64,000 nt of DNA from Bacteroides salyersiae WAL 10018 = DSM 18765 = JCM 12988 (GTDB lineage Bacteria; Bacteroidota; Bacteroidia; Bacteroidales; Bacteroidaceae). Location: positions 1,943,207 through 2,007,206 of the forward strand of contig NZ_KB905466.1 of the NCBI RefSeq assembly GCF_000381365.1. The letters are read 5' to 3'. This document shows, in pieces, positions 1 through 64,000 of this stretch. Position numbers and translations under genes: made by a program. How positions within the stretch are numbered: the stretch's first letter is position 1; each line of letters starts with the position of its first letter. Under the pieces are notes generated by a model. It did no database searches and was not told the origin of the DNA. It worked only from the letters and a program-made list of their open reading frames with translations.

Positions 1-1
1 G

Positions 2-1402
2 TCTATCACACCGATCGTAATGAATCGTGACGTAACCAGCGGCTTCTTGAGTGAAATACAAAATAGTAACGTAAAACCGATCGAACCTGTATTCCTCGAT
101 TTCAAGAAAGACCTCAGCCAACTGAAAGCCAAATCGAATATCCCCGTACTCTACAAACAGAACACAAGCAACGATCTTTTCCAGTTGATCTATGTATTCG
201 ATATGGGCAATAACAATGATAAAGTGCTCGGTACGGCATTCGACTACATTGATTATTTAGGTACTTCCGACATGACTCCGGAACAATTAAAAAGCGAATT
301 CTATCGTCTGGCATGTACTTTCCGGGTAGTCCCGGGCAACGAGCGTACTTATGTCTTACTGTCGGGACTGAACGAGAACATGCCCGAAGCAATGAAGCTT
401 TTCGAAAAGCTGATGGCAGATGCACAAGTCAACAAAGAGGCATACACCAATATGGTGGCAGATATTCTGAAATCCCGTAAAGATGCCAAATTGAACCAAA
501 TGCAGAATTTCCGTCGCCTGATGAGCTATGGCATGTATGGTCCGAAGTCTCCGGCTACCAATATTCTGACAGAGGCCGAACTACAGAACATGGATCCACA
601 GGAATTAATAGACCGTATCCACAATCAGAACAGTTATCAACATCGCATTCTGTATTATGGGCCAACAAGCGAAAAAGAACTATTGGCTATCATCAACAAA
701 AATCACCAGGCGCCCAAAAAGCTGAAAGAAATTCCTGTAGGCAATGAATTCCCACGTCTGGAAACACCGGTTACCCAAATCTTTATCGCACCTTACGAAG
801 CAAAACAGATTTATATGACCCAACTATCCAATCGTGGCGATAAATTCGATCCGATGATCGAACCGTCCCGCCAGATGTATAATGAATACTTCGGTGGGGG
901 TATGAACTCTATCGTTTTCCAGGAAATGCGTGAAAGTCGCGGACTGGCATATTCTGCATGGGCCGGATTGAACCGTCCGTCTTATCTGAAATACCCGTAT
1001 ATGTTGCAGACTCAGATAGCAACTCAGAACGACAAAATGATCGATGCCATCAAAGTCTTTAACGACATCATCAATAATATGCCGGAATCCGAAGCTGCTT
1101 TCAAGCTTGCCAAAGAAGGACTTATCGCCCGTCTGCGCACAGAACGTATCATCAAAAGCGACATCATCTGGTCGTATATCAATGCCCAAGACTTGGGACA
1201 GAATGTAGATAGCCGTATCAAACTCTATAATGATGCACAGAACATGACGTTGAAAGACGTAACCGATTTTCAGAAGAAATGGATAAAAGGACGCACCTAT
1301 ACATACTGCATCCTCGGTGACAAGAAAGAACTGGATATGGAAAAACTGAAAGAAGTAGGACCTATTCGGGAACTGACACAGGAGGAAATCTTCGGATACT
1401 AA
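2..1402 (+). CDS. M16 family zinc peptidase, C-terminal part (cut by window start)
   Basis: The reading frame is open from base 2, so only the C-terminal 466 or so residues are present. The internal ATG at base 20 is not a credible start. M16 (pitrilysin/PqqL-like) proteases are built of two halves; the catalytic HxxEH half is not visible here. What is seen is the inactive-type half with the typical segment FGGGMNSIVFQEMRESRGLAYS (quoted in part: RESRGLAYS), which in this family helps position the substrate. In Bacteroides such proteins are about 940 residues and usually exported. The gene ends in a hairpin-bearing space shared with a convergent acyl-CoA ligase. The family is clear, but the substrate and the export signal cannot be judged from this half. 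Confidence 0.85.
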   Translation, partial: SITPIVMNRDVTSGFLSEIQNSNVKPIEPVFLDFKKDLSQLKAKSNIPVLYKQNTSNDLFQLIYVFDMGNNNDKVLGTAFDYIDYLGTSDMTPEQLKSEFYRLACTFRVVPGNERTYVLLSGLNENMPEAMKLFEKLMADAQVNKEAYTNMVADILKSRKDAKLNQMQNFRRLMSYGMYGPKSPATNILTEAELQNMDPQELIDRIHNQNSYQHRILYYGPTSEKELLAIINKNHQAPKKLKEIPVGNEFPRLETPVTQIFIAPYEAKQIYMTQLSNRGDKFDPMIEPSRQMYNEYFGGGMNSIVFQEMRESRGLAYSAWAGLNRPSYLKYPYMLQTQIATQNDKMIDAIKVFNDIINNMPESEAAFKLAKEGLIARLRTERIIKSDIIWSYINAQDLGQNVDSRIKLYNDAQNMTLKDVTDFQKKWIKGRTYTYCILGDKKELDMEKLKEVGPIRELTQEEIFGY

Positions 1403-1405
1403 TTA

Positions 1406-1464
1406 GTTGAAAGTTGAAAGTTACTATGCAGCATAATAGCGCAGCCTAACTTTCAACTTTCAAC
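1406..1464. terminator. 18-bp hairpin between convergent genes
   Basis: GTTGAAAGTTGAAAGTTA at 1406-1423 is exactly complementary to 1447-1464, with a 23-base loop. The right arm continues with more ACTTTCAACT-type units. It lies between the ends of the M16 peptidase and the acyl-CoA ligase, so a bidirectional terminator is the simplest reading. Its arms are made of short tandem units, as in other intergenic hairpins of this window. Confidence 0.6.
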
Positions 1465-1473
1465 TCTCAACTT

Positions 1474-3282
1474 TCAACTCTCCTCGTACATCTTGTCTAT
1501 CACCTCCTTGTAGTTTTTAGCTACTACAGGGCGTTTCAACTTCAATGTATTTGTCAGTTCTCCTCTTTCCATGCTGAACGGTTCCGGTAGAAGTGTAAAG
1601 CGTTTCACTTGTTCATAATGGGCGAACTGTTGCTGCAATGTATCGATACGGGCGCGGAACAAGCCGATAATTTTCGGGTGTTGCAATAATTCTTCCATAT
1701 CCTTATATTCAATACCTTTCTCTTTTGCATAATCTTTCACAAAACCATACATGGGCACAATCAATGCAGATACAAATTTACGCTGATCAGCGATAATCGC
1801 AATCTGGTCGATATAACGATCGATGGCTAACTTTGTCTCCAACGCTTGCGGAGATATATATTTCCCGTTGGACGTTTTAAATAAATCCTTGATGCGTTCT
1901 GTCAAATACAAGCAATCTCCATTCAGATAGCCGGCATCGCCTGTATGGAACCATCCCTCCTTATCGATAGCCTCAGCCGTAGCTTCCGCTTTTTTATAAT
2001 ACCCCTTGGTAATTGTCTTTCCACGCAGCAGAATCTCGTTGTTCTCACCGATCTTCACTTCCACGTCCGGCATTACAGTACCCACCGAACCGATTTCATA
2101 CCCTGAATTCTGAAAACATGAAACGGTTGCCGTAGATTCGGTAAGTCCGTATCCAACCAGCATATTAATTCCTACCGAATGTACGAATTCACAAATTTCA
2201 TCAGGAACCGCCGCACCGGCCGTCGGGAAGAAGTTACCATTCTCAATACCGATTGTCTTCTTCAGCAATGAATAAACTGTTTTTTCATAGAACTGATATT
2301 TCAAATGAAGCATCAGGGGAGGCGTTTTTCCTTTACGCAGGTAATCTATGTTGTGTATCTTACCTACACGGATAGCATCGAGCATCAACGCTTTCTTTAT
2401 ACCGGTAGTTTCGGCTATTTTCTCCTGTACACCGGCATAAACTTTCTCCCAGAAACGCGGTACGCTACACATCAGAGTCGGACGAATTTCCTTAATCGTC
2501 ATCTGAATATCCACCGGACGGAGGTTGATGCATATCTGTACTCCCTTATGGATACAGAGATAACTCCAAGCCTTCTCGAACACATGAGTCAATGGCAGGA
2601 AGTTCATCGACACATCTTTGTCCGACATATCCACCAGACGAATATCATGAATGCGGAAAGCTTCAAGGAAGCAAGAGTGATGCAACATGACTCCTTTGGG
2701 CTCTCCCGTCGTACCGGAAGTATATAAAATATTGGCCAGATCGTCTTCCGAAGCGCGTGAAGTACGTTCTTCCACCACATCATTATGAGGCAATCCTTCA
2801 CCCATTGCCAGAAAATCATCAAAATAAATGGAAGATACGTCACGCCGGTCTTTTACCACAGAACGGTCGAATATGATAATCTGCTGCAACGACGGACAAA
2901 AACCGAATACACTGAAAGCAGCATCATACTGAAATTGTTCGCCTACAAAAAGAATACGGATTTGTGCATCGTTGATAATGTATTGTGCCTGTGCGGGAGA
3001 ACTCGTCGCATACAGTGGGATGGTCACCGCCCGATTGGCAAAAGCCGCAAAATCCGTAAAAAGGCATTCCGGTTTATTTTGAGAGAAAATACCGATATTC
3101 TCTTCCTCCTGTACACCGAGTGCTACCAAAGAATTAGCAGCTTGCCTGACAGTTTTAGAAAACTGGTTCCATGAAATGGGAATCCATTGTGCGGTCTGGT
3201 AATCACGGTATCGGAGCGCTGTCTTTTCGCCATACTTTTCAGCCTGACGATGAACCAAGACAGATAAATGATGATAAGTCAT
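1474..3282 (-). CDS. Long-chain fatty acid--CoA ligase (AMP-forming)
   Basis: This ANL-superfamily adenylate-forming enzyme activates fatty acids to acyl-CoA through an acyl-AMP intermediate. The phosphate-binding motif YTSGTTGEPKG lies about a third of the way in. It is followed by the YGLTEST adenine-binding motif and the GDAGYL hinge region with the Arg/Lys-rich stretch TERIKDLFKTSNGKYI, where the catalytic lysine of the C-terminal lid would be. The length of about 602 residues fits the FAA1/FadD15-like long-chain group common in Bacteroidetes. The frame can be opened 22 codons earlier at a TTG, but the ATG at 3282 (MTYHHLSV) is preferred because homologues begin there and the extra residues look like untranslated sequence. 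It is divergent from the M20 deacylase 88 bp away. The acyl chain length preferred is not determinable. Confidence 0.88.
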   Translation of the reverse strand: MTYHHLSVLVHRQAEKYGEKTALRYRDYQTAQWIPISWNQFSKTVRQAANSLVALGVQEEENIGIFSQNKPECLFTDFAAFANRAVTIPLYATSSPAQAQYIINDAQIRILFVGEQFQYDAAFSVFGFCPSLQQIIIFDRSVVKDRRDVSSIYFDDFLAMGEGLPHNDVVEERTSRASEDDLANILYTSGTTGEPKGVMLHHSCFLEAFRIHDIRLVDMSDKDVSMNFLPLTHVFEKAWSYLCIHKGVQICINLRPVDIQMTIKEIRPTLMCSVPRFWEKVYAGVQEKIAETTGIKKALMLDAIRVGKIHNIDYLRKGKTPPLMLHLKYQFYEKTVYSLLKKTIGIENGNFFPTAGAAVPDEICEFVHSVGINMLVGYGLTESTATVSCFQNSGYEIGSVGTVMPDVEVKIGENNEILLRGKTITKGYYKKAEATAEAIDKEGWFHTGDAGYLNGDCLYLTERIKDLFKTSNGKYISPQALETKLAIDRYIDQIAIIADQRKFVSALIVPMYGFVKDYAKEKGIEYKDMEELLQHPKIIGLFRARIDTLQQQFAHYEQVKRFTLLPEPFSMERGELTNTLKLKRPVVAKNYKEVIDKMYEES

Positions 3283-3370
3283 ATCTTTTGTTGTTAGTAA
3301 ATACACGGCAAAGATATTAGTTTTATTTGAAACTATCGCCTTTTTCAATAATTATCAGTAAGTTTGCAGC

Positions 3371-4438
3371 ATGAAATACGATGTATCTTACTTAACGACA
3401 GAGGCCGTAAGCCTTCTTAAATCGCTTATAGCCATCCCCTCGGTCAGCCGCGAAGAAGCACAAGCAGCCGACCATCTACAGAATTATATCGAAGCGGAAG
3501 GTATGACAACCGGCCGTAAAGGCAACAATATCTGGTGTCTCAGTCCGATGTTCGATCTGAAAAAGCCAACCATACTACTCAATTCCCACATCGACACGGT
3601 GAAGCCTGTAAATGGCTGGCGAAAAGACCCTTTCACCCCGAGAGAAGAAAACGGTAAACTCTACGGGTTAGGAAGCAATGATGCCGGTGCCAGTGTGGTT
3701 ACCCTGTTACAGGTGTTCCTGCAACTATGCAGAACACAGCAGTCATACAATCTGATCTATCTGGCTTCCTGTGAAGAAGAAGTCTCCGGTAAAGACGGAA
3801 TAGAAAGTGTATTAAAAGGACTTCCTCCCATCTCATTTGCCATCGTGGGAGAACCGACAGAAATGCAACCTGCCATTGCCGAAAAAGGTCTGATGGTGCT
3901 GGATGTGACCGCTACCGGAAAAGCCGGACATGCCGCCCGTAACGAAGGTGACAATGCCATTTATAAAGTGTTGGCTGACCTTGCCTGGTTTCGTGATTAC
4001 CGTTTTGAAAAGGAATCTCCCTTACTCGGTCCTGTAAAGATGAGCGTTACGGTAATCAATGCCGGCACACAGCACAATGTGGTTCCCGACCGATGTACGT
4101 TTGTGGTGGACGTACGGAGCAACGAGCTGTATTCTAACGAAGAATTATTCGCAGAGATAAAGAAACATATCTCTTGCAAAGCCGAAGCGCGTTCGTTCCG
4201 TCTTAACTCTTCACGGATCGAAGAAAAACATCCTTTTGTGCAGAAAGCCATTAAGTTAGGACGTGTTCCTTTCGGATCTCCTACCCTGTCGGACCAAGCT
4301 TTAATGCCGTTTCCATCGGTAAAAATAGGACCGGGACGCTCATCACGTTCACATACGGCAGACGAATACGTCATGTTGAAAGAGATGGAAGAAGCAATAG
4401 ACCTGTATCTGAAATTGCTGGACGAACTGGCTCTTTAG
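3371..4438 (+). CDS. argE: M20 family deacylase, ArgE-type (acetyl-/succinyl-ornithine deacylase)
   Basis: This is a cytoplasmic di-zinc M20 amidohydrolase of 355 residues. The metal ligands are visible: His73 and Asp75 in NSHIDT, bridging Asp104 in GSNDAG, the Glu135-Glu136 pair with the catalytic glutamate in SCEEEVSG, and Glu161 in GEPTE. A C-terminal His lies in SSRSHTADE. The dimerisation domain sits in the middle (GKAGHAARNEGDNAIYK). ArgE-type enzymes free ornithine from an N-acyl form in arginine synthesis. Bacteroides are known to use N-succinyl rather than N-acetyl intermediates, so N-succinylornithine is a likely substrate here, by inference. No other arginine gene is adjacent. An alternative is a DapE or general aminoacylase role. 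Confidence 0.8.
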   Translation: MKYDVSYLTTEAVSLLKSLIAIPSVSREEAQAADHLQNYIEAEGMTTGRKGNNIWCLSPMFDLKKPTILLNSHIDTVKPVNGWRKDPFTPREENGKLYGLGSNDAGASVVTLLQVFLQLCRTQQSYNLIYLASCEEEVSGKDGIESVLKGLPPISFAIVGEPTEMQPAIAEKGLMVLDVTATGKAGHAARNEGDNAIYKVLADLAWFRDYRFEKESPLLGPVKMSVTVINAGTQHNVVPDRCTFVVDVRSNELYSNEELFAEIKKHISCKAEARSFRLNSSRIEEKHPFVQKAIKLGRVPFGSPTLSDQALMPFPSVKIGPGRSSRSHTADEYVMLKEMEEAIDLYLKLLDELAL

Positions 4439-4517
4439 ACAGGCGGAAGGGATAAATAGTTTTTTCAACAACAGGTAATAAGAAATATGCGCATTTTTAA
4501 TAAAGCACACATTAGGC

Positions 4518-4609
4518 ACAACATCCCCATGTTTTACGGCACAATATCCCCATGTTCTGAATAACAACATCCCCATGTTTTATACAACAACATCCGGATG
4601 TTCTTATAT
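4518..4609. repeat. Four 23-bp tandem repeats with dyad core
   Basis: Four units begin at 4518, 4541, 4564 and 4587, an exact 23-bp period. Each starts ACAACATCCCCATGTT or a close variant, with AACAT and ATGTT arms around a CCCC spacer. In the last unit the spacer is CCGG, making the 14-mer AACATCCGGATGTT a perfect palindrome. The remaining 7 bases of each unit vary. The array sits between the ends of the ArgE-type gene and the convergent aldose epimerase gene, so it is not in a promoter. Confidence 0.8.
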
Positions 4610-4679
4610 ACCAAAAATAGATTTCTGACAGACAAGAAGCCATCTCCTTGCCTATCAGAAATCTATTTGATTATGTATC

Positions 4680-4800
4680 TCTAAGTAGTAAGTAGTCAAG
4701 TAGTAAGCATCAGGTGATAAGTAGTTAAGAAGCAAGCAGTTAAACAGAAGCATCTTGTCTAATATATTTTCCTTGACTGCTTAACTACTGATCATGAGTT
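4680..4800. repeat. AGTAGTCAAGTAGT-type repeat hairpin
   Basis: This stretch holds repeated 7-base-like units (AAGTAGTCAAGTAGT and variants) on the left and their complement (CTTGACTGCTTAACTACT) on the right, forming an imperfect hairpin. It lies between convergent genes and belongs to the same repeat family as the elements near 21.8, 38.1 and 40.4 kb. A terminator role is plausible. Confidence 0.6.
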
Positions 4801-4807
4801 ATTCAGG

Positions 4808-5932
4808 TTAGTTAATAGAGAACTTAAAGACACAATGGCTATTGTACTTTTCACCCGGGCGTAATACAGCCGAAGGCCAATCGGGTTTATTTGGAGTATC
4901 AGGATACTTCTGTGTTTCAAGGCATACGGAAGCACGTTGATTATAAACAATACCTTTTTTACCCATTATCGTTCCGTCGAGGAAGTTTCCTGCATAAACC
5001 TGTATACCGGGTTCATTGGTATAAACATCCAATACAATACCGGTTTTGGGAGATTCTAAAGTAACACATTTATGGGTGATATCTCTTTGGGTATTCAATA
5101 CCCAATTGTGGTCGTATCCGTTTCCGTTCTTTAGTTGTACAAAATCAAAGTCATCGATACGGGCACCCACCGGAGTTGCCGTACGAAAATCCATCGGTGT
5201 TCCTTCTACAGGAGCTATTTCGCCGGTAGTCATGAAAGTACTATCCACCGGTGTATAATAATCCGCATCAATGGTCAGCAAATGATCGGAATTGCTGCCG
5301 GCATCACCATCCAGATTGAAATAAGAATGGTTCGTCATATTGACAATAGTCGGTTGATCCGTTTCTGCCTCATAGCGGATATCGATAGCATTATCGTCCG
5401 TCAGTGTCATCAGCACTTTGCAAGTGATATTGCCGGGAAAACCTTCTTCTCCATCCTTAGAAAGATAGGTGAGCTCGAGTTCCTGCGGACCAGTCTGCCG
5501 GGCATCATATACCTGATATTGAAAACCGTTCGGCCCTCCATGCAAACAGTGACCGTAATTATTACGAGGTAAGACGTATTCTACTCCGTCAAGCGTAAAG
5601 CGACCTTGATTGATACGATTCGCATAGCGTCCGATACTGGCACCAAAATCAGACGGTATGGTGATATAATCCCGGATAGAATCAAATCCCAAAACCACAT
5701 CCCGCATAACTCCTTCCCTGTCGGGCACCATTACGGAAACAATACGCCCACCGAAGTTCGTAATACAAACTTCCATGTTGTTTGCATTCCGCAATACAAA
5801 TAAATCCGTCTTCTTACCATCTACTTCTGTCTGGAAATTACTTTTTAATAAACCGGACGCAGTCGGTTTTTCACCGGTAGCACAGCTTGCCAGTAAAAGG
5901 GCGCTCAATGCCCACATTGAAAATCTTTTCAT
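4808..5932 (-). CDS. galM: Aldose 1-epimerase (mutarotase), lipoprotein
   Basis: The product interconverts alpha and beta anomers of galactose or glucose. The 374-residue product starts with a lipoprotein signal (MKRFSMWALSALLLASC, Cys17), so it is probably membrane-anchored outside the cytoplasm, where it could act on sugars released by neighbouring hydrolases. Family hallmarks are NYGHCLHGGPNGF near residue 125, NHSYFNLDGDAGS with the catalytic acid histidine region, and LETQKYPDTPN near the C-terminus with the catalytic glutamate. It is the last gene of a three-gene leftward operon, 22 bp after the GH125 gene. A role in mannosidase product handling is inferred from the neighbours. Confidence 0.9.
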   Translation of the reverse strand: MKRFSMWALSALLLASCATGEKPTASGLLKSNFQTEVDGKKTDLFVLRNANNMEVCITNFGGRIVSVMVPDREGVMRDVVLGFDSIRDYITIPSDFGASIGRYANRINQGRFTLDGVEYVLPRNNYGHCLHGGPNGFQYQVYDARQTGPQELELTYLSKDGEEGFPGNITCKVLMTLTDDNAIDIRYEAETDQPTIVNMTNHSYFNLDGDAGSNSDHLLTIDADYYTPVDSTFMTTGEIAPVEGTPMDFRTATPVGARIDDFDFVQLKNGNGYDHNWVLNTQRDITHKCVTLESPKTGIVLDVYTNEPGIQVYAGNFLDGTIMGKKGIVYNQRASVCLETQKYPDTPNKPDWPSAVLRPGEKYNSHCVFKFSIN

Positions 5933-5954
5933 ACTAAATTATTTCTAAAAAAAA

Positions 5955-7418
5955 CTATTCGATACTATTCAGCAGATCGGCTTTCCCTTCGTTCACCAGT
6001 TTCAAGATCAGTTCACCAAACAAGGTGTTCTGCCAAGCAAACCATGCACGGGTAAAGTCTTTCGGATTATCCTTGTGGAAAGATTCGTGCATAAATCCCG
6101 TACCGGCATCTGTATCCATCAGCATCTTCACACAAGTCTTTATCTCTTCATCGCTCCGGCTGGTAAAAGCTTTCATCATAATGCTCATCGGCCAAATCAT
6201 ATTATAACCGATATGCGGACCACCGATGCCTTCACCGGCTTTCCCCTTGAAAAAATAAGGATTGTCTTCGCTCCAGACAAAACGACGGGTATTCTGATAA
6301 ATCGGGTCTTTCACATCAACATCGCCCAAATACGGCATCGCCAGAAGGCTGGGTACATTGGCGTCATCCATCAATAAATGATTTCCGAAACCATCGACTT
6401 CGAAAGCATATATCTTACCATACTTCGGATGTTTGTATACGGCATATTTCTTTAAAGCCGCTTCTACTTCTTTCGCAAGATCGGTACACTCTTTTGCCAG
6501 AGCCGTTTTCTTATTCACTGTTTGCAGAATCTCGGCAGCTTTGCGAAGCGAGGAAACCGCAAAGAAATTGGAAGGCACGAGAAACTGGAAAGTAGTAGCA
6601 TCGTCCGACGGACGGAAAGTAGAAACGATCAGGCCTACGGGCTTCACCGGATTTCCTAATCCGTTGTTAGTCACGGTATCGAGTGCACGGTTCGTTTTAC
6701 GCTCAAACCGGTAAGGACCGACACCCTCTTTGCGCTGCTGCTCCTTAAATGTACGAAGAATATTGGTGATGGCCTGTATCCACTCTTCATCAAAAATACT
6801 GTCATCACCGGTCACCTTCCAATATTGATAAGCCAGACGCAAGGGATAACACAAAGAGTCGATTTCCCATTTCCGTTCATGCAATTCCGGTTTCATATCC
6901 GTCATATCACTCATCCAATATCCACCGACCGGTCCATCATTAAACGCATTAGCATAGGGATCAAAAACAATACTCTTAAACTGGCGGTGAATAACCCCTG
7001 CAAGCATACGTTTCAATTCCGGGTCCGAATTGGCCAATTGTACATAAGGCCATACCTGAGCTCCGGAGTCACGAAGCCACATCGCGTGTATATCACCGGT
7101 ATAGACAAAAGTATCCGGTTTCCCGTCACTGCCCTCACGGAAATGAACCGTCGTATCCAATGTATTCGGGAAACAGTTGGTAAACATCCAGGCCAGACGG
7201 GCATTCTTTAATAGTTTTTGCACACGGACAATCTCATTTTCTACGGCCTGCGAACGAAACAGACGTTTATCCGGCTCCGGACGATTATCCTTTTGGATGG
7301 CATCCGTCACACACACATGTTCGGTTGAAAATACAGTAGATGCAAATGCGCCCGGAGTACAGAATAATGCACCTGTAACAATAACGCCGATAAGTTTACT
7401 CGATATTCTTTGTGACAT
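5955..7418 (-). CDS. GH125 exo-alpha-1,6-mannosidase
   Basis: This 487-residue exported protein belongs to glycoside hydrolase family 125 (formerly DUF1237), inverting enzymes that remove non-reducing alpha-1,6-mannose from N-glycans or mannan. A Sec signal peptide covers about residues 1-27 (ending GAFAS). The (alpha/alpha)6-barrel signature YTGDIHAMWLRDSGAQ spans residues 106-121. The C-terminal segment MHESFHKDNPKDFTRAWFAW carries Glu445, a good candidate for the catalytic base. The gene sits 28 bp after the DUF4965 gene and 22 bp before galM on the same strand. The nearby GH38 gene and the GH85 locus about 38 kb to the right fit a role in N-glycan or mannoside breakdown. The exact linkage specificity is inferred from the family. 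Confidence 0.9.
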   Translation of the reverse strand: MSQRISSKLIGVIVTGALFCTPGAFASTVFSTEHVCVTDAIQKDNRPEPDKRLFRSQAVENEIVRVQKLLKNARLAWMFTNCFPNTLDTTVHFREGSDGKPDTFVYTGDIHAMWLRDSGAQVWPYVQLANSDPELKRMLAGVIHRQFKSIVFDPYANAFNDGPVGGYWMSDMTDMKPELHERKWEIDSLCYPLRLAYQYWKVTGDDSIFDEEWIQAITNILRTFKEQQRKEGVGPYRFERKTNRALDTVTNNGLGNPVKPVGLIVSTFRPSDDATTFQFLVPSNFFAVSSLRKAAEILQTVNKKTALAKECTDLAKEVEAALKKYAVYKHPKYGKIYAFEVDGFGNHLLMDDANVPSLLAMPYLGDVDVKDPIYQNTRRFVWSEDNPYFFKGKAGEGIGGPHIGYNMIWPMSIMMKAFTSRSDEEIKTCVKMLMDTDAGTGFMHESFHKDNPKDFTRAWFAWQNTLFGELILKLVNEGKADLLNSIE

Positions 7419-7446
7419 AAATCAATAGGTTTAAAAAACTGTTTAG

Positions 7447-9930
7447 TTAGTTATTCATTTTATTTTCAAGCATCTTTATAAAATAGCCCCCCACAACAGA
7501 ACGCGCCTGGAAAGCCCGGTGCTCCGGTTTATCGGTAAATACCCAATCGGACATCGGAATGCGGTCGGTGGTTTCGTTCATGAACAGATAAACCGGTTCG
7601 ATGAATTCCTCAAAAGTAGCTTTATCCGGTGCTAACGTAGCCGTCCACATGATCCAGTCTGTTTTGGTATAGGTCTGACGGTTATCCAATGGCAGTCCGT
7701 ATCTATTTTGCTTCGTCAGATAATAGGGAATCTCCGTCTTTACGATTTGTTCGGGGAATATCTGCCAATTCATTAATTTATCCCAAACCAGATTATATTT
7801 CTGACTCCATGTACCGGATTTATCAAAAGTCAACTTATAATGATCACCGTCACTGGCCATCCGTTCCCATTCGACCGCCATTTCCTTCGCCTTTTGCGTA
7901 TATTGTCCGGCAATCTCTTTTTTACCTAATTTATCAGCCAGATACCCGTAGGATGCGATACCCAAAATTGCCTTGACAGAAAGATTGGCATTATGGGCAA
8001 AGTGTCCGGCAAAGTCGTCAGTACAAAGTTGGTTTTCCGGATCGAGACCATACTCTACCAAATAATTTGTCCAGGTAGTCAATGTCTCCCAATGCTTCTT
8101 TGCATAATCGGCATTTCCTTCTATGGCGGCAATGGCAGCAGTTATTATCAGCATATTTCCGGACTCTTCTACCGGCATGTCACCGTTGTACGTCTGACCA
8201 TTCGCTAATGGATAGGTGCCTATATCGTGCGCCGCAAAAGGTTTAGTCCATTTTCCACTTTCGCTATAATAAAAAATGTGATTGAGCAGTGCTTTGGCTA
8301 TTTCCGGGTTATAAAGTAAAAAAAGAGGAGCGGAAGGATAAGTAATATCCACCGTACCGATAGAGCCGTTACTGAAATTCTCTTTTGACAAGAACAGAAG
8401 TTCTTTATCGGGTGTTTCTACCAATTTATGGGCAGCAATAGCCTGTCGATAGGCCAATGCACAGAGTTCCGCATACTTGCGGCCACCGGCTTCGGTGGCT
8501 TCTCTCATAAGTTGATTATCGAAAGCAATCGCTTTGGTCATCAGTACGTCATACTCCCGTTCTGCTTTATGAAATTGGGAAACAATCGTCTCGTTTCCAC
8601 TCCGGTTCCAGTAAGGACGAAGATTCTCACCAAAATACTGAACTGAATAAATATCATCATAACCAATCAGTAAATGCCCTTCCGAAACTTTCGTTTCGCC
8701 CAAAGAACGTACCAGCGCCAAACGGTCATATCCGTCCGTTCCGGTAGCAGAGAGTTTGCCTTCAACAAAACTTTTACGCAACTCCCGGCTACTGCCAGTA
8801 GCATATTGAGTATTCTCTTCATCGGCAGCCAGATAAAAATATCCCCAATCAATATGGACATCATCTCCTTTTTTAGCCAGCACTTTCTGATCACGACTAC
8901 CGGTTTTCAGAAATACAAGATTTTCATCTACAAAGCTTTCTGCCGTAGAAGGTTGTCCGGCAAGGTCCACCGCCCATTGCGGAGAAGCCTCAAAATAAAG
9001 TTCGACAGCATGCTTTTGCCCATCAGTAGAAGCCACAGTATATGAAATGTAATTTACCGGACGCGCCATCAACTCCAGATCATCCATAAAAAGCGGAGCG
9101 GTAAACGTCAAATCTAAATTCACCGGGCCACAGGCAAATTTATAAAGAGTCTGCATTGGTTGTATTTCGACAGAAAGTTGCCGGGCTATTTGCACAAAAC
9201 TACGTTGCCCTTCTTTCTCTACTGCCAATCCGAAATCAAGCAATCCGCCATGTGCGCGGTTGCGACAAGAGGCGGCTATAAGATTTTCACCCGGTTTCAA
9301 AGTAGCTACGACTTCTTCCGGCAATTTTGTAACAACATGTTTTTTCCAAGCATAGCCGGTATCGACCACTTTAATACCGTTTATGTAAATAACTGCGTCA
9401 TCATCATGAGAATAATCCAAATAGACCTTTCGCCCTTGCAAATCGTCGGTTATATGGATGATACGGCGTACCCAGATATGTTCTTCTCCCCATTGGGTTC
9501 TGGCAGTAGGCTCACTATCCATCGTACCGAAAGCCGCCTCTCCTTCTTTCCATGAATGATCATTAAATCCGGGGTTTTGCCAGCCATCCGCCGGCTTACG
9601 AGTAGTATATTTTCCACTCCAAAGACTTTGCTCCGAAGTTCCGGCAAGCGTAGTGAATTCTGCATCCTCAGCACCCATAAAGCGATAAACCTGTCCGTCG
9701 ACTTTTGCCACACCGATCAAAGGAAAATCTTTTCCCGTCCAGTGTTTCACGGGAGCATCGTAAAGACAGTCGGAAAATGCCCATCCGCTCGTATACGGAT
9801 CGATTGTCACCAACGGATATGCCGGGGGCCTTAATTCATTCTTACTATCATGTTTTATTTTAGTATCACCACAACTACTAAATAATAATACCATTACACC
9901 CCAAACGAGTGTCATCCATTGTTGTTTCAT
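7447..9930 (-). CDS. DUF4965 (glutaminase A-like) lipoprotein with inserted jelly-roll domain
   Basis: The product is a large exported lipoprotein of about 827 residues. The ATG at 9930 (MKQQWMTLVWGVMVLLFSSC, lipobox Cys20) is preferred to an ATG 16 codons upstream, because it gives a clean signal peptide. After about 100 residues there is a beta-sandwich like the sugar-binding domains of GH2 enzymes (PGFNDHSWKEGEAAFG). The central and C-terminal parts match the DUF5127/DUF4965/DUF1793 architecture of fungal glutaminase A relatives, with HDIGTYPLANGQTY and MPVEESGNM. In Bacteroides such proteins often sit in glycan loci and are suspected glycosidases. No activity is assigned. It is first in the operon with GH125 and galM and divergent from the GH127-like gene. 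Confidence 0.8.
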   Translation of the reverse strand: MKQQWMTLVWGVMVLLFSSCGDTKIKHDSKNELRPPAYPLVTIDPYTSGWAFSDCLYDAPVKHWTGKDFPLIGVAKVDGQVYRFMGAEDAEFTTLAGTSEQSLWSGKYTTRKPADGWQNPGFNDHSWKEGEAAFGTMDSEPTARTQWGEEHIWVRRIIHITDDLQGRKVYLDYSHDDDAVIYINGIKVVDTGYAWKKHVVTKLPEEVVATLKPGENLIAASCRNRAHGGLLDFGLAVEKEGQRSFVQIARQLSVEIQPMQTLYKFACGPVNLDLTFTAPLFMDDLELMARPVNYISYTVASTDGQKHAVELYFEASPQWAVDLAGQPSTAESFVDENLVFLKTGSRDQKVLAKKGDDVHIDWGYFYLAADEENTQYATGSSRELRKSFVEGKLSATGTDGYDRLALVRSLGETKVSEGHLLIGYDDIYSVQYFGENLRPYWNRSGNETIVSQFHKAEREYDVLMTKAIAFDNQLMREATEAGGRKYAELCALAYRQAIAAHKLVETPDKELLFLSKENFSNGSIGTVDITYPSAPLFLLYNPEIAKALLNHIFYYSESGKWTKPFAAHDIGTYPLANGQTYNGDMPVEESGNMLIITAAIAAIEGNADYAKKHWETLTTWTNYLVEYGLDPENQLCTDDFAGHFAHNANLSVKAILGIASYGYLADKLGKKEIAGQYTQKAKEMAVEWERMASDGDHYKLTFDKSGTWSQKYNLVWDKLMNWQIFPEQIVKTEIPYYLTKQNRYGLPLDNRQTYTKTDWIMWTATLAPDKATFEEFIEPVYLFMNETTDRIPMSDWVFTDKPEHRAFQARSVVGGYFIKMLENKMNN

Positions 9931-10356
9931 CGTTTTCAATTTTGCCGTTATATAAATTATAAAAAATGTGTTCTTCATACGGGTACATTATAATTTGCAA
10001 AAAAAGGAAAAAAACAACCGGCGTTCCGGTAAAATCCAACCAAAAAATAGTAAAAATGAACCAATCGTGATAATGATCAATCTATTTTGGAAAAATCCGA
10101 AAGTTTTTTCAGTCAATACTTCCCCCAAAAGTAGAAACAGGTTCACGCAAAGGAAATATGATTTCACAAAGGAACACCATTTTAAGCAAATAAAAAAGCA
10201 TTCATCTGTTGTAAATAAAAGAAAAAAGTATCCTATTCTGCCAAAAAAGTATCAGAAAATGCCCAATAGACAAATGAGCAATTTATTGAATGATTTATTT
10301 TCTACATTTGTCTCTGTTTTCACTTAGTTTGTAATTTGAATCCTAACAAGAAAAAC
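9931..10356. promoter_or_regulatory. Divergent promoter region of the two carbohydrate operons
   Basis: This 426-bp AT-rich space separates the leftward DUF4965 operon from the rightward GH127/GH2/GH38 operon. On the plus strand TACATTTG at 10303-10310 matches the Bacteroides -7 element TAnnTTTG and would place transcription start near 10317, about 40 bases before the ATG at 10357. No well-spaced TTTG -33 element was found. A lysine-rich open frame crossing the region is judged spurious. No regulator gene is adjacent, so control must act from elsewhere. Confidence 0.4.
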
Positions 10357-12420
10357 ATGAATACCGTTACAAAACTGACACAAATTTTCACCGTTACACT
10401 GATTTTAGGAAGTACACTGAATTCATGTACATCCGGTGAAACACGACAAGAAAAAGTTTTAATGAGAGAACGCCCGGACTGTACACAAGCCAATGTTAAC
10501 TATGCGGGAAACCGTTCCCCGTTAAGGCCGATGAATTTCATTAAACTTCCCGTGGGCGCCATACAACCGGAAGGATGGTTAAAAAAGTACCTGAATCTGC
10601 AAAAAGAGGGATTGACCGGACATTTGGGAGAAATCAGCGCATGGCTTGCCAAAGACAATAATGCCTGGCTCACCAACGGCGGCGATCATGGCTGGGAAGA
10701 AGTTCCCTATTGGCTGAAAGGATATGGCAACATGGCTTACATCTTAAAAGACGAAAAGATGATAAACGAAGCCAAAACCTGGATCGAAGGAGTATTCCGG
10801 AGCCAACAACCCAATGGCTATTTCGGCCCGGTAAACACCAGAAACGGTAAACCGGAGCTTTGGGCACAAATGATCATGCTATGGTGCCTGCAATCTTACT
10901 ATGAGTATTCGCAGGACGAAAGAGTGATCAACTTGATGACCAATTACTTTAAATGGCAAATGACAATACCGGACGAACAATTTTTAGAAGACTACTGGGA
11001 AAACAGCCGGGGAGGCGATAATCTGCTAAGTGTTTATTGGCTCTACAATCGCACCGGAGATCGTTTTCTGTTGAAACTGGCAGAGAAAATCCACCGGAAC
11101 ACGGCTGATTGGACACGTCCTTCCACTCTGCCCAACTGGCACAATGTGAACATCGCACAATGTTTTCGCGAGCCTGCAAGCTATTATATGCTTACAGGCG
11201 ATTCGACTCTACTGCAAGCATCCTACAATGTACACAACCTTATCCGACGGACTTTCGGGCAAGTACCGGGAGGTATGTTCGGAGCCGACGAAAATGCCCG
11301 CATGGGATACATTGATCCACGGCAGGGCGTAGAGACCTGTGGTATGGTGGAACAGATGGCTTCCGATGAAATCATGCTCTGCATGACCGGTGATCCATTT
11401 TGGGCAGAGCATTGCGAAGAAGTGGCTTTCAATACCTATCCGGCAGCTGTAATGCCCGATTTCAAAGCATTGCGGTATATCACCTGCCCCAATCACACCG
11501 TAAGCGATTCGGAAAACCATCATCCGGGAATCGACAACAGTGGTCCTTTCCTTGCCATGAACCCGTTCAGCAGCCGTTGCTGCCAACACAACCATGCACA
11601 AGGGTGGCCCTACTACAGCGAGCATCTGATACTGGCAACTCCCGACAATGGAGCCGCTATCGCATTATATGCAGCATGTAAGGCAACGCTCAAAGTAGCC
11701 GACGGACAGGAAATTACTCTTCATGAACAAACCAACTATCCTTTTGAAGAAAAAATAAGTTTCACCGTCAACACCACCGAAGATGTACGCTTTCCGTTCT
11801 ACTTACGCATCCCTTCGTGGTGCGACCAACCGGAACTGGCCATCAACGGAAAACAAAAAGAGATCGATCCCATACCGGGAAAATATATTTATATTGACCG
11901 TACCTGGACCGATGGAGACAAGGTAGAATTGAACTTACCGATGAAGCTCTCCATACGTACTTGGCAAGTAAATAAAAACAGTGTCAGCGTAAACTACGGA
12001 CCACTGACCCTGTCACTGAAAATTAATGAGGAGTACATCCAAAAAGACAGCCGTTCCACAGCCATATACGATTCCCGCTGGCAGGAAGGAGCAGATGCCA
12101 CCCAATGGCCATCTTATGAGATTTTTCCAAAATCACCCTGGAACTATGCATTGGTATTGGACTCAAAAGTTCCCTTGAAAAACTTCAAAGTCATACGAAA
12201 GGAATGGCCATCGGACAATTTTCCGTTTACTGTTTCCAACGTGCCGTTAGAGGTGAAAGCCATCGGAAAGCAAATACCTTCCTGGACACTCGACAAGTAC
12301 GGATTATGCAGCGAATTGCCCGAAACCAACGCCCCCAAAGGAGACAGGGAAGAGATCACATTGATACCGATGGGCGCCGCCCGGTTGAGAGTTTCTGCTT
12401 TTCCAAACACCTACGAATAA
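10357..12420 (+). CDS. GH127-like (DUF1680) glycoside hydrolase, lipoprotein
   Basis: This 687-residue protein has a lipoprotein-like signal (LGSTLNSC, Cys at about residue 24). An upstream TTG at 10336 is in frame, but the ATG at 10357, preceded by AAGAAAAAC, is the better start. It matches the DUF1680/GH127 family of cysteine-dependent beta-L-arabinofuranosidases. The zinc and catalytic site of those enzymes uses a Glu-x-Cys pair and a Cys-Cys pair. Here they appear as Glu326-Thr-Cys328 and Cys408-Cys409 (SSRCCQHN), with spacing close to the characterised enzyme. The active site is therefore intact, but the true sugar is unknown, since the family also includes other activities (GH142/GH146 relatives). 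It leads an operon, with GH2 28 bp downstream. Confidence 0.82.
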   Translation: MNTVTKLTQIFTVTLILGSTLNSCTSGETRQEKVLMRERPDCTQANVNYAGNRSPLRPMNFIKLPVGAIQPEGWLKKYLNLQKEGLTGHLGEISAWLAKDNNAWLTNGGDHGWEEVPYWLKGYGNMAYILKDEKMINEAKTWIEGVFRSQQPNGYFGPVNTRNGKPELWAQMIMLWCLQSYYEYSQDERVINLMTNYFKWQMTIPDEQFLEDYWENSRGGDNLLSVYWLYNRTGDRFLLKLAEKIHRNTADWTRPSTLPNWHNVNIAQCFREPASYYMLTGDSTLLQASYNVHNLIRRTFGQVPGGMFGADENARMGYIDPRQGVETCGMVEQMASDEIMLCMTGDPFWAEHCEEVAFNTYPAAVMPDFKALRYITCPNHTVSDSENHHPGIDNSGPFLAMNPFSSRCCQHNHAQGWPYYSEHLILATPDNGAAIALYAACKATLKVADGQEITLHEQTNYPFEEKISFTVNTTEDVRFPFYLRIPSWCDQPELAINGKQKEIDPIPGKYIYIDRTWTDGDKVELNLPMKLSIRTWQVNKNSVSVNYGPLTLSLKINEEYIQKDSRSTAIYDSRWQEGADATQWPSYEIFPKSPWNYALVLDSKVPLKNFKVIRKEWPSDNFPFTVSNVPLEVKAIGKQIPSWTLDKYGLCSELPETNAPKGDREEITLIPMGAARLRVSAFPNTYE

Positions 12421-12448
12421 ATCAACAACCATATAAACTAATCCTACC

Positions 12449-14248
12449 ATGAACAAATTATTAGCCGTAGCGCTATTGCTACTTATCAACATCTCTGACG
12501 GATTTAGCGAAAGTACTCCCCGCCCGGAGTATCCGCGCCCTCAATTCGAACGGTCGGAATGGATAAACTTGAACGGAACTTGGACTTTTCAATTCGACTT
12601 TGGTAACTCCGGCAAAGACCGTCAACTACAATCTGCGGAGAAATTTTCCAAAAACATCACTGTACCCTTCTGTCCGGAGAGTAAATTATCAGGCGTAGAG
12701 TATACCGATTTTATCAATCAAATGTGGTATCAGAGAAAGATTTCCATCCCGACAGACTGGAAGGGAAAGAAAATTCTTCTGCACTTCGGAGCTGTGGACT
12801 ATCAAGCCGAAGTATTTATCGATGGCCAATTCATCGGACGACACATCGGAGGAAGTTCTTCATTTTGTATGGATCTGACCCGCTTTGCCAAAGCCGGAAA
12901 CACTCACAACCTGATCGTATACGTGAAAGACGAACAACGTTCGGGTTTGCAAACAATAGGTAAACAATGCAATAATTTTTATTCCGGTGGTTGTTCGTAC
13001 ACCCGAGTTACAGGTATCTGGCAGACCGTATGGTTGGAAGCTGTAGCCCCGGCCGGGTTGAAAACCGCAGTGATCCGCCCGGACATCGATCAGCAACAGT
13101 TCGTCATAGAGCCGGAATTTTACAATGAATCAGACGGTACGCTGGAAGTCACTTTGTTGGATGGACAGAAAACTATCGGCAGAAAATCTGTAAAATGTGC
13201 CAACAGTTCTACCGTCATCCTGCCTGTAAAAAAACCGAAACTATGGACTCCGGAAACCCCACACCTTTACGACATCATCTACCGCATAAAAGATACACAA
13301 GGACATCTCATAGATGAAGTAAAATCGTATGCCGGTATGCGCAAAGTACATACAGCCAACGGACTCTTCTATTTGAATAACGAACCTTACTACCAGCGTC
13401 TTGTACTCGATCAAGGCTATTATCCCGAAGGAATATGGACTGCACCGACGGACGAAGCACTGAAGCACGACATCGAGTTGGGAAAAGAATCCGGCTTCAA
13501 TGGCGCACGTCTACACCAAAAAATATTTGAAGAGAGATATTACTATTGGGCCGACAAACTGGGTTATATCACTTGGGGCGAATCACCCAGCTGGGGTTCG
13601 GACGTCAATAATGAACTTGCCGTACGCAATTTTATCAGCGAATGGAGCGAAACCGTCATACGCGACCGCAATCATCCTTCACTTGTCACTTGGACGCCTT
13701 TTAACGAAACGTGGGGAGGTGGTCCGGATACTTATGTACGATTAATTCAGGACATATATCACATTACAAAAGCCATCGATCCCACCCGCCCCATCAACGA
13801 TGCCAGTGGTGATAACCATGTACTGACAGATATCTGGAGCGTGCATAACTATACACAAGAAAAAGACAAGCTCATCGATGAATTAAAAATAACAGAGGGA
13901 CAAGAACCTTACCGTAACTCACGCGATAAAAAATACTTAGCAGTATATGAAGGACAACCTTACATGCTGGACGAATTCGGAGGCATCCCCTGGATGGCGG
14001 CCACAGATCGTAACAATTCATGGGGATACGGTGGAATGCCTAAAGATGAAGAAGCTTTCTACCAACGCTTGGAAGGACAGATAGACGCCTTGATTGCTTC
14101 CAAACATGTATGCGGTTTTTGTTACACCCAATTAACAGATGTCGAGCAAGAGAAGAACGGTGTCTACTATTACGACCGTCGCCCGAAGCTGGACATGAAA
14201 CGCATCAAAGCCATCTTCGAGAAAATACCAAGCAGACCGGCAAAATAA
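12449..14248 (+). CDS. GH2 family glycoside hydrolase
   Basis: This is a secreted retaining beta-glycosidase of 599 residues with a short signal peptide (MNKLLAVALLLLINISDGFS). An N-terminal jelly-roll (PRPQFERSEWINLNGTWTFQ) is followed by an immunoglobulin-like domain and a TIM barrel. The acid/base is Glu420 in WTPFNETWGG and the nucleophile is Glu509 in LDEFGG. Both glutamates are present, so the enzyme should be active. GH2 covers beta-galactosidases, beta-mannosidases and beta-glucuronidases. The sequence alone does not decide; beta-mannosidase would suit the neighbours but is only a guess. The product is shorter than classical LacZ and lacks its C-terminal domain. It lies between the GH127-like and GH38 genes. 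Confidence 0.88.
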   Translation: MNKLLAVALLLLINISDGFSESTPRPEYPRPQFERSEWINLNGTWTFQFDFGNSGKDRQLQSAEKFSKNITVPFCPESKLSGVEYTDFINQMWYQRKISIPTDWKGKKILLHFGAVDYQAEVFIDGQFIGRHIGGSSSFCMDLTRFAKAGNTHNLIVYVKDEQRSGLQTIGKQCNNFYSGGCSYTRVTGIWQTVWLEAVAPAGLKTAVIRPDIDQQQFVIEPEFYNESDGTLEVTLLDGQKTIGRKSVKCANSSTVILPVKKPKLWTPETPHLYDIIYRIKDTQGHLIDEVKSYAGMRKVHTANGLFYLNNEPYYQRLVLDQGYYPEGIWTAPTDEALKHDIELGKESGFNGARLHQKIFEERYYYWADKLGYITWGESPSWGSDVNNELAVRNFISEWSETVIRDRNHPSLVTWTPFNETWGGGPDTYVRLIQDIYHITKAIDPTRPINDASGDNHVLTDIWSVHNYTQEKDKLIDELKITEGQEPYRNSRDKKYLAVYEGQPYMLDEFGGIPWMAATDRNNSWGYGGMPKDEEAFYQRLEGQIDALIASKHVCGFCYTQLTDVEQEKNGVYYYDRRPKLDMKRIKAIFEKIPSRPAK

Positions 14249-14355
14249 CACCTACCAATCAAAGACCTGTTTAAATCTGCTTCCATCTCATTTTCAAAGA
14301 CAGATAAAAAACAGGTTATTAACCAAGAAATATATAAACTATAAAACAGACCAAA

Positions 14356-17300
14356 ATGAAAAGACACATTGCCTTAATAGCAACGGCTCTACTGCTATGC
14401 GGCGGTTCCTACGCACAAAATACGCAGCCGGAAAAAAAGCCTAAAGCCTACGTGATTGCAGATGCGCATCTTGACACTCAATGGAACTGGGATGTGCAAA
14501 CCACCATCAAACACCATGTATGGAACACCATCAGTCAGAACCTTCTTCTACTGAAGCAATATCCCGACTACATCTTCAACTTTGAAGGAGGGGTGAAATA
14601 TGCCTGGATGAAAGAATATTATCCGGCACAATACGAAGAAATGAAAAAGTACATCCGAGAAGGGCGCTGGCACATCAGTGGTGCCAGTTGGGATGCCAAC
14701 GATGTTCTTGTACCATCTACAGAATCAGTTATCCGTAACATTATGCTCGGACAGGAATATTACCGGCAAGAATTCGGTGTTGAAAGTACCGACATTTTTT
14801 TACCGGACTGCTTCGGTTTCGGCTGGACGCTACCGACCATTGCCGCCCATTGTGGATTGATCGGCTTCTCATCACAAAAATTGGATTGGCGCAACAAACC
14901 TTTCCACGGTAAAAACAAATATCCATTTACCATCGGGTTATGGAAAGGGATAGATGGCGCTTCCATCATGTTTGCCCACGGATATGATTACGGAAAAAGA
15001 TGGGACGATGAAGATCTGTCGGAAAACAAACAACTGCTTGAACTGACAACACGCACTCCCCTCAACATGGTATATCGTTATTACGGCACCGGAGACATAG
15101 GCGGTTCGCCAACAATCGGTTCGGTACGTTCCGTTGAGAAAGGCATCAAAGGTGACGGCCCCCTCGAAGTGATCAGCGCAACCAGCGACCAGTTATTCAA
15201 AGACTTCCAGCCTTATGATAACCATCCGGAATTACCCGTATTCAACGGAGAATTATTAATGGATGTGCATGGAACAGGATGTTACACATCACAGGCAGCC
15301 ATGAAACTATACAACCGTCAAAACGAGCTTATGGGTGATGCAGCAGAAAGAGCGGCCGTAACGGCTGAATGGCTGAACCAGGCAAGTTATCCCGGTTCTA
15401 CCCTTTCCGAAGCCTGGAAACGTTTCATCTATCACCAATTCCATGATGACCTGACAGGTACGAGTATTCCACGAGCATACGAATTTTCCTGGAATGACGA
15501 GTTAATTTCTCTCAAACAGTTTTCAAATGTCCTCACTTCCTCCATTCGTTCCATTGCCGGTCAAATGGATACACGCGTCAAAGGAACGCCCGTGATATTA
15601 TACAATGCATTGGGATTCCCGGTACAGGATATAGCAGAAGTGGAAATCACCTTACCATCGGCTCCGAAAGGTATTACTGTTTACGACATGAACGGGAAAA
15701 AGGTAGCAGCACAATTGCTGAACTATGCTGACGGAAAAGCACAACTGCTGATAGACGCTTCCGTACCGGCCACCGGCTATGCCGTATATGATATCCGCAC
15801 TTCGGGCAGTACAAACAACCCGGTTGACGTAGCCAATCACACAATCGAAAACTCTATTTACAAAATAACATTGGATGAGAATGGAGACATATGCTCACTC
15901 CTTGACAAGATCAACCACAAAGAATTGGTAAAGCAGGGAAAGGTAATTCGCCTGGCACTCTTTACTGAAAATGAATCACACCCTTGGCCTGCTTGGGAAA
16001 TCATCAAAGAAACCATTGACAGGGAGCCGATTTCCATCACTGGAAATGTGAAAATATCACAAATTGAAAACGGCAATCTCCGTAAAACGCTCTGCATTGA
16101 GAAAACTCATGGAGAATCGGTCTTCAAGCAATATATACGGCTTTATGAAGGCAGCCGTGCCGAACGGATCGACTTTTACAATGAAGTAGACTGGCAATCG
16201 ACCAATGCTTTATTAAAAGCAGAATTTCCCTTAAACGTGGAAAACCGGGAAGCAACCTATGATTTGGGGATCGGAAGTGTGAAACGAGGCAACAATACCG
16301 ACACCGCTTATGAAGTGTATGCACATTACTGGGCAGACCTGACTCACCGGGACAACAGTTATGGTGTGTCGTTCCTGAACGACAGCAAATATGGTTGGGA
16401 CAAACCGAACGACCATACCCTGCGCCTGACACTGCTCCATACACCGGGAACAACCCATAATTATGCTTATCAAGACCGTCAGGACTATGGCCACCACTGT
16501 TTCACTTACAGCCTCATCGGTCATTCCGGAGCATTAGATCACACGAGTACCGTAGAGAAAGCAGAACTCATGAACCAACGCCTGAAGGCCTTCCAAACCG
16601 ACAAGCATAAAGGAACATTGGGTAAAGAATTCTCTTTCGTTACTTCCAACAACCGTAATGTAATTATCAAAGCAATTAAAAAAGCGGAAAGTTCGGACGA
16701 GTACGTAATACGTGTATATGAAACCGGAGGGAAAAGCATCCAACAAGCAACCTTGTCATTTGCCGGAGATATTCTCAGCGCCAACGAAGCCGACGGTACC
16801 GAAAAAAACATCGGCAACGCAACCTTTAATAGCAACCAATTGCAGATCCATATTAAACCTTACTCTATCCAAACATTCAAAGTACGCTTAAAGAAGTCAA
16901 TGCAACCGGATTACCGGTCAGAATATGCCAACCTTTCGCTGAACTATGACCGGAAATGTGCCTCGTTCAATGAATTCCGAGGAGAGGCTAATTTTGAATC
17001 AGGATATTCATATGCAGCCGAGTTACTGCCGGATTCAATTTTTATCAATCAGGTACCTTTCCATTTAGGAGAGAAAGACAGTTTTAACGGCATGACCTGC
17101 AAAGGAGATACGATTCTCCTGCCATCCGGAAATACATATACACGCCTATACTTCCTGGCTGCCTCCGCATCAGACAACGACTGTGCCGCTACATTCTGCT
17201 GCGGAAAAAGCAAAACAGAACTTGTCATACCGTCGTATACAGGTTTCATCGGCCAATGGGGACACACCAATCATACGAAGGGCTATCTGAAAGATGCAGA

Positions 17301-17973
17301 AATAGCCTATGTAGGTACCCATCGACATTCTTCCGGTGAAGACCACCCCTATGAATTCACCTATATGTTTAAGTTCGGTATCCATATTCCCAAAGGTGCT
17401 ACGAGCATTATCCTGCCAAAAAATGATAAGATCGTCTTATTCGCTGCTACATTGGCAAACGAGAACCTGCCGGAAGTAACTGCTGCATCCAGGTTATTCC
17501 GTACAGCCATTAAAGGAAACCACACCGGTGTCCCTACTGATGATAATCCCAATAAAGAGAATCTGCTTAAGACTGCCGAAATCCTGTCATATTCGGGATA
17601 TGCCAACCCATATGAAAAGCCGGAATACATGATTGACGGCAACAAGGATACCAAATGGTGTGATACCGGTATGACCCCGAATTACGTAGATTTCGACTTA
17701 GGTAAACAGCAGCACATCAGTGGCTGGAAACTAATCAACGCCGGAGAAGAAAGTCATAGTTATGTGACAAAAGGATGTTTCCTGCAAGGAAAGAATCATC
17801 CGGATGAAGAATGGAAGACCCTGGACCGGATTGACGGCAACAGTCGCAATAAAGTGGAGCGCCAACTACCCCAACCCGCGCAGGCACGTTATATCCGCCT
17901 TTTAGTAACTAACCCGGTACAAGACGCCGAAGGTAAAGATGCTCGTATCTACGAATTCGAAGTATACAAATAA
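14356..17973 (+). CDS. GH38 alpha-mannosidase with C-terminal F5/8-type domain
   Basis: This is a retaining, zinc-dependent alpha-mannosidase. A signal peptide (MKRHIALIATALLLCGGSYA) precedes the GH38 domain. Zinc ligands His38 and Asp40 lie in ADAHLDTQWNWD, the probable nucleophile is Asp151 in LPDCFGF, and another metal-site His is at 360 or 363 in YHQFHDDLTG. The middle-helix and C-terminal beta domains follow. After about residue 850 a beta-rich region leads into a final discoidin (F5/8 type C) module, about residues 1060-1205 (DGNKDTKWCDTG, VDFDLGKQ, ARYIRLLV), which probably binds carbohydrate. At 1205 residues it is longer than most bacterial GH38 enzymes because of these modules. It ends the rightward operon, 107 bp after GH2. 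Substrate is likely an N-glycan or mannoside. Confidence 0.92.
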   Translation: MKRHIALIATALLLCGGSYAQNTQPEKKPKAYVIADAHLDTQWNWDVQTTIKHHVWNTISQNLLLLKQYPDYIFNFEGGVKYAWMKEYYPAQYEEMKKYIREGRWHISGASWDANDVLVPSTESVIRNIMLGQEYYRQEFGVESTDIFLPDCFGFGWTLPTIAAHCGLIGFSSQKLDWRNKPFHGKNKYPFTIGLWKGIDGASIMFAHGYDYGKRWDDEDLSENKQLLELTTRTPLNMVYRYYGTGDIGGSPTIGSVRSVEKGIKGDGPLEVISATSDQLFKDFQPYDNHPELPVFNGELLMDVHGTGCYTSQAAMKLYNRQNELMGDAAERAAVTAEWLNQASYPGSTLSEAWKRFIYHQFHDDLTGTSIPRAYEFSWNDELISLKQFSNVLTSSIRSIAGQMDTRVKGTPVILYNALGFPVQDIAEVEITLPSAPKGITVYDMNGKKVAAQLLNYADGKAQLLIDASVPATGYAVYDIRTSGSTNNPVDVANHTIENSIYKITLDENGDICSLLDKINHKELVKQGKVIRLALFTENESHPWPAWEIIKETIDREPISITGNVKISQIENGNLRKTLCIEKTHGESVFKQYIRLYEGSRAERIDFYNEVDWQSTNALLKAEFPLNVENREATYDLGIGSVKRGNNTDTAYEVYAHYWADLTHRDNSYGVSFLNDSKYGWDKPNDHTLRLTLLHTPGTTHNYAYQDRQDYGHHCFTYSLIGHSGALDHTSTVEKAELMNQRLKAFQTDKHKGTLGKEFSFVTSNNRNVIIKAIKKAESSDEYVIRVYETGGKSIQQATLSFAGDILSANEADGTEKNIGNATFNSNQLQIHIKPYSIQTFKVRLKKSMQPDYRSEYANLSLNYDRKCASFNEFRGEANFESGYSYAAELLPDSIFINQVPFHLGEKDSFNGMTCKGDTILLPSGNTYTRLYFLAASASDNDCAATFCCGKSKTELVIPSYTGFIGQWGHTNHTKGYLKDAEIAYVGTHRHSSGEDHPYEFTYMFKFGIHIPKGATSIILPKNDKIVLFAATLANENLPEVTAASRLFRTAIKGNHTGVPTDDNPNKENLLKTAEILSYSGYANPYEKPEYMIDGNKDTKWCDTGMTPNYVDFDLGKQQHISGWKLINAGEESHSYVTKGCFLQGKNHPDEEWKTLDRIDGNSRNKVERQLPQPAQARYIRLLVTNPVQDAEGKDARIYEFEVYK

Positions 17974-17996
17974 GAATTGACAAGAGACCAGTAATC

Positions 17997-18049
17997 AATG
18001 TGCCAATTAGTATGCAAACAGATCTGACTACATTACTAATTGGCACATT
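17997..18049. terminator. 16-bp hairpin between GH38 and EnvC genes
   Basis: AATGTGCCAATTAGTA (17997-18012) pairs perfectly with 18034-18049, with a 21-base loop and a T-rich flank. It lies between convergent genes and probably terminates both transcripts. Confidence 0.75.
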
Positions 18050-18083
18050 TTCATTATCATCCTAATTACGCCCCTACATCCGG

Positions 18084-19391
18084 TCACCGATTCAGCCAAG
18101 GTTCCGGATTCAACTTTTCCTTTTCTTTTCTCAATTGGAAATGCAACACGGTACGTCCGTTATCAGTAGCATCCGAAAAGACCTGCCCGATAGCCTGCTT
18201 GGTTTTCACTGTATCTCCCGACTTAACAGACGCGGAAGACAGGTTACAATAAACTGAGATATAATTGCCGTGACGGATCAGAACATTAAATAGTCCATTC
18301 AGTTGGAAAACGGCAGCCACCTTACCGTCAAATATAGCCCTTGCCTGCGCTCCCGGCTTTCCTTGAATATCGATTCCTTTATTATCCAACTTTACATTCC
18401 GCAATCCTTCGACAGCATACTGTCCATAATGACTGGTAATAATATAAGGGCCGGAAATAGGCATGGGCAATTTTCCACGATTACCGGCAAAATTACCGGA
18501 TAACTCACGATCGGCCTTACTCATGCTATAAGCTTCCAAAGGAGCGGCTTTCTTCGTCGTTCCTCTTGAAGCGGAAGACGATTTACCCTCCTTGCTTTCC
18601 GCTTTCTTACGAGCCGCAGCCTCCCGGCGAGCCTCTTCGGCAGCACGCTTCCGGGCACGTTCTATCTCTTCGGCTATCAGCTTATCGATACGGGCATTAA
18701 GCTGATTGGCTTCACGTCTTTTCTTGCTTACTTCATTCTGAAGCCCCTTCTGCTTTTTTTGCAGGCTGGTAACCAATGCACGTTTCTCTTTCTCTTGGCT
18801 TTCGAGTTTCTGTTTCTCCAGTTCGCGGTCCTTCAACAGATTCTCTTTAGCCTTCTTGACCTGTTGCAACTCGGCCCTTTTCTTTTTAATCTGCTCTTGC
18901 TTCTTCAATATTTCTTCTCCCTGAAGCCGTTGATAAGTGGCATATTCACGTACATAACGAAGCCGGCGATAAGTCTGTCCCAAACTTTTGGCCGAAAAAA
19001 TAAACATCAGTTTTTCTTCAACCGACTTATTCCGGTACAGGTATTGCACAGACGATTCATATTTCTTTTTCTTATCCTGCAAATCACGCTGCAACGTACG
19101 AAGCTGACGCTCCAATACATTCAATTCTCGTTCAAGGGCTTCCACATCATTGTTGATGGCAAGAATGTAGCGTTTACGTTCTTCAATCTGCCCGGTCAGC
19201 AAAGCAAGACTGTTTAACTGACTGCCTACGTCTTTCTTTGTATTTTTCAACAATGACTCCGTATCGGCAATTTGCTTCTGCAATTCGCCACGTTTGCTTT
19301 CCAGCTCTTTGATCAACTTACTGCTTTGGGCAGAAAGCGAAACAGCCCCCCAAAAAATACATGCCAATAATACAAAGATGCGTTTTATCAT
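18084..19391 (-). CDS. envC: Murein hydrolase activator EnvC-like, coiled coil plus degenerate LytM domain
   Basis: This periplasmic protein of 435 residues has a signal peptide (ends SLSAQ), a long charged coiled coil (about residues 25-250) and a C-terminal M23/LytM fold (about 310-435). Active LytM peptidases need HxxxD and HxH. Here the first site reads NKGIDI, with the histidine replaced by asparagine, and the second LHFQL, with a single histidine. The domain is therefore expected not to cut peptidoglycan itself but to activate amidases, as EnvC and NlpD do at division. The start codon overlaps the stop of the DUF4292 gene (ATGA), giving an operon TPR lipoprotein, DUF4292 lipoprotein, EnvC. 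Neither a cell-wall amidase nor FtsEX is adjacent. Confidence 0.85.
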   Translation of the reverse strand: MIKRIFVLLACIFWGAVSLSAQSSKLIKELESKRGELQKQIADTESLLKNTKKDVGSQLNSLALLTGQIEERKRYILAINNDVEALERELNVLERQLRTLQRDLQDKKKKYESSVQYLYRNKSVEEKLMFIFSAKSLGQTYRRLRYVREYATYQRLQGEEILKKQEQIKKKRAELQQVKKAKENLLKDRELEKQKLESQEKEKRALVTSLQKKQKGLQNEVSKKRREANQLNARIDKLIAEEIERARKRAAEEARREAAARKKAESKEGKSSSASRGTTKKAAPLEAYSMSKADRELSGNFAGNRGKLPMPISGPYIITSHYGQYAVEGLRNVKLDNKGIDIQGKPGAQARAIFDGKVAAVFQLNGLFNVLIRHGNYISVYCNLSSASVKSGDTVKTKQAIGQVFSDATDNGRTVLHFQLRKEKEKLNPEPWLNR

Positions 19392-19948
19392 AACTTAGTC
19401 AGCATATTTAACAATTCCGTAAGCGGCACTTGAGTATATCTGTCGGAAATCTCCGTAGGAGTCATTACAAACTCTTTGGATGAAAAATCGTACAACCGTA
19501 CTTTCGCTTTTTCCAAGGAAGGTATTCCTAATTCTTTACCACTCAATTCTGATTTCCCTTCAGGCAATGAAGCATCCAAAAGCAGCTTCTCCAATTTGGA
19601 AAATCGGGCCTTTTTGGGTAGAATATCATTCAATTCGCTACGCGAAGCACGAACATAACGCTTATTCATTCGATCGACAAGCAGAATTTCATCGGGAGTT
19701 ATCTCCAAACGGGCTATCTCTGTACGTAAAATAGGCATAAGAATGGAGAGTTGCACACGCTCGCCTCCCTTCATTTTCATCGTCCCTCCGGTAGTTATAC
19801 TCCCATTTGCTCCGGAAGGTATAGTCAGTTGAAGCCTTGACGACAAATAGTGTGCTGTTTCGGGAACAGCTATGCCAGCAGCCTGCTTTGAACTGCGGCA
19901 ACCGGCCAACCCAACCATTAGCAGCAACAAATATAGAATCTTCCTCAT
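19388..19948 (-). CDS. DUF4292 family lipoprotein
   Basis: This small lipoprotein of 186 residues (MRKILYLLLLMVGLAGC, Cys17) has the DUF4292 pattern, a beta-rich fold related to the LolB/LolA outer-membrane lipoprotein carrier group. Segments such as GGTMKMKGGERVQLSI and LRTEIARLEITPDEILLVDR fit that half-barrel. The function is unknown; a role in envelope lipoprotein or lipid handling is suggested only by the fold. It overlaps both neighbours by 4 bp (ATGA), so it is translationally coupled to the TPR protein before it and EnvC after it. Confidence 0.75.
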   Translation of the reverse strand: MRKILYLLLLMVGLAGCRSSKQAAGIAVPETAHYLSSRLQLTIPSGANGSITTGGTMKMKGGERVQLSILMPILRTEIARLEITPDEILLVDRMNKRYVRASRSELNDILPKKARFSKLEKLLLDASLPEGKSELSGKELGIPSLEKAKVRLYDFSSKEFVMTPTEISDRYTQVPLTELLNMLTKL

Positions 19949-21696
19949 TCCGCAATATATTTCTTCTTCTTTATCTTTTCTTTCAACGTTTTCGACTGGC
20001 TACCCATATCCAGAGCTTGCTGCCAATATTTCAAAGCCCCATCCACATCACCGGTCATATAATAAATATCACCACAATGCTCTACGATGACATCACTTTT
20101 TTCCTGATCGCTTTTCATCGCATTATCAATGTAGATACGCGCCTCGGCATAATTCCCCTTTTCAAACAGTATCCAGGCATACGTATCAAGAAAAGTAGCA
20201 TTATCAGGTTCGGCTTTTACCGTCTTATAACTCATTTCCTCGGCCTTGTCAAGATCACGCCGTTCTACCGACAGATAGTAAGCATAATTATTCAAAGCAC
20301 CTATATTGGACGGATTGTAAACCAACGCGGAATCGTATGCATTGTATGCATCTGCCATCTGCTTTTTGGTATGATAAATATCACCCATGATAGAATAGAA
20401 ATCAGACAAGACCTCTTTTTTACTGTCCGGTGTAGCATTCTCCAAAGCTTTCCGGCAGATGGCAAGCGCCTCATCATGACGCTCCGCCTGGTTATAGGCA
20501 ATAGCCAGATAAAAATAGAACTCAAGCGCATCGGGAGTTGCTTCGATACCCGGTTCGCAGATTTTTATCACCTGGTCAAAATCACTCTTTTGTACGGCTA
20601 TCTCCAAAAGCATCAAACGGGCAGCCTTATTAGTGGGATCGATCTGAACAACCCGTTCCAACACCGGTACGGAAGCTTCCTTCAAATTTTTAGCCCAAAG
20701 ATATTGAGAATATAACATCGGAATCTGATCATCTTCCGTATCCTGCTGAAGAATCCGGTCGAAAAGCGAAATTACATCCGTACTGTCCGCTTCTGCCTGT
20801 TCATTCTGCGCAATGATCTGACGCATCACATTCAGTTTTGTATCTGCCGGCACTTTCTTATTCAGCAGTAGCGAATCGATTTGTTGCCTGTACAAATCCT
20901 TTTGCCCCGTCTGCTCATAATAAGATGCAAGAGAAAAACGGGCCATAACGTTATCCGGCTCGGAAGCAAGCACTTTTTGATAAATATCATAGGCTTCTTG
21001 CTGTTTACCATTTTGCATATATACATCACCCAAAATCACCTGATAACGCATATCCATTGGGTATTCTTTCACCAACCCTTCTATTTCACGGAAAGCGCTC
21101 TTATCATCCTTCATTTGCAAATAAATACGAAACTTCTCCATCGTAAGCTGCTCGTTTTTTCCGAGCTTCTCTTCCAGACGATCCAGTGTTTCGATCACTT
21201 TTCCATAATCTTGCTTCTGGTTGTATAAATCGATCAGAGCAAACAAGGCATCTTTCTTCGCAGGAAAACGGACTGCCATTGCTTCAAGTATATTTATTGC
21301 CTTCTCTTTCTCATCCTGTTGCTGATAAAGGCTGGCAAGTGCCTGATTGTACCAATAATTATCAGGTGCGTTCTCTACTGCCGCTTCCAAAGCAGCCTGC
21401 CCCTGCGGCACCTGCTTAAGAAACATATAATATTGAGAAATCTCATAAAGTGCCGAAGCGGCATAAGGATCGATAGTCAAGCAATGTTTCAGTAAATCAA
21501 ACGCAGCATCATACTCCTTTTTTACTTTCAACCGGGTAGCTTCAAGGAAGAAATAGTCGTATTTGCGTTGTTGCTCAGGTGAAAGCGTTATCCGCTGCCG
21601 GGTTCCGGCAACATCCGCCTTTCCAATCCTGCGCGAAGAGCCACAAGAGATCAACATCCCTACCAACGTCAAAAGGAGTAACAATCTTATTTTCAT
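19945..21696 (-). CDS. TPR repeat lipoprotein
   Basis: The product has 583 residues and a lipoprotein signal (MKIRLLLLLTLVGMLISC, Cys18). Tandem tetratricopeptide repeats run through nearly the whole length. Typical repeat positions are seen, for example the stretches beginning ALYEISQYYMFL, ALASLYQQQDEKEKAI, ARFSLASYYEQTG, YFYLAIAYNQAERHDEAL and ALNNYAYYLS. Such proteins scaffold envelope complexes. It is the first gene of the operon with DUF4292 and EnvC, so a joint role in envelope or cell-wall upkeep is likely. The partner is unknown. Confidence 0.85.
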   Translation of the reverse strand: MKIRLLLLLTLVGMLISCGSSRRIGKADVAGTRQRITLSPEQQRKYDYFFLEATRLKVKKEYDAAFDLLKHCLTIDPYAASALYEISQYYMFLKQVPQGQAALEAAVENAPDNYWYNQALASLYQQQDEKEKAINILEAMAVRFPAKKDALFALIDLYNQKQDYGKVIETLDRLEEKLGKNEQLTMEKFRIYLQMKDDKSAFREIEGLVKEYPMDMRYQVILGDVYMQNGKQQEAYDIYQKVLASEPDNVMARFSLASYYEQTGQKDLYRQQIDSLLLNKKVPADTKLNVMRQIIAQNEQAEADSTDVISLFDRILQQDTEDDQIPMLYSQYLWAKNLKEASVPVLERVVQIDPTNKAARLMLLEIAVQKSDFDQVIKICEPGIEATPDALEFYFYLAIAYNQAERHDEALAICRKALENATPDSKKEVLSDFYSIMGDIYHTKKQMADAYNAYDSALVYNPSNIGALNNYAYYLSVERRDLDKAEEMSYKTVKAEPDNATFLDTYAWILFEKGNYAEARIYIDNAMKSDQEKSDVIVEHCGDIYYMTGDVDGALKYWQQALDMGSQSKTLKEKIKKKKYIAE

Positions 21697-21750
21697 TCGT
21701 TTTTCGTAATTTGTTATTTAATAATTTAGGAGTAGGCAAGTAGGTAAACA

Positions 21751-21835
21751 AGTAGTCAAGTAGTTAAGTAGTCAAGTAGCAAGTAGCGGATAGTATTGAC
21801 TACTTGCTACTTGACTACTTAACTACTTGACTACT
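21751..21835. terminator. 36-bp perfect hairpin built of AGTAGTCAAGTAG units
   Basis: The arm at 21751-21786 is an exact reverse complement of 21800-21835, with a 13-base loop. Both arms consist of repeated AGTAGTCAAG/AGTAGTTAAG units. It lies after dut and before the TPR operon on the leftward strand, so it can terminate dut transcripts. It is the most perfect member of the repeat family in this window. Confidence 0.65.
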
Positions 21836-21840
21836 ATACA

Positions 21841-22284
21841 CTACTCTCTACCTGTATGCCCGAAACCACCGGCACCACGTTCTGTCTCATTCAAGACATC
21901 CACTTCCTGCCATACAGCCTGCTCGTGACGGGCAATCACCATTTGTGCAATCCGTTCGCCATCTTCAATAACAAACGTCTCAGTAGAAAGATTTACTAAA
22001 ATGATGCAAACTTCTCCGCGATAATCCGCATCTATAGTACCCGGAGAATTCAAGACAGTAATACCTTTCTTTAAAGCCAAACCGCTACGGGGACGTATCT
22101 GTGCCTCAAAGCCTTCAGGAAGCGCAATGTACAAGCCGGTCGGCACAAGACAACGTTGCATGGGAGCCAGTGTAAGCGGTTCCGACAGATTTGCTCTAAT
22201 ATCCATTCCAGCAGAGAGTCCGGTGGCATAAGCCGGAAGCGGGTGCTTCGATTTATTGATAACTTTCACGTTCATATTCAGCAT
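21841..22284 (-). CDS. dut: dUTP diphosphatase
   Basis: This trimeric all-beta dUTPase hydrolyses dUTP to dUMP and pyrophosphate, protecting DNA from uracil and feeding dTMP synthesis. All five motifs are present in 147 residues: AGMDIRA (25-31), [11 protein letters not shown] (64-74), [11 protein letters not shown] (82-92), [11 protein letters not shown] (109-119) and [10 protein letters not shown] (136-145). Motif 5 has His in place of the usual Ser, as seen in many Bacteroidetes. ATG codons at 22284 and 22275 are both possible starts; homologues often begin at the second (MNVKVINKS). It is divergent from the dGTPase gene and probably in the same transcript direction as the TPR operon, but separated from it by a strong hairpin. 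Confidence 0.95.
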
Positions 22285-22416
22285 GTTTACTATTTAACGG
22301 GCGAAAATACATAATTTGTATCGAATTTCCGTACATTTGCAGTTAAATAATGTGCGAAAACAGAACAAGACATCGCCAAATAGTAAATTGTAAACCGTCA
22401 AATAGTAAATAAAAAG

Positions 22417-23742
22417 ATGGATTGGAGGAAACTGATCTCAGCAAAACGTTTCGGAATGGAAGAATTCCATGAAGACAGACAAGAAAACCGCTCGGAATTT
22501 CAAAGGGATTATGACCGGCTTGTTTTTTCGGCCCCTTTCCGCCGTCTGCAAAATAAGACACAGGTATTTCCTCTGCCCGGCAGTATCTTTGTCCACAATC
22601 GTTTAACGCACAGTCTGGAGGTTTCGTGCGTTGGCCGTTCGTTGGGTAATGATGTATCCAAAGCAATACTTACCCGCCAGCCGGAACTGTACGATTCGTT
22701 CCTGCCGGAAATAGGTTCTATCGTATCCGCCGCTTGTCTTGCACACGATTTGGGCAATCCCCCCTTCGGCCATTCCGGGGAAAAAGCGATTTCTACTTTC
22801 TTCTCCGAAGGAAAAGGGCAGTTCCTGAATGAGCAAATCTCCCCGGTGGAATGGGATGATTTGACACATTTTGAGGGAAATGCCAATGCATTCAGATTGC
22901 TTACACACCAATTCGAAGGACGGCGGAAAGGAGGATTCGCAATGACCTATTCTACCCTTGCTTCAATCGTAAAATACCCCTTTTCATCGAGTCTTGCAGG
23001 AAATAAATCCAAGTTCGGTTTTTTCACCAGTGAAGAGGAAGGATTCCGGCGCATAGCCACAGAATTGGGCTTAATACAGCTCAACGCTCATCCTTTAAAA
23101 TATGTCCGACATCCATTGGTATATCTGGTAGAAGCGGCAGATGATATCTGTTATCAAATGATGGATATCGAGGATGCCCACAAATTAAAGATTCTGACCA
23201 CCGATGAGACAAAAGAATTACTTCTGGCCTACTTCAGTGATGAGCGAAAAGAACATATCCGCAAGACCTTCCATATCGTCAGCGACAACAACGAACAAAT
23301 TGCCTACTTGCGTTCTTCCGTCATCGGATTATTGATAAAAGAGTGTACTAAGGTATTCCTCGAACACGAATCCGAAATATTGTCCGGAACATTTGAAAAT
23401 CCTCTTATAAAAAGAATATCGGAAAGACCGGCACAGGCTTATAGACGCTGTTCGGAGATTTCGTTTGCAAAAATCTACCGGTCACGCGATGTGCTCGACA
23501 TCGAACTTGCCGGTTTCCGGGTTATCAGCACATTATTGGAGTTGATGATCAATGCCGTCACCTCCCCGGACAAAGCATACTCGCAACTTCTCATCAACCG
23601 CGTATCCGGGCAATACAACATAAAATCGCCCGTACTCTATGAAAGAATACAGGCGGTACTTGATTATATTTCGGGAATGACCGATGTCTTTGCTTTAGAC
23701 CTTTACCGCAAAATTAACGGCAACAGTCTTCCTGCGGTGTAA
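22417..23742 (+). CDS. dgt: dGTPase-like HD-domain deoxynucleotide triphosphohydrolase
   Basis: This cytoplasmic HD-superfamily enzyme removes triphosphate from dGTP or other dNTPs. The metal site is visible in the 441 residues: NRLTHS with His65, AHDLGNPPFGHSGE with His110-Asp111, and a later Asp in EAADDICYQ. The length and the FRRLQNKTQVFPLPG N-terminal block fit the Dgt family. Its last 29 bases overlap the last bases of the leftward glsB gene, a tail-to-tail overlap. Divergent placement next to dut puts two dNTP-pool enzymes side by side, which may be meaningful or fortuitous. Confidence 0.9.
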   Translation: MDWRKLISAKRFGMEEFHEDRQENRSEFQRDYDRLVFSAPFRRLQNKTQVFPLPGSIFVHNRLTHSLEVSCVGRSLGNDVSKAILTRQPELYDSFLPEIGSIVSAACLAHDLGNPPFGHSGEKAISTFFSEGKGQFLNEQISPVEWDDLTHFEGNANAFRLLTHQFEGRRKGGFAMTYSTLASIVKYPFSSSLAGNKSKFGFFTSEEEGFRRIATELGLIQLNAHPLKYVRHPLVYLVEAADDICYQMMDIEDAHKLKILTTDETKELLLAYFSDERKEHIRKTFHIVSDNNEQIAYLRSSVIGLLIKECTKVFLEHESEILSGTFENPLIKRISERPAQAYRRCSEISFAKIYRSRDVLDIELAGFRVISTLLELMINAVTSPDKAYSQLLINRVSGQYNIKSPVLYERIQAVLDYISGMTDVFALDLYRKINGNSLPAV

Positions 23743-24712
23743 ATACTTTATTAACCCCAGAGGTCAATTTACATTCGTCGGGATGATTCTCAATGAACGA
23801 TTGGATGTGACGCATACGTTTATCCTCAAGGATCTCGTCTACTGCTATCAATATACCGGTTTCTTCCACGTCACCGAATTCATAATTGATAGCGGTACCG
23901 AACATACGCATGGTAGGGCTCAAACTCATATATGCATTGACTAATGGCGGGATATTATAACCCAACTTGCGGATTTCACAATTCAATATTTTATAATCAT
24001 CCTTAAACGAGTCTTTACTAAAGATCCCTGCGAGTTCCTTTTCTTCCGTCTCCATAACCAACGGCTGCATCGGAGTAATCAGCTTGTCCTTATCACCGAA
24101 ATGCTTCTTCAGGAAATAAAGAATCATATCGCGTCCTTGGCGGTGGTAACTCGGATACATCGTCACTTTCCCAAAGAAATACTTCACATTAGGCATTACC
24201 ACAGTCAACGCCCCCAAACCATCCCATAAATTATCCAAAGCAAACAAGCCTTTGCTTCCGGCACGGGTAGACTGATATTCCAACGTAACGAACGAACGTC
24301 CCAGTTCGATGGTAGTAGGCAAATATTCTTTAAGGAACTTTTCCGAGAAATTGAACATATGGGATGTTGCCAGTATCGGCGCTCCCTTTTCATCAAACCG
24401 TACATCCGTGCCTAACAGATAACGATATCCTCCCAATATTTCTTCCGCTTCAGGATTCCATACAATGAGTTGCTTATAAGGATTCTCCATTGTATCGTAT
24501 TCATCAATATCCATGGAAAGGCCTGTACCACCTCCGGCAGCACGAAAAGCTATTTCACGCAAACGGCCGATTTCTTTCATTACATTCGGAGCATTCTGAG
24601 CAGTAATAATATAAATCTGATTATTACTTTTATTGGTCATGCGCAACCGTTTATCCTCTGTCAATTCCGCTTTTAGTAGCTCTTTGCTTATCGGTTTAAT
24701 AATCTCTTCCAT
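23714..24712 (-). CDS. glsB: Glycine-lipid N-acyltransferase GlsB-like (GNAT family)
   Basis: This GNAT-fold protein of 332 residues is of the hemolysin/OlsB type. It resembles the Bacteroides enzyme that N-acylates glycine to start glycine (and flavolipin-type) lipid synthesis. Features include FRAAGGGTGLSMDIDEYD near residue 60, WNPEAEEILGGYRYL, and the ELGRSFVTLEYQ block that marks OlsB-like acyltransferases. It lies 34 bp after the PlsC-type gene on the same strand, the pairing known from the glsB/glsA operon of Bacteroides thetaiotaomicron. The membrane lipids made by this pair are linked to stress survival. Its 3' end overlaps the dGTPase gene on the other strand. The family call is firm; substrate is from the known pair. 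Confidence 0.78.
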   Translation of the reverse strand: MEEIIKPISKELLKAELTEDKRLRMTNKSNNQIYIITAQNAPNVMKEIGRLREIAFRAAGGGTGLSMDIDEYDTMENPYKQLIVWNPEAEEILGGYRYLLGTDVRFDEKGAPILATSHMFNFSEKFLKEYLPTTIELGRSFVTLEYQSTRAGSKGLFALDNLWDGLGALTVVMPNVKYFFGKVTMYPSYHRQGRDMILYFLKKHFGDKDKLITPMQPLVMETEEKELAGIFSKDSFKDDYKILNCEIRKLGYNIPPLVNAYMSLSPTMRMFGTAINYEFGDVEETGILIAVDEILEDKRMRHIQSFIENHPDECKLTSGVNKVFTPQEDCCR

Positions 24713-24746
24713 ATTCCTCGTTAGTGTAATTGTTCTTTTTCTCTTC

Positions 24747-25565
24747 TTACAGTTTATATACGATGTCCTTCACGTATTCCGCCCATTGCGCCGGTGTTTT
24801 CGATTTATCAAATGTCTGCCAAGGAATCGGTTTTCCAAAAGTGACTGTAAATGTCTTATGACGGTTTTTAAACATTTCATCCGCCAGATAAAGCATGGCA
24901 ATGTTAAATTTAATACCCAATGCCTTGCATATATTGGCCAGATTATAAAAGAAATCGGAGTTCCGTCCTCCGAAATGTACAGGTACCACATCGCGCTGAG
25001 CCTGCACACTCTTTACTATAAATGTCTTTTTCCACTCCAAATCACGAATCACTCCGTTCCGACGCCGCGAACAAAGTCCTGCAGGAAACATAATCAACTG
25101 GTCATCCGATTTAAATCCCGCTTCCACCATCTTCGGAAAATCTTTTGCCTGTTTCCCGGTCTTATTGATAGGAATACAAAGCGGTGCCAGTCCTCTGAGA
25201 TTCATTAATAAATCATTGACCAGATATTTCACCTTTCCATTGTAGAATTTACCGAGAACATAGCCCAAAGCCACTCCATCCTGTCCGCCCAGTGGATGAT
25301 TCGATACAAACGTATATAATCCCTCTTTAGGTAAGTTTTCTTCTCCCCTTACTTCTACCTTGGCATCCAGAAAATCAAGCGAAGCTTCTAAAAAGTCAAC
25401 ACCTAACTTGTCTTTTGACTCTTGAAGAAAGACATTGATCTCCTCTTGATGCACGATTTTCTTCAAATAAGAAATCAGAAATTTAGGGATATATTTATAC
25501 CGCTTCGGAGCTTTTGCCCGAAGTATCTTATCGATATCTATTAAAAACAAAGAGTCGTCAGTCAT
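24747..25565 (-). CDS. glsA: Glycine-lipid O-acyltransferase GlsA-like (PlsC family)
   Basis: This 272-residue lysophospholipid-acyltransferase-like protein has the acyl-acceptor motif SNHPLGGQD, where His90 and Asp96 are separated by five residues rather than the canonical four (HX4D). This spacing is typical of this subgroup rather than a defect. A second block, FPAGLCSRRRNG, matches the substrate-binding FPEGTRS-type motif. In Bacteroides the paired enzyme adds a second fatty acid to the hydroxyl of N-acyl-glycine made by GlsB. It precedes glsB by 34 bp. The ATG at 25565 is the only sensible start. Confidence 0.75.
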   Translation of the reverse strand: MTDDSLFLIDIDKILRAKAPKRYKYIPKFLISYLKKIVHQEEINVFLQESKDKLGVDFLEASLDFLDAKVEVRGEENLPKEGLYTFVSNHPLGGQDGVALGYVLGKFYNGKVKYLVNDLLMNLRGLAPLCIPINKTGKQAKDFPKMVEAGFKSDDQLIMFPAGLCSRRRNGVIRDLEWKKTFIVKSVQAQRDVVPVHFGGRNSDFFYNLANICKALGIKFNIAMLYLADEMFKNRHKTFTVTFGKPIPWQTFDKSKTPAQWAEYVKDIVYKL

Positions 25566-25691
25566 TCGTTATAGATAAAATGATTGTGCAAAATTAATTG
25601 TTCTTTTCTATTAATTGCAATAATTTGGCAGAAAATGCTGGATCAAGGTTTGCAATGCGAAAAAATAACGCCCGAAAACTATCAAAAATGA

Positions 25692-25721
25692 CCTGAAAAC
25701 TATCAATTGATAGTTTTCAGG
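25692..25721. promoter_or_regulatory. 30-bp perfect palindrome upstream of sigma gene copy 1
   Basis: CCTGAAAACTATCAA is followed directly by its reverse complement. A direct copy of the left half (GAAAACTATCAA) lies just upstream from 25674. The same structure is at 56107-56136. It is about 100 bp before the ATG, so it could be an operator, an RNA hairpin in the leader, or a terminator shielding the gene. Confidence 0.6.
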
Positions 25722-25822
25722 CTAAAGAAAGATAAAATCCCCCCTATCGCAATCAGCAAAATGCCGTAAACTTGCAACATCGAAATAAACAACGATATAT
25801 TCACAATTTAAAAAGCAACATT

Positions 25823-26326
25823 ATGAAAAGTATAAGCTTCAGAAAAGATTTAATAGGAGTTCAGGATGAACTGCTGCGTTTTGCATACAAACTGACTACG
25901 GACAGAGAAGAAGCAAATGATTTGTTGCAGGAGACCTCATTAAAAGCATTGGACAATGAGGACAAATATATGCCGGATACCAATTTTAAAGGATGGATGT
26001 ACACCATCATGCGCAATATCTTTATCAACAACTACAGAAAAGTAGTACGTGATCAGACTTTCGTAGACAGAACAGAGAACCTCTACCACCTGAGTCTCCC
26101 GCAGGAATCGGGATTCGAGAGTACGGAAAGTTCGTATGACCTGAAAGAAATGCACCGCATAGTAAACTCGCTGCCAAAAGAATACAAAGTGCCTTTTGCA
26201 ATGCATGTGTCCGGATTCAAATACCGCGAAATTGCAGAAAAGCTCAATCTCCCGTTGGGAACAGTAAAGAGCAGGATCTTCTTTACACGCCAAAAGCTAC
26301 AGGAAGAATTGAAAGATTTCAGATAA
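25823..26326 (+). CDS. ECF-type RNA polymerase sigma factor, copy 1
   Basis: This 167-residue sigma-70 family protein has region 2 (LLRFAYKLTTDREEANDLLQET, with the DNA-melting part FKGWMYTIMRNIFINNYRK) and region 4 (LPKEYKVPFAMHVSGFKYREIAEKLNLPLGTVKSRIFFTRQKL). It lacks region 3, as ECF factors do. The ATG at 25823 is used; a TTG 17 codons upstream is in frame but unlikely. It differs from the second copy at 56238 by only two residues, Arg83 (Gln in copy 2) and Ala126 (Ser in copy 2). No anti-sigma gene is next to this copy, so it may be controlled at transcription or by a distant partner. Confidence 0.9.
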   Translation: MKSISFRKDLIGVQDELLRFAYKLTTDREEANDLLQETSLKALDNEDKYMPDTNFKGWMYTIMRNIFINNYRKVVRDQTFVDRTENLYHLSLPQESGFESTESSYDLKEMHRIVNSLPKEYKVPFAMHVSGFKYREIAEKLNLPLGTVKSRIFFTRQKLQEELKDFR

Positions 26327-26404
26327 CGATATTATATAACCTAAACCGACAACTAACCAATTTTCATATAATTTTTTAGCGCAAATTTTTAATTGCATTA
26401 ATTC

Positions 26405-26444
26405 AGGAGCAAGAGGAAGAGACTTCCCACTTGCTCCTTTTTTT
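26405..26444 (+). terminator. Rho-independent terminator of sigma gene copy 1
   Basis: AGGAGCAAG (26405-26413) pairs with CTTGCTCCT (26430-26438), followed by a run of T. The equivalent at 56829-56869 follows copy 2. Confidence 0.85.
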
Positions 26445-26897
26445 AGTTTATCATCGTTCGGCTTCAAAAGCGCTGTAAGCCGAAGAGAAAAGTAATGCGT
26501 TCCCCAATCAGCCATAAAAATGACGAATTTTCAAAAAAATGCAGTATCTTTTTCAGATAAATCACATTCATCCGGCAAAACTGCTCGTACTCTGTATTTT
26601 TCCCGCCCCTTCGCCGGTTTCACCTTCCTTGCTCAAACATCCTATTCATAGGCTATTCAGGGCAAAGAAAAGTTTCTGTTCCCTATACTCCATGCAAATG
26701 TCTTCTAAGGGTCGTATATACATTCTATAAAACTCAGGCATACGGATATCCCCATACGCCAATCAGTGTCCGCAAACAAGTATTTTCGGACATAACATAC
26801 TCTACAACACATTTAACCATTTTTTACAGGGGCATTATCATCTTTTGCCAAATGTTTCCTTATATTTGAGCAACAAACATGGAAGATTATTCCAAAT
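26445..26897. other. Intergenic space before the IclR gene
   Basis: No gene is supported in these 453 bases. A short open frame at 26539-26730 has no recognisable features. TATATTTG at 26861-26868 fits the -7 element TAnnTTTG and lies 30 bases before the ATG of the IclR gene, so it is the likely promoter of the rightward cluster. A TTTG at 26844 is too close to be a normal -33 element. Confidence 0.4.
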
Positions 26898-27698
26898 ATG
26901 GAAAAAACAGAAGAAAACATGGAAAAAGTAGAAGAAAACTATAAAGTGCCGAACCTTGAAAAAGGGATTGCAGTCCTTGAATACCTGTCACTTTACACGA
27001 CGGGGAAAACATTGCAGGAAATCAAGTCGGAACTTGATATTTCGCAAACTACTGCTTATCGGATTCTAAATACTTTGGTCCGGTTAGGATACCTTATATA
27101 TAATGAAGATACCAAGCATTACAAATTATCCCGTAAACTATTGACACTTGGATTCAGATCGCTAAACGAACACAATCTATTGGAAATTGTCCTGCCGCAT
27201 CTGCGTAATTTGCGTGATCAGGTGAAAGAAACAGCCTGCTTCGGAGTATTAGGAGATCAAAAAGGCATATTTATCGAACAGGCGCAAGGGCACCATACGT
27301 TCCGGTTCGTACTTTCACCGGGAAAACCTTTCGAGCTGCATTGTTCGGCGCCCGGAAAAGCTATCATGGCCTATCTCCCTAATACTGTCCGCGATTATTA
27401 TCTGGCGCAGATGGAATTTACGCGCTACAACGCACGTACAATTACGACCCCGGAGGCTTACATGGAAGAGCTGGAGAAAGTACGCAGACAAGGCTATGCC
27501 ATGGACAACGAAGAAGAGCTGAGCGGAGTAGTCTGCGTCGGCACACCGATCTTTAATTATACCAGCTACCCGTGTGGTGCCATTTGGATTTCCGGTCCCA
27601 AAGACAGACTATCGAAAGAGGTAATCCGCCAATCCGTAGAATATATAAAAGATACGGCACAATGTATTTCAAGAGAGTTAGGATATAGTCAAATATAA
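26898..27698 (+). CDS. IclR family transcriptional regulator
   Basis: This 266-residue protein has an N-terminal winged helix-turn-helix (about residues 17-80: VPNLEKGIAVLEYLS, TLQEIKSELDISQTTAYRILNTL) and a C-terminal GAF-like effector domain (about 95-260, with FELHCSAPGKAIMAYL and GYAMDNEEELSGVVCVGTPIF). IclR regulators usually control catabolic operons by binding a small-molecule metabolite. The gene is 15 bp upstream of the propeller/cytochrome gene on the same strand, so it is probably the first gene of that operon and its regulator. A Glu/Lys-rich N-terminal extension precedes the HTH. The ligand is unknown. Confidence 0.92.
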   Translation: MEKTEENMEKVEENYKVPNLEKGIAVLEYLSLYTTGKTLQEIKSELDISQTTAYRILNTLVRLGYLIYNEDTKHYKLSRKLLTLGFRSLNEHNLLEIVLPHLRNLRDQVKETACFGVLGDQKGIFIEQAQGHHTFRFVLSPGKPFELHCSAPGKAIMAYLPNTVRDYYLAQMEFTRYNARTITTPEAYMEELEKVRRQGYAMDNEEELSGVVCVGTPIFNYTSYPCGAIWISGPKDRLSKEVIRQSVEYIKDTAQCISRELGYSQI

Positions 27699-27713
27699 GA
27701 AAAAATATATACT

Positions 27714-29489
27714 ATGAACACCCCCAAGCAAATATTGAAAAAGATAATCGTAGCTGCTTTTTTGTGCAGCCCCCTTTCGTTTGTCTTTGCAGGAAATCCT
27801 CCGCTTTTTCCTACAGATATCACCTTGAACGATAAAGGGGAAATTCTGATTACAGAAAAAGGCAGAAACCGCATCAGCATCTTCTCGCCGGATGGTAAAA
27901 CACTTCTGCGTACGATTCCGGTAGACGAATCTCCTACCGGTATTCTTCTGGATGCCGACAAGGCATATGTCACTACAAGTGCTGCCACCGGACATTTACA
28001 GATTATTTCTTTGGAAACCGGCAAGCAGGAAACCGCCATTGCAACAGGTTCCGGTGCCTGTTATCCGATATTCGGCCCGGACAAAAAGCACATATATGTA
28101 TGCAATCAATTCCAGAATACGGTTTCAGAGGTCGATCCGGCAAGCCACCAAGTTATCCGTTCCGTAAAAGTCTTGCGTGAGCCCAAATCAGCACTGTTCA
28201 GTAAAGACGGCGAGTACCTGTTCGTGACAAATTTTCTGCCGGCCCAACGGGCGGATGTCGACTATGTGGCTGCCTGTGTATCAGTAATCAGAATGAGCGA
28301 TTTCACCAAGGTAAAAGACATACAACTGGCCAATGGAAGCAATGCACTTCGCGGCATTTGCATGACTCCTGATGGTAAATATATTTATGTATCACATAAT
28401 CTCGGCCGTTTTGCTGTTCCGACTTCCCAATTGCAACAAGGATGGATGAATACCAGTGCTTTCAGTATCATAGATGTATCAAGACAAGAATTCATCGGAG
28501 CGGTTGTTGTTGACGAGCCGGAACGAGGAGCAGCAGGCATCTGGAGCATCGCCTGCAACGACGAAACACTATTCATCACCCACTCCGGAACCCATGAAAT
28601 CAGCGTTATCGATCATAAGGCAATGCTGGACAAGTTTCTGAATTATCCCAACAAATCGATGTTGGATTATGACCTGAGATTCCTGTACGGCTTGCGCAAG
28701 CGTATTCCATTGGAAGGAAACGGCCCCCGCAAAATGATCATGGAGAATGGTAAACTCTATATTCCCACTTATTTTGCCGACATCCTAAACATCGTAGACG
28801 CCCAAACTTGCGAAATAGCCACAGCCAATCTGAATCCGGACCGGGAAGAAAGTGCGGAAAATAAAGGAGAACGTTACTTCAACGATGCATCCCATTGTTT
28901 TCAAAATTGGCAGAGCTGCAACGGATGCCATCCCGGAGACGCCCGTACCGACGGTATGAACTGGGATTTAATGAACGACGGAGTCGGCAACTCCAAAAAC
29001 TGCAAGAGTCTGTTATTCAGTCATCCTACCCCTCCCAGCATGATATCCGGTATCCGTGAAACCGCCGAATGGGCTGTACGTGCCGGCTTCAAGTTTATCC
29101 AATTCTTCGATATCACCGAAGAAGACGCCGTTTGTGTAGATGCCTATCTGAAATCTCTGCGACCTGTTCCAAGCCCTTATCTGGTCGACGGCGAACTGTC
29201 CGACCTCGCCAAAGAGGGTCGAAAAATTTTTGAAAAACTGAACTGTACGGAATGCCATAGCGGCCCCTATTATACCGACCTGAAGATGCACCGTATCGGT
29301 GAAGACATCGAGTTTGAAAAAGGATGGGATACCCCTACTCTTCGTGAAGTATGGCGCACAGCACCCTATCTATTCGACGGCCGTGCCGCCACCATGGAAG
29401 AAGTGTTCGAAATACATAAACATGGAATTGACAAAAAAGTATCTAAAAAGGAAATCAAAGCACTGACAGAATACGTAAACTCATTATAA
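27714..29489 (+). CDS. Exported beta-propeller di-haem cytochrome c
   Basis: The 591-residue product has a Sec signal peptide (about residues 1-26, ending FVFAG). Residues about 30-390 form a YncE/NHL-like beta-propeller (LFPTDITLNDKGEILITEKG, GICMTPDGKYIYVSHN). Two c-type haem sites follow, at Cys402-Cys405-His406 (SCNGCH) and Cys511-Cys514-His515 (CTECH). The C-terminal part resembles the MauG/cytochrome c peroxidase di-haem fold (DTPTLREVWRTAPYLFDGR). It is therefore a periplasmic electron-transfer protein or peroxidase/oxidase acting on a ligand bound by the propeller. Haem attachment would depend on the ResB-CcsA protein in the same cluster. The reaction is not known. Confidence 0.85.
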   Translation: MNTPKQILKKIIVAAFLCSPLSFVFAGNPPLFPTDITLNDKGEILITEKGRNRISIFSPDGKTLLRTIPVDESPTGILLDADKAYVTTSAATGHLQIISLETGKQETAIATGSGACYPIFGPDKKHIYVCNQFQNTVSEVDPASHQVIRSVKVLREPKSALFSKDGEYLFVTNFLPAQRADVDYVAACVSVIRMSDFTKVKDIQLANGSNALRGICMTPDGKYIYVSHNLGRFAVPTSQLQQGWMNTSAFSIIDVSRQEFIGAVVVDEPERGAAGIWSIACNDETLFITHSGTHEISVIDHKAMLDKFLNYPNKSMLDYDLRFLYGLRKRIPLEGNGPRKMIMENGKLYIPTYFADILNIVDAQTCEIATANLNPDREESAENKGERYFNDASHCFQNWQSCNGCHPGDARTDGMNWDLMNDGVGNSKNCKSLLFSHPTPPSMISGIRETAEWAVRAGFKFIQFFDITEEDAVCVDAYLKSLRPVPSPYLVDGELSDLAKEGRKIFEKLNCTECHSGPYYTDLKMHRIGEDIEFEKGWDTPTLREVWRTAPYLFDGRAATMEEVFEIHKHGIDKKVSKKEIKALTEYVNSL

Positions 29490-29508
29490 ACCAAAACCAC
29501 TGGAAAAC

Positions 29509-30603
29509 ATGAACTATTGCGAAAAAATACGGTATAACATATATACCACCGAAGTAGCAGATTTTACAACGATGGCAGACACCTTATTGGCGCAATTACC
29601 GAAAGACGAGTCCATATTCAGACTGGTATTCTTCGGTACTCCGGCAAACAATGAAGAATATGTCACACGACGTAGCATCCTGTGGAATAAGATACAGCAA
29701 CGTTATGAAGATCGTCTGCCTGTAATGAGTTATGTATCACAACCGGCGTTGGACGGTGCCCTCACTTTGGAGGTACACAGCTACCGGGCGGATGAAAATG
29801 ACCACATCACTTATCATCCCAACAAAGGTTTTCCATATGTCACGCTGGAGAATGCAGACGGCCGTTTTCTTTTTGCCGGTGGTTTTCACAGCGACATACT
29901 GGATTTTAATATCCAACAACAGGCCGTTGAAATCTTCCGCCTGGCAAGCGAGGTTCTGCACAAAGAGAACTTCCCCATCGAAAATATCATCCGGCAATGG
30001 AACTATATCGAACAAATTACCAGTTTTGACGGTGCCGACCAGCATTATCAAATGTTCAACAACGTACGCAGCAATTTCTACAATCAGGCAGTATGGACGA
30101 ACGGTTATCCGGCAGCCACCGGAATCGGGACAAACTTAGGCGGTGTTCTGGTAGATATCGATGCCGCCGTATTCACACGCCCTGCCTGCTTTGCTACCCC
30201 GATCGACAACAAATTGCAGATTGCCGCCCATGCCTACTCGCCGCAAGTATTGGAAACCGCCCAACAACAAAAGACGACACCCAAGTTCGAACGTGCCAAA
30301 AGTATGACGTTCGACGACAGAAAACTTATCTACGTATCGGGTACAGCCGCTATCCGGGGAGAAGAGAGCCTGACCGGAGTCGGTCTCGAACGGCAGCTTC
30401 ACATCACAATGGAGAATATAGCCCAACTGACCGGAGATGCACAACTGAAAATGCTGCGCGTCTATCTGAAAAACAAATCCGACTATAAGGAAGCGTACGA
30501 AGTATTAAGCAGTTATCAACTGGCCATTCCTGTCTCTTATATGTGTGCAGATGTATGTAGAGATGAGTTATTAATCGAAATAGAAGGGATTGCCATAAAA
30601 TAA
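29509..30603 (+). CDS. RidA/YjgF-superfamily protein, FkbO/Hyg5 (chorismatase)-like
   Basis: This 364-residue protein has no signal peptide and so is probably cytoplasmic. The block NGYPAATGIGTNLGG near residue 205, the preceding RQWNYIEQI and DQHYQMFNNVR segments, and the C-terminal RVYLKNKSDY are the pattern of chorismatase-like proteins. These carry a RidA-fold C-terminal domain and a related N-terminal domain. Chorismatases hydrolyse chorismate; RidA proteins deaminate reactive enamines. The catalytic residues of true chorismatases could not be checked, so the activity is open. It lies 19 bp after the cytochrome gene and 58 bp before the cupin gene, within one probable operon. Confidence 0.55.
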   Translation: MNYCEKIRYNIYTTEVADFTTMADTLLAQLPKDESIFRLVFFGTPANNEEYVTRRSILWNKIQQRYEDRLPVMSYVSQPALDGALTLEVHSYRADENDHITYHPNKGFPYVTLENADGRFLFAGGFHSDILDFNIQQQAVEIFRLASEVLHKENFPIENIIRQWNYIEQITSFDGADQHYQMFNNVRSNFYNQAVWTNGYPAATGIGTNLGGVLVDIDAAVFTRPACFATPIDNKLQIAAHAYSPQVLETAQQQKTTPKFERAKSMTFDDRKLIYVSGTAAIRGEESLTGVGLERQLHITMENIAQLTGDAQLKMLRVYLKNKSDYKEAYEVLSSYQLAIPVSYMCADVCRDELLIEIEGIAIK

Positions 30604-30661
30604 AACCCAATTCCTCCAGATTACACCACAGCAAAATCACTAACCTAATAAATAAACAAAA

Positions 30662-31399
30662 ATGAAGAGAAAGCTAACAAAATCAGTAGCCTTAGGAGTA
30701 GTTATACTCGCTATGGCTGCATGTACCGGCAAAACATCCAATTCAGAAACCACCTGTTGCGAAAACGGAACATGCACCGAACAATGCAAAAACGAATGTA
30801 ATAACAACAACTGTAAAAACAAAAAAGAAATGACTTATTCCAAAAAGTACACAAATGCCGATTTCTACAAAGACGGCAAATTCCAACAAAATGTTGCCAT
30901 GGAGGCAATGAAAGACATGTTCGCATTCTATGATGTTCCTTTCACTAAATTGATGGCGACCGATATGTGGGTCACTGATTTCGGATTGGGAGACTTTGAA
31001 AATGTAGGTATGGGAGGCATCTTTTGGGTGAACAATGAAGAACAAAGATATTTTGCACACGCCATTTATCTGCTCCCCGGCCAAATGATCCCCGAGCACG
31101 CGCACGTTGCCACCAAGTTCCCCGCCAAGCACGAATCATGGATGGTTGAAAAAGGATGGGCTTACAACTTCTCGGAAATTGGAGAAGAAACTCCGAATGC
31201 ACCCGCCATACCGGCTACTCACGGCCCTATCAAAAGCAAGAATTTCGTAATACAGCAAGTAGGTGAAGTATTGCCGTTGAAACAACTGACTACTTTCCAC
31301 TTCCTGATGGCCGGCCCCGAAGGAGCAATCGTTTCCGAATGGGCTACCTATCATGACAATGCCGGATTGCGTTTCACCAATGCCAAAGCCGCGTTATAA
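30662..31399 (+). CDS. Cupin-like lipoprotein with Cys-rich linker
   Basis: This 245-residue lipoprotein (MKRKLTKSVALGVVILAMAAC, Cys21) has a short linker containing six cysteines, from CCENGTC to the Cys after NNNN, at residues about 31-50. A cupin fold follows, with YLLPGQMIPEHAHV and a later FHFLMAGPEGAIVSEWATY. Cupins of this look include sugar isomerases (D-lyxose isomerase-like) and metal-dependent lyases. The PEHAH histidines are probable metal ligands. The Cys-rich linker may bind metal or form disulfides outside the cytoplasm. It is cotranscribed with two exported cytochromes by spacing (58 and 55 bp). No activity is assigned. Confidence 0.7.
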   Translation: MKRKLTKSVALGVVILAMAACTGKTSNSETTCCENGTCTEQCKNECNNNNCKNKKEMTYSKKYTNADFYKDGKFQQNVAMEAMKDMFAFYDVPFTKLMATDMWVTDFGLGDFENVGMGGIFWVNNEEQRYFAHAIYLLPGQMIPEHAHVATKFPAKHESWMVEKGWAYNFSEIGEETPNAPAIPATHGPIKSKNFVIQQVGEVLPLKQLTTFHFLMAGPEGAIVSEWATYHDNAGLRFTNAKAAL

Positions 31400-31454
31400 A
31401 TATCCAAAGCTGCATTATAAAACAAGAAAATAGCAACACCTTATTATCAACTCC

Positions 31455-34400
31455 ATGAATAAATCTTTGCTAATAGCTCTTGCATTCTTATCGGCTTCCG
31501 CCCTGGCCTTTGCCGGGCCGAAGCCCAAGAAAGCGGAGACGTGGATCGACGCTTCAGTGAAAGCGAAATCCGAATTACGCTCGCAATTGCAAAAGGCGGG
31601 AATGCCCGTCATATCCAAATGGATGAAAGCGAAAGATAAAGCCGAACCTTTCGTAGTAGACTTGAAAAACTGTAACCAACTCATACTCATTACCTCCGGT
31701 GGTCCCGACGGTACCGGGTATGACCATGCCGTATGGGGAAACGCTCGCTTTATTACAGCCGACGGTTCTTCCGTCTGGTTGGATCAGATACCGTTTGAAT
31801 ACGGTGTAGCCGGTTGGGACAAACCCAGAACCAACATAAATGCCAATGGCAAACCGATCCGGATTGCAGGCAAACCTTACGAACACGGAATGTTCTGCCA
31901 TGCCAACGGCACACTTATCTATCCGGTCAAAAGCGAATATGTACGTTTCGAAGCAGAAGTAGGAATCGACGATGCCTCAAATACCGGCAGTGTATTTTTT
32001 CATGCATTGAACGTACTGCCTACGGCTGCTGCCAAACAGTTATCCGAGAAATATCCGGACCAGATAGGAATGCTGAACAGCCAAATGGGAGAACTGGATA
32101 CTTGGTTAGTCACTGTTGATGCGTCTATTGAAAAACAGGTAGTAGAAGGTATGGCCAACAAGCTGAAAGACAGTGCTTACTTCAAAGACCTGATCCGGCA
32201 GGTAGCAGTAGAAAAAGACATAGACACACAGATACGTAAATACCTCGAATTATTTGAGAAGATACAAAATGTCTACGAGGTACAGAGCGAACTGGAATGG
32301 CTCAACATAGAAGCCATCAAACTGGCTTTTGCCGACATGAAAAAACAACAGGGGTACGATGCCGCAAAGTACGAACCTCTATTCAATGAACTGCTGAGCC
32401 TTTCTAAAAAAGGGTTTAACGCCATTTATCAAAACAACGCACAGGCGTTGGCAGATGCCCGCAAGGCATTAGAGAACAAACAGGCCATCCTGCTCGGCAA
32501 TCCTCTGTTGGATGGTGACAAAATTGTAGCTACCCGTTTCAAGTTAGGTACACGTGCCCGCACGGCCATGGCACCGGATTTAGGTACGCAATCCAATAAC
32601 TGGAGCAATCAGGAGTCTGCCCGCCGTAGCGGCTTCGACGCGGAAATTGTCGAATTATCCAATTTGCGCGGTGACATCCAGATGCACCGGGTCTATAAAC
32701 CGAAAAACACTTCATCCATTGCCGACCTTAAAATGCACTGGGACGGTGACCGGGTAATGTTTACCGCAACCATGCCGGACAACCGCTGGAACATACATGA
32801 GGTAAAACTCGATGGAACCGGTTACAAAACATTAGTCGAAAACAAAGAACCGGACCTGGAATTCTATGACGGTACTTATCTGCCCGACGGTCGTCTGATT
32901 GCCATCAGCAACATTGGTTACCAAGGAGTTCCCTGCGTCAGTGGTTCCGACCCGGTAGGTAACATGGTTCTGTACAATCCCCAAAATCAGGATATGCGCC
33001 GCATCACATTTGACCAAGATGCCAACTGGAATCCGGTTGTTATGAATAATGGACGTGTAATGTATACACGCTGGGAATATACCGACCTGATGCACTACTA
33101 CTCCCGTTTCGTGATGCACATGAATCCGGACGGCACAGAACAGAAAGCCCTCTTCGGAAGCGGCTCCGCCTTCCCGAACAGCACATTCGACATCCAGCCT
33201 CTTCCCGGTCATGCATCGGCTTTCGTAGGTATCATTTCCGGTCACCACGGCATTGCCCGCTCCGGCCGCCTGATACTGTTCGATCCGACCAAAGCACGTA
33301 AAGGTGCGGCAGGTATGTTGCAAGAGATTCCGTATCGTAACCGTCCGATCGTAGAGATCATAAAAGACGAACTGGTAAACGGCGTATGGCCGCAGTTCAT
33401 CAAACCGACTCCGTTGGACGATAAATACTACTTGGTAGCCGCCAAACTGAATCCACAGGATTTATGGGGCATCTATTTGGTAGATGTGTTCGACAATGTG
33501 ACTTGCCTGATGAAACAGGAAGGTGAAGGCTTTATCAGCCCGATCATCGTACGTAAAAATGTTACTCCGCCCGCCATTCCGGATCGTGTGAAACTGAATG
33601 AAAAGGAAGCAACCGTATTTATCCAGGACATTTACGAAGGAGAAGGCCTGCGTGACGTACCTCGCGGAACCGTGAAAGAACTCCGTCTGCATGCCTACGA
33701 ATACGCCTATCTGAAAACCGTATCCGACCACAACTGGCACGGGATTCAAAGCGGATGGGATATCAAGCGCCAGTTGGGAACCGTGCCCGTGGAAGAAGAC
33801 GGTTCGGTGATTTTCAAGATACCGGCCAATACGCCTATATCCATACAACCGGTCGACAAAGACGGTGCCGCCATCCAATGGATGCGTAGCTGGCTGACCG
33901 GACAACCAGGTGAGATCGTATCCTGTATCGGATGCCACGAAGACCAGAACCAAATCCCCGTACCCAAACGCGTGATTGCTTCTCAACGTGCCGCTCATTC
34001 CATCAAAGCACCCGAAGGTGGCGTTCGCTCGTTCACTTTCGACTTGGAAGTACAACCGATCCTCGACCGTGCCTGTATCGCCTGCCACAACGGTGAAAAA
34101 GCATTCGACCTTCGTGCCGGAAAGAAAGATGAACACGGCTACGGCCCTTCTTATCTGAATCTGCACCCGTATGTGCACCGCCAAGGCCCGGAAGCCGACA
34201 TGGCTGTTTTGCAACCGTACGAATATCATGCAAACACCAGTGAACTGATCCGTATCCTTAAAAAAGGACATGCCAACGTAGAACTGACCGATAAAGAGTG
34301 GCGGACGTTGTACAATTGGATTGATTATAATGCTCCGGACAAGGGCTATTTCAATGCCAACAAGATTACCGATTTCCCCTACCAAGGTTACGACCAGATT

Positions 34401-35447
34401 GAACGCCGTACAGAGCTTACCAACAAATATGCCAATGGCATGGGAGTAGACTGGAAGAAGGAAATTGCAGACTATGCGGCTTATCTGAAGGGCAAGGGAG
34501 AGATAACTCCTGTCATGCCGGAAGCTCCTGCACCTGTGAAAGAAAAGAATATAAAGGTGAAAAACTGGCCTTTCGATGCAGATGCAATCAGAGCCATGCT
34601 GGCCGATGAAAAAGAGACCCGCAAAGAGGTGACATTGGCTCCGGGCATCCAAATCACATTTGTACGTATTCCCGCAGGAGAATTCCCGATGGGTAGCTGG
34701 AACGGCGCCGATGACAACCGTCCTGTGTCTAAAGTAAAAATCGCCAAAGGATTCTGGATGGGTGAAGTGGAAATTACCAATGAACAATACAATGTCATCT
34801 TCCCCGATCATGACAGCCGGTATGTAGATCAATTATGGAAAGACCACGTACACTTCGGTTACCCGGCCAATGAGCCGAAACAACCGGTAATCCGTGTCAG
34901 CTACAATGATGCAATGGAGTACTGTAAACAGCTGAGCGAGAAGACCGGTCTGAACATCACACTGCCGACAGAGGCACAATGGGAATGGGCTTGCCGCGCC
35001 GGAAGCGACTCGGATTTCTGGTATGGTAATTCCAATACCGATTTCGGCAAACTGGAAAATCTGGCGGATGAAAGTTGTAACCAGATGGCCGTAAGCGGCA
35101 TTGACCCGCAGCCGATGTCGAAAAACTCACATTGGTATAAGTATTACTCTTATCTGCCTAAAGAAGAGAGTGTGAATGATGGAGCCATGAACCAGGTCGA
35201 TTCCAAGAATTATCAGGCAAACCCCTTCGGTCTGTACAGCATGCATGGAAATATCGCCGAGTGGACACGTTCGGACTACCGTCCTTACCCTTATACCGAA
35301 AAGGCGAAAACACCTTCCGAGTTTAAGGTAGTACGGGGCGGTTCGTACATAGAGCGTCCCAAATTCGCGACTTCTTATGTCCGTAAAGCCTACTATCCGC
35401 ATCAACGGGTGTTCAATGTAGGGTTCCGTGTAATCATAGAAGACTAA
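31455..35447 (+). CDS. Multidomain exported protein: NPCBM, HzsA-like propeller, two haem c sites, SUMF1 domain
   Basis: At 1330 residues this is the largest gene of the cluster. A signal peptide (ends LAFAG) is followed by an NPCBM-like sugar-binding domain (about 60-185: GGPDGTGYDHAVWGNARF, GIDDASNTGSV). A TolB/HzsA-like beta-propeller spans about 370-800. CxxCH haem sites are at Cys824-Cys827-His828 and Cys874-Cys877-His878. The C-terminus (about 1060-1330) is a formylglycine-generating/SUMF1-type domain (IPAGEFPMGSW, LPTEAQWEWACRAG, NPFGLYSMHGNIAEW, VVRGGSY). The middle resembles hydrazine synthase alpha-related proteins, which use haem to handle small substrates; anammox chemistry is not implied. 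The neighbouring ResB-CcsA gene supports real haem attachment. Substrate unknown. Confidence 0.82.
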   Translation: MNKSLLIALAFLSASALAFAGPKPKKAETWIDASVKAKSELRSQLQKAGMPVISKWMKAKDKAEPFVVDLKNCNQLILITSGGPDGTGYDHAVWGNARFITADGSSVWLDQIPFEYGVAGWDKPRTNINANGKPIRIAGKPYEHGMFCHANGTLIYPVKSEYVRFEAEVGIDDASNTGSVFFHALNVLPTAAAKQLSEKYPDQIGMLNSQMGELDTWLVTVDASIEKQVVEGMANKLKDSAYFKDLIRQVAVEKDIDTQIRKYLELFEKIQNVYEVQSELEWLNIEAIKLAFADMKKQQGYDAAKYEPLFNELLSLSKKGFNAIYQNNAQALADARKALENKQAILLGNPLLDGDKIVATRFKLGTRARTAMAPDLGTQSNNWSNQESARRSGFDAEIVELSNLRGDIQMHRVYKPKNTSSIADLKMHWDGDRVMFTATMPDNRWNIHEVKLDGTGYKTLVENKEPDLEFYDGTYLPDGRLIAISNIGYQGVPCVSGSDPVGNMVLYNPQNQDMRRITFDQDANWNPVVMNNGRVMYTRWEYTDLMHYYSRFVMHMNPDGTEQKALFGSGSAFPNSTFDIQPLPGHASAFVGIISGHHGIARSGRLILFDPTKARKGAAGMLQEIPYRNRPIVEIIKDELVNGVWPQFIKPTPLDDKYYLVAAKLNPQDLWGIYLVDVFDNVTCLMKQEGEGFISPIIVRKNVTPPAIPDRVKLNEKEATVFIQDIYEGEGLRDVPRGTVKELRLHAYEYAYLKTVSDHNWHGIQSGWDIKRQLGTVPVEEDGSVIFKIPANTPISIQPVDKDGAAIQWMRSWLTGQPGEIVSCIGCHEDQNQIPVPKRVIASQRAAHSIKAPEGGVRSFTFDLEVQPILDRACIACHNGEKAFDLRAGKKDEHGYGPSYLNLHPYVHRQGPEADMAVLQPYEYHANTSELIRILKKGHANVELTDKEWRTLYNWIDYNAPDKGYFNANKITDFPYQGYDQIERRTELTNKYANGMGVDWKKEIADYAAYLKGKGEITPVMPEAPAPVKEKNIKVKNWPFDADAIRAMLADEKETRKEVTLAPGIQITFVRIPAGEFPMGSWNGADDNRPVSKVKIAKGFWMGEVEITNEQYNVIFPDHDSRYVDQLWKDHVHFGYPANEPKQPVIRVSYNDAMEYCKQLSEKTGLNITLPTEAQWEWACRAGSDSDFWYGNSNTDFGKLENLADESCNQMAVSGIDPQPMSKNSHWYKYYSYLPKEESVNDGAMNQVDSKNYQANPFGLYSMHGNIAEWTRSDYRPYPYTEKAKTPSEFKVVRGGSYIERPKFATSYVRKAYYPHQRVFNVGFRVIIED

Positions 35448-35470
35448 CCGTTGCAATACCAAACCAAACC

Positions 35471-35504
35471 TATGTACCCATATGCCAATTGGCATGTGGG
35501 TACA
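35471..35504. terminator. Near-perfect 34-bp palindrome
   Basis: ATGTACCCATATGCCAA is followed at once by its reverse complement with one difference, which is a G-U pair in RNA. It lies in the 92-bp space between the HzsA-like gene and the cytochrome maturation gene. It may be an attenuator or partial terminator within the cluster. Confidence 0.6.
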
Positions 35505-35539
35505 TTAAAACTCTTATTTATTATTCAATTGACAACCCA

Positions 35540-38020
35540 ATGAAAGTAACCTTTAATAAATTACTCTCTTCTTATGTAACAACGGTCGTTTTGTTACTTA
35601 TCTATGCTGTTGCCCTGGCTGCCGCTACTTTCATTGAGAAATATTACGGTACGCCGACAGCCAAAACAATGGTCTACTATTCTCCCCTATTCTTCCTGCT
35701 TCAATTGCTGTTAGTCATCAACTTTCTGGCAATCGTCATAAAACGTTCCTATCTCAAAAGCAGGAAATGGGGTATGCTGACTGTTCATTTTGCTTTTATC
35801 ATCATCCTGCTCGGTGCGCTTATTTCCTTTTTATTCAGCGAAGAAGGTATCCTGCATCTTCGTGAAGGAGAAACAAGTAACCAAATCGCCGTCCGGACCT
35901 CCGACGACAGGACCGGTATCCATATCCTCCCTTTTTCAGTGGAGCTAAAGAAATTTACACTGACCCGTTACCCCGGTTCATCCAGCCCTTCTTCCTATGA
36001 AAGTGAAGTCATTGTACACGTAGACGGCAAATCCCGTCCGGAACGAATCTTCATGAATAACGTGTTGGATGTGAAAGGTTACCGGTTCTTCCAAGCATCC
36101 TATGATCCGGATGAACAAGGAACAATCCTTTCCGTCAACCGTGACGTGGCAGGACGCAACATTACTTATACCGGCTATCTTCTGCTGGTCATCGGGCTGC
36201 TCCTTTGCTTTACCGGCAAGAATTCCCGTTTCATGCATCTGAGTCGCCGGCTGAAAGAACTTCACAATGCCGGAAATATCATCGCATGTTTACTAATGAT
36301 GATTCTCGCATTCCCCGTAAACAGCCAAGCAAACGATGGAAGGCGAGAGACAAGAGATGGAAGATGGGAGATTGTACAAAAATATATGGTAAATCCGGGG
36401 CATGCCGAAGTGTTCGGTTCCTTACCGATGCAATCGAATAGCGGGCGAGTGATGCCAATCAATACTTTTTCGTCTCAAGTACTGCGGAAACTGCATAAGT
36501 CGGAAAAGATCGGCGGTCTCAACTCCGATCAGTTCCTGATCAGTTTGTTGATAATGCCGGATATATGGATGCAAATTCCCTTCATCACCGTTTCCAATCC
36601 GGAGTTGACAAGTTATTATAACCTGTCTGCCAAACAATGTGCATACATACAGTTCTTTGACAACGGCCACTACAAACTGCAAGAAAAGTTAGAAGAGGCT
36701 TATAATAAAATGCCGAACCAACGCACGCGTTTCGATAAAGACCTGATGAAACTGGATGAGCAGATCAATATCTTTCACCAACTCATCAACCGCCAAATGT
36801 TGAACCTCTTTCCATTGGAGAATGACCCCAATCATAAGTGGTATGCTCCGGGAGATGACTTGTCCGCTTTTGCCGGAAAAGATTCCATGTTCGTATCCCG
36901 CATCATGGACTGGTATCTGGAAGAAGTGCAGGAATCGCTGAGAAGTAATGATTGGACAAAGGCTGATGAAGTGGCCGGCATGATCAATACCTATCAGCAA
37001 GCCAAGAACAAGACACTCGATATCAGTCCTAAAAAGATACAATCAGAATTAAAATACAACCGGATGGATGTGTTCAGGGCTTGCAAAATCGGCTATCTGG
37101 TTCTGGGCGGTTTATTGCTAATCTTCACATTCATTGCCCAGTTCCAGTTCCGGGAAAAACGTTGGACAAAAACACTGATCTGGATATTGGGTATTCTGGT
37201 TCTGATCGTTTTTCATTATCACATGTATGGCATGGGTATGCGGTGGTACATAGGCGGATACGCTCCTTGGAGTAACTCTTATGAGACTATGGTATATGTG
37301 GCTTGGGCTACCGTCCTTGCCGGTTTGTTGTTTGTACGCCGCAATCCCCTGACTCTTGCACTGGCCACTCTATTCGGCGGGATCATTCTTTTTGTATCCG
37401 GTCTGAACTGGATGGACCCGGAAATCAGTACGCTGGTTCCTGTCCTTAAATCTCCGTGGTTGATGTTTCATGTGGCCATCATCGTCGCTGCTTACGGTTT
37501 CTTCGGTATCAGTTGCCTAATGGGCCTGACGAATATGATAATGATTGTTTTTGCCGGAAAAGAGGATAACAATCCGTTGATCAACCGTATCAAGGGGCTC
37601 AGTATCATCAATGAAATGTCACTACTGGTAGGGCTTGCCCTGATGGCCATCGGTACCTTTTTAGGAGCAGTCTGGGCCAATGAATCCTGGGGACGTTATT
37701 GGGGATGGGATCCTAAAGAGACTTGGGCATTAATTACAATGGTTATCTATGCCATCGTCACCCACCTCCATCTGATTAAGCGCTGTAACTCCCTCTGGTT
37801 ATTCAATGTCACATCGGTCATCGCCTTTTCTTCCGTCCTGATGACTTTTTTGGGAGTTAACTATTTCTTGAGCGGTATGCATTCTTACGGCCAAAATGAA
37901 CATGTAAACAACATACTTATATATCTGTACTTAGCTTTCGGAATCATCATTGTTCTGGCTATGCTGTCTTATAGAAGCTGGAAAAAGAATCCGGAAAGGA
38001 GGAGGAAGTATGATAAGTAG
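35540..38020 (+). CDS. Fused ResB-CcsA cytochrome c maturation protein
   Basis: This is the system II haem-to-cytochrome c ligase, in which ResB (CcsB) and CcsA are joined in one membrane protein of 826 residues. The ATG at 35540 (MKVTFNKLLSS) is chosen over an upstream non-ATG codon. The N-terminal part has transmembrane segments (LLIYAVALAAATFIEKYYG) and a periplasmic ResB-like domain. The C-terminal half has several more helices and the tryptophan-rich haem-binding motif WGRYWGWDPKETWA (Trp721, Trp723, Asp724). Its place directly after two multi-haem c-type proteins suggests it matures them. The stop codon lies inside the first unit of an AGTAGTCAAG-type repeat. Confidence 0.92.
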   Translation: MKVTFNKLLSSYVTTVVLLLIYAVALAAATFIEKYYGTPTAKTMVYYSPLFFLLQLLLVINFLAIVIKRSYLKSRKWGMLTVHFAFIIILLGALISFLFSEEGILHLREGETSNQIAVRTSDDRTGIHILPFSVELKKFTLTRYPGSSSPSSYESEVIVHVDGKSRPERIFMNNVLDVKGYRFFQASYDPDEQGTILSVNRDVAGRNITYTGYLLLVIGLLLCFTGKNSRFMHLSRRLKELHNAGNIIACLLMMILAFPVNSQANDGRRETRDGRWEIVQKYMVNPGHAEVFGSLPMQSNSGRVMPINTFSSQVLRKLHKSEKIGGLNSDQFLISLLIMPDIWMQIPFITVSNPELTSYYNLSAKQCAYIQFFDNGHYKLQEKLEEAYNKMPNQRTRFDKDLMKLDEQINIFHQLINRQMLNLFPLENDPNHKWYAPGDDLSAFAGKDSMFVSRIMDWYLEEVQESLRSNDWTKADEVAGMINTYQQAKNKTLDISPKKIQSELKYNRMDVFRACKIGYLVLGGLLLIFTFIAQFQFREKRWTKTLIWILGILVLIVFHYHMYGMGMRWYIGGYAPWSNSYETMVYVAWATVLAGLLFVRRNPLTLALATLFGGIILFVSGLNWMDPEISTLVPVLKSPWLMFHVAIIVAAYGFFGISCLMGLTNMIMIVFAGKEDNNPLINRIKGLSIINEMSLLVGLALMAIGTFLGAVWANESWGRYWGWDPKETWALITMVIYAIVTHLHLIKRCNSLWLFNVTSVIAFSSVLMTFLGVNYFLSGMHSYGQNEHVNNILIYLYLAFGIIIVLAMLSYRSWKKNPERRRKYDK

Positions 38021-38264
38021 TCAAGTAGTTAAGTAGTAAGTAGTGAGTAGAAAATAGTATAGCAAATAATAAAGTAGTAAGTGAAATGACAGTCAAGTAA
38101 GTAATAAATAATGAGTAGTTAGGGAGTAGACAGTAAGCAGTAAAAAGTAGATAGAAGACAATCAAATCGTAGAATAGAATTCCCAGACACGGAATCTATC
38201 CTACTTGACTACTTAACTACTTGACTACTTGACTACTTAACTACTAAATCACTTAACTACTAAA
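38013..38264. repeat. AGTAGTCAAGTAGTTAAG-type repeat block
   Basis: Left units AAGTAGTCAAGTAGTTAAG and degenerate versions begin at the stop codon of the ResB-CcsA gene. Their complements CTACTTGACTACTTAACT end just before the VOC gene. A long branched hairpin can form. It probably ends the upstream transcript and separates it from the dhaK group. Confidence 0.7.
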
Positions 38265-38306
38265 TCCAATCACTTAGAAAAAATAACCATTTAAAACAAA
38301 TCAATT

Positions 38307-38621
38307 ATGAGAACATTCAACCATGTAGGTATCGTCACAACCGAACAAAAAGAAAATGCTTTCTTTAACGAAGGTCTCAGCGTATGGCTGACAGACTACA
38401 GTAAAAGTCCGAACAGAATCGAGTTTTTAAAATTCGAAGAAGGCAGTTGTATGCCCGAACTCGTACAGAAACAAGGACATATTGCTTATACAGTTCCTTC
38501 ACTTGAAGAAGAATTGAAAGGGAAAAAGGTGATCTTCGGTCCGGCTGTTTGCGATGAACATCTCACGATTGCTTTCATTGAAGAAGAAGGCATTGCGATC
38601 GAAATAATGGAAATCAAATAA
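38307..38621 (+). CDS. VOC (glyoxalase/epimerase-like) small protein
   Basis: This 104-residue protein has the single-module VOC pattern: MRTFNHVGIVT at the start, a central HIAYTVPSLEEELKGKKVIFGP, and the C-terminal LTIAFIEEEGIAIEIMEI. VOC modules bind a metal and act in pairs as isomerases, lyases or dioxygenases. The His in NHVGI and the Glu in AIEIME are plausible metal ligands. It is shorter than methylmalonyl-CoA epimerase (about 130 residues). It lies 29 bp upstream of dhaK, so a role with the kinase and the LsrF-like enzyme is likely, for example isomerising a keto-sugar. This is inference. Confidence 0.65.
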   Translation: MRTFNHVGIVTTEQKENAFFNEGLSVWLTDYSKSPNRIEFLKFEEGSCMPELVQKQGHIAYTVPSLEEELKGKKVIFGPAVCDEHLTIAFIEEEGIAIEIMEIK

Positions 38622-38650
38622 GAACTAATCAAAAAAAGGAGGACAATACC

Positions 38651-39667
38651 ATGTCAGACATCAAAACAAAATTCATCAACGATCCGGAACAAATAACTCC
38701 CGAATTGTTGGAAGGCTACACATTAGCCTATGCCGATCAGGTAAAACTCGCAGGTGAAAACATCGTAGTACGCACCCACCCGAAAGATGAAAGCAAAGTA
38801 GCTATCGTCACATTAGGCGGCTCCGGCCACGAACCGGCGTTAAGCGGTTTTGTAGGCGAAGGTATGCTGGACTGCTCGGTAGTTGGAGATATCTTCGCAG
38901 CTCCCGGCGCACAACGTCTGTTTCAGGCCTTGCAGTTAATGAAACGTGAAGCCGGTATCCTGTTAGTCGTACTGAATCATTCCGGTGATATCATGAGTGC
39001 CAACATGGCATGCCAGTTAGCAGAACGGGCGGGTATCAAAGTGAAACAAATCGTCACCCATGACGATATCAGCGCAGGAATCGATGCAAATACCGATGAT
39101 CGCCGTGGTTTGGCCGGTTGTGTCCCTTTATATAAAATAGTAGGAGCCGCAGCCGAAGAAGGTAAATCTTTGGACGAACTTATCGAAATCGGCGAACGCT
39201 ACAACAATCAAGTAGCTACCCTTGCCGTAGCAATGCATTCCTGCACACATCCGCAAAATGGGGCAACCATTACCGACCTGCCCGAAGGTATTATGGAAAT
39301 CGGTATGGGGCAGCATGGCGAAGGCGGTGGCGGCCAAAAACCGCTTGTATCCGCCGATGATACGGCAGCCGAAATGGTAGACCTGCTCTGTCAGCAGCTC
39401 AAACCCAAAGCAGGAGACAAGATGATGCTCATCATCAATGGTGTAGGCGCTACAACTCACATGGAACTGAATATTATCTTCCGTAAAGCCTATAAAGAGT
39501 TGGAAGCCCGCGGACTGCAAGTCGTAGTCAGCCGCATACAGGAAATACTAACTGTACAGGAGCAAGCCGGTTTCCAGATGATCATGGCTATCCTCGATGA
39601 AGATCATATCGATTATTTGAAGAACAAACGTTCCGATGCACCTTACTGGACTACCATCGGAAAATAA
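38651..39667 (+). CDS. dhaK: Dihydroxyacetone kinase-like subunit DhaK
   Basis: This 338-residue substrate-binding subunit of a dihydroxyacetone-type kinase has the N-terminal TLGGSGHEPALSGFVGEGMLD motif (quoted in part: GGSGHEPALSGFVGEGML), HSGDIMSANMACQLAE, and His222 in GMGQHGEGG. In this family that histidine holds the ketone substrate as a hemiaminal. An unusually strong ribosome site for Bacteroides (AGGAGG, 38637-38642) precedes the ATG. DhaL follows 13 bp later. No PTS-type DhaM is present, so whether ATP or a phospho-protein donates the phosphate is open. Relatives phosphorylate dihydroxyacetone, erythrulose or other short ketoses. Confidence 0.88.
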   Translation: MSDIKTKFINDPEQITPELLEGYTLAYADQVKLAGENIVVRTHPKDESKVAIVTLGGSGHEPALSGFVGEGMLDCSVVGDIFAAPGAQRLFQALQLMKREAGILLVVLNHSGDIMSANMACQLAERAGIKVKQIVTHDDISAGIDANTDDRRGLAGCVPLYKIVGAAAEEGKSLDELIEIGERYNNQVATLAVAMHSCTHPQNGATITDLPEGIMEIGMGQHGEGGGGQKPLVSADDTAAEMVDLLCQQLKPKAGDKMMLIINGVGATTHMELNIIFRKAYKELEARGLQVVVSRIQEILTVQEQAGFQMIMAILDEDHIDYLKNKRSDAPYWTTIGK

Positions 39668-39680
39668 AACAACAAAGGAA

Positions 39681-40304
39681 ATGACACAACTGACCATTGA
39701 TAATTTTAAAACAATGCTTGCCACTGCTTTATCCAACATTAAAGCACGCGAGGATGAATTTTCCAAACTCGATGCCGTCATTGGTGACGGTGATCATGGA
39801 CAAGCCATCGTAACAGCTATGAGTGCAATCGTTGCCACGGCCGAAAAAGGGAAAGAGTTCAAAACGATGCTGAACGACATGGGATTCGATGTCATGATGC
39901 AAGTAAGCGGCTCGACCAGCACGTTATTAGGGGCTTTCTTCTTAGGGATGAGCGACCATGCAAGTGGTACCGAGTTAGATACCAATGCCGTAAAAGTGAT
40001 GTTTGCCGGAGGCCTTGCCAATGTGCAGAAGCAAACCAAAGCCCAGAAAGGTGACAAAACAATGATGGATGCTCTGATACCCGCTGTCGAAGCTATTCAG
40101 AATTGTCCTTCCGAAGATATCAAGGACGTCTTGAACGCAGGAGCCGAAGCAGCATTGGCCGGTGCCCAGTCCACCATCGATCTGAAAGCAAATTTCGGAC
40201 GTGCCCGTAATTATGGAGAACGTTCCATCGGTTACATGGATAGCGGTGCCGCTTCCTGGAGTTGTATGTTCGCTTCCTTTGCAGAAGCAGCTAAAGAAAA
40301 GTAA
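39681..40304 (+). CDS. dhaL: Dihydroxyacetone kinase-like subunit DhaL
   Basis: This 207-residue nucleotide-binding subunit has the three magnesium-holding aspartates of DhaL, Asp31, Asp36 and Asp38 in LDAVIGDGDHGQ, and the phosphate-binding loop VSGSTSTLLGAF. The ATG at 39681, preceded by AAAGGAA, is taken rather than an earlier in-frame non-ATG codon inside the end of dhaK. It forms one kinase with the DhaK encoded immediately upstream. Together with the LsrF-type gene downstream it suggests phosphorylation followed by carbon-carbon cleavage or thiolysis. Confidence 0.88.
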   Translation: MTQLTIDNFKTMLATALSNIKAREDEFSKLDAVIGDGDHGQAIVTAMSAIVATAEKGKEFKTMLNDMGFDVMMQVSGSTSTLLGAFFLGMSDHASGTELDTNAVKVMFAGGLANVQKQTKAQKGDKTMMDALIPAVEAIQNCPSEDIKDVLNAGAEAALAGAQSTIDLKANFGRARNYGERSIGYMDSGAASWSCMFASFAEAAKEK

Positions 40305-40309
40305 TTTAT

Positions 40310-40507
40310 TTAGTAGTTAAGTAGTCAAGTAGTTAAGTAGTCAAATAGTAAGTAGTAGATAGTCAAGTATAAAAAAGCAAGTAATAAAATTGCATGTAGC
40401 AAGCAACAGTAGTAGATAATTAAATCATTAAGTATAAACTTCAGATGCAAATCTATTCTACTTAACTACTTACTACTTGACTACTTACTACTTAACTACT
40501 TACTACT
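40310..40507. repeat. AGTAGTTAAGTAGTCAAG-type repeat block
   Basis: TTTAGTAGTTAAGTAGTCAAG and related units after dhaL are matched by CTACTTAACTACTTACTACT units before the lsrF-like gene. They give a long imperfect hairpin of the same family as at 21.8 and 38.1 kb. Confidence 0.7.
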
Positions 40508-40536
40508 AAATTATCATTCAATAATAACAAAATAAA

Positions 40537-41409
40537 ATGGCAGATTTAGACGATTTAAGAGAAGGCTCAAACTTCGGTTTGAATATCGCCGCTCAACAAC
40601 AACATTTTCATGTGAAAGGTGCAGAAAATGCATCATGGGGTATGAAAGACCGTTTATCACGCATCTTCAACCCGAAAACAGGTAAATCCGTTATGTTGGC
40701 TTGCGACCACGGATTCATCATGGGCCCTACTTCCGGTCTGGAACGTATCGACCTGACAATTGTTCCGTTAATGGAATATGCAGACTGTCTGATGTGTACC
40801 CGAGGTATCTTGCAATCCGTTATCCCGGCTAACACAAAGACACCTATCTGTCTGCGTTCTGATGCGGGCACCTCTATTCTGACTGATTTGAACGACAATG
40901 TATTAATCGATATCGAAGATGCTGTCCGCATGAATGTATCGGCTATGGCTGTCATGCTGGCCATCGGTGATGAGGCCCACGAAGCAAAAACAGTAGCTAA
41001 CCTGTACAAAGCAGTCGACAAAGCAAGCCGTTACAATATTCCCGTAATGGGAGTAACGGCAGTAGGGAAGCAGATGGCGCGTGATGCCCGTTATTTCGGA
41101 CTGGCTTCACGTATCTGTGCCGAAAACGGTGCTAATATCGTAAAGACCTACTATTGCGACGGTTTTGAAAAAGTAGCAGCCGCTTGTCCGGTTCCGGTCG
41201 TTATTGCAGGTGGTAAGAAACTTCCGGAGAAAGAAGCTCTCGAACTTTGCTATCACGCTATTAACGATGGCGCTGCCGGTGTAGACATGGGACGCAACGT
41301 ATTCCAAAGCGAATCTCCTGCTGCCATGATTCAAGCAGTACATGCCGTGGTACACGACGGACTTACTCCGGAACAAGGTTTTGAAATGTTCCAGGATTTA
41401 TCTAAATAA
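40537..41409 (+). CDS. lsrF: LsrF-type class I aldolase/thiolase
   Basis: This 290-residue TIM-barrel Schiff-base enzyme is closely patterned on LsrF, the thiolase that moves an acetyl group from the phosphorylated AI-2 breakdown product 3-hydroxy-5-phosphonooxypentane-2,4-dione to CoA. Lys203 in IVKTYYCDGF is at the same number as the catalytic lysine of E. coli LsrF. Other matches are MLACDHGFIMGPTSGLE and AGGKKLPEKEAL. No LsrK, LsrB or LsrACD is nearby, so AI-2 may not be the substrate. The DhaKL kinase upstream could supply a phosphorylated keto-compound instead. A repeat-rich space of 232 bp separates it from dhaL. Confidence 0.85.
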   Translation: MADLDDLREGSNFGLNIAAQQQHFHVKGAENASWGMKDRLSRIFNPKTGKSVMLACDHGFIMGPTSGLERIDLTIVPLMEYADCLMCTRGILQSVIPANTKTPICLRSDAGTSILTDLNDNVLIDIEDAVRMNVSAMAVMLAIGDEAHEAKTVANLYKAVDKASRYNIPVMGVTAVGKQMARDARYFGLASRICAENGANIVKTYYCDGFEKVAAACPVPVVIAGGKKLPEKEALELCYHAINDGAAGVDMGRNVFQSESPAAMIQAVHAVVHDGLTPEQGFEMFQDLSK

Positions 41410-41421
41410 CGAAAAATTCAG

Positions 41422-41455
41422 AATTGGGAACCAAGTCAGACAGGTTCCCAATTTT
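41422..41455 (+). terminator. Terminator after lsrF-like gene
   Basis: AATTGGGAACC (41422-41432) pairs with GGTTCCCAATT (41443-41453), followed by TT and an AT-rich run. It probably ends or attenuates the transcript before the propeller gene. Confidence 0.7.
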
Positions 41456-41471
41456 CTATTAACACACATGC

Positions 41472-42362
41472 ATGATGAAGAAAATATCTATATTTTTATA
41501 TTTCATCTTTTTTCTTATTTCCAACACTTCCGGACAGAATAAAACGGAAAAACTACTGTTAGGTGGTTCCGGTTGGAATAAGATTGTCATCATAGACAAA
41601 GAATCGAAGCAAATAGAGTGGGAACATCCCCTACAAGAAGGATGGGAGTGCAATTCAGTAGCCGCTACACCGGACGGCAACATCTTGTTCTCCTACGGCA
41701 AGGGTGCCAAAACGATCAACCGCAACCATCAGGAAATATGGAATATCACCGTACCGGACGGATGTGAGATGCAAACAGCCCGTGTACTATCCGACGGCAA
41801 TTATCTGTTGGCATGGACAGGACATCCGGCTGTGATCATGGAAGTAAGCCCGAAAGGTAAAATTCTATCGCGTACAGAATACGAAACAGGGATCGACCAT
41901 CCCCACTCCCAGTTCCGCCAATTGAATAAAAATCCACGTGGAAACTATCTTATCCCGCTTATATCCACTTCCGAAGTGCGGGAAATATCTCCGGACGGTA
42001 AACTGATCAGCACTTTAAAAACAGAAGGTACTCCTTTCACAACCTTGGAATCAGTTAACGGAAATTACTGGATAGCCTGCGGTGACGGACACGCATTGGT
42101 AGAAGTCAATCCGGATAGCCGTCAAGTCATCCGCCGGTATAGCGAGAACGATATTAAAGGAGTCCGTCTCTTCTTCACTGCCGGCTTATGCAAAGGCTCC
42201 GATGGAAGCCTTTACATCTGCAATTGGCAAGGGCACAGTCATGATGCCAACGAAGCAAACAGTCCGCAGCTTTTCGAAATAAACCATAAAGGAGAAATTG
42301 TATGGAGTTTGAATGATAACCGGACATTCGGGATGATATCCACTGTCAGTATCATAAACTGA
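41472..42362 (+). CDS. Exported PQQ-like beta-propeller protein
   Basis: This 296-residue protein has a signal peptide (MMKKISIFLYFIFFLISNTSG) and repeated propeller blades (LLLGGSGWNKIVIIDKES, SVAATPDGNILFSYGKG, ARVLSDGNYLLAWTGH, ESVNGNYWIACGDGHALVEV). Such small propellers bind ligands or partners in the periplasm; no catalytic residues are evident. It starts 62 bp after the lsrF-like gene on the same strand, across a terminator-like hairpin. It is the third propeller protein encoded in this cluster, so it may share a substrate with the two cytochromes. Confidence 0.7.
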   Translation: MMKKISIFLYFIFFLISNTSGQNKTEKLLLGGSGWNKIVIIDKESKQIEWEHPLQEGWECNSVAATPDGNILFSYGKGAKTINRNHQEIWNITVPDGCEMQTARVLSDGNYLLAWTGHPAVIMEVSPKGKILSRTEYETGIDHPHSQFRQLNKNPRGNYLIPLISTSEVREISPDGKLISTLKTEGTPFTTLESVNGNYWIACGDGHALVEVNPDSRQVIRRYSENDIKGVRLFFTAGLCKGSDGSLYICNWQGHSHDANEANSPQLFEINHKGEIVWSLNDNRTFGMISTVSIIN

Positions 42363-42373
42363 TTTCCTAAAGA

Positions 42374-42418
42374 AAGCATATGTGCCAATACGGTATATTT
42401 CCGGTGGCACATTTGCTT
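42374..42418. terminator. Terminator hairpin after the propeller gene
   Basis: AAGCATATGTGCCA (42374-42387) pairs with TGGCACATTTGCTT (42405-42418) with one mismatch, between the propeller gene and the decayed SGNH gene on the other strand. Confidence 0.7.
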
Positions 42419-42434
42419 TATTGGGAATCTTATT

Positions 42435-42927
42435 TCATAGAAGATTCTCTATTAATGCTGCATTGATCGAAGATCCTTCCGGCAAGAAACAACGTATAGG
42501 AGTCAGTAATATAATTCGTGGATGAGAATTCAAAGCCTTATAACTATCTATCAGATGTTGATAATCCGCCATGAACTCATCTTTATATTTCCAATTTTGC
42601 GGCTTCGTATCATTAGTTCCCAATTTTATCAATACAATATCCGGTTGAAAATTTTGTGATTCAATGTACTCTTTCGTTTTTAACATAAGGATAATCTCCT
42701 TGAGTAAGAAGGGTTCTGCCCGATACCCCATAATTTCTGACCTCATAACCATCACCTAAATAAGCTTGCAGTTGTGCCGGATAAGAGTTTTGATCGCGAT
42801 TGGCAATAAATGCTCCATAAGTTATACTGTTTCCTATACAAGCCACTTTTACAGCCGTCTTCTGGGAAAACAGATTCGTACTCAGAAACAAGAACATCCA
42901 TAAATTCAAAATGAATTTTAATCTCAT
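42435..42927 (-). pseudogene. Decayed SGNH/GDSL hydrolase
   Basis: Two overlapping frames carry parts of one secreted esterase. The first (from ATG 42927: signal peptide to NLFSQ, then CIGNSITYGAF with the nucleophile Ser block) runs into a stop at 42661. The second carries IVLIKLGTNDTKPQNW, the block with the conserved Gly-Thr-Asn-Asp, and ends at 42435. Joining them needs removal of one base from the five-A run (five T on the plus strand, 42677-42681), giving DYPYVKTKEYIESQNF. The product would also stop about 30-60 residues short of the family length, before the catalytic Asp/His block. Two lesions argue for a true pseudogene rather than a read error. Confidence 0.75.
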
Positions 42928-43002
42928 TGTTATCAGTAATTTATAATTCGGTTTAACGTTTATTCCTTTTATCAGATTCTGTTCATGATACATCAAAAAC
43001 AA

Positions 43003-43637
43003 TCTTTGGCATCCTCATTTAATATTTTTGTAAAAGTACAAAAATTATATTCCGATAGACATAAACCGATCAATGTTTTTTCACAAACAGCAAAGATCAC
43101 CTTGATCGTCACAAAAATAAGAAACTATTGATAAAACCAATATCAACATTCTCTCAAATACGATCAATAAAGTATCCATAATTTAAAAAGACAAACTTCA
43201 AATGCACAAAGACAATAAACAAATATTTTTTATTACAACGATCTATAAAAAAGGGGAAGAAGTGCATAGAGAAATCATACGATAATATCCGTAAATCACA
43301 CCCATTTCAGATACATAATATCAAGAGCTGAAAGATATAACAGGGTTCTGAAACACCAAAAATAAACGACAAACAGCAAGCCCTATAAAAAGCTATATAT
43401 CAAGCAATTATATAACACTATTTTTTCTCTACGGGAAACGGGTCGAAACTCTACGAGGAACAACCCGATTCTCTACGAGTTTCGGGCCGTTTCCCGTAGA
43501 GAAAACAAACGGTCGTCCATAAGTTTAAACAAAATAGAGAGACTAATGATTAGAAAAGAACATCCAAGCGTAAAATAAAGATAAAGTGAAAAAAGAAAGT
43601 GCCTATTACCTCCCGGCAACAAGCACTCACAAAACTT
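43003..43637. other. Gene-free AT-rich space with one long hairpin
   Basis: No coding frame is supported here. The only structure seen is the hairpin at 43423-43505, listed separately. The rest is AT-rich sequence with scattered short repeats. Confidence 0.5.
43423..43505. repeat. 83-bp imperfect hairpin with CTCTACG motifs
   Basis: TTTTCTCTACGGGAAACGG at 43423-43441 pairs with the mirror segment ending at 43505. After two mismatches pairing continues through CGAAACTC. Inside, the motif CTCTACG(A/G)G occurs repeatedly. It is GC-rich compared with its surroundings and about 130 bp from the end of the leftward FecR gene, so it may end that transcript or be a mobile repeat. Confidence 0.6.
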
Positions 43638-44657
43638 TTAATACAAATCTACAATTACCTTTCTCTTGGTAAATGTTCCGTCGGATAACTGTACAGGATC
43701 CTCCACATTCCATTTCATCGACACCGATTTACTCAAATAATCAAGTATCTGAAACAACGATTCATTCCTGAATGTGGCCCGGAATGTGTAATTCTTGCCC
43801 GATTTATTATTGAAATGAATATCGACATTAAAATGCCGGGACAATCTTTTCAGCATCTCATCCAAAGAAGTATTTCTAAAAATCAGTTTACCATCCTTCC
43901 AGGCCGTTTTTTCAGAGACGTCTACCTTAGATTTCATAAACTGCAACGCTTTTTTATCAAAAAGCAGGCGTTCACCCGGATTCAAGGTCTCGGAAGTCCC
44001 GTAAACCGGCATAAACACGCTTACATGGCCGGACTCCAAGACCGTCTCAACATAGTCTTCACTTTCATAAGCACTAACATTAAAACGGGTGCCATAAACG
44101 TATACACGTATCCCCGAAGGAGTATTCACATAAAAGGGATGTTCCTTGTCGGTTTGTACATCAAAATAAGCCTCACCTTGCAAATCGACTTCACGTCCCT
44201 CTCCCCGGAACACGGTAGGATAACGAAGCGTACTTCCGGAATTCAGCCAAACGACCGAATTATCCGGCAATTCATAGCGGACAACAGAACCGACAGAAGC
44301 TGTAATATCTACATATTGCACTTTTTCCTCCGGCTCATTGAAATATAAATATCCCAATATGACAGATGATAAGAACAGTGGCAAAGTCAAGAAAGCGGCA
44401 TATTTAATCAGTCGAGTTCCGATTTGCCTATTCCGTTTCTTCCTGATCCCTTTTCGAGTTCTCTGATAAGCAGCTTTCACATCGATTGCTTCCATTGCCT
44501 TTATATCATCTCCCAAAGCCAATGCATTCTGAAGATCATGAAAAAGTTTCCGGTGCTCTTCCGACTCATTCAGCCAAACCTCTACTTTCTCTTTCTCAGC
44601 CTCCGTACACAAGCCTTTACAGTAACGAAAGAATAATTCCGAATCTTGATATTCCAT
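43638..44657 (-). CDS. FecR family anti-sigma factor, copy A
   Basis: This 339-residue inner-membrane regulator has an N-terminal cytoplasmic anti-sigma segment (about 1-85) and one transmembrane helix (about 86-108, YAAFLTLPLFLSSVILGYLYF). A periplasmic FecR domain follows (SVGSVVRYELPDNSVVWLNSGSTL, EVDLQGEAYFDV, VYVYGTRFNVSAY), with a C-terminal DUF4974/STN-like domain (FRNTSLDEMLKRLSRHFNVDI). FecR passes the transport signal from the STN domain of a SusC-type protein to an ECF sigma factor. The sigma gene is divergent, 442 bp away, an arrangement that differs from the usual sigma-FecR order. It is strongly similar along its length to the second FecR at 54767-55789. Confidence 0.9.
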   Translation of the reverse strand: MEYQDSELFFRYCKGLCTEAEKEKVEVWLNESEEHRKLFHDLQNALALGDDIKAMEAIDVKAAYQRTRKGIRKKRNRQIGTRLIKYAAFLTLPLFLSSVILGYLYFNEPEEKVQYVDITASVGSVVRYELPDNSVVWLNSGSTLRYPTVFRGEGREVDLQGEAYFDVQTDKEHPFYVNTPSGIRVYVYGTRFNVSAYESEDYVETVLESGHVSVFMPVYGTSETLNPGERLLFDKKALQFMKSKVDVSEKTAWKDGKLIFRNTSLDEMLKRLSRHFNVDIHFNNKSGKNYTFRATFRNESLFQILDYLSKSVSMKWNVEDPVQLSDGTFTKRKVIVDLY

Positions 44658-44675
44658 CTATTTCTAAATTATTTA

Positions 44676-44796
44676 GAAGCCTCTCCCCAACCCTCTCCGT
44701 GGAAGAGGGGGTACAGATACTATTGTCTATTAATTAGTTACAAAACTAACTTAGCTCCCTCTCCCACGGAGAGGGCTGGGGAGAGGCCTCTTTTTT
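44676..44796. repeat. GC-rich inverted repeat between FecR and sigma genes
   Basis: AGCCTCTCCCCAACCCTCTC and following bases (44676-44711) are complementary, with few mismatches, to 44755-44790, which is followed by six T. The CTCTCCCCAACCCTCTCC motif stands out from the AT-rich setting. On the plus strand it has the form of a strong terminator, yet it lies upstream of both divergent genes. Confidence 0.7.
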
Positions 44797-45053
44797 ATTA
44801 GTTTCTCGCTTTTTTAACCCCATTCACAAAGTGCTAAATTACCATATTATTGGCAGATACAACTGCAAGTATAAAATAAATTTGTTAATAAACAGCCAAA
44901 TTGGAGATAAAATTAAGAGATTCATAACTCTACAGGAGAAATTCAACTCATGGATATTACAATCGAAACCCGGCCGGTAGGACAGCTTCCCTACTTTTTT
45001 TTGATTTCTGAAAAAAACAAATCCAATCCATGCTTTTAGAAAATAGTATTTAT

Positions 45054-45061
45054 TATTTTTG
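45054..45061 (+). promoter_or_regulatory. Candidate -7 element of the ECF sigma gene
   Basis: TATTTTTG fits TAnnTTTG exactly and lies 38 bases before the ATG at 45100. A TTTT stretch at 45034-45037 is at a plausible place for the -33 element, but is not a perfect TTTG. Confidence 0.4.
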
Positions 45062-45099
45062 TAACGCCATCAAGCCGATAAGAACTTTAATTGTATATA

Positions 45100-45678
45100 A
45101 TGAGAATATCCCTACACGAAAGTAACGACGAAAAAGAATTCCGGAAGCTGTATGAAGAATATTATGCTCCCTTTTGCATCTACGCAAAAAGGTTCATAAA
45201 CGATATGGCTATTTGTGAAGATATCGTTTCTGATGTATTTGCCTCTCTTTGGGATAAACGAAACTCTATTGAATTAAAGAAAGATACCGCAACCGCATAT
45301 TTGAAAATATGTGTACGCAATAGTTGTCTCAACTATTTAAAACACTTGGAATACGAATGGAATTATAATGAACTCTGCCAAAAGCAACCACCTGTCTATG
45401 CCACAGAATCAGATAGCGTATATACCTTAAACGAACTTTATGATATGCTGTTCAAAGCATTAGAGCGACTCCCTCAAAACTACCGCATTGTTTTTACTAA
45501 AAATTTCTTTGAAGGAAAGACTCATGCGGAAATAGCGGAAGAATTAAACCTAAGCGTAAAATCAATCAACCGATACAAACAAAAAACAATGGATATGCTC
45601 AGAAAAGAGTTCAAAGAATACCTGCCCGTATTGCTATACCTCATCGTCGTACAAAAAGAAATGCAGTCTATTATATAA
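45100..45678 (+). CDS. ECF sigma factor of the GH85/SusCD locus
   Basis: This 192-residue Bacteroidetes-type RpoE/SigV-like ECF sigma factor has region 2 (FRKLYEEYYAPFCIYAKRFINDMAICEDIVSDVFASLW) and region 4 (LERLPQNYRIVFTKNFFEGKTHAEIAEELNLSVKSINRYKQK). The ATG at 45100 is chosen; a TTG three codons upstream is less likely. This class normally works with FecR and an STN-bearing SusC. FecR copy A is divergent from it. It converges with the GH85 gene across a 12-bp hairpin. It is unlike the duplicated sigma factor at 25.8 and 56.2 kb. Confidence 0.9.
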   Translation: MRISLHESNDEKEFRKLYEEYYAPFCIYAKRFINDMAICEDIVSDVFASLWDKRNSIELKKDTATAYLKICVRNSCLNYLKHLEYEWNYNELCQKQPPVYATESDSVYTLNELYDMLFKALERLPQNYRIVFTKNFFEGKTHAEIAEELNLSVKSINRYKQKTMDMLRKEFKEYLPVLLYLIVVQKEMQSII

Positions 45679-45680
45679 AA

Positions 45681-45717
45681 ATGGCTACAAACCATATTTT
45701 CAACAGTTTGTAGCCAT
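45681..45717. terminator. Bidirectional terminator, sigma gene versus GH85
   Basis: ATGGCTACAAAC (45681-45692) pairs exactly with GTTTGTAGCCAT (45706-45717), with a 13-base loop, between convergent genes. Confidence 0.8.
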
Positions 45718-45740
45718 TACAATCAACTTAAACCAACTCT

Positions 45741-48700
45741 TTATTTCTTTATAATTTTAGCTGATTTCAAGATCATATCATTTTTCATGACTTTCAGCAG
45801 ATAGATACCGGAAGTTACATCCAAATCAATATGAACCGTCTCGTTATTCACACAATCTTTCTGTAATCTTTTTACCAACATACCTTTTGAATCGTAAACA
45901 GTCATAGTATAAGTACCTGCATCTATCAGACCTACGGCAACATTATCCGTAAATACCGTCGGGGTAATCGTTACATAATCTTTATTGATATCTTCAATAC
46001 CGACTCCACCTTTTTCAACCTTTACAGTTACTTCTTTCACATCCGTACCATAGGCATTTGTAACTGTCAATGTTGCCGGATAATTTCCTTCTTCTTCATA
46101 AGTGACTACCGGAGCTTCGATATTTGACAAATCGACATTAGCAGCTCCCTTGAAGTCCCAAGTCAACGTAGCTTCCACTTTAGTATTACCGGAAAGCCAG
46201 GTAGAACCCGGAACAATCGAAGGAGTCAGATTATCATTATCGTTCATAGTCGTCCCTTTAAAGACACCACCCGGAAACTCTTCACCGGCCTTACCCAAAT
46301 TGGGGAATTTCTTGTCATTATCAGCACACTTGTCTTCAAATATCCAATATCCCTGTAATCCTGCCGGTACTTTGTCCGGAGTATAGCCGTACATAGCCAC
46401 TGCCATCTCTTCGTCAGTCAATGCCTTATTCCAGAACTGAACCTCATCGATCGATCCCTGGAATCCTTCCGTACCCAAAGAATACAAATCATAAGAAGTT
46501 TTAAATGAAACGCTCTGCTCAGCAACACGCTTACCATTTACATACAGACGAACTTCTCTATTATCTCTATCCAATACCATAGCGATATGATACCAAGTTC
46601 CGATCTTCACTTCTACTCCGGAGAACATGTCCTTAAAGTCTGAGCCACGATCACGTCCCATTAAACAGAATTGTACTTGACCGGTCGTCTTTTCTTTCTC
46701 CAGATAAATCCAGGTAGATCCCCAACTCGGGTTTGTACCCAAATCACGCAAAGACATCACCTGTCCGGCCAGATTAGTCGGTTTCACCCAAGCAGCCATA
46801 GTAATAGTAGAAGGAGTCCCCAAAACCGCCGGATCGGCAGCAAAGAAATGAGTACCGTCAGTCAAGTCGATAGCATTGGAAGTATAACCTTCACCCTTAA
46901 TACCGTTAAATGTAAATGTTACATTCTGAGGTCCTTCAGAGATATCGATATCTTCATCAAAAGTAAAGTCAGCTTTCGGATAGCGTCCGGTCGCTTCAGG
47001 AGTAACAACCACCAGCCCGTCATATGTTTTCTGATATACGGCATCCGGGTCTTCCGGTGACGGATTATCAAAACTTACACTCAGATTATACAAACCTACA
47101 GATGGGCAGGAAGCAGTAATAGCCTGTCCGTCTTCTTCCTTGACAGTAGTTCCGTCTTCTGCTGTTAAAATCCAATGAGCAGTCGGTATTGTAGGGTCTT
47201 CCAACGAGATAGTAAACTCTTCATCCGGAACGATTTTACGACCGTCAAATACAATACCCGTCTTGTATTCATACTTATGTTCGAATACCTGATCAAGCCA
47301 AGCGATTTCCGAACGGGTAACACCGTCGGGGGCCACTGCACGAACTCCCATTTCAAATGTCTTGCTGGTAGCAGTCAACTGTACCACCGTTACGGCTGCC
47401 CATGAAGTCGTACGGTTCACCATTTTAGGTTCACCTCCGTCCTCACGTACCATTACTTCATAATACCAAGTATCAACATCATCATTATACACGGTAGTCC
47501 ATGGGTCTTCGCTGTCTTTAGCTTTCCAGATCAGTTTGATTGTTTCATAATTATAAGCAGAATGATTCATTTGCATCTCATAACCGTCTGTTATAATAGT
47601 CGGTTTTACAGGATTGAATGTCTTGGCAGGATCAACAATTGAAAGTTCTCCTACATTCACGGCATATTTCTCATCCGTATTCTCTATGGTTACTCCCAAG
47701 CAAGCAATTACATCTCCATTATTGATTCCCCAGTCACTCAGTTTCCAGGTAGCAGTAGACCATTCGCCCGCTTTTGCCACAGGAACAACTACTGATTTAA
47801 ACTGATCTTCCGATCCTTGCAGGCTATATGTCAACTTCATTTTGGCATCCGTCCCTTCTTTAACTTTATAAACCAAAGTCGCTTTTTCAGAACCTTTCAC
47901 CGCAAACTGAGTCTTAAACAAGCGAACATTCGATTTAGCAGTCTTGCCACTAAATTTCAAGCTGTTAGCTCCCATATAAGCCTCATCATAAGAAAGATCA
48001 CATTTTATCGCATCAGCAGGTACGTTTCCGTTATCGTCTATTACCCACCATCTCCAAGTCGGCATAAAGTCCTGCATACCCAGATTATACCATTGGAAAT
48101 CACTGAATTTCTCCCCTTTTTCATAGTTACAAAGCCCGTTACCCAAGCTAAAATAAGTGACAAAAGGCAATTCATTCAAAGTACTCTGCGCAACAACCTT
48201 TGTAGCTACACCATTAAATTTCTGCATATTGGCATAAGAAAGGTCTCCTCTCGACGTGATATATTCAGGGGTATTTTTCGGATTACGGTTACCACCGCTG
48301 AAGAACATTTCCAGTTTCTCCGTATACACCTGCGACTGAATCTCAGGAGCCGATCCCTTATCCGTACTGTTATAGAAAATATTATTTTGGCTATGTTCAC
48401 CCCAAGTACCGATAGAAATTTCGTTCTCCATGATAGATTCCCAGCTATCGCCTAATCCACGAGTTCCGATGTGCTGCCCCGTATACACATCAAAAGGACT
48501 ATGTCCCAATGACTTGGCTGTTCTCACCGCATTAGTAATCTGGCCGGATCCATGATTATAATTCAAAAAGAAATGATCGGCAACCTGTTTCGTCCTATCA
48601 TCACGGTAAGCAAACCAGTTTTGATTGCTTGAATACAAAGTATTCATAGAAAAAGAAACACCACCGGAGTTCAGCATGGAATCATACCAACATAAGTTCC

Positions 48701-49409
48701 ACTGATCTCCCCATCCTAATTTTTCAGCAGCCTCACGACAAGCAACCAGGAAGTCCTGCAATTTATTTGCCGTATCCTGAGTCATACTCACCTCCGGATT
48801 GATGCTCCAACCACTAATTCCATAATAACGGAACATCTTCACCAGTCTTTCCGCATTCACAAACTTTCCGCCTTCTTCTTTAAACAACATGGCAAAAAAC
48901 TTAGAAGGAGCATTTTGTGACGGCTTGGTGTAATCAATCGTACTTCCGGAATCAAAGAACACAAGCACGGAATTCCGGACACCGTTTTTATGGCAAACAT
49001 CTCCAAATGTACCGGAAGAACGCAACATCGGTTGATTCCATCCACCATGTACATCCAGATAAGACCACATACTGAATATATCGTTTCGCATAGTATAAGA
49101 CGGCAAATTCAATGTCCAATCACCATTAGAGATAGGCATCCACCAAAGTACCTTCTTTCCTTTAGCATCCTCGGCAGGATACACCTGTGTTTTTTCATTT
49201 ACAAAACGCTCACGCGGGCGAACGCGGGAAATAAAGAAGTTTTCTTCCGGATTCTGTCCGGGTTCCCAAGATTCAAAATTCTGACTGTCATACCATTCCC
49301 CACTGTTGAAAAGAGGTACATACATGTCCATCCGCACTTCCGTCTGTGCGCAAACAGAAGATGCCAGTAAAAGTGCAGCACTGCACAATAAACTAAACCT
49401 GTTTTTCAT
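45741..49409 (-). CDS. GH85 endo-beta-N-acetylglucosaminidase with LamG, PKD-like and T9SS-type tail
   Basis: This secreted protein of 1222 residues has a signal peptide (to SVCAQ). The GH85 TIM barrel begins at about residue 25; the catalytic Asn204-x-Glu206 pair is in GWSINPEVSM, followed by WYDSMLNSGG. GH85 enzymes cut the chitobiose core of N-glycans by substrate-assisted catalysis. Later domains include a fibronectin/Ig-like region (about 600-720), a LamG jelly-roll (about 850-1020: ITMAAWVKPTN, VRLYVNGKRV), a PKD-like repeat and a C-terminal beta-sandwich ending GIYLLKVMKNDMILKSAKIIKK (GIYLLKV core). That last domain matches type A T9SS sorting tails. It follows SusD by 46 bp and is the only glycosidase in this PUL. 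Confidence 0.9.
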   Translation of the reverse strand: MKNRFSLLCSAALLLASSVCAQTEVRMDMYVPLFNSGEWYDSQNFESWEPGQNPEENFFISRVRPRERFVNEKTQVYPAEDAKGKKVLWWMPISNGDWTLNLPSYTMRNDIFSMWSYLDVHGGWNQPMLRSSGTFGDVCHKNGVRNSVLVFFDSGSTIDYTKPSQNAPSKFFAMLFKEEGGKFVNAERLVKMFRYYGISGWSINPEVSMTQDTANKLQDFLVACREAAEKLGWGDQWNLCWYDSMLNSGGVSFSMNTLYSSNQNWFAYRDDRTKQVADHFFLNYNHGSGQITNAVRTAKSLGHSPFDVYTGQHIGTRGLGDSWESIMENEISIGTWGEHSQNNIFYNSTDKGSAPEIQSQVYTEKLEMFFSGGNRNPKNTPEYITSRGDLSYANMQKFNGVATKVVAQSTLNELPFVTYFSLGNGLCNYEKGEKFSDFQWYNLGMQDFMPTWRWWVIDDNGNVPADAIKCDLSYDEAYMGANSLKFSGKTAKSNVRLFKTQFAVKGSEKATLVYKVKEGTDAKMKLTYSLQGSEDQFKSVVVPVAKAGEWSTATWKLSDWGINNGDVIACLGVTIENTDEKYAVNVGELSIVDPAKTFNPVKPTIITDGYEMQMNHSAYNYETIKLIWKAKDSEDPWTTVYNDDVDTWYYEVMVREDGGEPKMVNRTTSWAAVTVVQLTATSKTFEMGVRAVAPDGVTRSEIAWLDQVFEHKYEYKTGIVFDGRKIVPDEEFTISLEDPTIPTAHWILTAEDGTTVKEEDGQAITASCPSVGLYNLSVSFDNPSPEDPDAVYQKTYDGLVVVTPEATGRYPKADFTFDEDIDISEGPQNVTFTFNGIKGEGYTSNAIDLTDGTHFFAADPAVLGTPSTITMAAWVKPTNLAGQVMSLRDLGTNPSWGSTWIYLEKEKTTGQVQFCLMGRDRGSDFKDMFSGVEVKIGTWYHIAMVLDRDNREVRLYVNGKRVAEQSVSFKTSYDLYSLGTEGFQGSIDEVQFWNKALTDEEMAVAMYGYTPDKVPAGLQGYWIFEDKCADNDKKFPNLGKAGEEFPGGVFKGTTMNDNDNLTPSIVPGSTWLSGNTKVEATLTWDFKGAANVDLSNIEAPVVTYEEEGNYPATLTVTNAYGTDVKEVTVKVEKGGVGIEDINKDYVTITPTVFTDNVAVGLIDAGTYTMTVYDSKGMLVKRLQKDCVNNETVHIDLDVTSGIYLLKVMKNDMILKSAKIIKK

Positions 49410-49455
49410 AATTAATTTAATTAAATTGATAAACTAAAATATTTCTATCCGTATA

Positions 49456-51174
49456 TTATTCAAAATTTCCTTTGTCTACATCCCACCATAAACGGGTACC
49501 CCCATTGTCCGGCCCTTTCAGCAAGCCGAGTGCCTTATTCACTTCCTCCGTATTACCTCGATATTCGCTTTGTGTAAAAGGCAAGCGGCGTATCTGAAGT
49601 TCCGTATCGATAGCCCCGTTACTATAATTCAAGTCCGAAGGGATAGGTATCAATTTAGGATAACCTGTACGGCGATATTCCGTCCATGCCACAGAAGACA
49701 AAGTAGGAAAGAAAGAAATCCATTTTTGAGTGATGATGCGTTGCAATTTCTTTTCCGGAGAATCTTCATCATGCCACCTTACCGAAATGCGATTGATACC
49801 GACCTGCTTACCATTCTCCTCGATATAATAATTATATTCCTGATTACGATAATTGATATAAGGAGCAGAACCGAAACCACCTTCAAACAGTTCCCAATCA
49901 AAATCACCGCCTTCTTCAGTATTGATAAACCCGTTGATATAGCTTTCGTAAGTACCGGCCCATCCGGATTCATCTCCCAATACACTGGCCCAAGCACTGT
50001 GAATTCCTTCGTTATACAGGCTTTCCGGAGTTCCGTCTCCCATATTCCAGTTCCTCAACATACCTTCCGCACGGAGAAAATAAGCCTCAGCCACACGCAA
50101 TACCGGCCGGGGCCCCTGTTCCGGAATACCGACACGGCTCGTTTTAGAGTATCCTTGATATTCGGTACGGGTCATCGGCACTCCCTGCCGTACTCCCAGA
50201 TATTTGGTAGCTTTCTCCACAACAGGAGACAACTCGTCATCCGTACTATAAATATCCGCATTATTAGTAGCAAACCATCTTTCCAAGCGAGGGTCTGAGT
50301 ATCCTTGTAAGATAGAGATTATATTAGCATTGGCACGGGTATCATTCCATAAGTCTTCAATACGGAAAAGCATCAAACCGGATTTCAATACCACATCCGA
50401 ATCCGAATTTGTCAACACTCCGTCTCTTACAGCATCTTCGGCTTCTTTCTGAGAGTCCGGATAAACCTTCACCAACTGCATGGCAATACGCAAACGCAAT
50501 GTATTGGCAAATTTGATCCATTTATCGATATCTCCGTCACAAACCTTATCCGCCCGTTTAAAATCATCCAAGAGGTCCTGAGAAGGACTACTGTCACGAA
50601 AATCTTTCAACCATTCAACAGCCTCTTTCAGGTCTTGAAACAGACGCTTGTAAATTGTTTCTTCAGAATCATAATAATACGTATCCGAACCTTCCAACAC
50701 ACAAGAATACTGTGCAGGACCATAAGAAGTAACTACCGGTAAAATAGCAGCTACATTGGCAATCTGCATCATGGCTGCCAGTTCAAAGCGTTCCAGTGCT
50801 TTACACTGCGGTATATATTGGCTGGTATACTTAAACACATATAAATAGAAGTCATCATATGTCTGAGCACAATGGTCCGGTCTGAGTTGATAATTATAAT
50901 TATTCGATCCACCGAAATCATTCACCCCCATCATAAAACCGGCAAAGATATCCGTAGTAAGATTCGCCCAAAGTTGATAGCGATGTTCCTGGGGAGGAAT
51001 AATATTGTCCAACGGACTTTGAATCTTATCCACCATATCGGTTACCGAATCATCGACACCTTTCGGGTCCGTATTAATTTCTTCAAACTTATCAGTACAC
51101 CCCGTAGACACAAGGCACAAACCAATAAAAGCCGTAGCCAAATGAGATTTATATTTAAATAAACAATTCTTCAT
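49456..51174 (-). CDS. SusD/RagB-like outer-membrane lipoprotein
   Basis: This 572-residue glycan-binding surface lipoprotein has lipobox LVSTGC (Cys26). It is of the SusD-like group with TPR helices (AEAYFLRAEGMLRNWN, FANTLRLRIAMQLV), and its C-terminal region resembles RagB (RRTGYPKL). SusD lids the SusC channel and delivers the oligosaccharide. It starts 19 bp after SusC and is followed by GH85, so the ligand is probably an N-glycan or a GlcNAc-ended glycan. That is inferred from GH85. Confidence 0.92.
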   Translation of the reverse strand: MKNCLFKYKSHLATAFIGLCLVSTGCTDKFEEINTDPKGVDDSVTDMVDKIQSPLDNIIPPQEHRYQLWANLTTDIFAGFMMGVNDFGGSNNYNYQLRPDHCAQTYDDFYLYVFKYTSQYIPQCKALERFELAAMMQIANVAAILPVVTSYGPAQYSCVLEGSDTYYYDSEETIYKRLFQDLKEAVEWLKDFRDSSPSQDLLDDFKRADKVCDGDIDKWIKFANTLRLRIAMQLVKVYPDSQKEAEDAVRDGVLTNSDSDVVLKSGLMLFRIEDLWNDTRANANIISILQGYSDPRLERWFATNNADIYSTDDELSPVVEKATKYLGVRQGVPMTRTEYQGYSKTSRVGIPEQGPRPVLRVAEAYFLRAEGMLRNWNMGDGTPESLYNEGIHSAWASVLGDESGWAGTYESYINGFINTEEGGDFDWELFEGGFGSAPYINYRNQEYNYYIEENGKQVGINRISVRWHDEDSPEKKLQRIITQKWISFFPTLSSVAWTEYRRTGYPKLIPIPSDLNYSNGAIDTELQIRRLPFTQSEYRGNTEEVNKALGLLKGPDNGGTRLWWDVDKGNFE

Positions 51175-51193
51175 ATCGTTTTTATCTTATGTA

Positions 51194-54100
51194 TTAAAAA
51201 TTCAGCTTCAAGTTTAGTCCCCAGCTACGTGTAGCAGGCAGACTGAATACGTCGATACCCTGCCATCCATTTCCCGTAGAACCGGAAATATCAGGATCAC
51301 AAGGAGACTTTTTATACAAGAAGAATAGATTACGACCGACAACAGAAGCAGTCAGGTTCTTATTCATTCCAAATAAATTCTCGAATGTATATCCGACAGA
51401 AAGTTCCCTCAAGCGGAAATTAGTGGCAGAATACATATACTCCATAGCATTAAAACCGGCATTTTGTGCACGCCCTCCTACTCTCGAATAATATTTCTCC
51501 GCATCGATCATGGAACCGTCCTTATTGGGTACTCCGCCGTTCAAACGAGCATCTCCTGTCGCCTTAGATACTCCGTATCCATCCATAATCGCTTCGGTCA
51601 TAGAAAGCACTTTACCTCCGATTTTACCGTCAACCAAAGCATAGATATTCAGATTCTTCCAATTGATCGTATTAGACCATCCCAAATGGAATTTCGAGTT
51701 AAAGTTTCCGGCATAGGTATCGGCATCACTTGTCAACAGAGGCGCTCCGGTGTTATCCAATTTTATATTTCCGTTGTCGTCATATTGGAAATCATACGTA
51801 TATATATCACCATAAGAGCCACCCTTTTTCAACTTCATAATGAAAGCGGAAGCCTCGGCAAGATTATACTCTTCCAACCCCGGACAAAGTTCTTTTATCT
51901 CGTTCTTGTTATAGGAGAAATTGATTCCCGGCGTCCACGACCAATCATGGTTGAAATCAAGACGATAACTTAAAGAAGCCTCGATACCTAAGTTCTCCAC
52001 ATTACCGGCATTAATATTTCTTTTGCTATATCCCGATGCTACCGGTGCCGACACCTGGAAATACTGGTTCTTCGTATTGGCCTTATAGAAAGTAAACTCC
52101 GTGCGTAAACGGTTGTGCAGCATTGCCAAGTCAAAACCGGCCTCGATAGAGAACGTTTTTTCAGGTTTCCAATCCGTGAACGGCATAACCGTCGGCAATG
52201 TGATGGTCAATTTAGACAAAGTGGCTACCGGACGGGAGTAATATGCCGGAATATCGTTACCTACTACCGAATAAGAAGCACGCAACTTCACCATATCGAA
52301 CAGATCGTCATTCATATGGAACATCTCGTCCAACAAGAAAGTAGCACCTACCGAAGGATAAAAGAAACTCATACTTTCTGTAAACGCCAACGCGGAAGAC
52401 CAGTCGTTACGAGCGGTAAGATCGAGATATACCATATCCTTATATCCGAGTTGCAATGTACCGAATACGGAGTTCAATCGTTTCTTGGTATAATTCTCCT
52501 GATAGTAGATATCATAATAGTTATCCCGATGGAAGATATTAGGGAAATATACGTTACCTTGAGGCATCTTATACGTAATACCGTTCGCATCCGTCACATC
52601 CACTTCATAATATTGGTCTCCTTCCGCATTCAGATAAGTACCGTGCGTCACCTCTTTAGTAAAGCTGGCACCTGCCGTTGCCGCCACTGTAAAATCATTC
52701 CATGTCTTATTAAAGCTCACCAAAGCATCTCCAAACAAATGCTCGTAGAAATTCATCGTCTCACTGTACGCTCCCATAGAAAGACGGTAAGTACTGGCAT
52801 ACTTTTCTCTTCTGAAGTTTGTATTATCACGTTCATAACTCAAACGTCCCTGAATACTTAGGCAATCCAATATCTGATATTTCAATGTACCGGAAGTTGT
52901 AAAACGATGACGAATTGACTTTCCGATTCCACGGTTCAGCATCCAATAGGGGTTTTGATTATGCTCTTCCAAAGAAGTATAATCCTCTACAATCCAATTT
53001 TGAGTAGGCACGGTAGGACGTTCGGCATTAAACAATTCATAGTTATCTCTATAATAGCCGTAATCCACGTTTCTGGGAATTACATACAACCCTACCAACG
53101 GATTATCCAACATACCGCCACCCGGTTTGTTTTTCGTTTCCGAATAGGTATACGTACCCGAGAAGTCCATAGTCAACTTTTCATTGAAGGCTTTAAAAGT
53201 CTGCCGTCCGCTAAGGTTATGGCGCACAAATGTATTGGTAGGCATCACTCCGCGGGAAGAGGTGTTTCCATAAGAGAAGTAACTTTGTGAATTCTGAGAA
53301 CCGCCACTTACAGCCACACTGTTATTAAAATTATATCCCACCTGATAGAAATCTTTTATCTGATCGAATCCGTCTATATCCATCTGATCTCCCCAACTGT
53401 AAAAAGTAGAAGGTTTACCGGTTTTAGAATTCATCGGTACCCCGAACGTATTTTGCAACTCTGGCAGATTAAAAACAGTTTCCGCCGTCATATTGCTGGA
53501 CACATCGATTCTGATCTTTCCTTCGCGTCCTTTCTTGGTAGTAATCATAATTACACCATTGGCAGCCACCGCACCATATAAAGCAGCAGCCGAAGCGCCT
53601 TTCAAGATACTGATACTTTCAATGTCATCCGGATTCATTGTAGACAGGGCGTCTCCCTGGTCAGTACCACCGCCATACACGACGCTTCCCCCATCATTGG
53701 TATTATTAGCCATCGGCACACCATCGATAACAATCAACGGATTATTACCACCCTGGATCGATTTATTACCGCGCAATAATATTTTGGAGGAACCACCGGC
53801 ACCATTGGCATTCGGGGTAATAACCAAACCGGCAGACTTACCTTGCAAAGAATTTATCAAGTTCGCATCTTTTACACGGGTCAGTTCTTTTCCCCCAACA
53901 GTCTCAGCTGTATAAGACAGCGTTTTAGACAGGCGCTGAATACCCATTGCCGTAACGACTACTTCGCCAAGCATTTCCGTATCCTCTTTCAAGATTATAA
54001 CCAGCGGCTTATTTCCGACAACAGTAGCAGTCTGAGATGCATAACCTACATAAGAGAACTCTAACACATCACCTTTTTTCACTTTTATGGTGAAATTTCC

Positions 54101-54601
54101 GTCAATATCCGTAATCGCTCCGGAAGTCGTTCCGCGAACTACAACATTCACACCGATCAAGGCCTCTCCCATAGCGTCCCGAACCTGTCCTTTCATGTCA
54201 AAAGAAGGGTCTTGCTGGGCTGCTTCCACTTTTTTGGGAGATAGTATGATCTGTTTATCTACGATTGTATAGGATACCGGAGTTCCCTCAAAAATTTCAT
54301 TGAGGATCTGGGATATGTTGCCTTGTGGATTCTCAACAGAAACCACCCGATTCTTATCTATCGTCTTATCATTGTATAAAAACACAAAATCAGAAGTTTC
54401 TTCTATCCTATTCAAGACCTGTTCGACAGAGACCTGCGACATGGAAATAGGAACCTTTGTTTTCTGAGCGTATCCATTTCCGGCTCTAAGCTGTATCACA
54501 GCTACAAAAAGTAATACTAAAGCAATCCTCATAATTAAAGGGAGTTTAAGGTTGAGTACACACTTTGAACAATGTGTAACAATGGAATAATTTTTCTTCA
54601 T
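51194..54601 (-). CDS. SusC/RagA TonB-dependent transporter with STN domain
   Basis: This 1135-residue outer-membrane channel has a signal peptide (ends GYAQK, about residue 47). An STN signalling domain (about 50-115, ISMSQVSVEQVLNRIEETSDFVFLYNDK) is followed by a carboxypeptidase-regulatory-like domain (about 135-210, VRDAMGEALIGVNVVVRGT). The TonB plug contains NPLIVIDGVPM and the SusC-type MNPDDIESISILKGASAAALYG, and the 22-strand barrel ends in LNLKLNF. The STN domain contacts FecR, so transport of the glycan can turn on the locus. The 165-bp space before it, after FecR copy B, may hold a promoter. Confidence 0.95.
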   Translation of the reverse strand: MKKNYSIVTHCSKCVLNLKLPLIMRIALVLLFVAVIQLRAGNGYAQKTKVPISMSQVSVEQVLNRIEETSDFVFLYNDKTIDKNRVVSVENPQGNISQILNEIFEGTPVSYTIVDKQIILSPKKVEAAQQDPSFDMKGQVRDAMGEALIGVNVVVRGTTSGAITDIDGNFTIKVKKGDVLEFSYVGYASQTATVVGNKPLVIILKEDTEMLGEVVVTAMGIQRLSKTLSYTAETVGGKELTRVKDANLINSLQGKSAGLVITPNANGAGGSSKILLRGNKSIQGGNNPLIVIDGVPMANNTNDGGSVVYGGGTDQGDALSTMNPDDIESISILKGASAAALYGAVAANGVIMITTKKGREGKIRIDVSSNMTAETVFNLPELQNTFGVPMNSKTGKPSTFYSWGDQMDIDGFDQIKDFYQVGYNFNNSVAVSGGSQNSQSYFSYGNTSSRGVMPTNTFVRHNLSGRQTFKAFNEKLTMDFSGTYTYSETKNKPGGGMLDNPLVGLYVIPRNVDYGYYRDNYELFNAERPTVPTQNWIVEDYTSLEEHNQNPYWMLNRGIGKSIRHRFTTSGTLKYQILDCLSIQGRLSYERDNTNFRREKYASTYRLSMGAYSETMNFYEHLFGDALVSFNKTWNDFTVAATAGASFTKEVTHGTYLNAEGDQYYEVDVTDANGITYKMPQGNVYFPNIFHRDNYYDIYYQENYTKKRLNSVFGTLQLGYKDMVYLDLTARNDWSSALAFTESMSFFYPSVGATFLLDEMFHMNDDLFDMVKLRASYSVVGNDIPAYYSRPVATLSKLTITLPTVMPFTDWKPEKTFSIEAGFDLAMLHNRLRTEFTFYKANTKNQYFQVSAPVASGYSKRNINAGNVENLGIEASLSYRLDFNHDWSWTPGINFSYNKNEIKELCPGLEEYNLAEASAFIMKLKKGGSYGDIYTYDFQYDDNGNIKLDNTGAPLLTSDADTYAGNFNSKFHLGWSNTINWKNLNIYALVDGKIGGKVLSMTEAIMDGYGVSKATGDARLNGGVPNKDGSMIDAEKYYSRVGGRAQNAGFNAMEYMYSATNFRLRELSVGYTFENLFGMNKNLTASVVGRNLFFLYKKSPCDPDISGSTGNGWQGIDVFSLPATRSWGLNLKLNF

Positions 54602-54766
54602 AAACTTGTGGTTAACTAAAGTGTTTTATGAATTAACAAATAAAAATTTACACACCCGGATTCACGTAATACAACATCTCCGGTTTTTTCTCCAGTACAG
54701 GATCGATAAAGCAATCCCGTTTTTTACATTTAGAACTATACAATCATAGGCAGTCTATTTTTTATA

Positions 54767-55789
54767 TCAATACAAATCCACTATTATCTTTTTCCTCACG
54801 AATGTTCCATCAGATTGCAGCACAGATTCTTCCTCCGTCTTCCACTTTATCATAGCCGATTTACTCAAATAATCAAGAATCTGTGACAATGTCTCATCTC
54901 TGAAAGTAGCCCGATATCTATACTGTTTTCCCGATCTGTTATTAAGTGCAATATCGACATTAAAATGCCGTGACAATCTTTTCAAGACCTCTTCTAAAGA
55001 AGAATTTCTAAAGATCAATTTTCCATCTTTCCATGCGACCTTCTCCGAGACATCAACTTCGGATTTCACAAATTGCAATGCTTTTTTATCATAAAGCAAA
55101 TGTTCACCGGGTTTCAAAACCACAGATGTTTCATACTTAGGAATAAATATATTGACACGTCCCGACTCCAATACTGTTTCAACATAATCTTCATTGTCAT
55201 AAGCACAGACATTAAACCGTGTTCCATATACATATACCTGTACCCCCGAAGGCGTATTCACATAAAACGGATGCTTTTCATCTGACTGCACCTCAAAAAA
55301 AGCTTCTCCCTGCAAATCCACTTCACGCCTTTCTCCCTTAAAAATATTCGGGCAGCGAAGCTTGCTCCCCGAATTCAACCAAACGACCGAATTATCAGGT
55401 AGCTCATAACGAACAACCGAACCAACAGTTGCCGTTATATTGGTATATTGAATCTTTTCATCGGGTTTCTTAAAATACAAATACCCCAGCGCCATAGAAG
55501 AAAGTAATAGCGGGATGGTCAAAAAAGCGGCATACCTAACCAATCTCTCTTGAAATATTCTAATTTTTTTTGCTCTTATATCAGCCTTAATTTTCTTATA
55601 ACCTAATTCCGCATCAACCGCTTCCATCAATTTTATATCTTCTCCCAAAGCCCATGCAATCTTAGAATCAAGGAATTGTAACCGATATGCCTCTGATCCG
55701 TTCAGCAACTTCTCAACTTCATCCTTTTCAGCCTTCGTACACAAGCCTCTATGATAGCGGAAGAATAATTCTGATTCCTGATGCTTCAT
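54767..55789 (-). CDS. FecR family anti-sigma factor, copy B
   Basis: This 340-residue protein has the same layout as the copy at 43638: a cytoplasmic segment, one membrane helix (YAAFLTIPLLLSSMALGYLYF), the FecR domain (YELPDNSVVWLNSGSKL, VDLQGEAFFEV) and a C-terminal STN-like domain (FRNSSLEEVLKRLSRHFNVDI). Strong similarity over the whole length shows duplication. It precedes SusC on the same strand (165 bp) and so is the likely partner of its STN domain. No PUL-type sigma gene adjoins it; the nearest sigma gene is the divergent cassette copy 2, which belongs to a different ECF type. Confidence 0.9.
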   Translation of the reverse strand: MKHQESELFFRYHRGLCTKAEKDEVEKLLNGSEAYRLQFLDSKIAWALGEDIKLMEAVDAELGYKKIKADIRAKKIRIFQERLVRYAAFLTIPLLLSSMALGYLYFKKPDEKIQYTNITATVGSVVRYELPDNSVVWLNSGSKLRCPNIFKGERREVDLQGEAFFEVQSDEKHPFYVNTPSGVQVYVYGTRFNVCAYDNEDYVETVLESGRVNIFIPKYETSVVLKPGEHLLYDKKALQFVKSEVDVSEKVAWKDGKLIFRNSSLEEVLKRLSRHFNVDIALNNRSGKQYRYRATFRDETLSQILDYLSKSAMIKWKTEEESVLQSDGTFVRKKIIVDLY

Positions 55790-56086
55790 CTATTTTTTTA
55801 TTTGATTATTTTGGTTATTTTTCGTTTTTAAATTCGCTTTATAATTACTACAATTATTAAGAGACAAAAAGGACAAGACGTCTTGTGTTTTTTTTCATTT
55901 TTTGAAATTAACCACTCAAACAATTATCAGAAAAGAGAAAAAACAAAATAACATTGTGGTTATTTTCTGAAATCACATCAGATCACAAGCTTATTATTAA
56001 CGAGAATATTCCATATGAAAGGACCCATGAAAGAGGATTTTAATAAAAATAGCTTTATTATCACATTAGGTTCCCTCTAAGACCAC
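55790..56086. other. AT-rich spacer before sigma cassette copy 2
   Basis: These 297 bases hold no supported gene. The sequence is AT-rich with poly-T and poly-A runs near 55888 and 55936. It would carry the promoter of FecR copy B, but no clear element was seen. Confidence 0.4.
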
Positions 56087-56106
56087 CTGAAAACTATCAA
56101 AAATGA

Positions 56107-56136
56107 CCTGAAAACTATCAATTGATAGTTTTCAGG
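56107..56136. promoter_or_regulatory. 30-bp perfect palindrome upstream of sigma gene copy 2
   Basis: Same sequence as at 25692-25721: CCTGAAAACTATCAA followed by its reverse complement, again with a direct half-copy just upstream. Confidence 0.6.
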
Positions 56137-56237
56137 CTAAAGAAAGATAAAATCCCCCCTATCGCAATCAGCAAAATGCCGTAAACTTGCAACATCGAAA
56201 TAAACAACGATATATTCACAATTTAAAAAGCAACGTT

Positions 56238-56741
56238 ATGAAAAGTATAAGCTTCAGAAAAGATTTAATAGGAGTTCAGGATGAACTGCTGCGTTTTGCA
56301 TACAAACTGACCACGGACAGAGAAGAAGCAAATGATTTGTTGCAGGAGACCTCATTAAAAGCATTGGACAATGAGGACAAATATATGCCGGATACCAATT
56401 TTAAAGGATGGATGTATACCATCATGCGCAATATCTTTATCAACAACTACAGAAAAGTAGTACGTGATCAGACATTTGTAGACCAAACAGAGAACCTCTA
56501 CCACCTGAGCCTCCCGCAGGAATCGGGATTTGAGAGCACGGAAAGTTCGTATGACCTAAAAGAAATGCACCGCATAGTAAACTCACTGCCAAAAGAATAC
56601 AAAGTGCCGTTCTCTATGCACGTTTCCGGATTCAAATACCGCGAAATTGCAGAGAAACTTAATCTCCCGTTGGGAACTGTAAAGAGCAGGATCTTCTTTA
56701 CACGCCAAAAGCTACAGGAAGAATTGAAAGATTTCAGATAA
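56238..56741 (+). CDS. ECF-type RNA polymerase sigma factor, copy 2
   Basis: This 167-residue sigma factor is identical to copy 1 except Gln83 for Arg and Ser126 for Ala. Position 83 is in the linker after region 2 and 126 lies at the start of region 4. Regions 2 and 4 are intact, so both copies should be functional. The ATG at 56238 is used, as in copy 1. It is divergent from FecR copy B and convergent with the broken outer-membrane gene at 56882-58039. Few amino-acid changes against many silent ones point to selection on both copies or to gene conversion. Confidence 0.9.
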   Translation: MKSISFRKDLIGVQDELLRFAYKLTTDREEANDLLQETSLKALDNEDKYMPDTNFKGWMYTIMRNIFINNYRKVVRDQTFVDQTENLYHLSLPQESGFESTESSYDLKEMHRIVNSLPKEYKVPFSMHVSGFKYREIAEKLNLPLGTVKSRIFFTRQKLQEELKDFR

Positions 56742-56828
56742 TCGCATTATATAACCTAAACCGACGACTTATCGATTTCTATTTCTATATGAGTAATTTT
56801 TAGTGCAGATTTTTAGTTGTGTTAATTT

Positions 56829-56869
56829 AGGAGCAAGAGGAAGAGATTTCCATACTTGCTCCTTTTTTT
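56829..56869 (+). terminator. Rho-independent terminator of sigma gene copy 2
   Basis: AGGAGCAAG (56829-56837) pairs with CTTGCTCCT (56855-56863), followed by T7. Confidence 0.85.
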
Positions 56870-56881
56870 ATTTCATTCCTG

Positions 56882-58039
56882 TCAGAATGAATAGCCCAAA
56901 ACACCGGACCATCCGGTAAAGACACTGTTCCGTGCAAAAGTATCCCTCGTTCCTTCTAATTGCGCACGAATCATGATAGCATGTTGCCATTTTTTAGAAA
57001 CGGGAATCAGCAAACCAAGATTTACATAATATCCTGGAAAAGCTCCACCAAAGGGTTCCAACCGTGTGTTCCCTATTTTATACTTAGCCGATAGAAAGCC
57101 ACAGACCACTGCACCGGCTCCAATAAAAGGACGTACTGCTCCCCTCGGAAAAGTATATCCCCCACCCTACTTGCCGGAGAGCAATATACTTGAATAGTCG
57201 CTCTTCCTTCTTGTATCCTTCGCCGACAGCTTGGACACAGACAAATCGACAACCAAACTAAGCGAACTTATCTAACGGGGACAAGAAACAGCAGCATTAA
57301 CCCCCACCAAGTATGTTAGTACAGGTTTTCCATATTCTTTTAGATCATCGTGCGAAGTATATTTTTGCAAACCGATATACGGAGTTACAGCGACATGAAT
57401 TTTCGGTTTGTCCGCCTTTGCCACAAACTCGATACAGCCTTCTTCATTGTTACACATCATACCGTGATAAGCTTTCACCAGATCGACCATTCCCTTATGC
57501 GTAAAAGGGGTACGATCTATTTTATCCTGAATCCCGAAACAATCCCGAAAGACATAGTGTAATGTCGGAATATAACGATTCACTTCTTTCTTAAACGTAC
57601 GCCCATCGCTCTGTGTATTTTCAATCAAAGGTGCATCCAATTTCACCAACCTGTCATGACTTTCTATAAAATAAAACTCTTTATTATCCTCGCTTTCATA
57701 GTAATACAAATTCTTCATACCCTGAAATAAACACTCCAGAAATAGTTGAACAGTACTGCCATGGCTCAATTCAACCGAACGCGAAACATACAATTTTCCA
57801 TCGTTCACAAAATGATATTTTTGGATATCACCGGGGTAATAAATAACAGGAGATGCATCCATATCCGACTTAAACATGCAGCAAGCTGCATTTATCTTAT
57901 CCGTCCGCAAATTGATTAACCCTTGCACAGTATCCTGTTTAAGGGTAATGATATATCCCTTGTTATAATTATCTTGGGCAAATACGGAATATGAAACCCA
58001 AAGTACTGAGAAACTAATTAGTAACTGTTTTAAATCCAT
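56882..58039 (-). pseudogene. Outer-membrane beta-barrel-like protein broken by two in-frame TAG codons
   Basis: From the ATG at 58039 one frame runs 386 codons to the stop at 56882. It is interrupted by TAG at codon 256 (57272-57274) and TAG at codon 291 (57167-57169). The stretch between and after the stops keeps a protein-like sequence (LVVDLSVSKLSAKD, GGGYTFPRGAVRPFIGAGAVV, PGYYVNLGLLIPVSK, WSGVLGYSF), so no frameshift is needed. The N-terminal part has a signal peptide (ends SVFAQ) and repeats of KQDTVQGLINLRTDK type. The tail looks like beta-barrel strands ending in an aromatic residue. Two nonsense changes suggest a dead gene; alternative decoding is less likely. Function unknown. Confidence 0.75.
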
Positions 58040-58100
58040 CTTTGTAATATCTTATAAACCTATTAAATCATAAAAGAGATATTTCCGACACCATTTTGAT

Positions 58101-58577
58101 TTATCTAAAAAGCGACACCAAGCCCAGAAAAATACACAGTATTCCACTAAACAGCAAAAGATACAATGGCGAACTCAATGATGTTTCTAAAACAGCGCTC
58201 TGCGGTTTCTGCGGATTATAATGTACCGTACATTTACGCCCCGGGAAATACTGTTTCACTTTTTTACGTGCATAAGACAAAGAACTTGTAGACATGCGAT
58301 GACCGTAATTAAGCCTATTCGAAACATATAATTTACCCTGTACCTGATACTCATATTTTATCACGACTCTATGTAGCTCATCAATACTACCAGAGGTTGC
58401 CACCTCTGAAAATAATATCTGACCGATAGTAGTAGGCCATTTTCTGGCCTTTCTGATGAAATAAAGCAGAATAAAAAAATAAATCAACAACAAGCCCCCC
58501 ATGATCAGGACAAAAAGCTCGCCAAAAGCATCTTCCATATTCAAATCATTCAATATAATAAAATTTTGCAGACTCAT
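58101..58577 (-). CDS. DUF3592-like small membrane protein
   Basis: This 158-residue protein has two hydrophobic helices (LFVLIMGGLLLIYFFILLYFI near the start and LYLLLFSGILCIFLGLVSLF at the end). They flank a soluble beta-rich part with RVVIKYEYQVQGKLYVSNRL and CTVHYNPQKPQSAVL, the DUF3592 pattern. The first ATG (58577) overlaps the end of the upstream gene by 32 bp. A second ATG at 58538 (MEDAFGELF) gives a more usual length and may be the true start. It lies downstream of the RHS gene and the lipoprotein gene in the same direction, so a role in immunity to the RHS tail is possible but unproven. Confidence 0.7.
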   Translation of the reverse strand: MSLQNFIILNDLNMEDAFGELFVLIMGGLLLIYFFILLYFIRKARKWPTTIGQILFSEVATSGSIDELHRVVIKYEYQVQGKLYVSNRLNYGHRMSTSSLSYARKKVKQYFPGRKCTVHYNPQKPQSAVLETSLSSPLYLLLFSGILCIFLGLVSLFR

Positions 58578-58992
58578 CTAATTCATTCGTTAGTTCTGAA
58601 TCAAATTTGAAGTTATAAAGCATCCATCTATCCTTTGGTTTATACAACGTAAATGAATACCTAAGTGGCTGGAGTTCATAATTTACAATACAAGAATAAT
58701 GAACTATAGTTTTACCTATAACTCTTTTGGCTATAATTTCATAGCCAAAATACTTGCCCATAGTATTCTCACAAGACTTTAATTTTTCTCTCAACTCATC
58801 TATACTATGTGTCGGCAACTTTAAAAAATTGATATTAGTAGCAAATATTTCATTCAACGCCTTTTCTGCACCAGCACTTTCGTATGTCACGAAAAATGTT
58901 TCAACTATTTTACGGGACCCCTCATCACTCACTTTATTGGATTGCACACAAGAAGTTAACACAAGCAATAGCATAATAAATAATTGTTTCAT
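58546..58992 (-). CDS. Small lipoprotein of unknown function
   Basis: This 148-residue lipoprotein (MKQLFIMLLLVLTSC, Cys15) has a body with an NTF2/SnoaL-like feel: an early helix (SRKIVETFFVTYESAGAEKAL) followed by alternating strands (KTIVHYSCIVNYELQPLRYSFTLYK). It is not recognised beyond that. It starts 13 bp downstream of the RHS gene, the place where an immunity gene would be expected. As an envelope-bound protein it could protect against a toxin arriving outside the cytoplasm. Confidence 0.6.
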   Translation of the reverse strand: MKQLFIMLLLVLTSCVQSNKVSDEGSRKIVETFFVTYESAGAEKALNEIFATNINFLKLPTHSIDELREKLKSCENTMGKYFGYEIIAKRVIGKTIVHYSCIVNYELQPLRYSFTLYKPKDRWMLYNFKFDSELTNELDESAKFYYIE

Positions 58993-59005
58993 AATCTATA
59001 TAATT

Positions 59006-62000
59006 TTAATAACGATTTCCCTCCTGTTTTGTGTTCACATTAATCTCTGGCGTCAACACCTCCACTATTGTATTCATCATTCCATGTAACCACTGAGTAG
59101 CCGCTTTGAAATCAACAGACAGTCCAACCTTAGCTGGACCAGCTTTAATGTTAGCACCGACTTTGGTATTATTGTCTATTTGGGCGTTTACTTTATCACC
59201 AACTAAAACAGACGCATTAGCGGATGCAAAATCAAAATTTGTATTCATATTCACATCAGAATCAAACGTAGTTTTTACTTCTGCTATTGAAACTTCTGCT
59301 TTTAAAGATGCAGAATTTACAGAAAATTTAGCCTCTGCATCTCCTGCTACAGCCTCCATAGACAATTGATTGCCATTGGTTTTAACCGAAATCTCCCCAA
59401 AATTCACTTCTACCTTTCCCTTAACAGAGCCTAAACTCAAGCCTGCATTAACAGAATACAGCGATCTACCTAAGCCAATCTCCGATCCTCGAAAAACTTC
59501 CTTAGCGGCAGTATTTGTTGCATTAACATGCCTTTCGACTCTAGTTTGTTTCTCACGACTCCAATTCCAATAACCATTTCCCGGTGGGATTTGTACTTCT
59601 TTTCCATTCGGATCCACAAATCTCACAGGATTACCAAAACAATAAATATACGGACTCATCGAATAATACTTTTCACAAAGCGGATCGACACCAGTCCACC
59701 CCGGAACATCCGATCTTAAATATCTCGCACCGAAATCATACCAATCCAACCCGTGCATCCTATCCAATTCCTTACCACCATATTTGTAAGGCTGCTTACT
59801 CTTTTCCACTCCTTCTCCAAATAAACCACCGTAAGGATAATAATGATTCACCTCTTCTACAGTACCATATTGATCTGCCACAACTCGATTATTTCCTTGA
59901 TGATCACGTAAATAATAATGATAAGTAGACACATTACCATTCAATGTTATATATCCGTCTTCCGTTAAGATTCTGCTTAACTCCCCGTCTTCATATATAA
60001 AATTACCACAATAATCGGTACAAGTATATCCCTTATAGCGTGCGCGTGAATCTAAAACAAGGTTAGATACATCCCGTTGCATTGCTAAAGAAGAAGCTAA
60101 GTTATTCGATATTTGAAAACCCGGAATCGGATCGACTACCTGTTCCAATTTCGTATAAGACTCTTTACGGCGTTTTACACCATCCGCACTGTATTGATAA
60201 TCGATATATCCGCTCATATGTAGAATTACTTGCGAAGGCAAATTTAAACTATTATATCTAATTGAAGTAATTCCTTTATTTAAATCTTTAACTAAACTTC
60301 CATTTGCATCATAAAAATATTCCTGCGGTTTAGACGAACCATCTACAAAATTAAAAGCTCCCTCATAAAGAGGATCTCCCGCAGAATTATCGTCTATTGC
60401 TTTTAACTGATTCCCATTATAATCTATAAATAAATCATCAATCATATCAAAATCATCCGGTTTATTTAAAAGTCCATAACGTCTCACGAAAGTCAAATTA
60501 CCCATTTTATCATATGCATAATCAACTCCATAATCAGGACAATAGTTAGGATCATCATTACTTTCTCCATATATAGCTCTCTTTAGACGATTCAATTCAT
60601 CATATTGAAAATTATAATTGCGTATAAGACCAGCTTCCGAAGTAACAGACCAATTCATCTGGCTAATATTCCCATTATAGCAAGGGGTATTGTCTTCATC
60701 TTGTTCATTATAAAACAATTTTTGAGTAAACTTTGAGCCAGTAATACCAGTCAGCCAATTACGAATATTATAAGTATATGTACTTTTAAGCGAATCATTC
60801 TGATGATAAGTTTTGGTTGATAATCGTCCCAATTCATCATAAGTATTTTCAGACAACACAACAATAGGGGCATTAGGGCCTAATTGATGGGTCGTTTTTA
60901 CTAATCGATCTGCATGATCATAAGTATATTTATATATTTCAAGTTTAGCTGTTTCTTTTGTATGATAATGAGCATTGACCACCTGCGAAGGCTTACCTGT
61001 AAAAGTATAATTAGTAACAGTTATTTTATATCCACCAAGATGATCATCTTGAGTAACCCGAATGGGTCGGCCCTTTATATCATAATAAACCGCAGTATAT
61101 AGTTTGGCAGAAGTATCGAGTAGTGAAGATATACTTCCTGTTAAAAAGCCATTCGCCGCTACAGTTTGAGCAGGAAATTTAGCACGATTCTGGAAACCGA
61201 CCAATGACAAAAAGGAATAGTCATCATAATAATTAACCTGATGAATTATTGGAGAAACAAGCTCAAAGTCAGAACTATAACCAGTATTCTCCAATCCATC
61301 AGGAATAATACCACTATCATCTTTATTTAATGAGCATACCACTATCCTTTCACTCACCGAAGAAGTGTTAGTATTTCCACATATTCCTTTGACAGTTAAC
61401 CGATGAAAATTATCATACAGATAAAAAGTCCATTCTAATTTTTCTCTCTGTACACCATCCTGTGAAAAAATCAAATTATCTGCCTGATCATACACATATT
61501 TGATTGGTTGACATCCCGGAATTTTTTTCTCTATACAATGGCCCCAGTTGTCATATTTATATTGATAAGCATATAAATCCAAATCAGGCTCGTCTTGGTA
61601 AGCTGGCGGAAGAACAAAAATCAGATTATCACAAGCATCGTACACAAAATAGGTATCATGTGGTATATCACCTAACATCTGACGGACTAACACTTTACGA
61701 TCTTGCTTATCCCTAAAGGTATAAGTCTCATTATGATCTTCGTCTTTCTCTCTTACAACAGACAACTCCTTTTCTGCATAATTGCCATTTAAAACAAGTT
61801 CCCCTGTAAACGTGACTTTATAAAGTTTACACAAAAGTATCCCTGTTGCTTTATTAGAGGAATATCCTGTAGACAAATCTCTTGAAAATTTTTCACCAGG
61901 CCCCATTATACCAATTACACGTTTCAGTGGAGAATAGTCGTAAACATACTCTGTATAATACATTTCATCATTATAAGTAGCCATAGCTTCTTTATATGAA

Positions 62001-62281
62001 TAAACGCGGTCTGATGTTGTCACTATAGGGAGACGATCCTCTACGAGACGCCCTGTTTCATCACGCCATTGCTCAGTCAAAAGGTTTTTTCGAGAAGGAG
62101 TTACCCCTTTTTGAACGGTCATAAAAGAGCGCCCTAAACCATCAAAATATTGAATCGTTTCTATACATTTACTCGCTGCCTGATCCAACATCACGTAAGA
62201 ATGAATATAATTCTTACAAGAGTCTTGAGAGTATAAATTCAACGTTAAACAGGATAAAATAAAGATATATAAATACTTCAT
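59006..62281 (-). CDS. RHS/YD-repeat protein with DUF6443 N-terminus and variable C-terminal tail
   Basis: This 1091-residue exported protein has a signal peptide (ends LNLYSQ), then the DUF6443-type start (CIETIQYFDGLGRSFMTVQKG). Many YD repeats follow (YVYDACDNLIFV, YTYDHADRLVKT, YAYDKMGNLTFV). The RHS-associated core is at about residues 840-925 (YYPYGGLFGEG, GLDWYDFGARYLRSDVPGWTGVDPL, YIYCFGNPVRFVDPNGKEV). After the core a separate tail of about 165 residues begins. It alternates polar and small residues (VEVNFGEISVKTNG, AKVGLSVDFKAA), is beta-rich, and is not recognised as a known toxin. RHS proteins form shells that hold such tails, often for delivery to rivals. It is 30 bp downstream of another YD-repeat gene. 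Confidence 0.88.
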   Translation of the reverse strand: MKYLYIFILSCLTLNLYSQDSCKNYIHSYVMLDQAASKCIETIQYFDGLGRSFMTVQKGVTPSRKNLLTEQWRDETGRLVEDRLPIVTTSDRVYSYKEAMATYNDEMYYTEYVYDYSPLKRVIGIMGPGEKFSRDLSTGYSSNKATGILLCKLYKVTFTGELVLNGNYAEKELSVVREKDEDHNETYTFRDKQDRKVLVRQMLGDIPHDTYFVYDACDNLIFVLPPAYQDEPDLDLYAYQYKYDNWGHCIEKKIPGCQPIKYVYDQADNLIFSQDGVQREKLEWTFYLYDNFHRLTVKGICGNTNTSSVSERIVVCSLNKDDSGIIPDGLENTGYSSDFELVSPIIHQVNYYDDYSFLSLVGFQNRAKFPAQTVAANGFLTGSISSLLDTSAKLYTAVYYDIKGRPIRVTQDDHLGGYKITVTNYTFTGKPSQVVNAHYHTKETAKLEIYKYTYDHADRLVKTTHQLGPNAPIVVLSENTYDELGRLSTKTYHQNDSLKSTYTYNIRNWLTGITGSKFTQKLFYNEQDEDNTPCYNGNISQMNWSVTSEAGLIRNYNFQYDELNRLKRAIYGESNDDPNYCPDYGVDYAYDKMGNLTFVRRYGLLNKPDDFDMIDDLFIDYNGNQLKAIDDNSAGDPLYEGAFNFVDGSSKPQEYFYDANGSLVKDLNKGITSIRYNSLNLPSQVILHMSGYIDYQYSADGVKRRKESYTKLEQVVDPIPGFQISNNLASSLAMQRDVSNLVLDSRARYKGYTCTDYCGNFIYEDGELSRILTEDGYITLNGNVSTYHYYLRDHQGNNRVVADQYGTVEEVNHYYPYGGLFGEGVEKSKQPYKYGGKELDRMHGLDWYDFGARYLRSDVPGWTGVDPLCEKYYSMSPYIYCFGNPVRFVDPNGKEVQIPPGNGYWNWSREKQTRVERHVNATNTAAKEVFRGSEIGLGRSLYSVNAGLSLGSVKGKVEVNFGEISVKTNGNQLSMEAVAGDAEAKFSVNSASLKAEVSIAEVKTTFDSDVNMNTNFDFASANASVLVGDKVNAQIDNNTKVGANIKAGPAKVGLSVDFKAATQWLHGMMNTIVEVLTPEINVNTKQEGNRY

Positions 62282-62311
62282 ACTTCTTCAAATTTAACTT
62301 ACCTACAAAAT

Positions 62312-64000
62312 TTATTGTTTGTAATTATATTTTAAACGCTTAACAACTTTCCCATTATGATCCAAAATCGTTTGCAGACGTCCAAAAAGATCATAGTTAT
62401 AGGTAGTATTCATCCCTGTTGGAGATACTATCTTTTGAATTCCCCACGGTACTTTATAAGTATAAGTAGTAATCAGCGATTTCTTTAGTAAAGAGCGTAG
62501 ATTTTCTATAGAAGTCATAATCGGAGACAAAGAATTCTCAAATGAATCCATATTTCTAAGGTGCATAGCCACCTCATTATAAGTAGCATTCCGGATCTCT
62601 GCTATCGGATAAATACTTTTATATCCCCACAAGTATGTTACAGGTATATTATCTTTTTCAGACATCTGTACAATTTTACCATGTTTATTATATAGGTCTA
62701 TCGAATACTTTTTTCGATAGAATGAACTATACATAGACAACGAAAGCGGAGAGGATGCTTTTAAAGCATACACTATTTTAGGTAGAATCAACCCTAAAGT
62801 ATCTATATAACTCGTTTTTTCTGCTTTTGTAACAGAACCGTCACACATGTAAATTGTCTCAAGAGGTTTATTAACAAGATTACGGTTCTTCATCTTTTGC
62901 GACATCTGATCCGCATAATCGGTTGAATATTTATATTGTATCTGCCTAATACTCTTATCACTATTACCATAGGACACCATAGACGGTAAATCATTGGAAG
63001 ATAAATATTTATAATCTTTATAAAACTGAACTGATGGAGTCCCATAATTACTGCCATAATTATTAGGATCATATGTAGTTGTTATTTCTCGTGTCAAATT
63101 CCATCTCTCAGATACCGTATCATAAAACCTGGCATATATATAGTCAAATTCACTTGTCGAAAATGTAGAGAATATTAAAGGAATATATGCCTTAAAACCT
63201 TTAACCGTTTCTTGTCTATCTACGGTATAAATATAATTTGTTTCCTCTACCTTTCCCCCGTCATCATCATAGAGTATTTTCGATAATAATTGCCCATTTC
63301 GCAAACTCCCTGTAGTGGGAAATCCCGGTATATAAGATTCATCCGAAGATAATGCTCTATCCGGTACATTATAATAAGAATATTCTTCATACCCTGTACA
63401 AAAATTCTCGCGAACAGTAACCGTACTATATCCCACAGAAGCTCCCATAGCAGAAAAACTAAAAGGAGTATATGGATAAGACATACCACAAACATAAAAT
63501 CCGGTCACATCTATCACATCAACCCTAACTCCTCCAATATCATACACTCCCCTTAAGGTCAAATTTCTTGTTGTAAAGGGATAAGTAAAAACCGGACTAT
63601 TCATCAACAATCCTGTACTTTTCCCTTTTTTCATATAGCTATATTTTAAGTCAGAAATTATTTTCCCCTCAAACGTACTATAGATTCTTTTCACCCTAAC
63701 GCCTCCACCTTTAGACACAACATTTGTATCTATATTTTTCACAACCTCCATACTGACACTTAACGACATACCATAATTTCCGGGAGTTATAATATTCTGA
63801 GTTGCAACATTTACAGTATACTTTCCTGCGGGAAGTACAAGTTTTTGCAAAATAAATCGTCCCATTTCTCTTTCAACAACACTTATCTCTTTCAAAATTT
63901 TCCCCGATTCATTTTTTAAAAATGCACATCTATAAAAAGAAACTTCTCCATCCTCATCTTTTTTAGGCTCTTCATCATAAGTAAGAACTCTCCATTGCAA
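62312..64000 (-). CDS. RHS-locus partner protein with YD-type end (cut by window end)
   Basis: The frame stays open to base 64000, so the N-terminus lies outside the window; the TTG at the edge is not a start. About 562 residues are visible. The last 200 residues carry YD-like features (SIDLYNKHGKIVQMSEKDNIPVTYLWGYKSIYPIAEI, MNTTYNYDLFGRLQTILDHNG), ending just before the DUF6443-type RHS gene. In Bacteroidetes such large secreted proteins often precede an RHS gene and may form one functional unit with it. The upstream part is beta-rich and not otherwise recognised. Confidence 0.75.
   Translation of the reverse strand: MQWRVLTYDEEPKKDEDGEVSFYRCAFLKNESGKILKEISVVEREMGRFILQKLVLPAGKYTVNVATQNIITPGNYGMSLSVSMEVVKNIDTNVVSKGGGVRVKRIYSTFEGKIISDLKYSYMKKGKSTGLLMNSPVFTYPFTTRNLTLRGVYDIGGVRVDVIDVTGFYVCGMSYPYTPFSFSAMGASVGYSTVTVRENFCTGYEEYSYYNVPDRALSSDESYIPGFPTTGSLRNGQLLSKILYDDDGGKVEETNYIYTVDRQETVKGFKAYIPLIFSTFSTSEFDYIYARFYDTVSERWNLTREITTTYDPNNYGSNYGTPSVQFYKDYKYLSSNDLPSMVSYGNSDKSIRQIQYKYSTDYADQMSQKMKNRNLVNKPLETIYMCDGSVTKAEKTSYIDTLGLILPKIVYALKASSPLSLSMYSSFYRKKYSIDLYNKHGKIVQMSEKDNIPVTYLWGYKSIYPIAEIRNATYNEVAMHLRNMDSFENSLSPIMTSIENLRSLLKKSLITTYTYKVPWGIQKIVSPTGMNTTYNYDLFGRLQTILDHNGKVVKRLKYNYKQ

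Follow-up and report, generated by a model that had tools for sequence, protein, structure and literature searches.

A hydrazine synthase-like pair of haem proteins encoded in a conserved operon of gut Bacteroidales

Relatives of all three subunits (alpha, beta and gamma) of hydrazine synthase (HZS) are encoded together in one cluster of Bacteroides salyersiae WAL 10018, within the 64,000-nucleotide stretch of contig NZ_KB905466.1 that was analysed (the window). An HZS alpha-like protein is paired with a fused beta-gamma-like protein; both subunits are homologous to HZS, their genes are colocated and co-occur among genomes, and their haem motifs are conserved. The complex is probably a periplasmic haem enzyme linked to small-molecule, and probably sugar-related, metabolism, and our best guess is that the pair works in the periplasm as an oxidoreductase whose substrate resembles a carbohydrate. 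Since the operon is conserved in culturable gut Bacteroides and Parabacteroides and has its own regulator and recognisable partner enzymes, it offers a workable setting for finding out what purpose HZS-like complexes serve when they do not make hydrazine. The answer would bear on the kind of enzyme from which anammox HZS evolved, and the complex would give gut commensals one more redox pathway based on c-type haem.

Architecture and homology of the alpha and beta-gamma proteins

The alpha gene (31455..35447; this and all other features described here lie on the + strand) starts with ATG, encodes a protein of 1330 aa and was characterised by ORF calling, Pfam, alignment and fold search. A signal peptide, judged by eye only, is followed by an NPCBM domain of the carbohydrate-binding type (residues 106-183; 31770..32003; Pfam E 8.7e-26), a helical part, a propeller, the HZS_alpha middle domain with haem I (residues 738-829; 33666..33941; E 6.3e-37; 126 bits, cut-off 26.6), the haem II region and a C-terminal SUMF1/FGE-fold domain (FGE-sulfatase; residues 1069-1327; 34659..35435; E 9.7e-43). 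Haem-binding motif I is CIGCH (residues 824-828, C824/C827/H828; 33924..33938) and motif II is CIACH (residues 874-878, C874/C877/H878; 34074..34088). The fusion of these four modules in one exported redox protein, with both haem motifs at exactly these residues, had been proposed in the initial annotation and is borne out here.

Conservation was assessed in an alignment of 32 rows, comprising the window and 31 of the 50 loci found; the other 19 were near-duplicates or had truncated or split ORFs. Both CxxCH motifs are invariant (32/32), and motif I is directly followed by an invariant E-x-Q-N that lacks a Tyr. H904, H908 and H939 are also invariant, in a region where the model is poor, and may serve a bis-His haem alpha II (compare the distal His772). 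Mean column identity is 92% in the HZS_alpha middle domain and 89% in the haem region, compared to 67% in the NPCBM, and this concentration of conservation suggests a constrained redox site. The NPCBM is present in 25 rows and missing from 7, which marks it as an accessory part. When dN/dS of alpha was calculated against four homologues, dS was saturated in 25 of 28 comparisons, and the other three gave values of 0.02 to 0.05.

In a fold search of the PDB, the best match of the alpha model was HZS alpha (5c2v_A, E 3.9e-18), with the next protein at 6.2e-8; the structural alignment reached Z 29.2 over 449 residues at 3.2 A, compared to 23.8 for TolB. By profile, alpha matched HZS alpha at E 1.7e-6, a match carried by the haem I stretch, and the match of the haem II stretch was weak (i-Evalue 6.9). 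HZS alpha was not among the PDB matches at E <= 0.001 in a single-sequence search with alpha. The folding alignments for the two proteins held 32 and 26 fairly close sequences, and the haem parts and SUMF1 were poorly predicted in the models.

The beta-gamma gene (27714..29489), which the initial annotation had left out along with the rest of the operon, is the third gene upstream of alpha, with two genes between. It encodes 591 aa, a beta-propeller joined to a MauG/CCP-type di-haem domain with motifs gamma I, CNGCH (residues 402-406; 28917..28931), and gamma II, CTECH (residues 511-515; 29244..29258). By sequence, the protein matched PDB 5C2V in both gamma (E 1.2e-17) and beta (E 2.5e-14), and a profile search gave 7.9e-19 for HZS gamma and 3e-23 for HZS beta. 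The best PDB match by sequence was the YVTN propeller of an archaeal S-layer protein, 1l0q, which ranked ahead of HZS (6.3e-22 by sequence, 2.2e-32 by profile search). In the fold search, the model matched HZS beta best (5c2v_B, E 1.2e-21, next row 4.4e-18; Z 39.7 over 330 residues, next 32.8). HZS gamma was absent among the listed fold matches; the haem part is poorly modelled.

Relation to hydrazine synthase and to SUMF1 enzymes

The HZS of Kuenenia (5C2V) resembles the pair in having an alpha with two c-haem motifs, a beta propeller and a di-haem gamma. It differs in that beta and gamma are fused here and separated from alpha by two genes, and in that alpha carries NPCBM and SUMF1 and belongs to a metabolic operon. 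Kuenenia HZS further has Tyr591 after alpha haem motif I, and gamma-Cys165, which forms a third covalent bond to haem gamma I; both are lacking here. No Tyr occurs within 14 residues after motif I in any of the 32 alpha rows, and Asn832 is invariant. The beta-gamma alignment, built from the window and 25 of the 43 loci with a beta-gamma match, places invariant Val455 (26/26) at the gamma-Cys165 position by profile, and a pairwise alignment places a gap there; another Cys, C430, is invariant. The gamma-His144 position is occupied by Ile444 in the pairwise alignment and by invariant His437 in the profile alignment. Scores against the NCBIfam HZS equivalog models were far below the cut-offs, at 37.9 of 800 bits for alpha and 99.2 of 1250 for beta-gamma. 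A search for the PF13447 octahaem cytochrome in seven genomes found no match, but the control was likewise without one, and the result carries no weight. A true hydrazine synthase was rejected on the absence of the proximal Tyr (32/32) and of gamma-Cys165 and on the low NCBIfam scores; judged from its residues, the complex probably does not make hydrazine.

To our knowledge, HZS had been regarded as having no relatives beyond the anammox bacteria. Distant HZS-like pairs from a few phyla, with no function assigned, are described in a 2025 study (PMC12758564). In the available parts of that study, pairs of an HZS-like alpha and a fused beta-gamma from outside anammox bacteria form clades I-IV, hosted by Planctomycetota, Syntrophobacter, Paludibaculum and Opitutus; they lack Tyr591 and were judged incapable of hydrazine synthesis (Hagglund 2025, PMC12758564). 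Beta-gamma lies upstream of alpha in one cluster in anammox bacteria, as it does here, while in clades I-III alpha lies upstream of beta-gamma and the gamma-His144 position is a Trp, as it is in MauG/CCP; FG-GAP/CRTAC1 or ABC genes are found near the published pairs (PMC12758564). Bacteroidota appear, in the same parts, in the beta-gamma tree only (PMC12758564). The published pairs are thus alike in their fused beta-gamma, colocated alpha and missing Tyr591, and the available descriptions include no NPCBM/SUMF1 fusion and no cupin/IclR/LsrF operon. The operon is not described in the available text of the open-licence literature searched (including PMC12607021 and PMC12758564), although Fig. 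S4 of the latter may include some of its genes. The gut Bacteroidales branch, with its fused NPCBM/SUMF1 and catabolic-looking operon, is a new variant of HZS-like pairs.

The C-terminal 260 aa of alpha share the SUMF1 fold with PvdO, FGE and EgtB, and the initial annotation had accordingly suggested FGE or EgtB chemistry and a self-contained oxidase. The copper-binding pair of FGE is Cys336/Cys341, and the iron site of EgtB is located in its DinB-type domain. In all 32 alpha rows the FGE cysteine positions are occupied by E/D (1300) and A/S (1305), and a Pfam scan of alpha found no DinB-type domain at E <= 0.01. An EgtB/FGE-type oxidase was therefore rejected. The annotation had also held that an enzymatic role would be doubtful if SUMF1 lacked such sites and the haem motifs were not conserved; the sites are indeed absent but the motifs are invariant, so a redox role stands and a SUMF1-centred role does not. 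Nor is alpha self-contained, since a beta-gamma haem subunit in the same operon makes it half of an HZS-like pair. The nearest solved relatives of the SUMF1 part are PvdO, at the top, and FGE. TvpA (2Y3C) and GldK/PorK, which we do not know as enzymes, were likewise among the SUMF1 matches.

Distribution and rival explanations

Beta-gamma was found in 6/6 alpha-bearing and 0/19 alpha-lacking related genomes, and the cupin described below showed the same distribution (6/6 and 0/19). A weak match in one genome (G039; 20.6 bits, below the cut-off) was excluded from this test, and in one of the six alpha-bearing genomes (G107) beta-gamma contains two in-frame stops. Among the 38 loci with adequate flanks (12 of the 50 had short flanks and were uncounted), beta-gamma was present in 36 and the cupin in 35. 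Carriers of the cluster include Parabacteroides goldsteinii (L039) and Bacteroides clarus (L003). The usual companions of these three genes are CcsBA, an IclR-family regulator (26898..27698) and a cassette of VOC, DhaK, DhaL and LsrF. The cassette is all-or-none and is missing from 13/38 loci, and LsrF is missing from 3/6 alpha-bearing genomes, which indicates that the cassette is unnecessary for the core reaction. Within the family, 3/201 genomes encode LsrF, and each of the three also bears alpha. The same genes are kept in two rearranged clusters (L084 and L087), and no gene family beyond eleven recurred in more than 6/55 loci. Among 296 genomes of the wider Bacteroidota, 14 had an HZS_alpha match, 11 of them above the cut-off and the window's own included. 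Six loci from this wider set (L092-L097) encode alpha and yielded no beta-gamma by tblastn at 1e-4, and three alpha paralogues (L033, L049, L086) have no beta-gamma nearby.

Homology to all three HZS subunits, and the invariant H437 that falls on gamma-His144 in one of two alignments, could point to genuine HZS, or to a different enzyme of the nitrogen cycle with NO, hydroxylamine or hydrazine chemistry, in a gut commensal. We consider this extremely improbable in light of the missing Tyr, the loss of gamma-Cys165 and the low NCBIfam scores, and the operon partners are a sugar-isomerase-like cupin, a kinase and a thiolase. A link to nitrite ammonification was rejected, as NrfA does not track with alpha (1/6 alpha-bearing and 5/19 alpha-lacking genomes). 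The gamma half also bears a weak likeness, below curated cut-offs, to the MauG, MbnH and bacterial cytochrome c peroxidase families; unlike them, it is joined to a propeller of the HZS beta type and has alpha as its partner. A peroxidase or protein-modifying system, in which beta-gamma would either modify alpha or some other protein of the periplasm in the manner of MauG/MbnH, or would remove H2O2, makes bystanders of the metabolic genes; the association with the cupin in 6/6 genomes and a recurrent tie to the cassette that survives rearrangement render it rather unlikely.

Alternatively, alpha could be mainly a binding or structural protein, anchored to glycans by NPCBM and SUMF1, with haems that merely pass electrons. 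The SUMF1 domain without FGE cysteines and the paralogues without beta-gamma nearby would fit this role, but the HZS_alpha middle domain and haem region are the most conserved parts of alpha, and we find the idea very doubtful. A biosynthetic cluster is unlikely as well. It would make an aromatic or quinone-like molecule from chorismate and DHAP-derived units (LsrF/DhaKL), with the haem complex and its PvdO-like SUMF1 performing the final oxidation, consistent with PvdO as top SUMF1 relative. Within the operon, a 364-aa chorismatase-like protein of the FkbO/Hyg5 type with a RidA fold (29509..30603) matches Hyg5 and FkbO; 31 of 33 copies were chosen by their C-terminal E.EG pattern, and all 31 have the Hyg5 VCR just before it, residues to which we presume functional roles. 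A DAHP synthase gene adjoins the cluster in L035 and L084, and together with the chorismatase-like gene it points to aromatic biosynthesis, counter to the explanation we prefer. The chorismatase-like gene, however, is missing from 13/38 loci, no family outside the eleven exceeds 6/55 loci, and the IclR regulator and LsrF suit breakdown better.

Operon partners and a proposed route

The explanation we prefer, with confidence about evenly balanced, is that alpha and beta-gamma form an HZS-homologous periplasmic c-type haem oxidoreductase for a carbohydrate-like substrate, with the cupin and, where present, the cassette as metabolic partners. The two proteins would assemble as in HZS, and their four c haems are probably attached by the operon's CcsBA-type protein for cytochrome c biogenesis (ResB + CcsA; 35489..38020); the genome has one other CcsA-type gene. 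The gamma and alpha haems would provide two linked redox sites, and the NPCBM and SUMF1 modules may aid binding; the carbohydrate-like substrate and the direction of the reaction are inferred.

The cupin (30662..31399; 245 aa, with a lipoprotein-type leader) resembles D-lyxose/D-mannose isomerases. Its H146, H148, E158 and H213, invariant in 45 sequences and presumed metal ligands, align as an HxH, E, H site with the same residues of 7nzo (E 2.5e-11) and 2y0o (1.1e-9), which we take to be the metal site of D-lyxose isomerase-type cupins. As a protein of the aldose-ketose isomerase type, it may share its substrate with the haem complex or take over the product, working in the periplasm and perhaps in the cytosol as well.

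The cassette encodes a conserved VOC-like protein (38307..38621; 104 aa), dihydroxyacetone kinase-type DhaK (38651..39667) and DhaL (39636..40304; true start probably inside the ORF) and an LsrF-type aldolase/thiolase (40537..41409). The VOC-like protein had no Pfam or NCBIfam match at E <= 0.001, and it was placed in this family by visual inspection, on the strength of its invariant H6, E39, H58 and E99. The aldolase scored 462.9 bits against the NF006081 equivalog cut-off of 297, is LsrF also by PDB match, and has an invariant K203 (31 sequences), presumably the catalytic lysine; the presumed catalytic positions are invariant in cupin, LsrF, DhaK and VOC. Where the cassette is present, VOC, DhaKL and LsrF could process the product by phosphorylation and cleavage, the simplest route running from a P-HPD-like 2,4-dione to DHAP and acetyl-CoA. 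The cluster shares its aldolase with the AI-2 breakdown of E. coli but differs from it in pairing LsrF with DhaKL, VOC and cupin; profile scans found no match to LsrK or LsrG among the eleven recurrent families. Next to LsrF lies an exported propeller protein (41472..42362; PF22701, Mala_s_1-like). Promoter and terminator scans scored below the shuffle mean, no Rfam match was found within 25500-44700, and the window contains no tRNA.

A bolder and quite unlikely extension is that the HZS scaffold has been reused in gut Bacteroidales to form a new class of haem enzyme, one that oxidises sugars in the periplasm, feeds an AI-2-type breakdown without LsrK/LsrG and is served by a dual-form cupin. 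The substrate of the haem enzyme would resemble a deoxypentose or AI-2; after its oxidation, the cupin would isomerise the product to 3,5-dihydroxypentane-2,4-dione, DhaKL would phosphorylate its dihydroxyacetone-like end, and LsrF would cleave it to DHAP and acetyl-CoA. A single cupin gene would give rise to two forms of the enzyme, one a lipoprotein and the other cytosolic. An internal ATG in the cupin gene (30830..30832), a possible second start, coincides with the beginning of leaderless short forms of 189-190 aa.

The alpha protein and its domains

The open reading frame at 31455-35447 (+ strand) encodes alpha, a protein of 1330 aa in which Pfam places an NPCBM domain (residues 106-183), an HZS_alpha middle domain (738-829) and an FGE/SUMF1 domain (1069-1327), each far over its cut-off. 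The initial annotation had described the protein as an NPCBM, HzsA-like propeller, di-haem and SUMF1 fusion and had suggested a self-contained oxidase of the FGE/EgtB type. Both of the CxxCH motifs that it named (Cys824/Cys827/His828 and Cys874/Cys877/His878) were confirmed. Homologues of alpha were found 50 times in 57 pattern-matched bacterial genome stretches, with best-segment identities of 65-90%, and most came from Bacteroides and Parabacteroides. Both haem motifs were invariant when 31 of the homologues were aligned with the window copy (32 rows). The HZS_alpha middle domain had the highest mean column identity (92%), followed by the haem II region (89%), the propeller (85%) and the SUMF1 part (83%). 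The NPCBM domain (67%), which is absent in 7 of the 32 rows, and the helical part (56%) were less conserved. The alpha frame is broken in contigs L050, L051 and L034 (longest ORFs of 559, 548 and 1010 aa, respectively); draft-assembly errors are likely in L051, since several other genes there are also short.

A model of alpha spanning residues 192-1330 (mean pLDDT 61.8) was compared with known structures. The alpha subunit of anammox hydrazine synthase (HZS) was the best Foldseek match, with E 3.9e-18 and a target TM-score of 0.51 (next protein, E 6.2e-8), and VIA-align superposed 449 residues at 3.2 A (Z 29.2, next 23.8), which upheld the HzsA-like propeller. HZS alpha was not among the matches at 0.001 in a single-sequence search with alpha. 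A sequence profile matched chain 5c2v_A of the Kuenenia enzyme at E 1.7e-6 in one search and 5.5e-5 in another; this match was carried by haem I, and the colinear haem II stretch was weak (i-Evalue 6.9).

Solved relatives of the SUMF1 part include PvdO, FGE, ToxD, GldK/PorK and TvpA. The positions of the FGE cysteines are occupied by E/D and A/S in 32/32 rows. The proposed self-contained SUMF1 oxidase mechanism was not borne out; the underlying observation was right, and understated. The SUMF1 part is most simply read as a binding module, with a PvdO-like catalytic role as a possible alternative.

The beta-gamma partner and comparison with HZS

A partner gene missed by the initial annotation lies three genes upstream of alpha, directly after the IclR regulator gene (27714-29489, 591 aa). 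It encodes an HZS-beta-type propeller fused to an HZS-gamma/MauG-type di-haem domain. Single-sequence search matched 5C2V gamma at E 1.2e-17 and beta at 2.5e-14, and profile search at 7.9e-19 and 3e-23, respectively. As can be expected of a repeat family, the archaeal S-layer YVTN propeller 1l0q outscored HZS by sequence (6.3e-22 single-sequence, 2.2e-32 profile); its match covers the propeller only. In the AlphaFold2 model (mean pLDDT 72.6) the propeller was good and the haem part poor. HZS beta was the top PDB match of this model by Foldseek (E 1.2e-21; next 1l0q, 4.4e-18) and aligned by VIA-align over 330 residues at 2.9 A (Z 39.7, next 32.8). HZS gamma was absent among the listed fold matches of the model with its poorly modelled haem part, and the gamma identity of the di-haem half rests on sequence.

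Tyr591 of alpha is described as an HZS feature by Versantvoort 2025 (PMC12607021) and Hagglund 2025 (PMC12758564). It has no counterpart here: the 14 residues that follow motif I contain no Tyr in any of the 32 rows. Gamma-Cys165 is replaced by Val455 in the profile alignment (26/26) and falls in a gap in the pairwise alignment, and the gamma-His144 position holds Ile444 in the pairwise alignment and an invariant His437 in the profile alignment. Alpha and beta-gamma also score far under the NCBIfam HZS equivalog cut-offs; the beta-gamma fusion model gave E 1.7e-28 and 99 bits, under a cut-off of 1250. On the missing Tyr591 and gamma-Cys165 counterparts and the sub-cut-off scores, a true hydrazine synthase was rejected. 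Hagglund 2025 (PMC12758564) likewise judged that the HZS-like pairs found in Planctomycetota, Syntrophobacter and other groups are not hydrazine synthases. The alpha-bearing cluster is a well-conserved gut branch of HZS-like complexes.

The gene cluster across loci and genomes

Searching 50 loci with the window genes by tblastn revealed one recurrent gene set. Presence was counted in the 38 loci whose flanks reach 5 kb or more upstream of alpha and 6.5 kb or more downstream: alpha was present in 38, beta-gamma in 36, the cupin in 35, IclR in 32 and CcsBA in 30. VOC, DhaK, DhaL, LsrF and the chorismatase-like gene were less frequent (25 each), as was the exported propeller (22); the VOC/DhaK/DhaL/LsrF cassette was all-or-none. 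Loci L084 and L087 have a different order and retain the same genes (beta-gamma, chorismatase-like, cupin, VOC, DhaK, DhaL, LsrF, propeller, alpha and CcsBA); IclR was not seen in these two stretches, both of which end at beta-gamma. ORF clustering of 55 loci, including two duplicates (L083 = L033, L085 = L049), yielded no further family in more than 6. The family present in 6 is a sodium:solute symporter at the cluster end, downstream of the propeller gene, in Parabacteroides/Tannerellaceae (L023, L025, L027, L034, L039, L040); its family was assigned from a scan of the L039 copy, and it is a candidate transporter.

Eight of 301 family genomes contain HZS_alpha, seven of them above the cut-off. 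The 22 listed genomes of the genus include three with it, the window's own among them. Six genomes with alpha and 19 same-genus genomes without it were compared, a sample of related genomes, several apparently shared with the locus set and so not independent of the 38-locus counts. Beta-gamma and the cupin were each found in 6/6 alpha-bearing and 0/19 alpha-lacking genomes, LsrF in 3/6 and 0/19, and NrfA in 1/6 and 5/19. Alpha, beta-gamma and the cupin are inseparable within this 25-genome sample. LsrF was present in 3 of 201 sampled family genomes, all three alpha-bearing. In the window's genome, the operon holds one of two CcsA-type genes, and a single NrfA gene lies elsewhere.

The G107 cluster is complete apart from its beta-gamma match (C37:38665-40320), which is interrupted by two in-frame stops. 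Alpha paralogues at L033 and L049 (L083 and L085 of G290) and at L086 (G290) have no beta-gamma nearby; G290 carries four alpha genes and one beta-gamma match, and the L086 alpha adjoins an exported propeller gene. In other Bacteroidota (L092-L097), HZS_alpha-domain proteins were found with no beta-gamma detected near them; among five listed, four have one CxxCH motif and L092 has two.

The cupin and possible substrates

The cupin lipoprotein gene (30662-31399) has an internal ATG at 30830. A leader is present in 34 of 45 cupin sequences; the other 11 are leaderless and 189-190 aa long. A lipobox-like pattern is present in 32/34 leader-bearing copies, and 33/34 have a Met at the short-form start (32 in the exact column, one shifted by one residue), preceded by a variable A-rich stretch. 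This conserved Met suggests two products from one gene, with possible dual localisation, and that the substrate may be present on both sides of the inner membrane. Leaders are often rich in Cys, with 7 ahead of the cupin part in the window copy.

Proteins with c-type haem are exported, and their haem is attached by CcsBA. Cupins of the D-lyxose isomerase type convert aldoses to ketoses and back. The kinase DhaKL acts on ketones that resemble dihydroxyacetone, and LsrF uses CoA to cleave phospho-3-hydroxypentane-2,4-dione into DHAP and acetyl-CoA. Homologous subunits, conserved haem motifs and a recurrent gene set are the observed basis of our working model, in which the HZS-like complex would oxidise or reduce a carbohydrate-like compound in the periplasm and the cupin would act on the same line of compounds. 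Where the cassette is present, the product would be phosphorylated and then cleaved; on paper, C1/C2 isomerisation of an oxidised 5-deoxypentose would yield precisely the LsrF substrate in its unphosphorylated form. Counting against this model, the cassette is dispensable, and there are hints that the cluster is instead tied to aromatic biosynthesis. It includes a gene for an FkbO/Hyg5-type chorismatase-like protein (29509-30603); 31/33 copies were picked by a C-terminal E.EG pattern, and a VCR motif like that of Hyg5 precedes this pattern in all 31. Two loci also have DAHP synthase genes adjoining the cluster (L084:10984-11742; L035:19361-20107), which fits a chorismate link.

Elsewhere in the window, 12449-17973 (+) encodes GH2 and GH38 glycosidases, the GH38 one with an F5/8 type C domain, and 45741-54601 (-) is a glycan-type locus with a SusC/SusD-type pair and a GH85-domain protein.
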